Of a DNA stretch of 64,000 bases, positions 1-64,000 are shown piece by piece (position 1 is the stretch's first letter; every line of letters starts with the position of its first letter). The notes beneath the pieces were generated by a model. That model had not been told where the DNA came from. It worked only from the letters and a program-made list of their open reading frames with translations, and ran no database searches. The position numbers were made by a program, and so were the translations under genes. This DNA comes from Sipunculus nudus (Eukaryota > Annelida > Sipuncula > Golfingiida > Sipunculidae), in assembly GCA_026874595.1 (NCBI GenBank), contig CM049309.1:75190426-75254425 (forward strand), written 5' to 3'.

Positions 1-240
1 TTTTGATGTACATCTAATGACATTAACAATTTGTTTTCTATTTATAAGGTACTAAGAAAACTACATGACAGCATTGCTACTATGACCAATAGCTTATATT
101 ATTACATATAATAATATGATCTACTTAATCAAAAGCTTTTTGAAGGTCTTAAAGTACCATACCTGTAAAATTGCTCTTATCCAATCCTAATTTAATAAAA
201 TTTCTAAGATAAGTTAATCATGAATCAGTAGAATGTGATG

Positions 241-298
241 ACCGGAATCCTGACTGGAGAGTATAGATTACCGGAATCCTGACTGGAGAGTATAGAAT
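241..298. repeat. 29-bp tandem duplication, two copies
   Basis: Two head-to-tail copies beginning ACCGGAATCCTGACTGG lie at 241-269 and 270-298. They are identical except for the last base or two. This is a simple short tandem duplication with no flanking terminal repeats. Confidence 0.9.
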
Positions 299-719
299 TT
301 CTGGTTTGATTTTTAGTAATATTCAAGCTGTTCATAAATTGCTCTCTCATGTACTTTAGATAGAATTCGTGTAGAAACTGGCCTCTAATTTCCTTTATTT
401 AATCTACCGTTTTCCTTAAAGAGTGGAATGAACTTTGCTGATATGAATTCAGATGGAATCTGAGAAGTGGTAATTGACAAGTTAACAATGTAAAGTTTAT
501 ATAATGTCTTACCTGGCACCTAATTCGTAAGAAACAAATAATCCAAAATATAGCAAGACAGTTCACAATGACTATTCATCACTGGTGAATAGAGCTCTAG
601 AGAGCTAAGGTGTGTTTTGGCGAGTGTTAGGTTCGTTGTGCACAGAAGCAGGTTGATGAATTGCACTGAAGCGCTATTTGGTCAAATACAAAATGGCGTC
701 TCTGAAATGGCGAAATGCG

Positions 720-732
720 ACGTCATACGTCA
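720..732. promoter_or_regulatory. Paired ACGTCA half-sites (CRE-like)
   Basis: ACGTCA occurs at 720-725 and again at 727-732, in the same orientation and one base apart. This resembles CREB/ATF half-sites. No start site or first exon is visible beside it, so a regulatory role is only a possibility. Confidence 0.2.
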
Positions 733-799
733 TCGACCTTTTTGGTCATGTCTTGTTAACAGCTCTCGCAACCATGGGCATTGAGGACTGACTTCATCT

Positions 800-1930
800 G
801 TGTAGATGCAACAGCACAACATATATTTCCTTCTCTGTCCACATAGTGCACACTTGAATTATTTTTCTTTATTACACATGAATATTCTGAACCGTACACA
901 AACCCTTCACAATCTCTTCCTTTTAATACTCATGTACAAACCACAATTTCGATGGACCTCAATACATCTATTTTGAAAGGTGCAATATCAGAAAAAGGTT
1001 TTCTTTTGATGGCTACTAGCAAATACTTGTTATTTGCAATAACAGAATTTTTAACAGGTCTGTGACCGGCACACATATTATGCAATCTGATTTTCCTGTG
1101 TCAAATAACCTTTTTTTAAGTTGATTTAACTTCTTGAAAATTTAGAGCCATGTTATTATTTGACTGTCTATCTTCTTATTTCCACTAATTTGTTTCAGGA
1201 GAACTCCATTTAACTCGAATAGAACAGCCATTAATAAAAAATTCGAATAGAACGGCCATTAATAAAAAATGGGCCAAGTGTTCTCACATCATCAGATAAA
1301 TGCACGCGTTGATGCAGATTTAGTGTCATAAGTTTAGCTGGATATAGGGATTTCTGGTTTAACATAATTTAATCAGAAGGGGTTAGGCAAGATCAATCTC
1401 AGATTTGTGGTTATTTCTTTACAAAAAAAGCTGATTGATTGCACATTTAACACATAATTGACTAATATTGCTCTTGCACAATGCCTGAGAGCACAGGAAT
1501 TCCATTACACAGTAAAGCTTAGATGTTTTCAGTACCTGAGATGATTTGGAACACTTCTTGGCCGTTGACCAATCACGGAAGGGGATTGTACTGGCAAGTT
1601 TTGGAAAATAAAGATCAGCCTTCTCTGTGTGGCTGTAGAGCTGCTATTTGTGGTCTTGTCCAAACCACATGGTTAGGAATGTTTTCTGCAAACCTTGCAG
1701 AACATCTCGCGTGTTATCTGTTCCAATGTCATTAAGGAAGTCGGAGTAATTAAGCATCATCAACCAAGTGGGACCCTTCACACTGTTAGCGACATGATGC
1801 CTCATTCCAGCAATCTGTTTCTGAAATGCCTCTTAAGCATCTTGGACAATTCCTGTCTGGCTGCCTGCTCTTTGGGTCATTTTTGTCAAATGAAACTGTG
1901 TGCCCAGCTTGTGTGCTGAAAGATTATGAC
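800..1930 (-). pseudogene. Tnp2-like transposase fossil, distal copy (C-terminal part)
   Basis: Read on the minus strand, this block repeats the content of 2428-3560 at an offset of about 1620 bp. From about 1890 down to 1640 it holds the degraded core motif region. Around 1340-1280 is a version of NLHQ.VHLS..VR.LGPF, and around 900-850 is YGSEYS with a run resembling the tail domain. Stops and frameshifts interrupt all parts, so it cannot encode a protein. The motif order (core, then NLHQ-LGPF block, then tail) is the order I know from metazoan Tnp2-like transposases of the EnSpm/CACTA group. The family call comes from motif recognition only. Confidence 0.6.
1215..1270. repeat. 28-bp tandem duplication inside the transposase fossil
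   Basis: Copies at 1215-1242 and 1243-1270 begin TCGAATAGAAC and differ by one base. On the minus strand the duplication lies just after the NLHQ-LGPF block and repeats a short peptide (FINGRSIR-like). It is therefore a late local duplication within the dead gene. Confidence 0.85.
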
Positions 1931-2039
1931 CTATACTTAGAAAGGGAGATCAAATGATGTTTTTTTTTTTTATTATTTTGCTCCTCCAACTTTCTTATTC
2001 TTTTTATTTTTCGCTTATGTGCTGCTTTAGCCGACCTCT

Positions 2040-3560
2040 CTTCTACTTCTTTAACAGCTTCAGCTGCAGTTTTGGCTTGCCTTTCTTTGAATAAGGATAT
2101 AGTTTTCCTTTCTTTTTTTCTTCCTGTAACTTTCTTTTATCTAGCCTGTTTCTTATATCCTAACACTGGCCATATTAGACCACACATCTTTTTTTACACA
2201 TCTTTGGACCTTTTCTATGGAAGTAATCCCTGGTGGTCATTCCTTTGGCTTTCCGGTCGTATTTTACACACTGAAAGGAGCTGGACGTTTCCACGTGGAA
2301 TTCATCCTTCCTGATTTAGGGTCGTTATCCACCACAGTGTTAAAAGAGCCTTCCACAGTTGGACCGTTGGATGTCTTATTGCTAAGTTATAAACATCATC
2401 TTGTATGAACTGAAAAAAAACCCCAGCAACAGCACAACATATATTTCCTTCTCTGTCCACATACTGCACACTTGAATTATTTCTCTTTACCAAACGTAAA
2501 TATTCTGAACCGTACACAAAAAGTCGATGGTCGCCCTTTACAATATCAAAGCTGTTGTTGGTAGCAACCTCACTAATGCATTAACCACAATTTAGATGAA
2601 CCTTAATCGCATCTTCTATGGAAGATGCAGTATCAGAAAGAGGTTTTCTTTTGATGGCTCTACGCAAATACATGTTTACTGCAATTGCAGAGTTACTAAC
2701 AGGCCTGTGACCGGCACACATATCATTATACAATTAGAGAGTTTCTTGTGTCAAATAAACTTTTTTTAAGTTCAGGTTACTTCTGGAAAATTAGAGTGAT
2801 GTAATTAATTAACCTTTAATCTTCTGATTCCAATGATTTGTTTCAAGAGGAATCCGTTTAACTTCTCAAAAAAGAAACAGCCATGAGTCAAAAAGGGCCA
2901 AGTTTTCTCACATTATAAGATAAATGCACCAGTTGATGCAGATTTAGTGTCATTCGTTAAGATGAATATAGGGATTTCAAGTTTTCACATAATTAAATTA
3001 GAAATATTTCTGCAAGATCAATTTCGGATATGTGGATAGTTCTTTACAAAAATGTTGATTGCTTGTACCAATAACACATAATAGACCAATATTGCTCATG
3101 TAAAATTTCTGAGAGCACTGGAATTCCATAACATAGAAAAATGACCGAAGCTTAGATGCCTTCAGTTCGTGAGATTAATTGAAACACTTCTTGGCTGGTG
3201 ACCTTTATTGGAAAGGGGTTTGTACTGGCAGGTACTGGATCAAAAAGATCAGCTTTCTCTGTGTGGTTGTAGAGCTGCTATTTGTTGTCTTGTCCAAACC
3301 AAACGGTTTGCAATGTTTTCTGCATACCTTGCAGGACACTTTACTTGCAAACTGTTCCAATGCCATTAAGAAAGGTCAGAGTAATTAAGCATCATCAACC
3401 AAGTGTTGCCCTTCACACCGTTGGTGACATGATTCCTCATTCCAGCAATCTATTCCTGACATGCCTCTTCAGCATCTTGCACAATTCCTGTCAAGCTGCC
3501 TGCAGTACCCTTTGGTTCATTTTTATCAAATGGAAATATGTGTACCGAACTTGTCGGCTG
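2040..3560 (-). pseudogene. Tnp2-like (EnSpm/CACTA-type) transposase fossil, best preserved copy
   Basis: On the minus strand, from high to low coordinate, the order is as follows. PFDKNEPKG and the core block lie near 3540-3280, ending in WFGQ. A helical stretch with IDLAEIFLI is near 3000. NLHQLVHLS followed by LG.F and a phenylalanine-glutamate pair spans about 2960-2860. CAGHRPVSNSAIAV is near 2730. YGSEYLRLVKRNNSSV leads the tail at 2520-2300. A lysine/glutamate-rich segment follows at about 2170-1990. This matches the order of domains in animal Tnp2-like transposases: DDE region, then the conserved histidine/LGP block, then a small C-terminal domain. Several stops and frameshifts make it a pseudogene. 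Its neighbours are further partial copies on both sides. Confidence 0.7.
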
Positions 3561-6500
3561 AATGATTTTGAGGTATACGTAGAAAGAGGAGTTCAAATGA
3601 TTTATTTTGTCTTTATCTCCTCCAACGTTTTCATTCTGTTCATTTTTTCGCTCATGTGCTGCTTTAGCTGACCTCTCTGCCTGTTCTTCAAGAGCTTTAG
3701 CTGTATTTTTGGTTTGACCTTTTTTCCCTTTCATTTCTTCCCGTAACTTTCTTTTATCGTTCTTTTGACTTTCTCTGTGTGGGTGGCTGAGAGCTGCTAC
3801 TTGTAGACTTGCCCAAACCACATGGTTATCAATGTTTTCTGCATACCTTGCAGGACACCTTGCATGCAATCTGTTCCAATTCCATTAAGAAAGTCAGAGT
3901 AATGAAGCATCATCAACCAAGTGGGGCCCTTCACCCCGTTTTTGACATAATTCCCTCATTCAAACAATCTGTTTCTGACATGTTGATTGCTTGTACCAAT
4001 AACACATAATAGACCAATATTGCTCTTGTAAAATTTCTGAGAGCAGTGGAATTCCATAACATAGAAAAATGACCGAAGCTTAGATGCCTTCAGTTCGTGA
4101 GATTAATTGAAACACTTCTTGGCTGGTGACCTTTATTGGAAAGGGGTTTGTACTGGCAGGTACTTGATCAAAAAGATCAGCTTTCTCTGTGTGGTTGTAG
4201 AGCTGCTATTTGTTGTCTTGTCCAAACCAAACGGTTTGCAATGTTTTCTGCATACCTTGCAGGACACTTTGCTTGCAATCTGTTCCAATGGGTTTAAGAA
4301 AGTCAGAGTAATTAAGCATCATCAACCAAGTGGGACCCTTCACACCGTTGTTGACATGATTCCTCATTCCAGCAATCTGGTCCTGCCATGCCTCTTCAGC
4401 ATCTGGCACAATTCCTGTCAAAGTGCCTTTATCTTTATCTCCTCCAACGTTTTCATTCTGTTATTTTTTCGCTCATGTGCTGCTTTAGCTGACACGTCTC
4501 TGCCTGTTCTTTAACTGCTTCAGCTGCATTTTGGGTTTGACCTTTTTTTCCCCTTTCTTTTCTCCCGTAACTTTCTTTTATCTGTTTTTAACTTTCTCTG
4601 TGTGAGTGGCTGTGAGCTGACTTTTGTGGTCTTGTCCAAACCACATGGTAAGCAATGTTTCCTGCATACCTTTCAGGACACCTTGCGGGTAACCTATTCC
4701 AATGCCATTAAGAAAGTCAGAGTAATTAAGCATTATCAACCAAGCGGGACTTCTCACACCGTTCATTACATGATTCCTCATTCCAGCAATCTGTTTCTGA
4801 CATGCCTGTTTAGCATCTTCGAAAAATCCTGTCAAGGTGCCTGCAGGACTCTTTCGGTCATTTTTTTTCAAATGGAAATATGTGTGCCCAACTCTTTTGC
4901 TGAATGATTTTCACGTATACTTAGAAAGAGGATCCAAAATGATATTATTTGTCTTTAGCTCCTCCAACTTTTTCCTCATTCTGTTCATGTTTGGCTCATG
5001 TGCTGCTTTAGCTGACACCTCTCTGTCTGTTCTTGAACAGCTTGAGCTGCATTTTTGGTTTGACCCATTTTTCCTTTCTTTCTTCCTATATCTTCCTTTA
5101 TCTTTCTTTTGACTTACAGGGTGTGGCTGTAGAGCTGCTATTTGTTGTCTTTTCCGAATCACATGGTTAGAAACGTTTACTGCAAACCTTGCCTCGTGTG
5201 TAATCAATTCCGATGCCATTAAAAAGGTCAGAGTTATTAAGCATTATCAACCAAGTGGGACCCTTCACACCGTTCTTGACATGATTCCTCATTCCAGCAA
5301 TCTGTTCCTAACATGCCTCTTCAGCATCTTGGACAATTCCTGTCAAGGTGCTTGCACGACCCTTTGGGTCATTTTTATCAAATGGAAATATGTGTACGAA
5401 ACTTGTCAGCTGAATGATTTTGACGTATACTTAGAAAGAGGAGGTCAAATGATTTTTTTTTTGTCTTTAGCTCCTCCAACGTTATGATTCTGTTCATTTT
5501 TTCACACGTGCTGCCTTATCTGTTCTTTGAGGGCTTCAGCTGCATTTTTGGTTTGACCCTATTTTTCCTTTTTTTTCTTCCCGTAACTTTCTTTTATCTG
5601 TTTTTAACTTTCTCTGTGTGAGTGGCTGTGAGCTGATTTTTGTGGTCTTGTCCAAACCACACGATTAGCAATGTTTTCTCTATACCTTGTAGGACACCTT
5701 GTGTGCAATTTGTTCCAATGCCATTAAGAAAGTCAGAGTAATTCAGCATCATCAACCAAGTGGGACCCTTCACACCGTTGGTGACATGATTCCTCATTCC
5801 AGCAATCTGTTTCTGACATTCCTCTTCAGCATCTTGGACAATTCCTGTCAAGGTGCCTGCAGGACCCTTTGGGTCATTTTTAGCAAATGGAAATATGTGT
5901 GCCCAACTCTTTTGCTGAATGATTTTGACGTATACTTAGAGGAGTTCAAATGATGTTTTTTTGTCTTTAGCTCCTCCAACTTTTTCCTCATTCTGTTCAT
6001 TTTTCGCTCATGTGCCGCTTTAGCTGACACCTCTCTGCCTGATCTTTAACAGCTTGAGCTGCATTTTTGGTTTGACCCTTTTTTCCATTCTTTTCTTCCT
6101 GTAACTTTCCTTCATCGTTCTTTTGACTTACTCGTTGTGGTTGTAGAGCTGCAATTCCTGTCTTGTCCAAACCACACGGTTAGCAATGTTTTTTGCATAC
6201 CTCGCAGGACACCTTGCGTGCAATTTGTTCCGATGCCATTAAGAAAGTCTGAGTAATTACGCATCATCAACCAAGTGGGACCCTTCACACCGTTGATGAC
6301 ATGATTCCTTATTCCAGCAATCTATTTCTGACATGCCTCTTCAGCATCTTGGACATTTCCTGTCAAGGTGCCTGCAGGACGTTTAGGTCATTTTTATCAA
6401 ATGGAAATATGTGAACCCAACTTGTCGGCAGAATTATTTTAACGTGTACTCAGAAAGAGGAGTTCAAATGATGTTTATTTGTCTTTAGCTCCTCAAACTT

Positions 6501-6645
6501 TTTCATTCCGTCCATTTTGCTCATGTGCTTCTTTAGCTGACACCTCTTCGCCTGTTCTTTAACAGCTTCAGCTGCATTTTTTGTTTGACCCAATTTTTCC
6601 TTTCTCATCTTCATGTAACTTTTCTTTATCTTTCTTTTGACTTAC
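3420..6645 (-). repeat. Tandem array of a ~510-bp transposase segment
   Basis: The landmark CATTCCAGCAATCTG recurs at about 3436, 4364, 4779, 5288, 5795 and 6307, with a degraded copy near 3957 and a more distant one near 1801. Most spacings are 507-520 bp; two are near 410 bp. On the minus strand each unit encodes a lysine/glutamate-rich segment (for example ERSAKAAHERK), then PFDKNDPKGPAGTLTG, then NGVKGPTWLMMLNYSDF, then QGVLQGM and a WFGQDHK end. Each unit thus duplicates one fixed piece of the transposase rather than the whole gene. Units differ by many substitutions and carry stops, so the array is old. The basic segment and core are fused in one open frame at 3869-3450, showing the unit boundary is coding-to-coding. 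Confidence 0.8.
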
Positions 6646-6649
6646 TCGG

Positions 6650-7395
6650 TATGGATCTAGCTAGGGTTTTTGTCGCTTTGGGATATGCTCGAATGTAACT
6701 GACAAAAGTATTCGATCTTTTGAAAATCGAAGAAGACGCATTTTATTTCTTTCATAATATTCCTATCCCAAATGCAAACTAAAATAAACGAAAACAAGAC
6801 CTCTCATACCGATACCGTCTAGGCGGACTTATCCTTCCAAAGATGCGTTTTTCTTGTGATAATTCTGCTGCTTTCTTTTCACATTCTAAGTATACGATGT
6901 TTTGTTAAAAGTAACTTAATATTTATGTCCATGGTTTCATGTGTAATGGGAAAATAAGTAACGAAATTACAAGAGAGAAAAACATGTCAGAATCGCAAGA
7001 AATATTGGCATGTTTCCTTTTGTGCACCTTACATGTTTTTCAAAACCAACACTTTAATCCAAGAGATATCCGAAAGAGGCTGAACAAAACCTTGTGGAGC
7101 AAATAGTATAGCTGGTACAAAACCCTGTGAAGCCTATAGTAGCTGATAAGATCAGTTTCAGTTCATAACTGTTAACGTTTACTACGGAGATTCCTGATGT
7201 TGGGTTGCGGCAATTTTTCATTAGACACCCCTGTTGTCAGGTCGAGACAAAGTTAAAAATGGACACGGGTAGTAGACAGGATAAGTTGATACTAGTGTTC
7301 GTCAATTAATTTTACTGCAAAAAAAAAAAAAAATACAATTTATAAGTGAATAGACTCTGGATAACTCTGCTAACTGGTCCATCTGGTTACCATTA
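6650..7395. other. Unassigned stretch
   Basis: There is no convincing coding frame. It contains a poly-A run near 7319-7333. Nothing links it to the transposase array to the left. Confidence 0.4.
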
Positions 7396-7422
7396 CTGCG
7401 GAAAAACTGGTGGGGGAAATAG

Positions 7423-7665
7423 CCGAAGCCATTTGCTGATGCCATACTAGGGAGAGGCCTCAACGGGAATGGTTCAGTTTACCTAATTGAGAGATTCAGA
7501 AAGTATTTTGATAATGTAAACAGAACAAACGCTGATAACAATCTGAGGAAGCAACTAATGAAGGATGGGTGTTATTCAGCAGGTAAACTTAAGAATGGGA
7601 AAAATGAAGATGGAAAAATGAAAATCCAAAAAAGGCCTTTGTCTGTTCATTCAAAAGACAGTTAA
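7423..7665 (+). pseudogene. Open frame of 80 codons, no start codon, unknown
   Basis: The frame between a TAG at 7420 and a TAA at 7663 is open, hydrophilic and lysine/asparagine-rich, with GNGSVYLIERFRKYFD near the middle. It lacks an early methionine and is closed by stops on both sides. I do not recognise the family. A second open frame (7930-8112) lies about 265 bases downstream on the same strand, so both could be remnants of one transposon gene. It could also be chance. Confidence 0.2.
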
Positions 7666-7929
7666 GGCTTTTTTCGTTGGCAGCCAGGGGATTAACCTTT
7701 GGGTGAGATGCAGAAAATTCAAAAACAGAAGAGACTTACTACCTTAGGAATACCCAAAATTTTTCATGACGTAACAACAGTGGCTGCAGTTATGAAAGTT
7801 ACTCACACAAGCCATCAACAATTGAGCAAGTATAAATGTTATAAAGAACTCTAGGCCATACCTGAATACCCAAGTGGCTGATCATGCATTTCAATAACCT
7901 GATGGACTGCAACTTCTTGGAAAGTCTAG

Positions 7930-8112
7930 ATGGATCAGCGTTCAAATGAAATTATAAATTTCATTGAATCCCACAAGAACAGTTATGTTGCCATTGGTGG
8001 AAAACAGCTACAGCTCTACTCTGATATGGTTGGGCACACTCAGCCCAGAAATTTTGGTTTTATACTAATTCTGCCTCAGAAATTTGAAGAAGAAAAGAAC
8101 ATTCTATTTTAA
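7930..8112 (+). pseudogene. 60-codon open frame, unknown
   Basis: It opens with MDQRSNEIINFIESHK and ends in QKFEEEKNILF before TAA. Composition is protein-like, but no motif is recognisable and there is no upstream promoter or clear splice site. It is mentioned because it follows another open frame on the same strand. Confidence 0.15.
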
Positions 8113-8189
8113 ACTGTTTAGGTGAGCTTTTCAATCATTATACCTGCAAATGCAAGTTTCTTAACAAAACTTACAGTTGAACTACATCA

Positions 8190-8375
8190 AGTAGGTCAAA
8201 TTTCAAAGGTCAAAAGGTCGAATATGGTCAAAAATTTATTTCTGATCAGTAGATTCATTACTCAACATAAAAAAATTAAAAATGCCGCTTTTTTAGGAAC
8301 GCCTGGTAGCAAATGTAACATTTGTCCATCAAGGTCAAATTTCAAGGTCACAAGGTCAAATATGGTCAAATTTTA
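8190..8375. repeat. Two-unit AGGTCA-rich repeat, ~139-bp period
   Basis: The phrase AGGTCAAATTTCAA followed by several further AGGTCA-like words occurs at about 8192 and again at about 8331. Each unit packs three to four GGTCA words on the plus strand within 45 bases. AGGTCA is the nuclear-receptor half-site, but here it looks like part of a dispersed molluscan repeat. Confidence 0.7.
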
Positions 8376-8635
8376 TTTTTAACTAAAAGATTAAATAAGT
8401 TAAGATTTCTTCATAATAATTGCGTATTAATGAGATATATTGTTATTCTACTCATGGAATAAATGGAAAGAAAAGGATTTCATGAGAATTAACGGGAATT
8501 GTTCCTTTATCATTGTGTTTTTGCTTAAAATGGATGCATTTCATTGTCATATGACATTGTTTTAGTCTAAAGTATAGATGAGTACATGCATGCTTCTATA
8601 GGGGTACCGGGTGGGTCTGTTTGATAAGCTGAGTC

Positions 8636-9260
8636 ATCTGAGTTATTAGTATGGGGCAGGTCTGTGGTCTGTCTCTCTAGCCGTCTGTCTGCCTGTTAAC
8701 AGAGCATAAAAGGTATACGTAAGACCAAGGGAATTCAAACTCAGTGTCCTTTATATCCAGTGTGACCTATATTTTCTGAGTTACGGTACAAAAACGTGTT
8801 TCAGCCCGTAGGAACCCATGTGTCCAGCCAATAAAGATTCATACAGAAGCCGATATTTCTCAGGAACTTAATTAGCAACTGATCGTGAACGACCATAACC
8901 AGTGGCGCCCCCTGGTAGTTTGAGGATGAAAGATTATTTAAAACTTATCAGGACACAAATTGTAACCATAAGACCCAGGAAATTCAAATTTCACATGCTG
9001 ACAGATAGGTCCTCTCTGGTTTCCGGAAATTTTGTAAATGTGACCTGAATTCTCTCAAAACAGGGGTCTTGCAGGATTATAACTGCTGCAGAATACTAGT
9101 ATATCGCCACCTGCAATATTTATATTTTTTACACATTTTAACTTGTATTTTGGGAATGACTCCAACAGGGCATGAAAGATGACCACAAGGCACTGGAAGT
9201 TCACACTAACAGTTCCTGATGGGTTTTCCGTGGGCGCTTATCAGCGGCATCTCTGTGTGC
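8636..9260. repeat. Dispersed repeat of the GTCTGTCTGCCTGTTAAC family
   Basis: GTCTGTCTGCCTGTTAACAG is followed by a stretch resembling the text after the same phrase at 23085 onward (accession to a GTGACCTATATT word, an ATTCAAA word, and so on). It is a diverged, end-less copy. No coding frame was seen in it. Confidence 0.5.
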
Positions 9261-9299
9261 TTTTGAGCAGCGAGTTTTATGACCTTCGTCAGCAACATT

Positions 9300-10660
9300 C
9301 GACACTGCCAGACTCTCAGTTCGAACTCTGAAAACTTCTTGATAGTACCAAGTTATTAGAGCCAAGCTGACTGCAAACTAATGATATTTAATGTGTTAAT
9401 TTATGTAAAGCTAAATTCATAAATGATAATATTTTGTTAATCTTAACTTAATCACATGACCCACCCTCCTATATACGCATACTCTGAGAGCTTATATGTC
9501 AGAAAGCACATTTAATATTAATACTTTTAATATTTGCAATCAAAGCCTGCTATAACCCTTACACCAATTACAACAAACATCATTTCAGTCATCTCTTAAG
9601 TAGGAAATCATTATATCGGCTTGCCTTCAAAAGGCTCGTTTCACCAGAATGACAAAGGGAAATTTGTGACTTTGTAGCTGTCATGGTTCATGATGTGATT
9701 CGTTTTTGTATTAGAATTGATTTATCTATAAAGACGGCTGATGTTTAGAATTATTTAATTTTTAGTGATTCATCTTCTTTCAACTGTTTACGTTTAGATC
9801 GATATTTCTCCGCCATTAATTGTTAAAAAAATTCATTTCAACAGATGGAACCTTGAAAATAATGCTTTAAAATTGTTTTTTTTTTGTTTTTAATTTTACC
9901 TAACATTTATGCCCCTCATTTATGAAAATTATTTTTTTTCACATTTCAAATTTAAACATAATACAGATTTATAATTTTAAAATTATAATAACATTATAAT
10001 CATCCCAATACAAATACTAGGGTGGAGGTGTTTCACCAATATTTTTTACATTTCATATTCAAACATTATTACTTTTTTATTTCAGATAAATGATGTATTT
10101 TTTTTTTCAAATTTAAACATAACTTCTTTTATTATTTATTTTTTTATTTCATTGATTATTTATAATTCTTTTTACATTTCATATTAAAAGGAGAGAGAAA
10201 ACTGTATTTTAGAAAGTCAATACCTGTTTAAAAATTCTGTCACCTATAGGTTTATATTTATTTATTATACTATATATATAACTATTTTTTAATGAATTAT
10301 ATGAAACATACACTATTCTTAAATCTAGATAATGACAACCTGTGTCAGAAAACTCCAAGAGTGCATATATTATTCTCAGCATTCAGAATATGTACATTAA
10401 AGGGATCACAGAACAGCAGTTTGGAAATCGTTAATGAATTATGAGTGTTTACACACTTTCATGAGACAAAACTTCTGAGACCTAAGACAGGAGATTCTGC
10501 ATAAAACGAACTCTGCTACATTTCTCTATTGGGTGGTACCATAGGGGCATGCGCATTCAGATTTAAAATAATTGTAGCCCATCAGAGACTCTCAAGCTGT
10601 CGTTGGTTGCTGTATTGTATGGCTAAGTTAATAAAAAAAAAAGTTATTCCGCTGCTTTGC
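9300..10660. other. AT-rich spacer
   Basis: The stretch 9820-10300 is extremely AT-rich with loose repetition of TTTTACATTTCATATT and CAAATTTAAACATAA phrases. No coding frame, RNA gene or mobile-element end could be supported. Confidence 0.5.
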
Positions 10661-10678
10661 TGATACACATCTGCTTAC

Positions 10679-10800
10679 CAACAGACAATGTCTTTATCCA
10701 GAGGAATGTTTGCCTGGTATCGTTGTATGTCTTGTAGATCAATAACCTCCCGAATGAGGCCTGGGACTGACAGATAGTCCATTCGGGAAATCTTTAGGAA
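10679..10800 (-). CDS. Candidate internal coding exon, unknown protein
   Basis: On the minus strand a 122-base stretch is preceded by TATATATTTGCAG (acceptor) and followed by GTAAGC (donor). Only one frame is open across it. That frame gives 40 residues plus two bases, starting FLKISRMDYLSVPGL and ending NIPLDKDIVC. The composition, the clean splice signals and the lack of stops argue for a real or recently real exon. Upstream on the same strand, about 11098-11033, a stretch reading VDKALNESVRGLPKLVARR also lies between AG and GT signals, but its phase does not join directly to this exon. I do not recognise the protein. It may be a host exon or belong to an unnamed transposon. Confidence 0.5.
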
Positions 10801-11032
10801 CTGCAAATATATAGATACTTAATATTCTCCTTATATATAAATATAATTTAATTTATTATACAGGTACTATTTTTAAAAATTGTTAATATATAATTTATTA
10901 TTATATTAATTAATTTGAAATGTGTAATATCTGATTTATCTTGATGAAAACAAGACAGATACAACAACTCGCCTGTTCTGGCACATCTCCCATCAGTGGC
11001 AGGTAAACCTTCTGGATTTCTTTTACCCTTCT

Positions 11033-11098
11033 TTATTCCTCCTCGCGACAAGCTTAGGCAAGCCGCGAACAGATTCATTCAGGGCTTTATCCACAACG
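11033..11098 (-). CDS. Weak candidate exon upstream of 10679-10800
   Basis: Minus-strand sequence after CCCCTCAACTAG reads VVDKALNESVRGLPKL and continues to a GGTAAAAG donor-like site. The peptide is protein-like but short. Spliced directly to the 10800 exon it would run into a stop, so another exon would have to lie between, or the call is wrong. Confidence 0.2.
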
Positions 11099-11140
11099 CT
11101 AGTTGAGGGGAGGGACGTCATGGTCTACCAGAGAGATGAT

Positions 11141-11505
11141 TACCATCCTGCTTGACTCTCTCATGCTGAAATATTATTGATGGATATCTTTGACTTACGA
11201 CAATGTCCAATATTTGCCAGCAACAATATTCAAAACAAAACAGTTTTAATTAATCATATTTTTAAATACCATCTTGCTTGACTCTCATTCTGAAATATTA
11301 TTGAAGGATGTCTGTGGCTTCTGATAATGTCGAGTTATTGCCAGTAACAATTTTCAAAACAAAAACAGTTCTAACTTATCATATTTTGAAATACCCTCTT
11401 GCTTGACTCTCTCATACTGAAATATTATTGAAGGATGTTTTTGGCTAATGATAATGTCCAATAATTGCCAGTAACAATTTTTAAAACAAAATCATATTCT
11501 GAATT
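11141..11505. repeat. Tandem repeat, ~125 bp x 3
   Basis: Units start at 11141, 11267 and 11392 with TACC.TC.TGCTTGACTCTC and share AAATATTATTGA.GGAT, GCCAG.AACAAT and TCAAAACAAAA phrases. Periods are 126 and 125 bp. The units are clearly diverged. No coding potential. Confidence 0.85.
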
Positions 11506-11519
11506 AATCCACCATTAGG

Positions 11520-12030
11520 ATTTTGGCTCAACACTTTTATGAAGTTTTTGTTGTTTTACAAATGATACAATTATTGATGAGATTTATGCTATTCATTGTG
11601 ATCAGATCTTTATTGAGAGCTATATTCACCCCACTTCTGAAGATAGAATCCATCTCTGTAATAAATGAAAATTCATGTATCATAGTAACACAAATTGCAT
11701 ATTTTCATTATCTCTTGTGGATTTATTAATGCCATCTTTAGTTTATTCAGTTCATTCAACAGCTGAAAACTGAAGGACATTTTTTGCGATGTAATATATT
11801 TATTTCAGTGTTTGTTTACTCACTATTAAAAGGGCATTCATCTGTCCAGCTGGGTAAGGGCCCGTCGCAGGATAAATGCTAATGCTGATATCTGGTTGGC
11901 TTTTTTGGTTTTTTTAATCAGCATGAGCCGGTCTTAATATCGACGTTTTCTTTACCAAGGTCCTTCAGTTGTCGTTTGATATCAACCTGCGAGACATTCA
12001 GTCTCCTTGATTTGTCAACTTATTGGATTT
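11520..12030. other. Unassigned stretch
   Basis: A 68-codon open frame at 11523-11729 is AT-driven and shows no motif. Nothing else was recognised. Confidence 0.3.
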
Positions 12031-12032
12031 GT

Positions 12033-12060
12033 GGGGGGGGGGGGGGGGGGCGGGGGGGGG
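12033..12060. repeat. Poly-G tract (G18-C-G9)
   Basis: Eighteen G, one C and nine G in a row, the longest of several G/C homopolymers in this AT-rich window. It could form a quadruplex. Length may be unreliable in the assembly. Confidence 0.95.
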
Positions 12061-12391
12061 ATAATTACAAAGGATGCAATCGAGGGACTTTTGAAACCCC
12101 CGTCATAAAACACTTGTAGGATTACCCGAGTCTATTAATCAAATAAAATACAGAAGAGTTGTAAATTATTATTGCCAGAGCCCTTAATTTATGCTAAATC
12201 ATGTTCCATTAAACAACATATATTTATTTCATATATGTTTAATCCTGCTGGAAAAGCCTCGGGTTTAACTACACATTTACCCAGAAATTAATAGAGTAAA
12301 GAATATAAATACAGTTTCACTCATGGTTAGTAGCACTTTATTAACCGTTATTATTATTGATATTATTGTTACGAGACAGTAACGTACTAAC

Positions 12392-12682
12392 CTTTTAATA
12401 CGGTTGACTCTGTTGTTGCATTGTAAGCAAACGATTATCTCCGTCTTCCCTTGTTCTTTTTCAAAAGCGACCAAAAATTGCAAGAAACCTACGCAATCTT
12501 TCCGAGTCGACAGCGCACAATCCAGACAACACGTTTCTGCGGCCACGCTGTAATTTTGCTATATCGCAGCCGCATGTGAAACATATATTACAGTTAACAT
12601 CCGTATAAATGGAATATATATTTTTTTTCGGGGTGCCGGTAGTGAAGTTTGCAGCCATCTTGTGATACGCGTGCGTTGTCAA
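12392..12682 (-). pseudogene. Candidate first exon with split CxxC...CxxC zinc-binding module
   Basis: The minus strand has ATG codons at 12682 and at about 12658, the second in the context CAAGATGGCTGC. The frame reads NCNICFTCGCDIAKLQRGRR, then loses register. The next frame continues LQFLVAFEKEQGK, IIVCLQCNNRVNRI and KR to a donor (AAAAG|GTTAGT, exon end 12392). A CxxC near the start and a CxxC about 50 residues on, followed by basic residues, resembles the N-terminal zinc module (ZAD-like) seen in many multicopy invertebrate proteins and transposon genes. The register change near residue 55-60 would disable it unless it is a sequencing error. AAGATGGC at the start codon resembles a YY1 site. 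Confidence 0.35.
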
Positions 12683-12759
12683 GGAATTCGCCGACTTTAG
12701 TTACCTGCAATTTGATTTGTTAAATATTACGCAGGGAAAATTCCACAGCACCGTCTGGT

Positions 12760-13060
12760 GGCCAAGCCTGACGGGCAATTGCGGTTTCTTGCAGCGGTTA
12801 GTGTAGCGAATAGTTGAGCATAGCGTAACCGCTGCTCATGGAGCGTATATGTTATTGTACTGCATTAAGGAAAGTAGCCCGTGTTCTACAAGTGGTTAGA
12901 TGGTTTACATGATGTGACCAGTCTATTTAGACTGGTACTTTAGGAACCAATGAGACAAGGGTTCCCGGGCCCACGTGGCAGTGGACCAATAAGCTTTCAT
13001 ATTGTATGCGGCACGGCAAGGAGCATAATCGTCTTGCCTACCCACCCGCCCATGATATTA
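12760..13060 (+). repeat. Possible tRNA-derived SINE-like segment
   Basis: AGTGGTTAGATGG, an A-box-like word, is followed about 70 bases later by GGGTTCCCGGGCC, loosely like a B box. No A-rich tail or target duplication was seen, and no second copy was found in the window. Weak. Confidence 0.15.
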
Positions 13061-13415
13061 TATTGTATAATTGGCCATGTGTATATTCATACATTAAAAA
13101 TAGTTTAACTGTTAATTTTTAAGCTAACTGAACTTCTAATTGAATTTACATCTTAGATAATGTTGGTAATAGTTCAACGCTTTTAGTTTATTTTTATGAC
13201 ATATAATAACGTTTAAGAGCAGCTGTAAAAGCTAGCCTATTGGACAGTGATTGTGCCGCCTTCATGAAATATGGTTTCTATGTTCTAGCAAGAACTGCTA
13301 TAGTCTTAATATTTTGCACTATTCGAGGCTCAAGAGAATGTAATGTATATATACGTATGTTTTATGTATAAGGACAAAACACTTAGGTGCTGGAATGTAG
13401 GTTATAGCCGATGGA

Positions 13416-13448
13416 TTTTTTTTTTTTTTTGTGGGGGGGGGGGGGGGG
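13416..13448. repeat. Poly-T / poly-G junction
   Basis: A run of about 15 T is followed by GT and then 16 G. The flanking text has no coding sense. Confidence 0.9.
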
Positions 13449-13599
13449 AGTTCGGGTCTTTTGATTGAACGGATGTGATTGTTGTAAGGGCATTTTGGAG
13501 AAGGGACCCACTGAACAGGTCAGGTTGAGGTGTCTGGTGTATGGCATGGATGGGTAACAATAAAAGGTCCCCTTCAAACTCCACTCATTTTATTATTTT

Positions 13600-14570
13600 T
13601 TTTAATTCATTAAGCCAGGGTGCTAGCAAACAGTTGGGTAATACTAAAAACTTGTTTCCTTGACAAGACAAGGATAAAATTTTAAAGACAATGACTATTG
13701 CATTCCGCTAACTGTGTCCAAGATTACAAATGTGTCTAAAAGTGTGGTTACCTGATTTATTTAACATTTAATTAAACATTTCTAAGAAGTTGAGCAGTAC
13801 AAAAGTAACATGAGATCATATACTGATGACTCAATAGTCATATAATGACCACATTACTTCACACTGATGAGAATACACATATAACATTTGTACAGTGTTC
13901 AATATAAATGAGACCGCAAAATAGTGCTGTTACCATATTTCTTATAAATTACTCTGCAAATGTCATGACATTATCTGATTTGTTTACAGTTGCTGTTATT
14001 ATTAAAATACCGTACTAGTTTCATTTGAAGTCAACAGATGTAAAGGAACGGCCCTGTACAGGGCCATCATGAATGTACACAAACAATCATGCCATTTTGT
14101 AGTGTAAATGGCAATGCTATAAAAATCGTAAAGGGTGACATATTGAGATATTAGGACATATAGGTCACGTTTATCATGATTGCAACTGTTAATTCTTAAG
14201 TTTTTGTAACTAAGATGTAAAATAACATACATGCACTGTTCCAACATGAATGTAAACAACCATCATAGTATGCTGTGTAAATTACACTACCAGGTATTGA
14301 TTATGGCGCAGTGAAATGCTATGCAAGGTTTTGGGAGGCCTGTACCAAACATCTGACATATCTCACACGGCTTGAACTCGGGTCAAATTAAATTTGTGAG
14401 ATTATGAATCAGAGCATATATCTTTAATATCACAGAAAATAAATGTGAATATCCACACTAAGGACGAAATGTGTACCACTACAGATTCTGGCGGTAATTT
14501 TGTTCAATTGGTACATGTCATATGGAGGTTTTTAACAAGAACCACAGATTACTTTGAAAGGTCATTTTAA
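13600..14570. other. Unassigned AT-rich stretch
   Basis: Open frames here are short and repeat-like. No exon, RNA or transposon end could be supported. Confidence 0.4.
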
Positions 14571-14581
14571 GTTAGACCCAA

Positions 14582-14623
14582 TTGTGGCTCTGTTGTAAAC
14601 ACAGACATACAACAGAGCCACAA
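14582..14623. repeat. Perfect 16-bp inverted repeat, 10-nt loop
   Basis: TTGTGGCTCTGTTGTA at 14582-14597 pairs with its exact complement at 14608-14623. The arms extend imperfectly by a further nine bases (ACCCAATTG against CAACCGGGT). It would form a strong hairpin. It may be a small foldback element or a structured RNA. Nothing around it resembles a terminator context in this eukaryotic DNA. Confidence 0.85.
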
Positions 14624-14774
14624 CCGGGTATAATTATTAGTGTGTTATAGTAGGTTCCAACGCTTGCTTTTATTCAGCGAATGTTGGCAAAGTGAATGAG
14701 CATAATAGTACTTGACAGTCAATTAAACCTGGTCAGTGGAAAATATCCCGGGTTAGTATGTGTGCATGGGTTTC

Positions 14775-15000
14775 GTCAGTATTCCGTGACTTGTGGAACG
14801 ATCTAAGTGCTGTCTTACATCCAGTGCACTGAAATATACCACCTTATCAAAGGGCCAGCTTGTAAGTTTTAGCTTTTCTTTTCAAATGAACGTGGCTTGT
14901 ACGTTTCATTGTCACAGCTGTTCGTGTTTACCTAAACTTGGTTTGTAACTTTCGGTGTCACAGCTGGTACGTGCTTTGATGACTTGTTTCAGATGTTTCT
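14775..15000. repeat. Dispersed repeat shared with 57965-58175
   Basis: GGAACGAT, then GCACTGAAAT, then TGTCACAGCTG and GAACGTGG.TTGT phrases appear in the same order here and at 57965-58175. The copies are clearly diverged. Ends are not defined. Confidence 0.6.
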
Positions 15001-15009
15001 TGAGGGTGC

Positions 15010-15585
15010 GTTCGGTCTGAGAGAGCGTAAGTATCGAAGCAAACACAGGTAATGGTTACTATTGCCGAATTATAATTATTTATGAGGACCATCAATATGA
15101 GGACCATCAAGTCTCTTCGGTCTAGTGTTGTACTTGATTTTGTTTGAAGACCGCAAAGCAAGGAAACCACAGTAAAGGTATGTCGAAGACAGCATTCCCC
15201 ATCACACCTGTATTATCACCATTTCAGAATAGCTCAACTAGATCTACAACTGAATTATCTAAAACAAAAATCTACAGACGTTCCCCTATAAATACAAGAA
15301 TCACAATTTTCGACCAGTCCGAATACGAATTATATAAGAAAATATTCCAATTGACGTAATAATTATAAATGAGCCACAAAAAAAAACTAAAAAAAATCAA
15401 TGACTAAAAAGACCAAATAAATTTTAACTCATAAAATTCATTAACAGCTTATCTCCTTAAAACCCAGCTCACAAAATATTGGGAAGAACAAAGTATCCAT
15501 TAATTGATTATTTGCACCTTTTTTCTCTACCACTATCAATCGGCAAAATATGCAACCAGACGAAACGTTAATATAATAAAAGAGC
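15010..15585. other. Unassigned stretch
   Basis: A 71-codon frame at 15144-15359 is serine/threonine-rich with no recognised motif. It lies just upstream of a LINE scrap and could be eroded LINE sequence, but I cannot show that. Confidence 0.25.
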
Positions 15586-15588
15586 GAA

Positions 15589-15672
15589 TAGGCCTTACGT
15601 CTGATGTTTGATTTATCAAAAGCGCTTGACACAATCAATTGTGATACACTACATGGAAAACGGTATATGGTA
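15589..15672 (+). pseudogene. Non-LTR retrotransposon RT scrap (DLSKA.DTIN motif)
   Basis: The plus frame reads ALRLMFDLSKALDTINCDT, which matches the first catalytic-aspartate block of Jockey/CR1-type reverse transcriptases (usual form LDLSKAFDTINH). The similarity ends within about 30 residues on either side. This is a small eroded fragment with no promoter or 3' tail. Confidence 0.5.
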
Positions 15673-15699
15673 ACGATCAGTGATGACCTGAATCAGCCC

Positions 15700-16680
15700 T
15701 AACTGAGATCTGAGTTCGATCTTAGTCTGTACACGGCCCAAGTCTCTTAGCTCATGGGCCACTGATTATATACTTGCTTTTTGTACATGTAATGTCGTTG
15801 GCTTTATATTCACGGGGTTACATTTTCACGATTTTCAGTGTTTCGCGGGTGTACCATTTTCTCGATTTTCACACATTAACCAACAGAGAATATATCAATT
15901 ATTATATTTATTTGTGCTCAGAATCCGGACAATTTGACAGGACCCTAGAAAATATCCAACGAGTCGAAATTCCTCGAATTATTTAGCTGGATCATAAAAG
16001 ATCTTATATTATTTACAAAATGATTTAAATCAGTTTTATTTCATTTACGAATAACTTAGGTGATTTTATGATCATATCACCAGAGTTTTACAGTACATGT
16101 ATGGAAAATTGGCACGAGATGCCATGCTACTGGTATAAAAGACTCTTACTTTGTGTAGATAGGCGTTTATTTTTCAAGAAGGCGTTTTTTTCACGAAGAT
16201 TTTCACGATTTACCTTTCGCAACAACTGATGTTCACGAATGCATGAATTTAATATTCAAATGTTGCATGATGCTAATGTTTTTATGTAAACAAGCATGCA
16301 GGATTCAAAATTCTGCATTTAAGAATAACATGTGATGCATCTGCATGTATTTAACCACAAACAATCCTTAAAAATAATGTTACAACATTTACAGGTAAAA
16401 CAGGCCATATAGGCCTTGTGCGAACCTATTGGCTATGTAAAGGAAAATATATACAGCATGCACCTACATATAGTCCTTGGTTGATAATATATTTGACCAA
16501 TATATACTTGATTATTAATTTTTCTAGTGAATGTGTGACAAATGGCTGTGGTTGGCTTTTTGTTCGCGTGGGGTTTTCATTCACGATTTTCGAATAAATA
16601 GCATTTTATAAACTAAATTATGCATTCATGTATTTTACATTCATGACTTAATCTGTTAAGTGTCTTATATTATTATGAAA
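15700..16680. repeat. Diverged dispersed repeats with TTTTCACGATTTTC phrases
   Basis: Phrases such as TTTTCACGATTTTC and TTCACGAATGCATGAAT recur near 15825, 15850, 16195-16240 and 16570-16590, suggesting old repeat units. Boundaries cannot be set. Confidence 0.3.
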
Positions 16681-16692
16681 ACTTAGTTCATA

Positions 16693-16693
<1 letters not shown>

Positions 16694-16739
<46 letters not shown>
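16694..16739. repeat. (TA)n microsatellite
   Basis: About 22 uninterrupted TA units. Confidence 0.95.
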
Positions 16740-16741
<2 letters not shown>

Positions 16742-16948
16742 ATTAGTACTTCAATATTTATTTTAATCTATGAAAATCTCAGTTCTGTTATTACAGTTAT
16801 TAACCATGTTTTAATTAAGTTAAATAACAGGTACAGGGGGAGGGTTACCGGTATGGGTTTCCCCCTTCTATATTTGGAAAAATGTTGAAAATGCAGTGGG
16901 GCAGTTCCATGCAACTATGGACAAACTGTGCAAAATTTAAGAATAAAA

Positions 16949-17149
16949 TCAGAAGCGGATCCAGAGAGAGGTCCGGACCCCCCCCCCCCCCCCCTTTTTT
17001 GTCAGAAGTTACCTTTTTTAAGGATTTCAGACATAATTGTGGGGCCTGGACCCCCCCTTTTTCGGACCTGCTGACTTTTTTTTAGGGTTTTCATTAGTCT
17101 TTCTGGGTTAGACTCCCCCTTTTCCAAAATCCTGGATCTGCCCCTGAAA
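16949..17149. mobile_element. ~200-bp MITE with GGATCCAG-type ends (hAT-like)
   Basis: The left end reads CAGAAGCGGATCCAG. The complement of the right end reads CAGGGGCAGATCCAGGA. These are inverted, imperfect, and of the CAGGGGCGGATCCAGG style common at the ends of non-autonomous hAT-like elements in invertebrates. Inside are a 17-base poly-C run and a second C-run followed by T-runs. I could not fix an 8-bp target duplication. No coding capacity. Confidence 0.5.
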
Positions 17150-17254
17150 ATTAAGCCAATTCTGGGATATCCATATAAAATAAGTGTATACATATGTAAG
17201 TTTCAGAAACTTGTAATTTTTTAAATATCGCAGCCATTTTGAATTTCAAAATGG

Positions 17255-17675
17255 CCAATAAAGTTGCTTTATTTTTCAATAAGCATTACACTTTGTAGGT
17301 AGGATAAGTTTAAACTTAAAAAAGTCTTTTGGAAAAGCTGTAGTACAACATTATCTCCCATTTGATTACATATATCCTTGGTTAAAAAAAATTGTAGCCT
17401 CTTTGGTATGGTAGGCTTTATTAAATGACCTTGACAGAATGAAAGGTAGCAAAAGTTCATGTAACATGAGTCACAAAAATCTAAAAATGTTTTGCTCATG
17501 CAAAATTTGTTGCCATTGTTGTAATTATGATCACATATTTTCCTTCTATCATCTTGTCTTTAATAATTACAAAGTGCTTTTCAGGGTTTTTCTTTTAATT
17601 TTCCTTTAAATTTTACTTTCAAATGTTGTAACATGAGTCACAGGTAACATGAGTCACTCGTGTAACATGAGTCAC
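17255..17675. promoter_or_regulatory. Four copies of GTAACATGAGTCAC (left cluster)
   Basis: Exact copies lie at 17461-17474, 17628-17641, 17644-17657 and 17662-17675. The last three are separated by only 2 and 4 bases. The core ATGAGTCA contains the AP-1 site TGAGTCA. A matching cluster lies at 20477-20880, beyond the element starting at 17711. Whether these bind anything is unknown; they might equally be the unit of a decayed repeat. Confidence 0.6.
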
Positions 17676-17710
17676 AGCATCTTAAACAGCACTGGATAGG
17701 TGGCACCACT

Positions 17711-19254
17711 TTTTAGCTCACCTGACTATAAGTCATATGAGCTATAGTCATCTGAGCTACATTTGTGGTCCATTGTCCATCATCTGTTAGACCTACAAAT
17801 CCAAATTTTGGAATACTGTTAGATGTCCCCAAGATCTCGTATCAAACCGAAAACTGTGTCACTTTGACTTTGTTCCTTTTAGAAAATTTAAGTAAAACCT
17901 CAATTTTTAAAAAAACCTATTTTCATACTTCAGTATTGCCATATAACAATACAAACCACTCATCTGTTTTTCTTTATATTTACCATAACTATTTCTCCAT
18001 ATAGTTCCTTTGTACATGCCAGAAATTAGGTCAGGATTACGTAATCTATGAAAGTTATGGGCCCAAACATAATGCACTTGGTAAAAAATCAAGAAAGATA
18101 TTTAATCATTTAACACAATAAATGTTAATGCTTGGAACTTTTTCTTGGTAATATAACTTTAACTAATCAATATTCCATTGTATACCAGAAATTAGATCAG
18201 GATCTTTTTTTAAATTTTTAAAGTTATTAGAATAAATATAACACTGATACCTTAAATTTTGCCCAACATTGACCATGGCACATTTTTTTTTCTTGTGCTT
18301 ACATTTGATTAAATTTTCACACCAGGTACTCATATGGATTGAATGTGTTGAATTATGAAATTTGAAAATAAAAGCTTAAAAATTAGGCTAGTTATCAAAG
18401 TTTTTCAGAGGCATTTTCTAGCTCCAGGACCCCACTCTTGGTCACTACAGAGTCCATTGCAATACAAGTTTTGTTATTGTTAACTATTTCTTTACATGTA
18501 AAGCTGTTTTCAATTCAATGCGCACACCTTTTCTTGAAATAGTAATTCAAGAAGTAATCCAGAAGATGCCATGTTGTGCTGGTGTAACATTTTTAAAGAA
18601 ATTAATTTACTTTTAAATAATTAAACAAAATAAGATATAATTAAACCCATGTAGTAGGCATAATCTCCTGATATATGAACCAAATCATGGAAAAATAAAA
18701 GTGCAATTTAGAATTATGAATTCTGAAGTGTTATTTTAGATATTTATTGTTTTACAAATATAACAAGTGACCCATGGGTCATGGAGCACAGCTGACTGGG
18801 AAGAAATTCGCAAAAGGAAATTTTTTCATCTGAATGGTAGTATATACCCATTCAACTGAAGCATCAAACAGATTAACCAACAGGGCAAATTTGTGTCTGT
18901 ATTTTTAAAGGTCTCATAAATAGGAACATGGAACTGATGGAACATCTCATGATCAATATGTATGCAAAAAATCATGACCATCAGTGATGTAGTTAATGAG
19001 ATATTGATGTTTTTGTATGAAATTTTTGACTTTTCTGGGGGGTACTTTGGGGCCCCATAGCTCGAAGGATATGGGTAACAGAGACCTTATTTCTGGTTTC
19101 CAAGGAGATTTTTTATGGACCTCTCAGAATGCCAAGTTACAAGGTTCTAGGTCCAGCGGTTACGATTTGTGCCTGGTTAACGGACGGACAGACGGACGAC
19201 GGACAAAGAGTGATCGCTATAGCTCAGATGACTTTCAGTCAGCTGAGCTAAAAA
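17711..19254. mobile_element. TIR element of the AGCTCAGCTGACT family (composite)
   Basis: The left end TTTTAGCTCACCTGACTATA is matched inverted at 19215-19254 (ending AGCTGAGCTAAAA), giving arms of about 35-40 bases. Next to the right arm is a run of GACGGAC words, complement of the GTCCGTC words seen after other copies. Comparison with 23720-25260 shows that about 17760-18770 and 19255-19540 are collinear there while about 18775-19254 is absent. The right part is therefore probably a second element nested in the first. No transposase frame is visible, so it is non-autonomous. Confidence 0.6.
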
Positions 19255-20365
19255 TTTGTGTGCATAATGTGATGTTACCTGACCAAATTAGCTATAAATG
19301 TTGATGCAATTAAGATGTGTGAATCAATTTTAATATTCAGATATATATGATACATTGTAAATGTGTAGAAAATTTACAAAATTAAAAAATGATCTAACAA
19401 AATAAAAATGAACATTCATTCATTATTTTCCTGCCTTAGTAGAATGGGAATTAAAGTCATTTGCTTTGTTTTTCCATCTCTCTGCATGTTTTTAAATATT
19501 TAATAATTATAAATAAAGCATTTCCCCCCTGTAAGCACTGTTGAATTTAATTATATATAATCTGTATTTATATGCAATGTGGACAATATGGGGGCAATAT
19601 TTTATTGCAACTGCATAAGATTTATTAAATAAAGAAAATATAAACAGAGGCCCAGAGGTGCTGAATTCCCATCATGATCCCTCCACCATCAAGTCCTTCC
19701 ACCTCTGGAGTGGGGGCATTATGGCGGCTGTATACATTTTACAAAATAGAAAAAAGTGGGTTAATGAAATAAATGGGATCTTATTGGACAAATGTGTAAA
19801 TTGCTGAACAGCTTATTAAAGAGCCAACCCATTATCATGGTAATAGTATAGATCTTATATCCACAAACTGCTTGAATGCTTGACATGTTTCAGTAGGTCC
19901 CATGGTCAGATCACAAAATATTATTTGCAACAATTTCTTCAATCATATCAATAAACCATGGCCTATAATATCTCTTCCACTCAGACTTTATCTCCACAGC
20001 ATAAAGATCACTAAAGAAAAAGCTGTCTACCCCCAAAGTTGTGAATTCTCGTGGACGCTTTGACTTTGATCATTTTCCCTGACAAGCTGTACTAATTAAG
20101 AGATAATAAAACCTTCAACACATATGGTTAATTTCTTTAACACAAATGACATTAATTTTTTAACAAGGATGCTCAAAATAACTGGAAATTGAATTTTTTT
20201 TCTCATACTTTTACCCAGTAAATTTATTTTAAGTCATACTTTATGTTGTATTTATGTACTAAAAAACTTTAGACTTTTTATTCTTTATTTCTGTACATAT
20301 AAGGATAAAATGCCCCTGATTATTAATGAAAATAACATTTTTAACAAATGGTTGGTCACATACAA
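19255..20365. repeat. AT-rich tail of the dispersed family, then unassigned
   Basis: 19255-19540 matches 24940-25270 in order and wording (GATGTTACCTG, TTGATGCAAT, TTTTCCTGCC). From 19560 to 20365 nothing was recognised apart from a short GC-richer patch near 19650-19730. Confidence 0.4.
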
Positions 20366-20368
20366 TTC

Positions 20369-20443
20369 TCTGTTACACAGATTTTAATTTAATATTGTCA
20401 AGTATGATACTTGACAATATTAAATTAAAATCTGTGTAACAGA
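20369..20443. repeat. 75-bp near-perfect palindrome (37-bp arms, 1-nt centre)
   Basis: The left arm 20369-20405 begins TCTGTTACACAG. The right arm 20407-20443 is its exact reverse complement, with a single G at 20406 between them. I checked all 37 pairs by eye and found no mismatch. Such structures extrude as cruciforms and are unstable, so a perfect one is either young, maintained, or an assembly/library foldback artefact. Confidence 0.95.
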
Positions 20444-20476
20444 CTAGTATGGTATGTATGCTATAGAATTTCAAAG

Positions 20477-20880
20477 GTAACATGAGTCACGTTAAAATAT
20501 GTAACATGACTCACACACATATTAAGACTTGATTAACCTAATTAGCAGCCTATTGGGAAGTTCATGTCTGAATATTAACATATACAATACTTGAGATATT
20601 TTAGGATTACTAATATTGGCATACATTATCTGAAGAGCAGAAAATAAATGTTTGTATTTGTTATTCTGTTTCTGTGTCTTTTTCAGGTAACATGAGTCGC
20701 ACACCTTTATTAGAGTCGAATTACATAATACCTTTTAATATTTAAAAAGCAAGTTTACCACAGTAAAGCAACTTTATTAATACTTTAATCCATTTTACAA
20801 GAAACAAATAAAAAATCCAAAATATAGTATAAAGGAAAACTTTAAAATAAAAATGTTCCATAAAATGTAACATGAGTCAC
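20477..20880. promoter_or_regulatory. Four more GTAACATGAGTCAC-type motifs (right cluster)
   Basis: Copies lie at 20477-20490 (exact), 20501-20514 (ATGACTCAC variant, still an AP-1 core), 20687-20700 (ends CGC) and 20867-20880 (exact). Together with 17461-17675 this makes eight occurrences in 3.4 kb and none noticed elsewhere in this exact form. Confidence 0.6.
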
Positions 20881-20884
20881 CGTG

Positions 20885-21375
20885 GAATTGCCCAATGTGA
20901 AAAGGACACTGTGAGGGAGTTTTCATAAAAATATTAGGATTTTCTGTTCCTCAAAAACGTTCTCTTTTCCGTGTGCATAAATGTAGTAAAACTGTAGAAG
21001 GGTTCAGTATTTACTATTTATATTTCTTCAAACTTTGGATATAAAATTTCAGTCATTTATTGTTTATTACTTGCAAAATATCATCTCTTAAATTTAATGG
21101 TCTAGGTAAAATAAGTGATATGTTGAAGTTTTTATGTTAAACTTTGCATTTTACCGGGGTCCATCATCTATGACTCATGGTCTCAACAGCATACAGGACT
21201 CGGCACTGATCGTAAGCTTGAGTATTGGTATCTGCTCAGCAGAGAATCCATAAGATTGTTCACAGTTGACCCCAACCAGGGCCCAGTTCTCTGCATTGTA
21301 GTAACACTCTCAGTATTATGTACTTCTTTCTCAGATGTAAGAACAGATGTTGATCTGTGAATATATGACATTACA
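20885..21375. other. Unassigned stretch
   Basis: A 77-codon minus-strand frame at 21183-21416 ends inside the adjacent MITE and shows no motif. Nothing else was recognised. Confidence 0.3.
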
Positions 21376-21379
21376 TTCC

Positions 21380-21707
21380 TTAGGCCAAAAAAAAAATAAG
21401 CTTGGTTCTCAGGCACAGCGCGTATCTATTTTACCCCCCCCCCCCCCCCCGCATCAAAAATTTTGATTTTGATTTTCAATAAAATTTTACAAATTTTGAG
21501 CAAAATGTACCTGATTTTCTATAAAATCTTACAAATTTTGGGCAAAATGTACCTTTTTTGCAAAATATATCGGTTATTTTCATTCTTTTCCCTGATTATA
21601 TGACATTTTTTTTGAAACATACAAAAAAATATAAATTAAAGAACTGCGCACCTGCACCGATTTAAAAAAAAGTGCCTGAAAACCAAGCCTTTTTTTTTTT
21701 GCCTTAG
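21380..21707. mobile_element. ~330-bp MITE with GGTTCTCAGGCAC inverted ends, copy 1
   Basis: The left end reads GGCC-polyA-TAAGCTTGGTTCTCAGGCAC to about 21416. The right end is GTGCCTGAAAACCAAGCC at 21672-21690 followed by poly-T and GCC, the inverted form. TTA flanks the right end and TTA also precedes GGCC at the left, which would fit a TWA-type target duplication as in Harbinger elements. A 17-base poly-C run lies just inside the left end. A second copy is at 63435-63740. No coding frame. Confidence 0.75.
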
Positions 21708-21709
21708 TA

Positions 21710-22680
21710 CCACAGATGGTGGAGTTATACGAAAAATGCGTGAAATGCAGTTATTTAGCTTTTTTATAGTGTAACGAACAAAATAGGTGATAATGTTCTA
21801 AAAAGTCACTCTAGTGAAGAGAAATCATTTCAAGTTTCCAGAGTATGCGAAATCTGCCGGTCCTGCAGACCTAATCGGCTAGATATTTGAGTGTTCGACA
21901 GTATCTCCAATCAGCAGGACCTATTGTCCACCTAAGACAAAGACTTGGTTACGCACAACAGGGTTCACTTGGTCTCTGTTTTTCCAACAATACTGTTTGA
22001 CTCAGACACCTATTTTCTTTGACTGTTATAAAGCATATGAAAAAGGCATTTAATCAGTAGGTGGGCACAGAATAAAAATAGTCTTGATTCACTAGTGCAG
22101 TAACGGCTTCTGTAAATGTTTATTACCATGCACTAAATTATCCTGCGTCACGGCAGGTCTTACAGAGATCTGACAGGACCGGCAATTAGTCTTCTGCAGT
22201 TGGTCCTGCTGAAGACTGGAGGATTTCACACTTATTATAATTATCATGGCATCACTTTCAGTACTGGTCTGAGATGAGAAATGCTTTCTTCAATATCAAC
22301 CACTCATGGCCTATATTACCTCTTCCTCTGAAACTCTAAGAAATTATTGCTCTTTAATGCCAAGTGGTACTCTCTATGTCCAGCAGCATATCCTGCCCTC
22401 CACCCAATGGGTGAAAGAAGACACATACTTTCGGTGTACCTGTATGTAATTAATGTCTATTTGTTAATGCTGAAGTCCTCACCTAAATTTCTCATTCTAT
22501 AATGTATGTAATCTATTTCAGTTCAGTCAAAACTGATGGTTATAGGGCACCTACACCAAAGCAGACAAATTCATCTCCAAATTGACCGTATGATCACCAG
22601 TGTACTGATGTAAGTTTTCAGTCATACATTATTTAATATTAACCTTGTTTGTTCTGTTCAGAAAATGTTTGATGCTTCAG
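21710..22680. other. Unassigned stretch
   Basis: CTGCCGGTCCTGCAGACC near 21857 and an inverted, imperfect version near 22168-22190 hint at an old foldback element. There are no open frames worth noting. Confidence 0.3.
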
Positions 22681-22689
22681 TTTTTTTTA

Positions 22690-25265
22690 AACCGTTAGAC
22701 CTAGGAATCCAAAATTGCTAGATGTCCCCAAGATCTCCTACCTACGGAAAAACCTCAGTTTTTTTATTAAAAACCTATCTTCACGCTTCAGCACTGCCTA
22801 ATATCAAAACCACTCATCTGTTTTTAGCTCAGTTGACTATAAGTCATCTGAGCTATAGTCATGGTCCATTGTCTGTCCGTTCTTAGATGTGGCACGTTCT
22901 GAAACCGTTAGACCTAGGAATCCAATATTTGACATACTGTAAGATGTCCCTCAGATCTCCTTACAAACTGAAAACTGGGTCTCTGCAAATTTGTTCCTTT
23001 GAGAAATTAAGAAAAAAACTCAATTTTTTTTTAGCTCAGCTGACTGAAAGTCAGCTGAGCTATAACGATCACTCTTTGTCTGGCGTCCGTCTGTCTGTCC
23101 GTTAACAAGGCACAAATCGTAACCGCTGGATCTGGAATCTTCTTACTTGACATCCAGGCAGGTCCATAATAAATCTCCTTGGAAACCAAAAAATTAGGTC
23201 ACTGTGACCTATATTCTCCGAGCTATGGGGCTCCGAAATACCCACCAGAATAATGCTTAATTTGATACAAAGCTCAAGTATCTGAACAACTAACGTAGAG
23301 ATCACCATGATTCTCTGCATGAATATTGATCATGGGATGTTTAATCACTTCCTGCAGACTGGTGGTGCCACCTGTATTTTTTCAATTTTTTTACTAACTT
23401 TTTTTTGCCATTTTGAGACATTTAAAGATTTGTTTATCTGTTAACAGGGCACAAATTGTAATGACTGGACCTAGAATCTTCATTTTTGACATGCTGGGAC
23501 AAGTCTTTGAGGAAATTTGAAATTAGGTCTCTGTTACCCATATTCTTTGAGGTATGGGGCTCCAAAGTACCCCCTCAGAATAATGCAAAATTTGATACAA
23601 AAGCTCAAGTATCTGAACAACTAAAGCACTGATCACCATGATTCTCTCCATGAATATTTGAAATTCGGTCCATGTTACCCATATTCTTTGAGGTATGGAC
23701 TCCACAGTACCCCCTCTATATTCATCTGAGCTATAGTCGTGACCCATTGTGTCTGTCCGTCCTTCTGTCCGTCCGTCTGTAGATGTGGCCCGTTTTGAAA
23801 CCGTAAGATCTAGGAATCCAGAATTTGGCATACTAATAGATGTCCCCAAAATCTCCTACCAAGCCGAAAATTGGATCTCTGCGACTTTTTTTCCTTTGAA
23901 AAATTAAGGAAAAACTTCAATTTTTTATTAAAAATCTGTTTTCACACTTAAGGACAGCCTCATATTAAAACTACTCATCAGATTTTCTTCATATTTAACA
24001 TAGATATTCCCCTATATAGTTCCTATGTAGATGCAAGAAATTAGGTCAGCATTATAAAATTTAAAAAAGTAATGGGCCCAAACATAATGCACTTTGTAAA
24101 AAAATCAGCAAAGATATTTGATCACTTAACACAATAAATGTTAAAGCTAGGAACTTTTTTTTACAGTAATATAACATTAATTAATCAAAATTTAATTCTA
24201 TACCCAAAATTTGATCAAATTTTTTAAATTTTTTTTATAAAAATATAAAATTGATACATAAAATTTTGCCCAAAATTGACCATGGCACATTATTTTCTTG
24301 TTAGTACATTGATTCAATTTTCACAGCCAGTGTACATATGGATTTGATCTGTTGATTTCTGAATTTGAAAATAAAAGCTCAAAAATAAGTCTAGTTTTTG
24401 AAGTTTTTCAGAGGCTCAAATGTATTTACATTTTCTAGCCCATGACCCTACTTCAGGTCACTAAAGCCTTGCCTGGATAACATTATTAGTGATGCACACT
24501 GGCAGAACACCCCTGCTGTGGTTGTGATAGGTGTACACTACTAAGTCTCATATGCCCTACCCCCCCCCCCCCCCAACCAGAAACCAAGTATACTGCAATA
24601 CATATTTTTGTTATTGTTAACTGTAGTTCTTTTAATGAGAAGCTGTTTTCAATCCAATGTACATAACTTTTCTTGAAATATTAATTCAAGAAGTAATCCA
24701 GAAGATGCCATGTTGTTTAGTAGTAGCATTTTTAAAGAAAATAATTTCCTTTTAAATATTTAAACAAATCATAATATAATTCTACACATCAGTAGGCATA
24801 TATGATAATATATGAATCAAATCATGGATAAATGTAGGTGCAATTTGGTAATGTGAATCCTGAAGTGTTATTTTCATACAGTTATTGTTTTGCAAAAAAA
24901 AATATATATATTTTATAAAAAAAGTGAATACATATATTTGTGTGTATAATGAGATGTTACCTGGCTAAATTAACTATGAATGTTGATGCAATATAGATTT
25001 GTGAATCAGTTTAAATATTCAATATATGTGCAATACTGTTAATATATAGTAAAATTTAAAAACCATAAATATACCCAAAAAAAAAAAATTAAAATTGATT
25101 TAACAAAAAAATTAGGATCTAATGCAAACATTTCTTCATCATTTTCCTGCCTCAGTAGAATGGAAATTAAAGTCATTTATTTTGTTTTTCCATCTCTCTG
25201 CCAGTTTTGAACAATTTAAAAATATTTCATTTAAATTAAATTTAATTTCCTACCAGTCCATGCAA
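22690..25265. mobile_element. Nested copies of the AGCTCAGCTGACT TIR family
   Basis: Three versions of the same left segment (ACCGTTAGACCTAGGAATCCA, then ATGTCCCCAAGATCTCC) begin near 22690, 22900 and 23800. Between the second and third lies a further element from 23032 to about 23720, opening with a perfect hairpin and GTCCGTCTGTCTGTCCGTTA, and containing an internal duplication of about 300 bp (AATAATGC, TTGATACAAA.GCTCAAGTATCTG, GATCACCATGATTCTC). The sequence 23940-25265 is collinear with 17900-19540. The order shows at least one insertion into an older copy. No transposase frame was found. Confidence 0.65.
23032..23062. repeat. Terminal hairpin of the TIR family
   Basis: TAGCTCAGCTGACT at 23032-23045 pairs perfectly with 23049-23062 across a GAA loop. 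Each end of this family is thus a palindrome in its own right, so a single end can fold without its partner. Confidence 0.9.
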
Positions 25266-25269
25266 TCAC

Positions 25270-27185
25270 TGTTGAATTAAATTTCATATTTGGTATTATA
25301 TGCAGTAGTGTTCAAAATTGGTTCCCCCGCCCACCTCCTGAACCTTAAGTTGATATAGTTCCTAAAAGAAAACTGTATTAGTTCAGAAAATATGTATTTT
25401 ATATTTGATTATCATCAGTTAGCAGGGCCATTTCCTTTTAGCTTTTCAAATGCTATTATATCTATAAAAAATTAAATATATTATGAATTTGATAACATTT
25501 TCCAAAATTCAACTGAGGGATGTGACACATGAGTTCCTTGTTTCTAGTATGTGATTAGAAAAAGAAATGAAATATGATGTATTATAACCTTTTCACTCTT
25601 TCTAAATTAGCCATTATCATCATCTTCCAAAAGTGGCTAGAATTACTAACAGGCAACTTAACATTTGTACAGATATTTTAAAGTGCCAAATTTCTATTTG
25701 TATATAATTTAAATAAAATGGTAAGTCATGAAAAACCTGGACAACACATGATTTTTTTTTAATGTGAAAACAGGCAACCCTGTGTTGAGGAAAGACAAAA
25801 ACAGCAAGTTTTGTTTGTATGTGTGCCAGAGTGCAGTTTTGACGACTCCTATCAACAAATTCTAATGTGCCTTGGAAGCATGGTTTACAGCCTTCTGGGT
25901 GTTTGGGTTTGAGTTCCCCCAGAAATTAAAGAAGACTGCACAGTTCATGGAGAAATTTATAATAGGACATTCCATCAAGGTGGACAGGTCTGTCCAAACC
26001 TGGGCACAGAAACTCAAGTTCAAATAAATTTTATCTCTGCCTCAGCTGACTATAAGTCAACTGTGCTATAGTGATAATAAACAGGTGGAGCTCTTGTTTC
26101 CAGTCAAGCTTCACAGTTCTTACTATGATTTACAGAATATATGTGCAATGATATTTAAGGTGTCCGAACAATACTGGTTTATATGTAGTCATAAGACTTT
26201 TTACATGGATAAGAAGCATTTTGTATTCAGATTTTGCATACTTCAGTCAATATTATGAAGTAGTAAGTCGTATCATACAAGTCATCCGAGATATAGCAAT
26301 CAAGCTTTGTCAGACGTATATATAGGAACTTCAAACCTGACATCAAGAGAGGCTCTGAGGAAATCTCCTCAGAACCTTAGAATAGGCTGATTGTGATTAG
26401 TCTCTGGTTCCCAGGCAATAACATGCATTTGAGCGCCATGAATGACAGACTTATCTAATTGTACATGAAAACTGAGTAAAAATGATTTAGAAAAAAATCA
26501 TCAATCAGTTAGATTCAGTGTAGCTGATGTACACCTATAAATGTGTGAACATACAAAATTGTCTTATGGGTTTATCCAGAAATATTGCAAACAGTTGTGA
26601 ATTCTCACTACGTGTGGTTCTTAAATGGCATTACATATGAAAAATAATATGTCAGCTCTTATATCTCAAGAGAGATTTTATGGATTGTCTTCAAATTTGA
26701 CATGCATTTATAGCACATCTAAATGGAGAAAATCAGAGTTAAATGATACACCATTATTCACTGTTTGAGTGTTCCATTAGCTAGTCAAATATTTTGCAAC
26801 CTTTAAAACTTCTTGTGTAACATGCAGACAGGTCTAGGGTAAATCAGGGTAAATATCAGAAGCCTGATATTAGCTCAAAGTGACCCTAGGCTTTGTAAGT
26901 TTTTGGGCTAAAACGCTAGGTTTTAATGATTACTGTGTAATAATATTGCATTATTTCATCAGTTTTAGTGAGGCTTATTTGCATCTATGAATGTGTATGA
27001 ATGCAAAATTTGAACCAAACCTGTACAAAGAGGTACCACTTAATACCTTGGTTTTATTATTTCAAATTTATATATATTTATACTTCTGTTATATATTTTT
27101 ATATTGTATGTTTATAAATGGAATCATAAAAGGTGAAAATAAAAGTTTTTTACTGGTAAGTAGTCTTGATATTTTTTTTCCTTCT
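25270..27185. other. AT-rich spacer with one TIR remnant
   Basis: CTCAGCTGACTATAAGTCAA near 26041 is a lone end of the TIR family. The rest contains no coding frame, RNA gene or repeat array that I can support. Confidence 0.4.
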
Positions 27186-27190
27186 GAGAA

Positions 27191-27625
27191 TACCCCCCCC
27201 CCCTCACCCCCTCTAAAGTGGAACAACTTAAAAGAGAACCCAAAGCAAATTATTTAAGTTTAATTTGAATAGGTTTCTGAGTAATTCCCAAAAGTGTTTT
27301 GTAACAAGCCATAAAGGTTTATAAAAGGTATTCAATAATTTAAAAAGGTTTCTGTAAGTAATGAATATGGGTTTTAACATCCCATACAGGTGTAAAAAGG
27401 GTTTTTGATAAATCAAAAAGGTTTCTAAAAGGTTTTAAAATAGACTTAAATGGTATCTAGAGGGTTTACTAAAGGTTGTAAAAGGGTTTTTGGGAAAACC
27501 CTTATTAGATAAAAGGTTTTAAGAAAAAACCCTTGAAGGGTTTTAAAAGGGTATCGCTATATGGACACGCTGAAAACCCTCTTTTACCACTTTTAGAAAC
27601 CCTTATTTTTAACAGTGTAGATGTA
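27191..27625. repeat. Degenerate AAAGGGTTTT / AAACCCTT tract
   Basis: After an 11-base poly-C run, the words AAAAGGTTT, AAAGGGTTTTT and, toward the end, AAACCCTTAT recur many times with irregular spacing. The stretch ends in AACAGTG, resembling the outer end of a MITE. It is reminiscent of telomere-like AGGGTTT words but is not a regular telomere repeat. Confidence 0.5.
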
Positions 27626-27629
27626 CCTT

Positions 27630-27890
27630 ATCAAGGGCTAGGTCAGGTTTGAACATGGATTACCTTGGAGTGTCTTTCTCAGTCACTGTAGCTATAATCC
27701 TTAAATGATGTTAACGCAATAACTCAAAAAGAATATGAGGAACAATCATCGAGCTTTGATGCACCTCATTAAGTGCTACGTCAAGTTTGAACAATGATGA
27801 CTTTCATGCAGTTTTAAGGTCCCAGTGGAAATCTTGGTAGGTGACATGGACCCATCTCAAATTTCATACATGTACACAACTTTTTTCTAC
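27630..27890. other. Unassigned spacer
   Basis: No feature was recognised between the AGGGTTT tract and the minus-strand open frame at 27895. Confidence 0.4.
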
Positions 27891-27894
27891 CTAT

Positions 27895-28140
27895 TCACAC
27901 AACAGTCGGGGGAAATAATAGATCTGTTCCACAGATCAGCATTTTCCGTGTCTTCCTAGCTTTAGAGAGGCTGCTGCAGATCCCCTGAGCACTGCGGTAT
28001 TCCTCTTGGGTTAAGTGAGGCTGCTGGCGCTCCCTCCCCTGGGCATTGCGACATTTCTTCTCAGGTTTAGAGAGGTTGATGCAGTTTCTGCTTGAATTGC
28101 GGTGGGATGAACTTGCTTCACTAGCAGTGCCTCCTACTGT
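27895..28140 (-). pseudogene. Open minus-strand frame downstream of the hAT remnant
   Basis: About 80 codons are open, with a stop at 27895-27897 and no early methionine. It includes LTQEEYRSAQG and ends KMLICGTDLLFPP. Two loosely similar segments within it (LNLSK.../SSLSKAR and RNAQG/RSAQG) suggest an internal duplication of about 65 bases. It directly follows the hAT fragment on the same strand but does not look like the usual continuation of that family. Function unknown. Confidence 0.3.
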
Positions 28141-28490
28141 TCAATCAACCGCTCGACACAAAAGCTTAATGATAGCCACCTTGTACTAGAGTGTTTTTGG
28201 TTCCAAACAAGCCTTGAAACTGAGCCAGGACCTTGTTTCTCTTTTTGCTTTTGTTAGTAATAGTAGATGTCAATCAGCAATTCATCCACTGCCACAGGCA
28301 ATGTGTTTGATCTCTGCCGCAATGTTGGAGATGACATGGGCATCCTTACAAATATATTTTACTGTGTTCTTTCCCAAAAAAAACTAGGACTCCTTTGTTG
28401 CGACCTATGACCAAAGCCCTGTAAGACGGAACATTTAAACAGTTATCCCATTTAGCTCCTCGTTTTGTGAGCTCCGCATTCAATATGTAG
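28141..28490 (-). pseudogene. hAT-superfamily transposase remnant
   Basis: On the minus strand, across three frames, this reads KWDNCLNVPSYRALVIG, NKGVLVFFGK, then GCPCHL or the overlapping KDAHVISNIAA, then ELLIDIYYY, KSKKRNKVLAQFQGLFGT and STRWLSLSFCVERLIEQ. The order GCPCH..H, then (V)D.LYYYFDKS, then K..STRWLSL matches the catalytic-region blocks I know from hAT-like transposases common in fish, cnidarians and bivalves. At least two frameshifts and a stop after the YYY block make it dead. Only this central part is present; the N-terminal zinc finger and C-terminal dimerisation domain were not found. Confidence 0.75.
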
Positions 28491-28509
28491 ATCGAAGATA
28501 TTGCTGAAA

Positions 28510-28556
28510 TCAGGGGCGTAGCCAGGATTTACGGAAGAGGGGGGGGGGGGGGGGGT
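28510..28556 (+). mobile_element. Single MITE end, CAGGGGCGTAGCCAGGATTT, with poly-G
   Basis: The phrase CAGGGGCGTAGCCAGGATTT is the style of a hAT-like MITE end, followed by a 17-base poly-G run at 28539-28555. No matching inverted end was found within the next kilobase, so it is a solo end or a truncated copy. Confidence 0.45.
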
Positions 28557-28751
28557 TAGTGTCTGGTTAGCACCCAAATAAATTTTATGACTGTCGAGAT
28601 TAATATCAAGGAAAAATTTAGATTATGATGAGAATCTGCTTAGAACAACCATGTTCCACAGTCATTTGCATTTTCACAGCCAACCCAGCGCCCATACCTC
28701 TTCCTGTCTTTCTTCCGGTCATTAAGCGCGAAACATACAGCACACCTGGTT

Positions 28752-29240
28752 TCAGTATCTACCTCCAGTGATGCAGAGATACTCCCCTTTCTGTTGCATT
28801 CTGGCGTATATCTTCCTGTGAAGAGAATGCCTGGGTGTTCTGCTGTGCCTTATTCTGACGCCAGGGGATGGACAGCTTGATGACGTGACAGAGAGGGATG
28901 TGGCAGGAGCGGTTGTGTACAGGGTGGAGGGGCAGAGACAGATGTGGCACTGGCGGAACGGGTTACGGAGGTGGGTTAAGACTCCGGTGGCTGGATTGTC
29001 ACAGGCTACAATCCGACTTAGAAGGGACAGAGCTGGTGCTGCTAGAGGCTTCTTTGACCAGGATATCATCAGCAGGTTCCACGACATCCCAACAAAGTGT
29101 GGAAGCTGAATCCTGAAAGGTATCACTGTCGGCTGCACTAACGTCTCCGGTATCCAATGTAACAATGAAGTTACAATCCCCAGGGGACTTTTGTGGATGT
29201 AGGAAATTCAACGACAGGTTTCCCCTTGTCACCAAGTCTT
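28752..29240 (-). other. GC-richer, coding-like patch, strand minus favoured
   Basis: This patch is near 50% GC, unlike its surroundings, and has overlapping open frames on both strands. The most protein-like is minus 29235-28999, which reads SPGDCNFIVTLDTGDVSAAD and later DILVKEASSSTSSVPSKSD, acidic and serine-rich. A second minus frame near 28880-28760 reads KLSIPWRQNKAQQNTQAFSS. A plus frame (28885-29109) with arginine-rich, low-complexity content is probably a shadow. It could be an eroded exon or a transposon gene tail. Nothing was recognised. Confidence 0.3.
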
Positions 29241-29244
29241 AGAT

Positions 29245-29920
29245 GCGAGTCTAAAATAGAACTCTTAAACCTATTGTACATTTCATATCGGAACAATATA
29301 TTCACGTCTTATGTTTCTCATACTCATTTTGAAGATAAATCTTTCCCCCACAATGCTTTACTAACTCGTACGCTTTTGTGCACAAAGTCCTTTTCCTTTC
29401 ATTTCGACTCTTCTGTGTTTTTGGCTCTCTTCAATGAATTCCAGCTTCACCTTTCCCGCATGATGATATTCAGCAATTGAAAAGAACTGTCTAAAATATT
29501 ATTATACAATTGCACTGATGGGTATGTTATGAAGTGTAAATGTAATTTAAGTACCCTTGGCTTAAAACATTTTAAAACAGATTGCTGGTATCAGACAGTT
29601 ATATTACTTATAGTAGTCAGTTGATGTAAGGAAGGTGGTTCACTGTGAGCAGCATGCAGTTGGCAGTAAACATGCTGGCTAGAACTAAATAGATTTTCAA
29701 TTGTAAGAGTGCATTATTGTTTTGCTTCATAACTGGAAATGTAAATTATATTTTATACATTGAATAATAAATAATTTGCAGCTTTATCACAAGATAGAAA
29801 AGAAAAAAAAACTAAAAAAAATTATCCAGACTGAGAAACGGATTTATATTTAAGCACAAAATAACCTTGGTTCAATTAGTGTGATCAGGGGCTGTTTATC
29901 ATGTAACTAAATGTATATCA
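29245..29920. other. Unassigned AT-rich stretch
   Basis: A 95-codon plus frame (29193-29480) is phenylalanine/serine-rich without motif. Nothing else was recognised. Confidence 0.3.
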
Positions 29921-29922
29921 TA

Positions 29923-30039
29923 TTATGCCTCCACTTCAGCAACCGTTCTGGCTACAGAGGCTGGAATACAATCATCGGTCCAGTCTAAAACTAGGTTGAA
30001 CATGTCTCTGTTGTGCAGCTTGAAGAATTGCCTGTTCTC
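29923..30039 (-). CDS. Candidate terminal exon, 38 residues, unknown protein
   Basis: The minus frame begins after an AG at about 30038 (a possible acceptor; an in-frame TAA lies just before). It reads ENRQFFKLHNRDMFNLVLDW, then TDDCIPASVARTVAEVEA, then TAA. The amino-acid pattern is strikingly protein-like for AT-rich DNA, with no bias from simple repeats. The acceptor context is weak (GCTCTATAAG). I do not recognise the family. It could be the last exon of a host gene on the minus strand or a transposon scrap. Confidence 0.35.
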   Translation of the reverse strand, partial: ENRQFFKLHNRDMFNLVLDWTDDCIPASVARTVAEVEA

Positions 30040-30044
30040 TTATA

Positions 30045-30885
30045 GAGCCTGAAGTAAACATATCCAGGGCACGTAACGTTTCTACCAGCAGTTGGATACA
30101 AAATCTGGCTCACTTGAAAAAAAGAATTTTATGGGATAGGTTACCTATTTTCTTCACAACAAATGCATATTCTGATCATTGATACTTGCAGGTCTGTAGA
30201 ACTATATGCACAGATCTTAATATATTCATTTGATAGTTTTTGCAGTTGCTTGAACTACTTTAGTGTTTTATGCATGATCTATAATCACTTGATTTGAAAA
30301 CATTAATTTATTTAGTAAAATCTATATTCAGGAAGAATCACCAATAAGGTAATTAACTGGACGACACAGTAATTTTTTTATTTGACAGCTATAAAATTTG
30401 ACAGATCATAACAAAATCTACTGCAAAATTGGAGTGGTCCGGCAAAAAATTTCGAGACCTGTTTCAAATACAAAAAAAAATGAAATTTTCATGTACATGC
30501 CTTATGTCATGATATATAAACTGAACAGAACAGAATAAACTCAACATGTAAACCAAATCTTTTCCTAAAACTCGCCGGTCTTTTTTTTTTCTTTTTGTTT
30601 TTTTGGCATATATGCACAGAGTTGTAGTAAACTGGTATTTGAGCTAGCAACACCATATGCAACAGCATTCATTTATTTCATGATAAAAATAACATTTAAA
30701 AGGGTTATATATATATTGGCCAATACATACCTCCCCAGTTGTTTTGAATGCTTGATCGTGATAGTATTTATCGGGAGTTCAGTTTTGACTGTTTTGAGAT
30801 TGTTTATGTTGGTGTTAGCGGTCGAAGGGTAAGGTTACAAATATAAATATTTGAGACATTTTGAAATGGAAAAGCTGTTAAGGTC
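30045..30885. other. Unassigned AT-rich stretch
   Basis: No exon, RNA gene or repeat unit could be supported. There is a short poly-T near 30583-30602. Confidence 0.4.
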
Positions 30886-30900
30886 GATGAGATAGAAGTT

Positions 30901-31175
30901 AGCCCTCTTGTATTATTAATATTTATTGATGACATTACAGATGACCTAACCTGCAATGTCAGACTATTCGCAGATGATACTTTGATTTTCTTACCTGTCC
31001 AGGACACTAAAATGGCAGCTAAAATCATTAATACCGACTTAAAAAAGATTCCTAATTGGTCAAAGACATGGCTTGCGACTTTTATGCTGAAAAGACGGAA
31101 GCAATGATCCTCTCTCAGAAAAAAATCAAACTTGATCATCCTGACATATTCCGAGATAACGTAGATTAAAACCTC
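30901..31175 (+). pseudogene. Non-LTR retrotransposon RT fragment (FADD box), frameshifted
   Basis: The plus frame from 30901 reads SPLVLLIFIDDITDDL, then RLFADDTLIF, then INTDLKKIPNWSKTWL, and stops at 31107. The neighbouring frame continues EKTEAMILSQKK. This is the FADD catalytic box of Jockey/CR1-type reverse transcriptases plus the W(S)..WL...N..KTE block that follows it. One frameshift lies between. Upstream and downstream domains are absent here. The 58-bp minisatellite starts 360 bases later, and a matching C-terminal part lies beyond it at 36160. Confidence 0.75.
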
Positions 31176-31533
31176 AAAGAGCCACAAATAGTTCATGGAT
31201 CTTTATAACCAAACTTGACATGTGCATAGGTATGGGTTAGCTCATGAAGAGTCCATGGGGTTTGGGGGTGGGGGTCCATACGAATTCTTAAAATATCTCA
31301 TGAAATCTTGCATGGATTGTTACGAAGATCTTGTATAACGTTGTCATGGAAACTAGTCGCTCGTCTTGTTAAGGGTTTTGGTATAGTGAGGCTCTGATGC
31401 CCTGCCAGTACTGCTGGACTTCTTGGCACACCTTCCTACCTCCTGTCACAGATTCAGGAGAGAGACAGGGACCCCCAGTGTAATAAAGAACTCATGTCCT
31501 CTATCTGCACCCCAATCCCATATGTAACGATGG

Positions 31534-34500
31534 CACCTCAGCACACCATCGGGCTTGGGAAATTCTTCCAAGTAAAATGACTCACATGATACACCTCAGC
31601 ACACCATCAGGCTTGGAAAATTCTTCCAAGTCAAATGATTCACATGATGCACCTCAGCACCCCATCAGGCTTAGGAAATTCTTCCAAGTCAAACGTCTCA
31701 CATGATGCACCTCCGCACACCATCAGGCTTGGGAAATTCTTCCAAGTAACATGACTAACATGATGCACCTCCGCACACCATCAGGCTTAGGAAATTCTTC
31801 CAAGTCAAATGACTCACATGATGCACCTCCGCACACCATCAGGCTTAGGAAATTCTTCCAGGTCAAATGACTCACATGATGCACCTCCGCACACCATCAG
31901 GCTTGGGAAATTCTTCCAAGTAACATGCCTAACATGATGCACCTCCGCACACCATCAGGCTTAGGAAATTCTTCTAAGTCAAATGAATCACATGATGTAC
32001 CTCCGCACACCATCAGGCTTGGGAAATTCTTCCAAGTCAAATGACTAACATGATGCACCTCAGCACACCATCAGGCTTGGGAAATTTCTCCAAGTAACAT
32101 GACTAACATTATGCACCTCAGCACTCCATCAGGCTTAGAAAATTCTTCCAAGTCAAATGACTCACATGATGTACCTCCGCACACCATCAGGCTTGGGAAA
32201 TTCTTCCAAGTAACATGACTAACATGATGCACCTCCGCACACAATCAGGCTTGGGAAATTTCCCCAAGTAACATGACTAACATTATGCACCTCAGCACTC
32301 CATCAGGCTTAGGAAATTCTTCCAAATAAAATGACTCACATGATGCACCTCCGCACACCATCAGGCTTAGGAAATTCTTCCAGGTCAAATGACTCACATG
32401 ATGCACCTCCGCACACCATCAGGCTTGGGAAATTCTTCCAAGTAACATGCCTAACATGATGCACCTCCGCACACCATCAGGCTTAGGAAATTCTTCCAAG
32501 TAATATGACTCACATGATGCACCTCAGCACTCAATCAGGCTTAGGAAATTCTTCCAAGTAAAATGACTCACATGATGCACCTCCGCACACCATCAGGCTT
32601 GGGAAATTCTTCCAAGTAACATGACTAACATGATGCACCTCCGCACACCATCAGGCTTAGGAAATTCTTCCAAGTCAAATGACTCACATGATGCACCTCC
32701 GCACACCATCAGGCTTAGGAAATTCTTCCAGGTCAAATGACTCACATGATGCACCTCCGCACACCATCAGGCTTGGGAAATTCTTCCAAGTAACATGCCT
32801 AACATGATGCACCTCCGCACACCATCAGGCTTAGGAAATTCTTCCAAGTAATATGACTCACATGATGCACCTCAGCACTCCATCAGGCTTAGGAAATTCT
32901 TCTAAGTCAAATGACTCACATGATGTACCTCCCCACACCATCAGGCTTGGGAAATTCTTCCAAGTCAAATGACTAACATGATGCACCTCAGCACACCATC
33001 AGGCTTGGGAAATTTCTCCAAGTAACATGACTAACATTATGCACCTCAGCACTCCATCAGGCTTAGGAAATTATTCCAAGTCAAATGACTAACATTATGC
33101 AACTCAGCACTCCATCAGGCTTAGGAAATTCTTCCAAGTCAAATGACTCACATGATGTACCTCCGCACACCATCAGGCTTGGGAAATTCTTCCAAGTCAA
33201 ATGACTAACATGATGCACCTCAGCACACCATCAGGCTTGGGAAATTTCTCCAAGTAACATGACTAACATTATGCACCTCAGCACTCCATCAGGCTTAGGA
33301 AATCCTTCCAAGTCAAATGACTCACATGATGTACCTCCGCACACCATCAGGCTTGGGAAATTCTTCCAAGTAACATGACTAACATGATGCACCTCCGCAC
33401 ACAATCAGGCTTGGGAAATTTCCCCAAGTAACATGACTAACATTATGCACCTCAGCACTCCATCAGGCTTAGGAAATTCTTCCAAGTCAAATGACTCACA
33501 TGATGTACCTCCGCACACCATCAGGCTTGGGAAATTCTTCCAAGTCAAATGACTCATATGATGTACCTCCGCACACCATCAGGCTTGGGAAATTCTACCA
33601 AGTCAAATGACTCACATGATGTACCTCCGCACACCATCAGGCTTGGGAATTCTTCCAAGTCAAATGACTAACATGATGCACCTCCGCACACCATCAGGCT
33701 TGGGAAATTCTTCCAAGTAAAATGACTCACATGATACACCTCAGCACACCATCAGGCTTGGAAAATTCTTCCAAGTCAAATGATTCACATGATGCACCTC
33801 AGCACCCCATCAGGCTTAGGAAATTCTTCCAAGTCAAATGATTCACATGATGCACCTCAGCACCCCATCAGGCTTAGGAAATTCTTCCAAGTCAAACGTC
33901 TCACATGATGCACCTCCGCACACCATCAGGCTTGGGAAATTCTTCCAAGTAACATGACTAACATGATGCACCTCCGCACACCATCAGGCTTAGGAAATTC
34001 TTCCAGGTCAAATGACTCACATGATGCACCTCCGCACACCATCAGGCTTGGGAAATTCTTCCAAGTAACATGCCTAACATGATGCACCTCCGCACACCAT
34101 CAGGCTTAGGAAATTCTTCCAAGTAATATGACTCACATGATGCACCTCCGCACACCATCAGGCTTAGGAAATTCTTCCAGGTAAAATGACTCACATGATG
34201 CACCTCCACACACCATCAGGCTTAGGAAATTCTTCCAGGTTAAATGACTCACATGTTGCACCTCCGCACACCATCAGGCTTAGGAAATTCTTCCAAGTAA
34301 TATGACTCACATAATGCACCTCAGCACTCCATCAGGCTTAGGAAATTCTTCTAAGTCAAATGACTCACATGATGTACCTCCGCACACCATCAGGCTTGGG
34401 AAATTCTTCCAAGTCAAATGACTAACATGATGCACCTCAGCACACCATCAGGCTTGGGAAATTTCTCCAAGTAACATGACTAACATTATGCACCTCAGCA

Positions 34501-35530
34501 CTCCATCAGGCTTAGGAAATTCTTCCAAGTCAAATGACTCACATGATGTACCTCAGCACACCATCAGGCTTGGGAAATTCTTCCAAGTAACATGACTAAC
34601 ATGATGCACCTCCGCACACAATCAGGCTTGGGAAATTTCCCTAAGTAACATGACTAACATTATGCACCTCAGCACTCCATCAGGCTTAGGAAATTCTTCC
34701 AAGTAAAATGACTCACATGATGCACCTCCGCACACCATCAGGCTTGGGAAATTCTTCCAAGTAACATGACTAACATGATGCACCTCCGCACACCATCAGG
34801 CTTAGGAAATTCTTCCAAGTAAAATGACTCACATGATGCACCTCCGCACACCATCAGGCTTAGGAAATTCTTCCAGGTCAAATGACTCACATGATGCACC
34901 TCCGCACACCATCAGGCTTGGGAAATTCTTCCAAGTAACATGCCTAACATGATGCACCTCCGCACACCATCAGGCTTAGGAAATTCTTCCAAGTAATATG
35001 ACTCACATGATGCACCTCAGCACTCCATCAGGCTTAGGAAATTCTTCTAAGTCAAATGACTCACATGATGTACCTCCGCCCACCATCAGGCTTGGGAAAT
35101 TCTTCCAAGTAAAATGACTCACATGATGCACCTCCGCACACCATCAGGCTTGGGAAATTTCTCCAAGTAACATGACTAACATTATGCACCTCAGAACTCC
35201 ATCAGGCTTAGGAAATTCTTCCAAGTCAAATGACTCACATGATGTACCTCCGCACACCATCAGGCTTGGGAAATTCTTCCAAGTAACATGACTAACATGA
35301 TGCACCTCCGCACACAATCAGGCTTGGGAAATTTCCCCAAGTAACATGACTAACATTATGCACCTCAGCCCTCCATCAGGCTTGGGAAATTCTACCAAGT
35401 CAAATGACTCACATGATGTACCTCCGCACACCATCAGGCTTGGGAATTCTTCCAAGTCAAATGAATAACATGATGCACCTCCGCACACCATCAGGCTTGG
35501 GAAATTCTTCCAAGTAACATGACTCGCATG
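31534..35530. repeat. 58-bp minisatellite, about 69 units, with higher-order structure
   Basis: Units of 58 bp share CACACCATCAGGCTTGGGAA, ATTCTTCCAAGT and a variable AATGACTCACATGATG or ACATGACTAACATGATG end. The array spans about 4.0 kb. A diagnostic variant (TAACATGCCTAACATG) sits at 31921, 32443, 32791, 34066 and 34936. Its spacings are 522, 348, 1275 and 870, that is 9, 6, about 22 and 15 units, so multi-unit blocks have been copied. Since 58 is not a multiple of three, no reading frame persists. Many units contain TGACTCA, an AP-1 core. Confidence 0.95.
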
Positions 35531-35534
35531 ATTA

Positions 35535-36155
35535 AGTATGTGAATTATTTTTTTTTCTGTTCAAGCAGAAACTTACTTTCAGAAACAATTATGAATTTTA
35601 ATTAATAAATATTTGAAAATTGTCTTCAGCTAAAACAATTTTCTCTCTGTGATACCCTTGGATGTCTTGCTACCAGTCCAGGCCTTGTATGACCGTATGA
35701 GGTACAGGGTAGGAGCTCATTGTGGACAGGATTCTGCGTGACAACACGGAACTCGTGTTAAACACCACTCGCCCTTTCACCGAAGAATCAAAGAAGAACA
35801 GACGTCTTGTAAGCGTCTAACATGAAGATTAGAAGATTCTAGACCGAGTGATTAGGATTTGTGCCCTGTTTACAGATGACCGCATCTTAAGAGGTCTCAA
35901 AATAAGAGAAAAAAAAATCGGAAAAAATACAGGTGGCGCCACCAGACTGCAGAAATTGATGAAACATTCAACTGCTCTGAAAAAGCTTGGGATGGAAATT
36001 CTTGAGTCTACAAATGTAGAGCCATTCATGCTTGAATGAACCTGTGAAAAGGGACAGAATACGTTAATGCAAACATGGGGTTTGATCGTACAACAAGGAC
36101 CGACCACTAGGCTGAGGCTTGCATTTAAAGAGAGCATAGTTGCATTACTGTTGGT
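35535..36155 (+). other. Spacer with a 63-codon open frame of unknown origin
   Basis: The frame 35848-36039 starts MIRICALFTDDRILRGLK and is lysine-rich with no recognised motif. The rest is unassigned. Confidence 0.25.
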
Positions 36156-36159
36156 ACCT

Positions 36160-36925
36160 TTGCCATAAAACCAACCCCTGAAAGTGCTTAATCTTAGAGT
36201 TATTTTTGATGACCATATGAAACAAAAGGCACAAATCAGATCGATGTGTAAGAATGCTTATCCCAATCTGTACAACCTTGGCGGGATCTGCACAGTTAGC
36301 CCAGAGTTTGATTTTTCAAGGTAAGATGATTGTAATTCTCTACTTTATTATATGGAGTACCCAAATCTCCGTCGTTAAGACTACAAAAAAATTCAAAATC
36401 AGACGGCTCGCACTGTATCCAGATGTCCAAAAGTTGATCATATATCACCCGCACTGTTCGTGTTGCACTGGCTAACTGTAGAATTTCGTATTAGATTTAA
36501 AATATTGCTGCTTACATATAAGGCTCTCAATGAGAAAGCACCTCTTTATGTCACAGAATTATTCCAGTTACATTTTACACCTCAAGCACTGAGATCAAGT
36601 AATAAGTACATGCGTCTATGTGAACCTAGGAGTACTATCTACATATGGGGAAAGAGCATTCAGTTGTTGACTTCCAGTGCTTCGGAACAGTACTAGAGAT
36701 ACGCTGTTTAAGGCAAGCCTATGATAATATTTTATTTAAATGGTAGATTATACGCTATGCTTTAGTATTTATTATTATGACATTTTATTGATCTTAACAC
36801 TGGCATTATGTTTTAAATATTTACGTTAAATGTATGTGATTGCTATTTATCTATTGTATTGTTATGCGCTTTGAGCGGAGTCCTGTAATCTGGATATGTG
36901 CGCATTATAAGAATAAATTATTATT
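36160..36925 (+). pseudogene. CR1/L2-type LINE, C-terminal RT end and 3' tail
   Basis: Plus-strand text reads LRVIFDDHM, CKNAYPNLYNLG, DDCNSLLY and then, after frame changes, TARTVSRCPK, PALFVLHWLTVEFRIRFK, ILLLTYKALNEKAPLYVTEL and RSSNKYMRLCEPRST. These are the consecutive blocks of the post-RT region of CR1/L2-like non-LTR elements. The 3' untranslated part contains TGCGCTTTGAGCGG and ends in an ATAAATTATTATTAT-like tail near 36925, typical for this group. Stops and frameshifts disable it. It may be the same insertion as 30901-31175, split by the minisatellite. Confidence 0.8.
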
Positions 36926-36929
36926 ATAG

Positions 36930-38560
36930 TTCTAGTTCATGTCATTTTTAAGGAATTAAGAAAGATATAACTATAAAATTATAATGGATAGAAAGGACTG
37001 ATAAGCATTCCTATGATAAATGGTCGGTGATTCCACATTGGCTGTATTAACCTGGAAGGAAGGACGGAGCAGTGACACCCCACACCCCCTACATGAGACT
37101 GGTAATGCTCTGCAAAAGACAAAGACACCAACTCATCGGGCTTTTGTATCTGTCTACAACTAAAGGAAGATACAGTAAGTACCTTGTGCAAACAAGCTAT
37201 GTGCAAGGGGACACAGATTCCAACCTGACTGTTTCAGGTCCACCTCCGCTGAGGTTAAAGGGACAATAATTTAATAATGTAAGTGGTGAGGCATTTTGTT
37301 GGAACAAGCCCATAGGGTTTTAGAAAGTGATGGATTGAAGGGTTTATATTTAGAAGTAGAAAGATATATATCCTTTAAAATATACAGTTGACGACAGTGA
37401 AACGGATTTTAAATTTAAGCTGGTGTATTGTTTTCTCATTGTGTTCTACAACCGGTCCCTCCGAGTTGCCGGATTTGTTCATAGACTTCGGCAGGTACCT
37501 TCCTTGAATTCTTTGCACAAAGACCAAAACATTGAAACCTTTCGCTTCTGTTACAAGGAAGTTAATGATAAACTGTACGCTCTCCATTTCTAAATAATGG
37601 TGACTTACCATTTATAAGAAGACACGCCAGGGATGGCACAGAAAAGCAGTTGACATATCCTCCTTCAGAGGTTGATTATGTAACATTTATGAAGGGGTCG
37701 TCAGGGTTGATCAAAATAATCAGCTGTACAACTCGGGGCGAAAAAGTGTCAAATGGTGGAAAAGGATGTTCTACCATATGTAGAAACTTCAACAAGAAAA
37801 TCGGCAGGCTGATAATCCAACGGGACTGGATAATAAGGGGCTTTTACCAACATATGATGACACCATCCATGACTGCGAGTATGCAACCAGATGATTGCAC
37901 ATACCCAAGCAAATCAGGGGATAACGAGACCAGCTTTTGACAGCCCCGCCCACTTCACCCCAAATCCACGCATACATATCATGTGTGAAAAATGCCAGTT
38001 GACTGTGTGTATAACTACAGGAATAAAGTGTTTTTATATATAAAAATATAAATATAAATAATATATATATATTATCTTACCTACAGACAGTACTGGGAGT
38101 ACAAGAATAAATCACAACTATTAAAAATATATTGAATGAGGAGTGGCAAACATATTTAAAGGGTTTGCGTTTGCTGGAAATAGTTTTATTTTTTATCTGT
38201 ATTGGCGACTTCCATCTGCGGTTGATGGCTAGTTAGAGGATTCTATGGTTTGGTATTGTTCCACATTCTCTTCTGCTTCTTCAAATGAACAGGTCTTCAT
38301 CTGATTTTGTTTGTTTTTCTGGTTCACAAGTGCTGTGTGGCTGTTTGCTTGCTTGGCGAGTCTGAATAACAGCAGTAGCAGTCAGTCATGATATATTGAC
38401 CAATAAATGAGAGTATGAAGGATAATAGTTTATCAATTTTATCAATTAAATGTAAAATGGCAGGGAGATTACCGGTAAATACATAGTTTTCAACCATTGA
38501 TGCTGGTTTATGTCTGATGGCAATTAAAACCATTAAAACTTTCCTTAGTCACATTTGTTA
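36930..38560. other. Unassigned region with two coding-like frames
   Basis: A minus frame at 37375-37611 (MESVQFIINFLVTEAKGFNV, then LVFVQRIQGRYLPKS) and a plus frame at 37650-37940 (MTYPPSEVDYVTFMKGSSG) look more protein-like than chance, but match nothing I know and lack splice context. A short (TA)-rich patch lies at 38035-38070. Confidence 0.25.
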
Positions 38561-38563
38561 ATT

Positions 38564-39414
38564 GTATCCGCCAAAACAGAGTTTTGCGGATGCTGTTTTC
38601 AGCTTGACGCCGCCACCGCCGAGTAGGTGTCCGGGGAACTCCTCCGTAACCGCTGGGCGGAATTTTACGAAACCCGGGATTATGTTCGGGTCACACGTGA
38701 ACTGCTGCGCCCCGATTTTGTTTTGACCTCTGACCTTTCCTCTGCACTCTGCGTCCATCTGTGCGTCTGTTTTGAAACATTTACCCACATATCTCGGGAA
38801 CCGTTTGACCGATCCGGAAAATTTTTTGCACAAATGTAGCCCTTGGATAGCTTTATAACATACATAAAAATGGTGGCGCCACCTGCAACCATTTTTGCAC
38901 AGTATCCATCTGTTTATCTGCAATGGGATAAAATCACTCATATCTCTGCATTGGTTGGACTTATCCACCTGAAATTTTGCATGTGTATACATCCTGGACA
39001 GCTTTCTTGATTTTAAGACAGGTGGCGCCACCTACATTCACGTTTACGCTGCAGACATCCAAGCTTATACCTCGGGAACCGTTTGACCGATTGGGCCAAA
39101 ATTTTGCATGTATATAGATCTCAATAATTCTTTATCATACGCTAAACTGGTGGCGACACCTGCAACCATTTTTGCACAGCGTCCGTCTGTATGTCTGCCA
39201 TAGGATAAAATCACTCATATCTCGGCAGTGGTTCGACTTTTTGCATTTGTATACAACTTTGATAGCTTTCTGGATTTTGTGGTAGGTGGCACAACCTACA
39301 TACACATTTAGGCTGCAGACATCCATGCTAATATGCAACATACCTCACTTTATTTCCCCTTGTTACTCAATCCATGCCTCACTTCACCCGTCCCACTCTG
39401 ATTTCGGCGGATAC
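38564..39414. mobile_element. ~850-bp TIR element with internal GGTGGCGCCACC satellite
   Basis: GTATCCGCC at 38564-38572 is matched by GGCGGATAC at 39406-39414, with the following AAA also mirrored. Between them run alternating units of roughly 150 and 140 bp. Each holds a phrase like CTCGGGAACCGTTTGACCGA or GGTTGACTTATCCACCTGAA and a GGTGGCGCCACCT palindrome (38873, 39021, a degraded one near 39147). The same units form longer arrays at 43600-44700 and 51500-53130. No transposase. The structure, a short TIR with a central satellite, is like bivalve non-autonomous elements that seed satellite DNA. Confidence 0.6.
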
Positions 39415-39732
39415 ACGTAGTCGCTTGTCGACTACCCGTATTCTTGTTTATATAAATGCACTGTCACCATCCTGCAAGGCTGTATACCTGAGTATGCATC
39501 ATCCTTAGCTTTCAACCCTTCGGTGATCAGATGTTTCTCATATAGGCCGTTAACACGAGCCTGACTGTTACATTACGCAATCTTCTTACGTAGACGATAA
39601 TTTCTTTTTAAATCCCTCTCTACGTCCTCATGCCGCAGATGTAATCTGTCAAATCTGAACTTGATCATGATCGGGTAGGAGGCATGTGTGGCCCTGCAAT
39701 TATACAGTTCAGATTGAAGAATACATTGTGGT

Positions 39733-39879
39733 AATCCCCACCACCTTCACACGTTATACCTCCTAACCAACAAATTATCTCGATCCCCACCAACTTCACA
39801 CGTTATACCTCCTTACCAACATATTATCTCAATCCCCACCAACTTCACACGTTATACCTCCTTACCAACAGATTATTAC
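39733..39879. repeat. 49-bp tandem repeat x 3
   Basis: Units start at 39733, 39782 and 39831 with ATCCCCACCAACTTCACACG. The two periods are exactly 49 bp. The third unit runs into text resembling the 40490-40610 part of the CGCCCGTC element, so the array may have grown from that element. Confidence 0.9.
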
Positions 39880-40057
39880 GATCGAGTTCGATTAAGGGCA
39901 AAGTCAACGCATATTAATAAGGTCACGGGTCGCCAGGCTACATCCGACTTAACTTACTTGAAAAATTGGAAACCATTAACTTTATTAAATATTTTATACT
40001 AATTACAAAATTATAACAAAAAGCCTAGCTAACAGGAAAAAAAGTGTTTTAACAGAG

Positions 40058-40256
40058 TTATTTCACGAAGACCAGACCGGTTTTATGAAAGAAAGATACA
40101 GGTGAAGACATAAATAAGATTACTAGTTTAATGAGATATGCAGATGAAAATAAATTTAATACAGTAGATTTCGAAAAATCGTTCGAATACATAAACCTAT
40201 ACGAACTTGTAAACAACCTGTTTGAAATGCCAGTGCACAATAAAATGTATATATAA
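40058..40256 (+). pseudogene. L1/Tx1-type LINE RT scrap
   Basis: The plus frame reads LFHEDQTGFMKERY and, after one frameshift, GEDINKITSLMRYADENKF, then VDFEKSFEYINLYELVN, to a stop at about 40256. DQTGF.K.R followed by a block with VDFEKAFD is the signature of L1/Tx1-clade reverse transcriptases. The second catalytic box is missing, so this is a short dead fragment. It ends 170 bases before the duplicated unit. Confidence 0.7.
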
Positions 40257-40437
40257 CTTGTATATCGCATGCTGACATTTCATGTCTGCTGGTAATCATC
40301 GTTATTTGATTACACCGATCAACCTTATCATGCATTAATAATCGGAGGGGACTGACCACAATTGAAATGCGAGTCGTATACTCATGATCAGCCTGCGTAT
40401 AGCATAAAAGAAAAAAAAAATACTGGGGTGATTATTA

Positions 40438-40735
40438 TTATACGCCCGTCGTATTATGGTATACCCAACATTAACGTTTAGTGTCGCCGCGATATCTTAC
40501 CTGGGCTTTGATGGATTTTCCCCAACTACTTACCAACAGGTTATCTCGACCGATTTTGAATATGGGCAAAATCCACGCATATTTAATGAGGTCACGGGTC
40601 ACTGGGGTACTTTGTGGTGTCGCCGCGATATATAACGCAGAATATGAAGGACTTTGATGAAACTTCGATTTAATGAGGTCAGAGGTCACCGCACTTTGGA
40701 GGCACCGGGATGACAAAAATCCTGTAGGTTTTAAT
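40438..40735. mobile_element. Truncated CGCCCGTC element at the left edge of unit 1
   Basis: TATACGCCCGTCGTATTATGGTAT here matches the left part of the complete element at 42275. It includes GTCGCCGCGATA and GGTCACGGGTCAC phrases and ends soon after a perfect AGGTCA-G-AGGTCA at 40676-40688. No right end follows. The copy in unit 2 is at 48323-48620. Confidence 0.6.
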
Positions 40736-41265
40736 GAAACTCATACATACTTACCAGTAGAGTAACACATCAGTTCATCTATTGCGAACATAATTGCGAA
40801 ATGTTTGCACTCACAATGGAAAATTTGAAGATCATCATTTCACTAATTTCTTCACAACTGCAAAAATAACAAAATAGCAGCAAATAAGTAAAAAATGCAA
40901 TACGGATATACATTGTTGCCAAAAACAGCAGATAACGTATACAGATACATAATGCCATTTATGTGTTAGTAAGTACACTTCAGTATTCCCCAGGACCACT
41001 TTCTTCTTCTGGCACAAACATTTACTTCATACAGCTAGTTCGACATTGTCCGCACGTTGCAGAGCAGTTAAGTTGGTTTCGTCTGCAGATGCATCGAGCT
41101 GTAGCAGAATCTCCTTTACAGTTGCAGTTGTATTAGACAGGCTTTAATAGTTCACTAGGAGTAGGTTGTAGGTCATACACCATTCACTTCATCTGCCCCT
41201 CAGTGACGGTACATCCCAATTCCTCTGGACTGAGTTCTGTACCTTTCCTTTGTTATACCTGGTAT

Positions 41266-41523
41266 TTAGCCGCTACACCAGTACGTGGTGGGAAATGAGG
41301 CCCAACAACTGAACAACCTTGAGCCTCCTTTTCGCAGAATCTCATCAGGAGCATCACAAGGATGTCCATCGTATACACTTTTCTTGCGAGTTTTTCTAGA
41401 GTTTGGTGCCATGGACTTTTCACTTAGCACATAGGTCATAACATCAGCAACACATATCTCTTGCAAGGCCTCTTGATGACGCATAAGTGGAACTCCTTTA
41501 TTAGAACAAATAAGTAAACCCAA
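41266..41523 (-). pseudogene. 85-codon open frame, unknown, present in both duplicate units
   Basis: The minus frame reads MGLLICSNKGVPLMRHQEAL and later SVYDGHPCDAPDEILRKGG. It is protein-like and identical in unit 2 (49151-49408), which only reflects the young duplication. I do not recognise it. It lies in the only part of the unit not obviously made of repeats (about 40740-42270), which otherwise holds no clear feature. Confidence 0.3.
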
Positions 41524-42274
41524 CTTTGATGTTTATGTATTTATGAAGCAGCAATTAAGATAAAGGTTAAAGAAATCAAACATGAAACAAATAACTCAAA
41601 GTTAACCTCTCAATTTATAATAACAATGATAAAATTGTGGAAATTTTCTTATCAAAATGCGTGAGGTTTCGTGTCATTCATCGAAATCACACAAGTAATT
41701 TCGCTTCTGGTTTCAAAGTCAGAGCAAAACATGGCTAGAATTGAAACAGTGCTTGGGTTTCATCCGTGCTTGTTATAATTCATACAAAGTATGAACAAAG
41801 TAGGGCATTCGAACATGTAAAACGTTATACCTGACACTTGTCGTATCACTGTTGTTAAAATTATTTCCGTGGAACCTTTTACCATTAGAGGCGCCTGATC
41901 TACTGCGAATAAGCGATTAAAGAAACCTTGAAAAGGAATATAGCTAACCAGACATAAATGCCAGGATTTACAATACTTGAATACAATATTTACCTGTTGT
42001 GATACATGACTGTAGGCTGTTCTTTTAAAAAGTTCCTCTACCTAGATTAATGTAGATTTTTGGTATATTAATCAGGAAAAGTTTTAGAAAAAAAAACACT
42101 GAAATTATTTATTTTCCAATTTGTGGCGGGTTGGCTGGATATATTGGCAGATGGCCACCTTAGTCTCTACCACTCTATTTGGGCGAAAACCTTTTGTACG
42201 TTATTTGACAGGTCCAAAGAGCTTTCACCGGAAACCCCATTCTTTTGTTAGGTGATCTTTCTGCACCATTTTTT

Positions 42275-42756
42275 AAACGCCCGTCATATGACGGTTGTAT
42301 TATGGTATACCAACCGTACGTCCGTCGGTTTCAGTCTCGCCGCGATAATTTACCGGGGCTTTGATAGATTTTCACCAAACTCGCCATAGTTTATAACCAA
42401 CTGATTACCTCGCCCCAGTTCGATTATGGGCAAAATATAACAAGTTCACGGGTCAACAGGCTACTTTGCGTTGTCGCCACGATAAATTACGAAGAAAATG
42501 AAGGATTTTGATAAAACTCATCAGAAATGTTAATAAATAAAACAGTCGCCTAATTTCGATTTCCAGCAAAATCCACGCTTATTTAATGAGGTCAGAGGAA
42601 CACTAGAGTGACATACCAAAAATCCTATGGATTTTTATGAAACTCATTATACATATTTACCAATAAAGTTTTATTACCAATTAATTACATTCTTATTAAA
42701 AATCACGCATATTTAATTAGGTCAGAGGTCACCAGATACACGACGGGCGTATTATG
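42275..42756. mobile_element. ~480-bp CGCCCGTC...GACGGGCG element
   Basis: The left end AAACGCCCGTC and the right end GACGGGCGTATTATG are inverted over about ten bases. Just inside the left end is a perfect 14-bp palindrome, CCGTCATATGACGG (42281-42294). It contains AGGTCA-G-AGGTCA at 42719-42731 near the right end. Non-coding. The copy in unit 2 is at 50160-50641. Confidence 0.6.
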
Positions 42757-42778
42757 CACGTTTGCGGTGCTCTTTTTT

Positions 42779-44901
42779 TAGCGAACCTGTGAGCTTATGC
42801 GATGGCGCAGCGTCGTCCGTCCGTCGTAAGCCGTCCGCCGTCCAGGGCTGGCTTTCCGCCGTCCATGGCTGTAAGTCAGAAACTGTCGGAACTAGCAGCT
42901 CCAAATTACATGTAAGAATTCATCTCATGTGAAACTTGGTGCCCTGGAACTTATTATTGGGTATCTGCATTAATTTAGATTTTATAGAGAAAAAGCTTTA
43001 AAACCTTTAAAAATCTTCTTCTCTGAAACTGTCCAGCCAAATTGTCCAATATTTCACAGAAATGATCCCTGGAACAATCTCTCTCAAGTTTGTTCGAATG
43101 GTTCCAGTTCGGAGATTTTTGGCCGAGCTACAGGAGGTTGAACTTAGTCATCTGTCCAAAAAAGCTCACTAAAATTAAAATCTCAGAAACGGCTAGAGCT
43201 ATTATGACCAAATTTTATACCAATGTTTGTCACATATGTCATATCTGATTTTGAGGTATTGGTGGCGCCACCTACATTGATGTGTTTTTTACAAGCGAAA
43301 ATGTAATTTTAAACTCTTCTAGCTTATACACTGATTTATGATGAAACTGTTCAGCTGATTGGTTTAAACTTTACAAGAATTATTCTACGGTAGGGTTCTG
43401 CCAGTTTTATAAGAAACGATTGGGTAAATACAGTTTTAAAAAAGCATTGTAGCCAATTGAAAAAGGCTTTCTGTATCTGAAAACAGATTTGACTTCATGC
43501 AGCCAAGTCAAGGGGTCACTCAGTACAAACAGGTGGGGTCCAGACATCACCATGGCAACTGACCTGGCTCTAGGGGGGTGACTAGACAATGTGTCTAGAC
43601 GTCTAGACACAGCGTATCTCGGGAACCGTTTGACCGATCAGGCTAAAAAGTTTGCACAAATGTAGCCCTTTGATAGCCTTATAACACACACTAAAAATGG
43701 GGGCGCCACCTGCAACCATTTTTGCACAGCGTCCATCTGTTCATCTGCCTTGGGATAATATTACTCATATCTAAGCAGTGGTTTGACTTATCCACCTGAA
43801 ATTTTTCAGATTTATACATCCTGGACAGCTTTCTCGATTTTGACAGGTGGCGCCACCTACATTGACATTTACTTTGTAGACATCCAAGCTCATATCTTGG
43901 GAACTGTTTGACCGATTGGGTCAAACTTTTGCATGTGTATAGATCTTACATAGCTCTTCATCATAGGCAAAACTGGTGGTACCACCTGCAACCACTTATG
44001 CACAGCGTCCATCTGTTCATCCACCTTTGGATAAAATCACTCATATCTCAGCAGTGGTTTGACTTATCCACCTGACCGATTGGGTCAAACTTTTGCATGT
44101 GTATAGATCTTACATAGCTCTTCATCATAGGCAAAACTGGTGGTACCACCTGCAACCACTTATGCACAGCGTCCATCTGTTCATCCACCTTTGGATAAAA
44201 TCACTCATATCTCAGCAGTGGTTTGACTTATCCACCTGAAATTTTGCAGTTTTATACATCCTGGACAGGTTTCTCTAATGATATGACAGGTGTCGCTCAT
44301 ACATTCACCTTTACTCTGCAGACATCCAAGCTCATATCTCGGGAACCGTTTGACCGTTAAGGCCAAAATTTTGCATGTGTATAGATCTCACATAGCTCTT
44401 CATCATAGGCAAAACTGGTGGTGCCACCTGCAACCATTTATGCACAGCGTCCATCTGTTCATCTGCCTTAGGTAAAAATCACTCATATCTCAGCAGTGGT
44501 TTGACTTTTCCACTTGAAATTTTGCAGGTTTATACATCCTGGACAATTTTCTCGATTTTATGACAGGTGGCACCACCTACATTGACTTTTAAGCTGCAGA
44601 CATCCATGCTAATATGCAACAAACCACGCTCTATTCCCCTTGCCACTTAATCAATGCCTCACTTCACCCGTCCCACTCTGATTTCTGCTGATACACATAG
44701 TGGCTTGTCGACTACCCATATTCTGGTTTTAAAATGTCCTAGTCCGAAACTTGCAGGTCAGAAACGTCCATTTTGCTGAAATCATAATTACTTGGGTAGA
44801 TATGCAGGACTTAGGAGGATCAATATTAAATTTTAAAAATAAACCTCCATTCATACTCCTTAACTTTGCACAGGTTCGCATTAGGCCTGAAGGCCTTGTT
44901 C
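42779..44901. mobile_element. GCGAACCTGTG TIR element with internal satellite, copy 1
   Basis: AGCGAACCTGTGAGC starts at 42780. The inverted end CACAGGTTCGCATTA lies near 44869-44883 and is followed by AGGCCTGAAGGCCT. Inside are GTCCGTC-rich text, a region shared with 60120-60560 (TTCTTCTCTGAAACTGTCCA, GCCAAATTGTCCAATATTT), and from 43600 an array of alternating ~150/140-bp units with GGTGGCGCCACC or GGTGGTACCACC centres. The array ends near 44710 with text like the end of the 38564 element, so one element may be nested in the other. Other copies: 50664-53340 and 60094-62525. Confidence 0.65.
43590..43611. repeat. 22-bp perfect palindrome
   Basis: TGTGTCTAGAC is immediately followed by its exact reverse complement. 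It sits at the left edge of the satellite array, and an identical copy is at 51475-51496. Confidence 0.95.
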
Positions 44902-45147
44902 ATATATTAAACATTGTATCTGGCTTTACAGGAAATTCATATCATATATGGCATCACCCATTTCAACCATGCATGTTATTGTATATTTTTATAACGAAAT
45001 TCTATTTTGCATATTATTTAATATACATGTGCCCTATTAAAATAAATATATATATTACTGATTATTCTTGAGGGTTAATTCTTTATATATTGTGTGAGTG
45101 TTACTTTACTCATTTTCTTTACTTTCTTTACTAAATTTGACTTATAG

Positions 45148-45655
45148 ACTGCTTTTATTTTATCTATTATGCTTCTGTTATTTCGACTCATAGACTGCTT
45201 TTATTTTATCTTTTATGCTTCTGTTATTTTCCACTCATAGACTGCTTTTATTTTATCTATTATGCTTCTGTTATTTTTACTCATAGACTGCTTTTATTTT
45301 ATCTATTATGCTTCTGTTATTTCCAGTCATCGACTGCTTTTATTTTATCTATTATGCTTCTGTTATTTCCAGTCATCGACTGCTTTTATTTTATCTGTTA
45401 TGCTTCTGTTATTTCCAATCATAGACTGCTTTTATTTTATCTTTTATGCTTCTGTTATTTCCACTCATAGACTGCTTTTATTTTATCTATTATGCTTCTG
45501 TGATTTCCACTCATAGACTGCTTTTATTTTATCTATTATGCTTCTGTGATTTCCACTCATAGACTGCTTTTATTTTATCTATTATGCTTCTGTTATTTCC
45601 ACTCATGGACTGCTTTTATTTTATCTATTATGCTTCTGTTATTTTATCTATTACC
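45148..45655. repeat. 46-bp minisatellite, 11 units (unit 1)
   Basis: Units of 46 bp begin ACTGCTTTTATTTTATCTAT and continue ATGCTTCTGTTATTTCCACTCATAG. Starts fall at about 45148, 45193, 45240 and so on to 45607. The array abuts the 3' end of the adjacent minus-strand LINE, so it may have grown from that element's tail. The repeat in unit 2 spans about 53587-54092. Confidence 0.95.
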
Positions 45656-45659
45656 CATT

Positions 45660-47643
45660 CTCTCTTCCACCTTAAAGGGATTGCATATACTCGCCTCATG
45701 TATTGCATTTTCTTAATATTTTTTTAGAAATATATCTTATAATATTTGTATTCTTATAATATTTGTATATATATTTATCTTATCTGTTCTCTGTGGGACA
45801 GAAAGACTTTTTTTCCATTTTTTGGTTAATATCTTTTATACTTGTTATTCCAGCTGTATGCAAAGTTTTATTGTAAACTATTTTATTTCATATTTTTTAC
45901 ATGAGAGTTGAAAATATTACTTCATTTAGAATTTCATCACAGACGTTTACATGTTTAAAGTTATATTTAGCCCAAATATCAAATACTTCTCTCCAAAATA
46001 GATGACATGTACTGCTGAAAGGCAAATATCATCAGATATAAATTACATTTGAGTATAAGGGATCCTAATTTTTAAGCTGAACATTGACTATTTGTCTCCA
46101 TCCCTAATCTACTGGTCCCAAAACAAATCTTTTAATCCATCCTATTTTTAATGCTTCCTTTTTTATTTTAGATGTTTAGTCCCCCTTGATCAACTGGTGC
46201 AATTAAGGTTTTTATTCCTTTCCACTACATATAAACTTGTACAGCAGAATTGCAATTTCTTTTAAATAATTTATTGAAGGACTTGGGGGGGGGGGGGGGG
46301 CTTAAATGCATAGGTTAACTCTGATAAAATGTTAGCTTTTATTACAGCAATTTTTCCCGAGAATGACATTGTTCTTGTTGCCAATATATTTAAAATTGCT
46401 TTAATTTTACTTTATATTTCTTTATAACTAAAATATATCAATTATTTATAAGTAAATAAGGAGATAGAGGGCATCCTTGTCTAACACTACGCGTTACTGA
46501 AAAATAGTTGGTTGCCCAACTGTTATTTCACAGATGCTGATGTCTAGGTATAATATATTTATCAATTTCTTAAATTCAGTTAACTAGTTGCAAATAGTTC
46601 TGAATGCGAGTCCATTCTAAAAAGTCAAAGGGGTTTTCAAAGTCGATTGACAAAAGGTAACTCTACACCGTAATGGTGAGTTTGGTCTGAATTTATCAAA
46701 GTGTGTAGCACTGATTTTAAGTCTATTAGCTAATGTTTTGGCAATAATCTTGTAATCAGTGTTTAACACTGAATGAGGGCGCCACTTCTTTAAAACTAAT
46801 GTCTTTATCTTACTTTGGTATTGGGCAGAAGATGCCTTGGCGCATAGTGGTTGGCAAGGATCAAGTTTTAAAAGTATATTTTATTGCATTAATATAGTAT
46901 TCTTTCATATAATCCCAAAAGACTTTGTAAAATTCAGCAGGGAAGCCATCTGGACCTGGTGTTTTGTTCATCTGTAGAGATTTCAATGTGGTAAATAGTT
47001 CTATTGGCTTGATTTCTTTGTCACACATTTGTTCTTCCTGTGACAGGACATTAAAGTTATCTAATGATTGATAATTATCTTAAGAATTTTCCTGGTTAAC
47101 TGTTATTGTATATAGAGATTTATAAAATTTTACCTGTTCTTCAAGAATATCTTTTGTATCACAGAGTATTTTGCCAGTTTTATCTTTCAGATTATGAATT
47201 GATTTTTGTTCGTAGTTTCTTTTTTCCATATTTAAAAAGTATTTTGTGTGTGTGTTGCCTTCTGTATACGATTTACATCATACAATAGCGGCTGCTATCA
47301 CCTTCTCCACAAATTGTTTGCGTTTATTAACTGTAATTTCCCCCATCTTAATTTATCTGCATTACCCTTCGTTAGGTTATATTGGTATTTAGCTTTATAC
47401 ATCTCTCGTTCTCAGGCTATCATTTTGTTATTACAAGTTTTCTTTTTGTTTGCAGCAAATGATATTGTTTTCCTCTAATTTGGCATTTTATTGTGTCACA
47501 CAATAGGGCTGGATTTGCATCTTTGTTGTTTAATACTGTTAAATGAATATCGATTCTATTTTGTGGTTTACATAGTTTTCATCTTCAGGTAGTAAACAGT
47601 TGAGTTTCCAATAGCCCAGTCTTCTTTTATGATTATTTAAGCT

Positions 47644-47704
<61 letters not shown>

Positions 47705-48115
47705 GAGATCCGTTTTATAGGCCGGCTCAATGTCCGAAAAGTCTATGAAGATATGTTAGCTTTCACTTATTTAAAAAATCTAGACGAGAGAAAAGTGGTT
47801 TGGGTTGTACAGATGCCAGGGTTGTACCAATGCCATGAGCATTTTAATAAACCAGGATGTTGTGTACTCCAAATATCTGCAAGTTGTAAAAATTCTGCCC
47901 ATTGTAAGATTATTTCCCTTGCTTGCTCCCGAGATTGCAAATTTGCCCCCTATTTATCAATAGCTGGGTTAATAACAACATTGAAATCCCCTCCAATTAT
48001 TAATTTATCTGTTTTCAATAGTGACAGTGTTTTTATTAAATTAGTGAAGAATTCTGGTTCGTCTTTATTTGGACCATACAGATTTACCAATGTAACCTTG
48101 TGAATTCCTATTATT
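45660..48115 (-). pseudogene. L1/Tx1-type LINE with endonuclease and RT motifs (unit 1)
   Basis: On the minus strand 48103-47753 reads VTLVNLYGPNKDEPEFF and LIIGGDFNVVINPAID, the GGDFN box of an apurinic-type endonuclease. Near 46980-46800 is NKTPGPDGFPAEFYKVFWDY, the first RT block. Near 46470 is SVRQGCPLSPYL, the block before the catalytic aspartates. Near 46200-46080 is APVDQGGLN, typical of the post-RT region. Many stops and frameshifts, and a (TA)n run at 47648-47703 between endonuclease and RT, disable it. The endonuclease N-terminus is missing. A poly-G run (46285-46300) interrupts the C-terminal part. Confidence 0.8.
47648..47703. repeat. (TA)n microsatellite, unit 1
   Basis: Uninterrupted TA repeat. 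The copy in unit 2 (about 56086-56137) is 4 bases shorter, one of the few differences between the units. Confidence 0.95.
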
Positions 48116-49150
48116 ACATGAAGTATAATAAATCAATTTTATATCCTCCCGTTACCACCAAAAAAAAGTGTCCAGTTAAACTGCACCCACTTGAGACGAC
48201 CGCCGGCGAAATCACCGCAGAGGTAAGACTTCTGATTTTTTTTATTTACCACTTAATGTAATGCGGACCGGCTTGAGAAGGGTAGTAATTGAATACACTG
48301 CTCCATTTTTCATTGATTATTATTATACGCCCGTCGTATTATGGTATACCCAACATTAACGTTTAGTGTCGCCGCGATATCTTACCTGGGCTTTGATGGA
48401 TTTTCCCCAACTACTTACCAACAGGTTATCTCGACCGATTTTGAATATGGGCAAAATCCACGCATATTTAATGAGGTCACGGGTCACTGGGGTACTTTGT
48501 GGTGTCGCCGCGATATATAACGCAGAATATGAAGGACTTTGATGAAACTTCGATTTAATGAGGTCAGAGGTCACCGCACTTTGGAGGCACCGGGATGACA
48601 AAAATCCTGTAGGTTTTAATGAAACTCATACATACTTACCAGTAGAGTAACACATCAGTTCATCTATTGCGAACATAATTGCGAAATGTTTGCACTCACA
48701 ATGGAAAATTTGAAGATCATCATTTCACTAATTTCTTCACAACTGCAAAAATAACAAAATAGCAGCAAATAAGTAAAAAATGCAATACGGATATACATTG
48801 TTGCCAAAAACAGCAGATAACGTATACAGATACATAATGCCATTTATGTGTTAGTAAGTACACTTCAGTATTCCCCAGGACCACTTTCTTCTTCTGGCAC
48901 AAACATTTACTTCATACAGCTAGTTCGACATTGTCCGCACGTTGCAGAGCAGTTAAGTTGGTTTCGTCTGCAGATGCATCGAGCTGTAGCAGAATCTCCT
49001 TTACAGTTGCAGTTGTATTAGACAGGCTTTAATAGTTCACTAGGAGTAGGTTGTAGGTCATACACCATTCACTTCATCTGCCCCTCAGTGACGGTACATC
49101 CCAATTCCTCTGGACTGAGTTCTGTACCTTTCCTTTGTTATACCTGGTAT

Positions 49151-49408
49151 TTAGCCGCTACACCAGTACGTGGTGGGAAATGAGGCCCAACAACTGAACA
49201 ACCTTGAGCCTCCTTTTCGCAGAATCTCATCAGGAGCATCACAAGGATGTCCATCGTATACACTTTTCTTGCGAGTTTTTCTAGAGTTTGGTGCCATGGA
49301 CTTTTCACTTAGCACATAGGTCATAACATCAGCAACACATATCTCTTGCAAGGCCTCTTGATGACGCATAAGTGGAACTCCTTTATTAGAACAAATAAGT
49401 AAACCCAA
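49151..49408 (-). pseudogene. 85-codon open frame, unknown, copy in unit 2
   Basis: This is the same open frame as at 41266-41523, unchanged. See that entry. Confidence 0.3.
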
Positions 49409-50663
49409 CTTTGATGTTTATGTATTTATGAAGCAGCAATTAAGATAAAGGTTAAAGAAATCAAACATGAAACAAATAACTCAAAGTTAACCTCTCAATT
49501 TATAATAACAATGATAAAATTGTGGAAATTTTCTTATCAAAATGCGTGAGGTTTCGTGTCATTCATCGAAATCACACAAGTAATTTCGCTTCTGGTTTCA
49601 AAGTCAGAGCAAAACATGGCTAGAATTGAAACAGTGCTTGGGTTTCATCCGTGCTTGTTATAATTCATACAAAGTATGAACAAAGTAGGGCATTCGAACA
49701 TGTAAAACGTTATACCTGACACTTGTCGTATCACTGTTGTTAAAATTATTTCCGTGGAACCTTTTACCATTAGAGGCGCCTGATCTACTGCGAATAAGCG
49801 ATTAAAGAAACCTTGAAAAGGAATATAGCTAACCAGACATAAATGCCAGGATTTACAATAATTGAATACAATATTTACCTGTTGTGATACATGACTGTAG
49901 GCTGTTCTTTTAAAAAGTTCCTCTACCTAGATTAATGTAGATTTTTGGTATATTAATCAGGAAAAGTTTTAGAAAAAAAAACACTGAAATTATTTATTTT
50001 CCAATTTGTGGCGGGTTGGCTGGATATATTGGCAGATGGCCACCTTAGTCTCTACCACTCTATTTGGGCGAAAACCTTTTGTACGTTATTTGACAGGTCC
50101 AAAGAGCTTTCACCGGAAACCCCATTCTTTTGTTAGGTGATCTTTCTGCACCATTTTTTAAACGCCCGTCATATGACGGTTGTATTATGGTATACCAACC
50201 GTACGTCCGTCGGTTTCAGTCTCGCCGCGATAATTTACCGGGGCTTTGATAGATTTTCACCAAACTCGCCATAGTTTATAACCAACTGATTACCTCGCCC
50301 CAGTTCGATTATGGGCAAAATATAACAAGTTCACGGGTCAACAGGCTACTTTGCGTTGTCGCCACGATAAATTACGAAGAAAATGAAGGATTTTGATAAA
50401 ACTCATCAGAAATGTTAATAAATAAAACAGTCGCCTAATTTCGATTTCCAGCAAAATCCACGCTTATTTAATGAGGTCAGAGGAACACTAGAGTGACATA
50501 CCAAAAATCCTATGGATTTTTATGAAACTCATTATACATATTTACCAATAAAGTTTTATTACCAATTAATTACATTCTTATTAAAAATCACGCATATTTA
50601 ATTAGGTCAGAGGTCACAAGATACACGACGGGCGTATTATGCACGTTTGCGGTGCTCTTTTTT

Positions 50664-53340
50664 CAGCGAACCTGTGAGCTTATGCGATGGCGCAGCGTCG
50701 TCCGTCCGTCGTAAGCCGTCCGCCGTCCAGGGCTGGCTTTCCGCCGTCCATGGCTGTAAGTCAGAAACTGTCGGAACTAGCAGCTCCAAATTACATGTAA
50801 GAATTCATCTCATGTGAAACTTGGTGCCCTGGAACTTATTATTGGGTATCTGCATTAATTTAGATTTTATAGAGAAAAAGCTTTAAAACCTTTAAAAATC
50901 TTCTTCTCTGAAACTGTCCAGCCAAATTGTCCAATATTTCACAGAAATGATCCCTGGAACAATCTCTCTCAAGTTTGTTCGAATGGTTCCAGTTCGGAGA
51001 TTTTTGGCCGAGCTACAGGAGGTTGAACTTAGTCATCTGTCCAAAAAAGCTCACTAAAATTAAAATCTCAGAAACGGCTAGAGCTATTATGACCAAATTT
51101 TATACCAATGTTTGTCACATATGTCATATCTGATTTTGAGGTATTGGTGGCGCCACCTACATTGATGTGTTTTTTACAAGCGAAAATGTAATTTTAAACT
51201 CTTCTAGCTTATACACTGATTTATGATGAAACTGTTCAGCTGATTGGTTTAAACTTTACAAGAATTATTCTACGGTAGGGTTCTGCCAGTTTTATAAGAA
51301 ACGATTGGGTAAATACAGTTTTAAAAAAGCATTGTAGCCAATTGAAAAAGGCTTTCTGTATCTGAAAACAGATTTGACTTCATGCAGCCAAGTCAAGGGG
51401 TCACTCAGTACAAACAGGTGGGGTCCAGACATCACCATGGCAACTGACCTGGCTCTAGGGGGGTGACTAGACAATGTGTCTAGACGTCTAGACACAGCGT
51501 ATCTCGGGAACCGTTTGACCGATCAGGCTAAAAAGTTTGCACAAATGTAGCCCTTTGATAGCCTTATAACACACACTAAAAATGGGGGCGCCACCTGCAA
51601 CCATTTTTGCACAGCGTCCATCTGTTCATCTGCCTTGGGATAATATTACTCATATCTAAGCAGTGGTTTGACTTATCCACCTGAAATTTTTCAGATTTAT
51701 ACATCCTGGACAGCTTTCTCGATTTTGACAGGTGGCGCCACCTACATTGACATTTACTTTGTAGACATCCAAGCTCATATCTTGGGAACTGTTTGACCGA
51801 TTGGGTCAAACTTTTGCATGTGTATAGATCTTACATAGCTCTTCATCATAGGCAAAACTGGTGGTACCACCTGCAACCACTTATGCACAGCGTCCATCTG
51901 TTCATCCACCTTTGGATAAAATCACTCATATCTCAGCAGTGGTTTGACTTATCCACCTGACCGATTGGGTCAAACTTTTGCATGTGTATAGATCTTACAT
52001 AGCTCTTCATCATAGGCAAAACTGGTGGTACCACCTGCAACCACTTATGCACAGCGTCCATCTGTTCATCCACCTTTGGATAAAATCACTCATATCTCAG
52101 CAGTGGTTTGACTTATCCACCTGAAATTTTGCAGTTTTATACATCCTGGACAGGTTTCTCTAATGATATGACAGGTGTCGCTCATACATTCACCTTTACT
52201 CTGCAGACATCCAAGCTCATATCTCGGGAACCGTTTGACCGTTAAGGCCAAAATTTTGCATGTGTATAGATCTCACATAGCTCTTCATCATAGGCAAAAC
52301 TGGTGGTGCCACCTGCAACCATTTATGCACAGCGTCCATCTGTTCATCTGCCTTAGGTAAAAATCACTCATATCTCAGCAGTGGTTTGACTTTTCCACTT
52401 GAAATTTTGCAGGTATTTTACATCCTTGACAGCTTTCTCGATTTTATGACAGGTGGCGCCACCTACAGTCATGTTTACTCTGCAGACATCCAAGCTCATA
52501 TCTCGGGAACCGTTGACCGATTGGGCCGAAATTTTGCTTGTGTATAGATCTCACATAGCTCTTCATCATAGGCAAAACTGGTGGTGCTATCTGCAACCAC
52601 TTATGCACAGCGTCCATTTGTTCATCTGCCTTAGGTTAAAATCACTCCTATCTCAGCAGTGGTTTGACTTATCCACCTGAAATGTTGCATGTATTGTACT
52701 TCCTTGACAGCTTTCTCGATTTTATGACAGGTGTCGCCACCTACATTCACATTTACTCTGCAGACATCCAAGCTCATATTTTGGGAACTGTTTGACCGAT
52801 TAGGCCAAAATTTTGCATGTGTATAGATCTCACATAGCTCTTCATTATAGGCAAAACTGGTGGTGCCATCAATCACTTATGCACAGCATCCATCTGTTGA
52901 TCTGCCTTGGGATAAAATCATTCATATCTCGGCAGTGGTTTGACTTTTCCACTTGAAATTTTGCAGGTTTATACATCCTGGACAATTTTCTCGATTTTAT
53001 GACAGGTGGCACCACCTACATTGACTTTTAAGCTGCAGACATCCATGCTAATATGCAACAAACCACGCTCTATTCCCCTTGCCACTTAATCAATGCCTCA
53101 CTTCACCCGTCCCACTCTGATTTCTGCTGATACACATAGTGGCTTGTCGACTACCCATATTCTGGTTTTAAAATGTCCTAGTCCGAAACTTGCAGGTCAG
53201 AAACGTCCATTTTGCTGAAATCATAATTACTTGGGTAGATATGCAGGACTTAGGAGGATCAATATTAAATTTTAAAAATAAACCTCCATTCATACTCCTT
53301 AACTTTGCACAGGTTCGCATTAGGCCTGAAGGCCTTGTTC
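50664..53340. mobile_element. GCGAACCTGTG TIR element, copy 2 with expanded satellite
   Basis: This matches the element at 42779-44901 except for an extra 554 bp of satellite between about 52415 and 52970. The added part consists of two more pairs of the alternating units, similar but not identical to their neighbours (for example GGTGTCGCCACC and a truncated CCATCAATCAC). It was thus not copied from the immediately adjacent units without change. Confidence 0.7.
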
Positions 53341-53586
53341 ATATATTAAACATTGTATCTGGCTTTACAGGAAATTCATATCATATATGGCATCACCCAT
53401 TTCAACCATGCATGATATTGTATATTTTTATAACGAAATTCTATTTTGCATATTATTTAATATACATGTGCCCTATTAAAATAAATATATATATTACTGA
53501 TTATTCTTGAGGGTTAATTCTTTATATATTGTGTGAGTGTTACTTTACTCATTTTCTTTACTTTCTTTACTAAATTTGACTTATAG

Positions 53587-54092
53587 ACTGCTTTTATTTT
53601 ATCTATTATGCTTCTGTTATTTCGACTCATAGACTGCTTTTATTTTATCTTTTATGCTTCTGTTATTTTCCACTCATAGACTGCTTTTATTTTATCTATT
53701 ATGCTTCTGTTATTTTTACTCATAGACTGCTTTTATTTTATCTATTATGCTTCTGTTATTTCCAGTCATCGACTGCTTTTATTTTATCTATTATGCTTCT
53801 GTTATTTCCAGTCATCGACTGCTTTTATTTTATCTGTTATGCTTCTGTTATTTCCAATCATAGACTGCTTTTATTTTATCTTTTATGCTTCTGTTATTTC
53901 CACTCATAGACTGCTTTTATTTTATCTATTATGCTTCTGTGATTTCCACTCATAGACTGCTTTTATTTTATCTATTATGCTTCTGTGATTTCCACTCATA
54001 GACTGCTTTTATTTTATCTATTATGCTTCTGTTATTTCCACTCATGGACTGCTTTTATTTTATCTATTATGCTTCTGTTATTTTATCTATTA
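53587..54092. repeat. 46-bp minisatellite, 11 units (unit 2)
   Basis: It has the same unit and the same number of units as at 45148-45655. The array is stable between the duplicates, unlike the satellite at 52415-52970. Confidence 0.95.
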
Positions 54093-54094
54093 CC

Positions 54095-56080
54095 AATTCT
54101 CTCTTCCACCTTAAAGGGATTGCATATACTCGCCTCATGTATTGCATTTTCTTAATATTTTTTTAGAAATATATCTTATAATATTTGTATTCTTATAATA
54201 TTTGTATATATATTTATCTTATCTGTTCTCTGTGGGACAGAAAGACTTTTTTTCCATTTTTTGGTTAATATCTTTTATACTTGTTATTCCAGCTGTATGC
54301 AAAGTTTTATTGTAAACTATTTTATTTCATATTTTTTACATGAGAGTTGAAAATATTACTTCATTTAGAATTTCATCACAGACGTTTACATGTTTAAAGT
54401 TATATTTAGCCCAAATATCAAATACTTCTCTCCAAAATAGATGACATGTACTGCTGAAAGGCAAATATCATCAGATATAAATTACATTTGAGTATAAGGG
54501 ATCCTAATTTTTAAGCTGAACATTGACTATTTGTCTCCATCCCTAATCTACTGGTCCCAAAACAAATCTTTTAATCCATCCTATTTTTAATGCTTCCTTT
54601 TTTATTTTAGATGTTTAGTCCCCCTTGATCAACTGGTGCAATTAAGGTTTTTATTCCTTTCCACTACATATAAACTTGTACAGCAGAATTGCAATTTCTT
54701 TTAAATAATTTATTGAAGGACTTGGGGGGGGGGGGGGCTTAAATGCATAGGTTAACTCTGATAAAATGTTAGCTTTTATTACAGCAATTTTTCCCGAGAA
54801 TGACATTGTTCTTGTTGCCAATATATTTAAAATTGCTTTAATTTTACTTTATATTTCTTTATAACTAAAATATATCAATTATTTATAAGTAAATAAGGAG
54901 ATAGAGGGCATCCTTGTCTAACACTACGCGTTACTGAAAAATAGTTGGTTGCCCAACTGTTATTTCACAGATGCTGATGTCTAGGTATAATATATTTATC
55001 CATTTCTTAAATTCAGTTAACTAGTTGCAAATAGTTCTGAATGCGAGTCCATTCTAAAAAGTCAAAGGGGTTTTCAAAGTCGATTGACAAAAGGTAACTC
55101 TACACCGTAATGGTGAGTTTGGTCTGAATTTATCAAAGTGTGTAGCACTGATTTTAAGTCTATTAGCTAATGTTTTGGCAATAATCTTGTAATCAGTGTT
55201 TAACACTGAATGAGGGCGCCACTTCTTTAAAACTAATGTCTTTATCTTACTTTGGTATTGGGCAGAAGATGCCTTGGCGCATAGTGGTTGGCAAGGATCA
55301 AGTTTTAAAAGTATATTTTATTGCATTAATATAGTATTCTTTCATATAATCCCAAAAGACTTTGTAAAATTCAGCAGGGAAGCCATCTGGACCTGGTGTT
55401 TTGTTCATCTGTAGAGATTTCAATGTGGTAAATAGTTCTATTGGCTTGATTTCTTTGTCACACATTTGTTCTTCCTGTGACAGGACATTAAAGTTATCTA
55501 ATGATTGATAATTATCTTAAGAATTTTCCTGGTTAACTGTTATTGTATATAGAGATTTATAAAATTTTACCTGTTCTTCAAGAATATCTTTTGTATCACA
55601 GAGTATTTTGCCAGTTTTATCTTTCAGATTATGAATTGATTTTTGTTCGTAGTTTCTTTTTTCCATATTTAAAAAGTATTTTGTGTGTGTGTTGCCTTCT
55701 GTATACGATTTACATCATACAATAGCGGCTGCTATCACCTTCTCCACAAATTGTTTGCGTTTATTAACTGTAATTTCCCCCATCTTAATTTATCTGCATT
55801 ACCCTTCGTTAGGTTATATTGGTATTTAGCTTTATACATCTCTCGTTCTCAGGCTATCATTTTGTTATTACAAGTTTTCTTTTTGTTTGCAGCAAATGAT
55901 ATTGTTTTCCTCTAATTTGGCATTTTATTGTGTCACACAATAGGGCTGGATTTGCATCTTTGTTGTTTAATACTGTTAAATGAATATCGATTCTATTTTG
56001 TGGTTTACATAGTTTTCATCTTCAGGTAGTAAACAGTTGAGTTTCCAATAGCCCAGTCTTCTTTTATGATTATTTAAGCT

Positions 56081-56137
<57 letters not shown>

Positions 56138-56548
56138 GAGATCCGTTTTATAGGCCGGCTCAATGTCCGAAAAGTCTATGAAGATATGTTAGCTTTCACT
56201 TATTTAAAAAATCTAGACGAGAGAAAAGTGGTTTGGGTTGTACAGATGCCAGGGTTGTACCGATGCCATGAGCATTTTAATAAACCAGGATGTTGTGTAC
56301 TCCAAATATCTGCAAGTTGTAAAAATTCTGCCCATTGTAAGATTATTTCCCTTGCTTGCTCCCGAGATTGCAAATTTGCCCCCTATTTATCAATAGCTGG
56401 GTTAATAACAACATTGAAATCCCCTCCAATTATTAATTTATCTGTTTTCAATAGTGACAGTGTTTTTATTAAATTAGTGAAGAATTCTGGTTCGTCTTTA
56501 TTTGGACCATACAGATTTACCAATGTAACCTTGTGAATTCCTATTATT
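54095..56548 (-). pseudogene. L1/Tx1-type LINE with endonuclease and RT motifs (unit 2)
   Basis: This is a duplicate of the dead LINE at 45660-48115, with the same stops and the same internal TA and poly-G runs (shorter by 4 and 2 bases). One substitution in the endonuclease region changes a CAATGCC to CGATGCC near 56262. Confidence 0.8.
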
Positions 56549-56839
56549 ACATGAAGTATAATAAATCAATTTTATATCCTCCCGTTACCACCAAAAAAAA
56601 GTGTCCAGTTAAACTGCACCCACTTGAGACGACCGCCGGCGAAATCACCGCAGAGGTAAGACTTCTGATTTTTTTTATTTACCACTTAATGTAATGCGGA
56701 CCGGCTTGAGAAGGGCAGTAATTGAATACACTGCTCCATTTTTCAGCTGGATTGGGAGCCAAACACAAACTGATTTTTTGGCCATCATAAGATGCTGTAC
56801 TTTGCTGTTTATATAGTCTGCTGTTTAGATAGTCTGTTA

Positions 56840-57125
56840 TTACGCTCTATTTCCACCGCAGTCCAGTATAAATTTTATCAGTATTCTTCCTATTAATATT
56901 TTTAGAGACTTTCTATACATTGCTGAGTCTTCCATAGTTGGCAGAACTAACTTTACACTCAGGTTTTCTGCGCTTCCTAAGGGTTCGCTGTCATCAAAGC
57001 TACTAAGATCGGCAGTCCAGGCAGACGCAAAGAAATGATAATCACGGTTTCTATTGTTCCTTCACATATTAATGGTGGTAACATATATGTCCAAATTGTC
57101 CTCATTTATTTTCCCAACCTTTGCT
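56840..57125 (-). pseudogene. DUF6589-like fragment
   Basis: The minus strand reads GKINEDNLDIYVTTINM, a stop, then RNRDYHFFASAWTADLSSFD and later ENLSVKLVLPTMEDSAMYRK and LKILIGRILIKFILD before TAA at 56842-56840. The order GDN.DI....H, then N.DYH.F, then a leucine/proline block with LP...D, then K.LVGRIL matches proteins carrying DUF6589, as I recall them from multicopy families in bivalves and cnidarians. Only the middle of the domain is present and there is an in-frame stop. It lies 95 bases from the edge of the large duplication and outside it. Confidence 0.55.
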
Positions 57126-57286
57126 TCTGATGTCTGTTGGATTATGCAGCCTTCACTATGCTAAGCAGTGTCTTTCAACAGATTCCTCCTGTTCTCGTGT
57201 GATAGGGGTAATGCAAACCGTGTTCAAGGTCAACAGCTAAAATATATTCCAATCTACCATTAATTGTAAAGTATATTATTATGCAT

Positions 57287-57589
57287 TCATTCCCGTTTTT
57301 TTAGCATATTCAGCTTAATATACAAATAAACAATAAAAATATTTTCACTGGGAACAGACTCTTTTCGTATTGTACAGCATGTTTTCACACGACAGTTGCA
57401 TTCTTTGCAGGCCGGTTTATTATTTTTACGCGAGAAAGTTATTTGATTCTGTTGTTGTTTATGATATAGATGCCATAGAATGGCTCGGAGCGAAGGTGTG
57501 TATGTTAGTGGTCGTATGAAGATGAGTATTTGTTTCTCACGAAGCCACCCATCTTTTATTTTGTCAACGGATCGGGCAACTGAACACAA
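57287..57589 (-). pseudogene. 100-codon open frame, cysteine-bearing, unknown
   Basis: The minus frame starts MCSVARSVDKIKDGW and contains KPACKECNCRVKTCC, a CxxC-rich stretch. It is upstream of the DUF6589-like fragment on the same strand, separated by about 160 bases. It might be an earlier exon or domain of the same decayed gene, but spacing, frame and motif do not prove this. Confidence 0.3.
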
Positions 57590-57599
57590 TTAAGCTGAG

Positions 57600-57960
57600 T
57601 TTATAGGGCGCTCGGTATGCGAAAAAAATTCCAGTTTTTTTTTTTTAAAAAAAAGGGTCCAACCCAGGACTTATGAGTAATCCTTAAAAAATGTCACCAA
57701 GTGCGGAAGTAAGGCTCTCAGTCTGTAACCCTCAAAAACGGTCGCGGCGGTTGGAAGGGTGGGTCCGAATAAAATCACAGGTCATGGCGAGGTTCATTAG
57801 ACAGATCTACATCATTAAAAATAATGCTGAACCGCATGTTTTGGTTCAATAGGAGAAATCCTGCCGCAAAAGCAATGAAACAGCAATACAGGGTGATCAG
57901 GGAACCACAGGTTTTACATAGAAAAGGCAGAAATATTCAAGTTAAAATTGGGTTTGTTGA
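57600..57960. other. Unassigned stretch
   Basis: A poly-T/poly-A foldback-like tract lies near 57635-57654. A 79-codon plus frame at 57824-58063 is basic, without motif. Confidence 0.3.
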
Positions 57961-57964
57961 TGCA

Positions 57965-58175
57965 TGGGATCTATCGCTGTTACAGGGTTCATGGAACGAT
58001 TTCAGTGTTGTCTTTTTATCCACTGCACTGAAATGTACAAACATCTCGCCACTCAGTTTGTAGGTTTCAGTGTCACAGCTGGTCTTATTTAACTGAACGT
58101 GGTTTGTGAATATCAATCTCACAGCATGTCATGTTTACATGAAAGTGGTTTGAAATGTTAGGGTCACTGCTAGTC
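57965..58175. repeat. Dispersed repeat shared with 14775-15000
   Basis: TGGAACGATTTCAGTG, GCACTGAAATGT, TGTCACAGCTGG and GAACGTGGTTTGT occur in the same order as at 14775-15000. Confidence 0.6.
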
Positions 58176-58234
58176 TTGCTGTAACCAGAGAAATGTGACT
58201 TAGTCATATTATTGCATGTTCAAGTATCGAGTAT

Positions 58235-59045
58235 AATTGTTACGGAACCTAATATCAACAAATCACGTATTGGTGACGAACATAAATTTTGTAATGGGCA
58301 TAAAAAAATCAGATTCTGTAACACTAGGCAGCTTGAAATGTCTAAGGGAATGAATAAAGAGGTCAGTGGTTATTTGTTAATAATTGATTATAATTTTATT
58401 CTTAAAACAATCCTAACATTACATTACACTAAATCAATATAATTTCACAGTATAACAACAGTAAAACAGCAAATCAATACAGGTATATAAATAAAGTGTA
58501 CAGTACCTGGATACCACCACTGTCACAGCGATAGCAAGTCCTTTATAACGTACAACCCAGATGAACAGTTCACATAAATCTTCCCAGAGAATAACAGTCC
58601 AGTTCATTCACAAAATCAATCCGTTGTAATCTCAAAGTGAAGTTCTTGTTATAATCCCGAAAGCAAACTTAAGACTATATAAGATCCGTCACAAATTTGG
58701 AAGAAAATCTATAATTGCTGCACTTATCGGAAAAGGTCTACAAACTGACACACACACTCTTCTGTGTCCGCTGGAATATAGCTCTCCTCTCTCTTTGGCT
58801 CTAAAACACAGCCCCTTATTTATAACTTTCACCTCAAGTCGAGAACTTTCCATTTCTCGAACAATCCAAAGAACCTAACATGATACACAGTACACGCGTT
58901 ACAGGAAACATCTAGAACAACATCGCTGTGTCTCTACATATTAGGGTTCACATGTGGGCCGGCCACGCGAGAAAGCCCCATGCTAGCATGACCGCTGTTT
59001 ACATGTGATACCCCACGCGTGGGCCGGGCTACGCCGTCATTGCAA
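58235..59045 (-). mobile_element. LTR-like or promoter-like region, minus strand
   Basis: Read on the minus strand there is a GC-rich, palindrome-rich leader (59045-58940), then TTATAAATAAGG at 58825-58813 (a TATA box), then a pyrimidine/purine-alternating 5'-UTR-like stretch. An AATAAA follows within about 470 bases. The end near 58241 reads GTTCCGTAACA. This order (TATA, then AATAAA, ending in ...ACA) resembles an LTR of a Gypsy-type element. No gag/pol is present on either side and I found no second LTR or target duplication. A solo LTR or a host promoter are the alternatives. Confidence 0.25.
58979..59023. repeat. Pair of perfect 12-bp palindromes
   Basis: CATGCTAGCATG lies at 58979-58990 and CCCACGCGTGGG at 59012-59023, with GGCCGGCC and two ACATGT sites close by. 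The density of perfect palindromes in 80 bases is unusual. Confidence 0.9.
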
Positions 59046-59099
59046 CAGACAACGCTAGCGCTGAACGAACACACTGCTGCATACAATAAAACAGACATC

Positions 59100-60090
59100 T
59101 ATAACAATAACAGATGATTGTTTTTATGTATAATTTATTGTACATTGGTGTGGAGTATCATGTTTGGTTGGGAATTTAGGTTGGAGAGCACAGATGTCTC
59201 GTTTGATGTAAATTCGGTACGGTTGAAGACCGTGGTAACCGACCCTGTCTAGACGGTCAATATGGTTAAGTTGTTTGTTGTGGACTTAAAGGCCAAACAC
59301 CTGCTTAGTTTGCTTTTCTCGGGCGTTTATCTCTTGAGGCGGCATTTAATATTCATGTTTTTAGTGACAGTCGGCGAAGTAGAGAGAGATAATTGGCCAG
59401 AAGACGATCGGTACTTGTGACGTCACATGTAGCCGCGGTTGAGATGAAAATTGCTAAAATTTTCGCTACTAGTTGATACACAACTCAGACTACCTGTACT
59501 TTGCTTTCATGGTTAGGAAATACCCGTACCTTGAATAAGTACTCCAGGTGCAAGTGTGAAACTTGATATGGACATCAGTTCTGCCAAGTAAATGTACAGA
59601 GTTGTCACTTCATAACAGGGCAGTTACCTATCACAGACATGGGTAATTATTAAGCTGTCATCCCTGTAGCTTGTGAAGTGGATCGGGCCAGACCTAGTAG
59701 CATGCTGGCATACCTTCAACCTGTACATAGGTTGTTCACTGCTGCATTGTCATATATATAGGGTAACGTGAAAGGCTATGGATAGTGATGCATATGCCCC
59801 ATCTCGATTCTTGTTTCGACTATACAAAGACACTGGTGAAGGATAAATAAAGAATTAAAGAAAACACAGATTAAATCACTGATCTCTCAATGTAAGACTT
59901 CCTATTTAACATAAATTATTCCCCTTCTCAAGCGCCAAATGCATTTGCTCTTAATTATCGAAACATACCTCAGTGTTCATGTAATTTACATGTGTATTGT
60001 TACTTTTTATACTTATATAGGTGCCAATTTTAATATATGAATGACAGTATAATATTCTTATTTTAATAACATTGTAAACATTATCACTTT
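59100..60090. promoter_or_regulatory. Non-repetitive stretch with a perfect CRE
   Basis: TGACGTCA lies at 59418-59425, inside a locally GC-richer and apparently unique patch (59200-59450). No coding frame follows convincingly on either strand, so promoter function is only possible. 59700-60090 is AT-rich and empty. Confidence 0.25.
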
Positions 60091-60093
60091 TTT

Positions 60094-62525
60094 AAGCGAA
60101 CCTGTGAGCGTATGCGATGGTGTGGCGTCGTCCGGCGTCCGTCGGCCGTCGTCTGTACGTTAACCCATACTATCTTGAAAACGGCAAGAATTAGCATCAC
60201 GAAATCTTATGCATTAAATTAGTCATCTAAGAAACGGATTTTATTTATTTTTTGGCTAACTGCATTTTCTTAGATTTTATAGGGAAAAAGCTAAAAAAGC
60301 TTAAAAAATCTTCTTCTCCGAATCTGTTCAGCCAAATTGTCCAATATTTTACAGAAATGATTCCTGGAACAATCTCCCTCAAGTTTGTTCGAATGGTTTA
60401 AATTCGTTGATTTTTGGCCCAGTTACAGGAAGTTGAACTTAGTGGTCTGGCCAAAAAAGCATACTAAAATTACAATCTCAAAAATGGCTGAAGCTATCAT
60501 CACCAGTTTTTATACACATGTTGGTCACATGTGTCATATCTGAAATTGAGGTATTGGTGGCGCCACCTGCGTCGGCCTTTTTTGTACGGGGGTCATCAGT
60601 GCCCGTATCATACTGACAGCTACAAATAACTTCTTCTCTGAAACGAAATGGCCAAATTGTTTAATATCGCACAGAAATGATCCCTAGGGTAGTGCTTTCT
60701 GAAGTTTGTTCAAATGGTCTCAGTTCAGTGACTTTTGGCTAAGTTATGGGAAGCTGAATTTAGTCATATGCCATAACAGCCCATTTTAGCTAAGTGGCTA
60801 CAAAAATCTTCTTCTCAAAAACCACCGGGCCAAATTCTTAAATCTCACACGTTAATGATCCTTAGATGTTGATAATTCAAGTTTGTTCAAATGGTCTCAG
60901 TTCAGTGACTTTTGGCTAAGTAATGGGAAGCTGAATTTAGTCATATGCCATTACCGCCCATGTTAGCTAATTTGCTACAAAAAATCTTCTCAACAAATAC
61001 CACTGGGCCAAATTCTTAAATCTCATACATTAATTATCCTTAGAAGTTGATTATTCAAGTTTGTTCAAATGGTTTTGGTTCAATGTTCAAATGGTTTTGG
61101 TTCAATGATTTTTGGCTGAGTTATGGAAAGCTGAACTTTGCCATTTCAAGCTGCTATATTTTCCCAAATGAGTTATAAACCTACAAAACGTTTTTCGACT
61201 GATGATACTGAGGCCAGTTTTTTAATATTTTGCAAGAATAATTCCCTGAATCATTCTAATAATAATTGTCTTTTATGGTTCCAAAAAATGAATTTTTACC
61301 ATATATGTTAGCTGTGTGAAGCAGATACATCTAGCCTAGCACCAGTTTATCAGCATCCATTACATCATGCCTCTAGACATTTAGATTTCAGAATATCTAT
61401 GGAAAATATTGACAAGAATGTTTTTTAAAAGCTTTCAAAAAATGTAGATTTATGATATTACATATCATCTGTACACTATTCATAATTTCTCAGGAATAGC
61501 AGGAGCTACCATCCCAAAATTTTTATGCAATTATCAGTCACATATCAAATGTTGATGGATTCAGCTTATTTTTGCTATCTGCATTTACTTAGATTTTACA
61601 GGGGAAAAGCTGAAAAAAACTTCTTCTTTTTGTAAAGAGTCCAGCCAAATTGTTCAATATTTTACAGAAATGTTCCCAGAGGCGAGCCTTCTCAAGTTTG
61701 TTCAAATGGTTTGTGCTGGATAAATTTTAGCAGAGTTACATAACAGGCCAAGATTGTGTATGTTTCTTGAATAGGTTGAAAAACTGCCAACTGTTTCAGA
61801 TTTGGCAACAGATCAAGAGTTCATTCAGTGCAGCCAGATTTAGGTCAAGAGTTCAATCAGTGCAGCCAGGCACAAGGCATGTGATCACCTCATGGGCAGC
61901 ATGTGATCATTTCATTGGTAGCATGTGATCACTTCACGAGTATCATGTGATCACCTCATGTTCATTCAGTGCAGCCAGGTACAGGTCAAAAGTTCAATCA
62001 GTCTAGCCAGGTGCTGGTCAAGAGTTCACTCAGTGCAGTAGCCTGAGCCAGTAATTTGTCACAGTACACTCGGGGCAACAGCCTTTCTCACCTAAGCCTG
62101 GTCAGCCCCTTGCATCAGACTCAAGGTAAGTTTGATGTATTTGCCTGATATTCTGACCTGTCTATGTGTCTTTAATGGCTTTCTCGTTCACAAGACAGGT
62201 GTCGCCATCTACAATGACTTTTGCAAAGTGTATGTACCTGCTTAATTCTACGGAAGAATTTGATATATCAGCCTGAAATTGGGCATATTTATACATGTCA
62301 AATAGCTTTGTCGTATACAAGACTGGTGGTGCCACCTACAGTAATTTTTGTGTTGTGTGCACCCATGCCAGAATTTCAGCAGTGATGTCTGTGTATTGTT
62401 TCTTGTTCCAAATGTTTAGTACTTGCATTGTTCATATATATGAAAAGTAGTGGTTCAGCATTGAAGCGTTATACCTGGTGTATATCGTTATACACAGGTT
62501 CGCATTAGGCCTGTAGGCCTTGTTT
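60094..62525. mobile_element. GCGAACCTGTG TIR element, copy 3
   Basis: AAGCGAACCTGTGAGCGTAT at the left and CACAGGTTCGCATTAGGCCT at 62493 onward are the same ends as at 42780 and 44869. The interior shares 60120-60560 with the other copies (including GGTGGCGCCACCTGC). It then differs, with units near 60640, 60810 and 60990 repeating TTTGTTCAAATGGT and GGAAGCTGAATTTAGTCATA at about 170-bp spacing, and an island of short repeats at 61800-62040. No transposase was found. Confidence 0.7.
61878..61954. repeat. 22-bp repeat x 4 carrying CATGTGATCA
   Basis: CATGTGATCA starts at 61878, 61900, 61922 and 61944, an exact 22-bp period. Each unit has an E-box (CATGTG). It is flanked on both sides by TTCA.TCAGTGCAGCCAGG repeats. 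Confidence 0.9.
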
Positions 62526-62904
62526 AGTATTTATCACTTTAACTGAAGAAAAACATTTATATTTACAAGACCTGCAACAATAATGTTGCACATCGTATAA
62601 GCCCTGCTTATTTCTCAGAGACATTTGACATATCAGTATGAAATAATGCAATTTTATTGACCATATACTGATGGAAATGTTAAAGCTCACAAAATACAGT
62701 TGATATTGCCGCTCGAGGCAATACTCTGGGATATTTTCCCTAGATCATGTTTTATCTCAACTGTTGTTTGGCTACACGGCAGACGGAGTACAAAGGGTAT
62801 ATACTTACTAGACATACCTAGTTCTGTCCCCATGGCATTCTTATGTTCACTCCCTTCTCTACATCGCGATATGAAGTATTTTTGCAGTTGTATATGCACG
62901 GTCT

Positions 62905-63120
62905 CTTTTGGACCCCTAATGATTGAGATCTTCTGGCGCGGGCTACTTCACCTCCCTCTCTCGATTTTCTTACTTTCTTTTCCTCCGTGTGATTCTTTTT
63001 TATTTACTTGAGAGATCAAACAATTTTTTTCCTTAGCTCTCGTGTTGTTCTGACTGACCCTCCTCCTGCAGCATTAACTTTATCAGTGACCTCTTTCCAA
63101 ACAATCTTAGCTTGATTAAT
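62905..63120 (-). pseudogene. Myb/SANT-like DNA-binding domain remnant
   Basis: The minus frame reads AKIVWKEVTDKVNAAGG, RTTRELRKKI, then a stop. The adjacent frame continues FDLSSK.KRITRRKRK. The pattern W..ITDKVNA.GG..RT..EV+KKW.DL.S..K+K is the Myb/SANT-like domain of MSANTD-type proteins and of the accessory protein of Harbinger elements. One frameshift and stops disable it. In this region, 310 bases upstream on the same strand, lies a MITE whose TTA flank would fit Harbinger mobilisation, but the link is only suggestive. Confidence 0.5.
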
Positions 63121-63151
63121 GAGAGGAGAGTTTTCTTACGGTGTGTGTGTT

Positions 63152-63322
63152 GGGGGGGGGGGGGGGGGGGAGGGTTGTCTCACTTAAGAAGTGAGCCTTT
63201 GTCTGATGAGTTTTTTTTTATCCATTACTCACGACCAAATAGGAAAAGCAATATATAAAATGAGATATGTCACAGCTCAACCAGAGGCTCGCCCCCCCCC
63301 CCCTCTGGATCCCCCCCCCCCC
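63152..63322. repeat. Poly-G (19) and two poly-C (12 each) runs
   Basis: G19 lies at 63152-63170, C12 at 63292-63303 and C12 at 63311-63322. Confidence 0.95.
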
Positions 63323-63324
63323 TC

Positions 63325-63434
63325 AGTCTGTGGTGCTGCTGATATACCCTTGACCACAGCCTCTCTCCTACCTGGCTCTGCATTGCGTGCATTTGTGTAT
63401 TCAGTTCAACGACCTCGTCAGCAACTTCATCGAA
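63325..63434 (-). pseudogene. Coding-like scrap cut by a MITE
   Basis: The minus frame reads FDEVADEVVELNTQMHAMQS, then VGERLWSRVYQQH, a helical, coiled-coil-like text that starts exactly at the MITE edge (63435) and ends at the poly-C runs. It suggests the MITE inserted into an older coding sequence. The parent protein is unknown. Confidence 0.3.
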
Positions 63435-63740
63435 GGCCAAGAAAATAAATAAAAAGGAATGGTTCCCAGGCACCGCCCGCGTCAATTTTAACACCCCGCA
63501 TAAAAAAAATTATTATTTTGATTTTCGTCATTCAAGAAGATAAAATAATACAATTTTGATAAGATTCCCTTTGTTATGTAGTGCTTTTACCTTTTTTGCC
63601 GTAAAATTGTTATTTATGTCCTTTTCCCTGATCATATGACATTTTTATCAAAACATAAAGTAGGTCAAAAGTAAAATACCGCTAGCCCGCACTGCTTTCT
63701 GAAAAATGTGCCTGAGAACCATACCTTTTTTCTTTTTGCC
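63435..63740. mobile_element. ~305-bp MITE with GGTTCTCAGGCAC inverted ends, copy 2
   Basis: The left end runs GGCCAAGAAAATAAATAAAA then GGTTCCCAGGCAC. The right end is GTGCCTGAGAACCATACC then poly-T/C and GCC at 63740. The interior shares TTTTTCCCTGATTATATGAC-like text with copy 1 at 21380-21707. It is non-coding. Confidence 0.75.
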
Positions 63741-63744
63741 TTAT

Positions 63745-64000
63745 TATTCAGCAGTTTCAACTTAGTCAATAAACCTGTGGTCCATCCAGGCTGTGTCTTG
63801 CCATTATCTGTACTTTCCATGTCTAGCATCATAGTTAACGAAGGAAGGAGGCGGCGATCAGTGAGTGTGGTACTTGTCATATGTCGTAACAAAATGGTCC
63901 GTTTGAGACCAAGTTTAGTATATGGCTGGTTTATCTGTTCAGCTTTGTAGTGTCTATTTTTTTGGTGTAGATAATTTCTCTTATTTTGGTTTTATCTGAA
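63745..64000. other. Unassigned right edge
   Basis: Open frames of 75-80 codons exist on both strands with no motif. The window ends here. Confidence 0.3.

Follow-up and report, generated by a model that had tools for sequence, protein, structure and literature searches.

A probable very recent, end-joined tandem duplication of an ~8-kb, transposon-rich segment in Sipunculus nudus

The window analyzed here, 64,000 nucleotides of contig CM049309.1 in the Sipunculus nudus assembly GCA_026874595.1, contains two copies of a multi-kilobase block lying head to tail. Self-BLAST and global alignment place copy A at 40429-48312 (+ strand, 7,884 bp) and copy B at 48314-56745 (+ strand, 8,432 bp), with 40429-44615 pairing with 48314-52501 and 44073-48312 with 52514-56745, both in direct orientation. 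The near-identical 7.9/8.4-kb block that the initial annotation described at 40429-56745 is thereby confirmed with exact coordinates, and the arrangement is that of a tandem segmental duplication, namely two direct, adjacent, highly identical multi-kilobase copies. Inside the unit, the global alignment yields 8 substitutions over 7,878 aligned bp (0.10%), at A positions 41976, 42733, 42779, 44976, 45656, 46564, 47829 and 48283, and the three longest identical runs measure 1,712, 1,547 and 1,086 bp; the raw alignment count of 102 substitutions takes in the unrelated 200-bp flanks. The earlier tally of about eight base differences is thus correct for substitutions, while three length differences come on top of these: 554 bp in a tandem array, and smaller steps of 2 bp within a G run and 4 bp in an unstranded (TA)n run, which is (TA)28 in A at 47648-47703 and (TA)26 in B at 56085-56136. 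It is the array difference (2 x 277 bp) that accounts for the unequal lengths of the two copies. Five of the eight substitutions can be polarised, the derived state lying in B at both of the left ones and in A at all three of the right ones; by our own reckoning this split is a 1-in-16 pattern, from which we draw no inference.

The unit is a patchwork of transposable elements, made up of edge-repeat pieces, a HINE-type element with a satellite array, and a decayed non-LTR piece. A high-copy interspersed repeat occupies the left edge (40435-40763 in A, + strand; 48320-48648 in B), and a second member of the same family lies further in (42269-42773 in A, + strand; 50154-50658 in B). The probable end of this repeat, TTATTATACGCCC, as judged by eye from few members, falls no more than about 10 bp from the breakpoint and was recognised, again by eye, in a minority of the 8 relatives fetched. 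BLAST alignments to these relatives start at 40407, 40435 and 40451, with the remaining five at 40469-40477, and the one starting at 40407 (L012) extends 22 bp past the left breakpoint. The earlier proposal that the left edge adjoins a transposon end is plausible, but few members support that end and one relative crosses the breakpoint. In a genome this rich in repeats, such proximity may also be due to chance. Toward the right, a decayed non-LTR retrotransposon fragment (45066-48134 in A, - strand; ending at 56567 in B) carries a weak RVT_1 match and an endonuclease-like GGDFN stretch, and is broken up by a 46-bp minisatellite at 45140-45644. The right edge of the unit falls 178 bp past this remnant, and the intervening piece has one relative among the matches listed (82%, on C3), which ends 21 bp short of the breakpoint. 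The RVT_1 match (E 0.0061; score 16.7 bits, cut-off 29.6) was the only one at E 0.01 or better in a six-frame Pfam scan of copy A, 35600-40428 and 56746-64000, a search that split or short exons could escape; none of these stretches yielded a host domain. Stop-to-stop frames of at least 120 aa occur in the unit only where they cross the (TA)n run, one in each copy.

The middle of the unit is occupied by a putative HINE-type (non-autonomous Helentron) element, at 42774-44905 in A and, with a longer array, at 50659-53344 in B (both + strand), assigned by the structural marks of its termini, hairpin and array. The marks that define this class are taken from published descriptions (PMC7492417; PMC4067079), and subterminal inverted repeats, a 3′ palindrome, an oligo-T boundary and central tandem repeats are all present at 42774-44905. 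The subterminal inverted repeat, GCGAACCTGTG, is 11 bp long and exact in both window copies; among the four copies fetched from elsewhere in the genome it is 11 bp and exact in two (L002, L003) and 8 bp in the others (L001, L004), and among 500 random pairings of 80-bp ends a single one reached an 11-bp inverted repeat. Near the 3′ end lies a short palindrome, AGGCCTGTAGGCCT in all four fetched copies and AGGCCTGAAGGCCT in both window copies, while the 5′ boundary reads TTTTTT in copy A and three of the four fetched copies, TTTGTT in L004 and TTTTTC in copy B. Array length varies between copies of the element. The 554-bp surplus of B (2 x 277 bp; 52378-52931, + strand) is absent from A, whose array is chimeric, matching the left part of the B array exactly until a crossover and the right part exactly beyond it. 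The crossover is marked by a 37-bp identical tract at A 44493-44529, and its placement inside that tract is arbitrary. Similarity between the 554-bp surplus and the remainder of A or B does not exceed 89%, from which we infer that A probably lost two 277-bp units by exchange across the 37-bp tract. The converse, an expansion of the array in B, was rejected, since none of the other units closely matches the extra ones.

The two copies meet at a single extra T at 48313 (unstranded), which matches neither edge. The initial annotation had read the sequence shared at the junction as a sign of template switching or unequal exchange at a transposon edge. That mechanism fails, because TGATTATTATTAT is simply the 13 bp that open the unit, found at the start of both copies, because the breakpoints share 0 bp of homology both before (..ACTGGGG versus ..TTTTTCA) and after, and because one T has been added; the breakpoint homology that unequal crossing-over or microhomology-mediated template switching would leave is absent. 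A comparison of the 700-bp stretches flanking both breakpoints gives a single match, of 18 bp and on the opposite strand, and inspection by eye shows no target-site duplication or terminal repeat pairing the two edges. Unequal exchange between homologous edge repeats was rejected as well; a 75-bp relative of the edge repeat lies in the left flank (39858-39931) and has no right-edge counterpart. A junction with 0 bp of homology and a 1-nt insertion is of the end-joining type, and the junction seen here fits end joining. The same joint (TTCA-T-TGATT) could have closed an excised 8-kb circle that later re-entered an intact locus by recombination. This route predicts the structure seen, one novel homology-free junction with flanks otherwise intact, at the cost of an extra step; its end product is identical to that of the simpler model, so the data give no reason to prefer it, and we consider it very improbable.

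The assembly was searched with four pieces (window 40200-41900, 41900-43650, 44616-47640 and 55800-57400), and scoring in each search covered the best 40 candidates. Among these candidates, the unit pieces have near-identical matches at two places in the assembly, and one full-length match each is found for the flank-holding pieces, for the right flank (57400-60000) and for a query spanning the junction. These counts bear on a transposon-driven amplification, in which the whole 8-kb block would be mobile or would be a rolling-circle read-through copy launched from the internal HINE-type element. Such an element does lie inside the unit, and the left edge is close to a probable repeat end, but the element ends 2.3 kb and 3.4 kb from the unit edges, the best 40 candidates per search include no near-identical place for the queried pieces beyond those two (shared repeat families aside), and the two edges are joined by neither mark of transposition, as judged by eye. 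We regard this explanation as scarcely credible, and the unit as a mobile element in its own right is largely refuted by its single location.

A weightier alternative is a heterotype false duplication, in which two haplotypes of one 8-kb locus, with arrays of differing lengths, were set in series by the assembler. Differences in array length and microsatellites are typical of alleles, and such errors are documented in the published assemblies described in PMC9516828 and PMC2864568. The first of these accounts (PMC9516828) lists gaps between the members of a pair as one of the primary marks of false duplications on the same scaffold. Here, no N is present between the copies, within the window or in 20 kb on either side, a comparison tempered by the fact that this mark comes from older and from CLR-based assemblies and may not carry over. 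The ends are sharp, with one extra base, and neither a third copy of a unit piece nor a second copy of a flank appears among the best 40 candidates per search. As a control for retained haplotypes, 3-kb pieces from 3 of 10 sampled stretches were searched, and each (3/3) had itself as its only full-length match; given the lengths of contigs C1-C17 (15 known, with C12 and C16 as lower bounds from match positions), the other 136 contigs can hold no more than about 38 Mb (2.7%). In all, the assembly shows little sign of retained haplotypes. The ten stretches, each of 20 kb at one fixed position on ten chromosomes, are too small a sample for a rate; one held direct repeats of at least 400 bp at ≥90% identity, in a tandem array of ~3.9-kb period (99-100% identity in the six pairs listed), and the other nine held none at ≥90%, although four of these had 1 to 5 self-matches of at least 400 bp below 90%.

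The low divergence itself had been taken as far below that expected between alleles. The differences are indeed few, but the argument is weaker than claimed. Under a two-sequence coalescent for at most 8 differences in 7,878 bp, with diversity assumed and not the species' own value, the probability at 1% diversity is 0.11 without recombination and 0.016 with recombination equal to mutation, and at 0.3% it is 0.31 to 0.11 over the same range. Two haplotypes could thus look this alike, and because of the values of 0.016-0.11 at 1% diversity, low divergence is weak evidence. The array, (TA)n and G-run differences would likewise be shown by two alleles, or by local consensus errors. The initial pair of alternatives, a recent tandem duplication or joined haplotypes, was the correct one, and we judge the joining of haplotypes unlikely.

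We favour, with a probability of roughly 0.75, a real, very recent, end-joined tandem (segmental) duplication in the germline, involving some 8 kb of DNA that is rich in transposons and has no gene that could be recognised; the sharp edges, the gapless pair, the 0.10% divergence, the single junction and the single flanks all speak for it. Most likely it is an ordinary copying accident, and no function is expected. On the left, a break or stalled fork would have arisen close to where the interspersed repeat ends, and on the right a second break some 8 kb away. The two would have been connected end to start, either on a sister chromatid or on a re-replicated strand, with one T added and no homology used. 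Later, or already on the donor haplotype, copy A may have dropped two 277-bp units by exchange or slippage across the 37-bp tract, and the copies would have accumulated their 8 substitutions. The assembled sequence itself displays the two copies, their sharp breakpoints without shared homology, the chimeric array of A and a single junction; the presence of that junction in the animal, the repair pathway and this order of events are inferred. A more elaborate version, in which the duplication segregates, its breakpoint was set by the interspersed-repeat end, and the HINE-borne satellite array is the first site of divergence between new duplicates, is distinctly unlikely; if true, array deletion would outrun point mutation, and such arrays might provide a fast clock, or a recombination trap, in the young duplicates of this genome. 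The significance of the locus lies mainly in caution and in a worked example for gapless, near-identical tandem repeats in chromosome-scale assemblies: such a repeat can be interpreted as a duplication, but it is the reads that supply the proof, and low divergence on its own carries less weight than first appears. Should the duplication be real, it is young and end-joined, and the succession of changes in it, first the duplication and later the loss of two array units, is still legible.

Known systems resemble the locus in different respects. Among standing tandem duplications in Drosophila, 81.3% (1,560/1,920) are reported to be without divergence (PMC6380325). The present pair is likewise direct and adjacent with little or no divergence, whereas its unit is TE-rich and it comes from one assembly and not from a population survey. 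The clam transmissible cancer has a class of ~11-kb tandem duplications, likened in that account to human TP53/BRCA1-deficient tumours (PMC10663159). Unit size and orientation are similar here, a likeness of size only that claims no membership, and in contrast to that somatic, genome-wide class, this is one case in an assembly. With the heterotype false duplications described in PMC9516828, the locus shares near-identical neighbouring copies and allele-like length differences, but its copies are gapless and differ by very few substitutions. Finally, the internal element resembles the oyster HINE elements Cg_HINE and Pearl, as described in PMC7492417, in its subterminal inverted repeats, 3′ hairpin, oligo-T boundary and central tandem repeats, with repeat periods of 278 and 164 bp here versus predominantly 140-180 bp in oyster.

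Self-comparison of the window, placed at G000:C4:75190426-75254425 in the searched assembly (1.4265 Gb, 153 contigs), resolves a unit present twice in direct orientation, with copy A at 40429-48312 (7,884 bp) and copy B at 48314-56745 (8,432 bp). An end-to-end alignment of the copies shows 8 substitutions within the unit (8/7,878, or 0.10%) and three length differences, of which one (554 bp) falls in a tandem array of 278-bp period, one (2 bp) in a G run and one (4 bp) in a (TA)n run; the longest identical run is 1,712 bp. This bears out the near-identical head-to-tail repeat of the initial annotation. The left breakpoint of the unit reads ..AATACTGGGG|TGATTATTATTATACGCC and the right breakpoint ..CCATTTTTCA|GCTGGATTGG, while the A/B junction reads ..CCATTTTTCA|T|TGATTATTATTATACGCC, with one T added. 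A shared TGATTATTATTAT had been put forward as homology at the junction, but TGATTATTATTAT is the unit start in both copies and does not represent homology shared by two parental ends. The microhomology argument built on it fails, because the two breakpoints have 0 bp in common, in the bases before and likewise in the bases after; when the 700 bp flanking each breakpoint on either side are compared, the sole match is 18 bp on opposite strands. End joining is the pathway named for junctions with 0-bp homology and an added base, and these same features mark the A/B junction as apparently of this type.

From the sequence, we judge a real, end-joined tandem duplication to be the likely origin of the pair (probability roughly 0.75), and a real duplication by either end joining or a circle route to be slightly likelier still. 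The alternative rightly set against duplication from the start, that two haplotypes of one locus were placed in succession by the assembler, is improbable. Gaps between the pair are among the primary marks described for same-scaffold false duplications (PMC9516828), whereas the A/B junction is gapless, no N being found in the window or in 20 kb to each side, and the unit edges are sharp. Junction and flank queries each have one full-length match in the assembly, and for 3-kb control pieces, one from each of three of the ten chromosome samples, no second full-length copy was found among the best 40 candidates scored, which likewise argues against joined haplotypes. These counts rest on the best 40 candidates per search, with the array stretch 43651-44615 outside the queries, so a copy may have been overlooked. 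The low divergence of A and B carries moderate weight against joined haplotypes, and next to none should diversity be low. Simulated under a two-sequence coalescent with 20,000 replicates per setting, the probability of at most 8 differences is 0.66-0.57 at 0.1% diversity, 0.31-0.11 at 0.3%, 0.20-0.04 at 0.5%, 0.11-0.016 at 1% and 0.054-0.008 at 2%, the first value of each range being for the case without recombination and the second for recombination at the mutation rate.

The 554 bp that A lacks are no more than 89% similar to anything else in either copy, which rules out a fresh duplication of adjacent array units in B. Over the compared stretch A 44200-44654, one register gives a perfect match of A to B as far as A 44529, and a second register, 554 bp further along, gives one from A 44493 on; the two overlap in a 37-bp identical tract. 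This pattern makes copy A look like a deletion derivative that lost two 277-bp units via exchange or slippage between array units; the longer B array would then be nearer the pre-duplication state, unless A and B derive from different haplotypes. Five of the 8 substitution sites can be compared with fetched relatives. B is derived at 42733 (A's base in 8 of 10 relative alignments) and 42779 (5 of 5), and A at 45656, 46564 and 47829 (2 of 2 relatives at each); by our reckoning such a partition between left and right sites has a 1-in-16 probability, and nothing is drawn from it.

The first ~330 bp of the unit are part of a high-copy edge repeat (3,916 candidates at first look, best 40 scored). 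Its end appears by eye as ..TTATTATACGCCC.. in a minority of 8 fetched members and, if this is the true end, the left breakpoint would lie within ~10 bp of it; in five of the 8 the alignment begins only at 40469-40477, and in one it runs 22 bp beyond the breakpoint. By sequence comparison, a second edge-repeat member occupies 42269-42773. The high-copy element at 42774-44905 begins with an oligo-T stretch and carries subterminal inverted repeats, a hairpin at its 3′ end and an array in its centre, the marks described for HINE elements, which are non-autonomous Helentrons (PMC7492417, PMC4067079), and it is classed here, on these sequence marks, as HINE-type. Its left module is 95-97% like the best-scored relatives; the whole query drew 8,899 candidates, of which 40 were scored. 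An 11-bp inverted repeat, a length seen once among 500 random end pairs, is present in both window copies and two of four fetched copies, with 8 bp in the other two; among these four relatives element length varies from ~2.7 to 4.7 kb, and array lengths differ too. An isolated piece of the element's satellite array lies ~1 kb left of the duplication (38788-39449), unaccompanied by matches to the element's ends, and a probable second, more diverged relative of the element at 60089-62524 has short matches to both ends and parts of the left module, none falling in the array. At 45066-48134, on the minus strand, is a decayed non-LTR retrotransposon piece, recognised by a weak RVT_1 match under Pfam's cut-off and by relatives elsewhere in the assembly (about 65-86% alike); it contains a stretch reading LIIGGDFNVVINPAID, which we take to be endonuclease-like. 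The segment from this piece to the right breakpoint has one relative among the matches listed (82%, on contig C3), the match stopping 21 bp short of the breakpoint. A Pfam scan found no host protein domains in copy A or the scanned flanks.

Elsewhere in the window are a 4-kb minisatellite of 58-bp period (31529-35532; ~69 units by length, ~90% alike), imperfect direct repeats at offsets of ~0.5 and 1 kb (4428-6648; 82-85% alike), and a very common repeat of ~880 bp (58232-59109; best 40 scored places 84-90% alike), a relative of which is contained in the control piece L023, as shown by the many places that both match.

The best reading is an ordinary recent tandem duplication in transposon-rich DNA without recognisable genes. 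Near-identical tandem copies are not unique to this locus, as one of ten 20-kb samples, drawn from one fixed position on each of ten chromosomes, holds a tandem array of five copies with a different period, ~3.9 kb (99-100% in the six pairs listed). Tandem duplications are described as standing variation in Drosophila (PMC6380325), and a somatic tandem-duplication class near 11 kb is described in clam transmissible cancer (PMC10663159), which, as described there, the unit resembles in size and orientation only.
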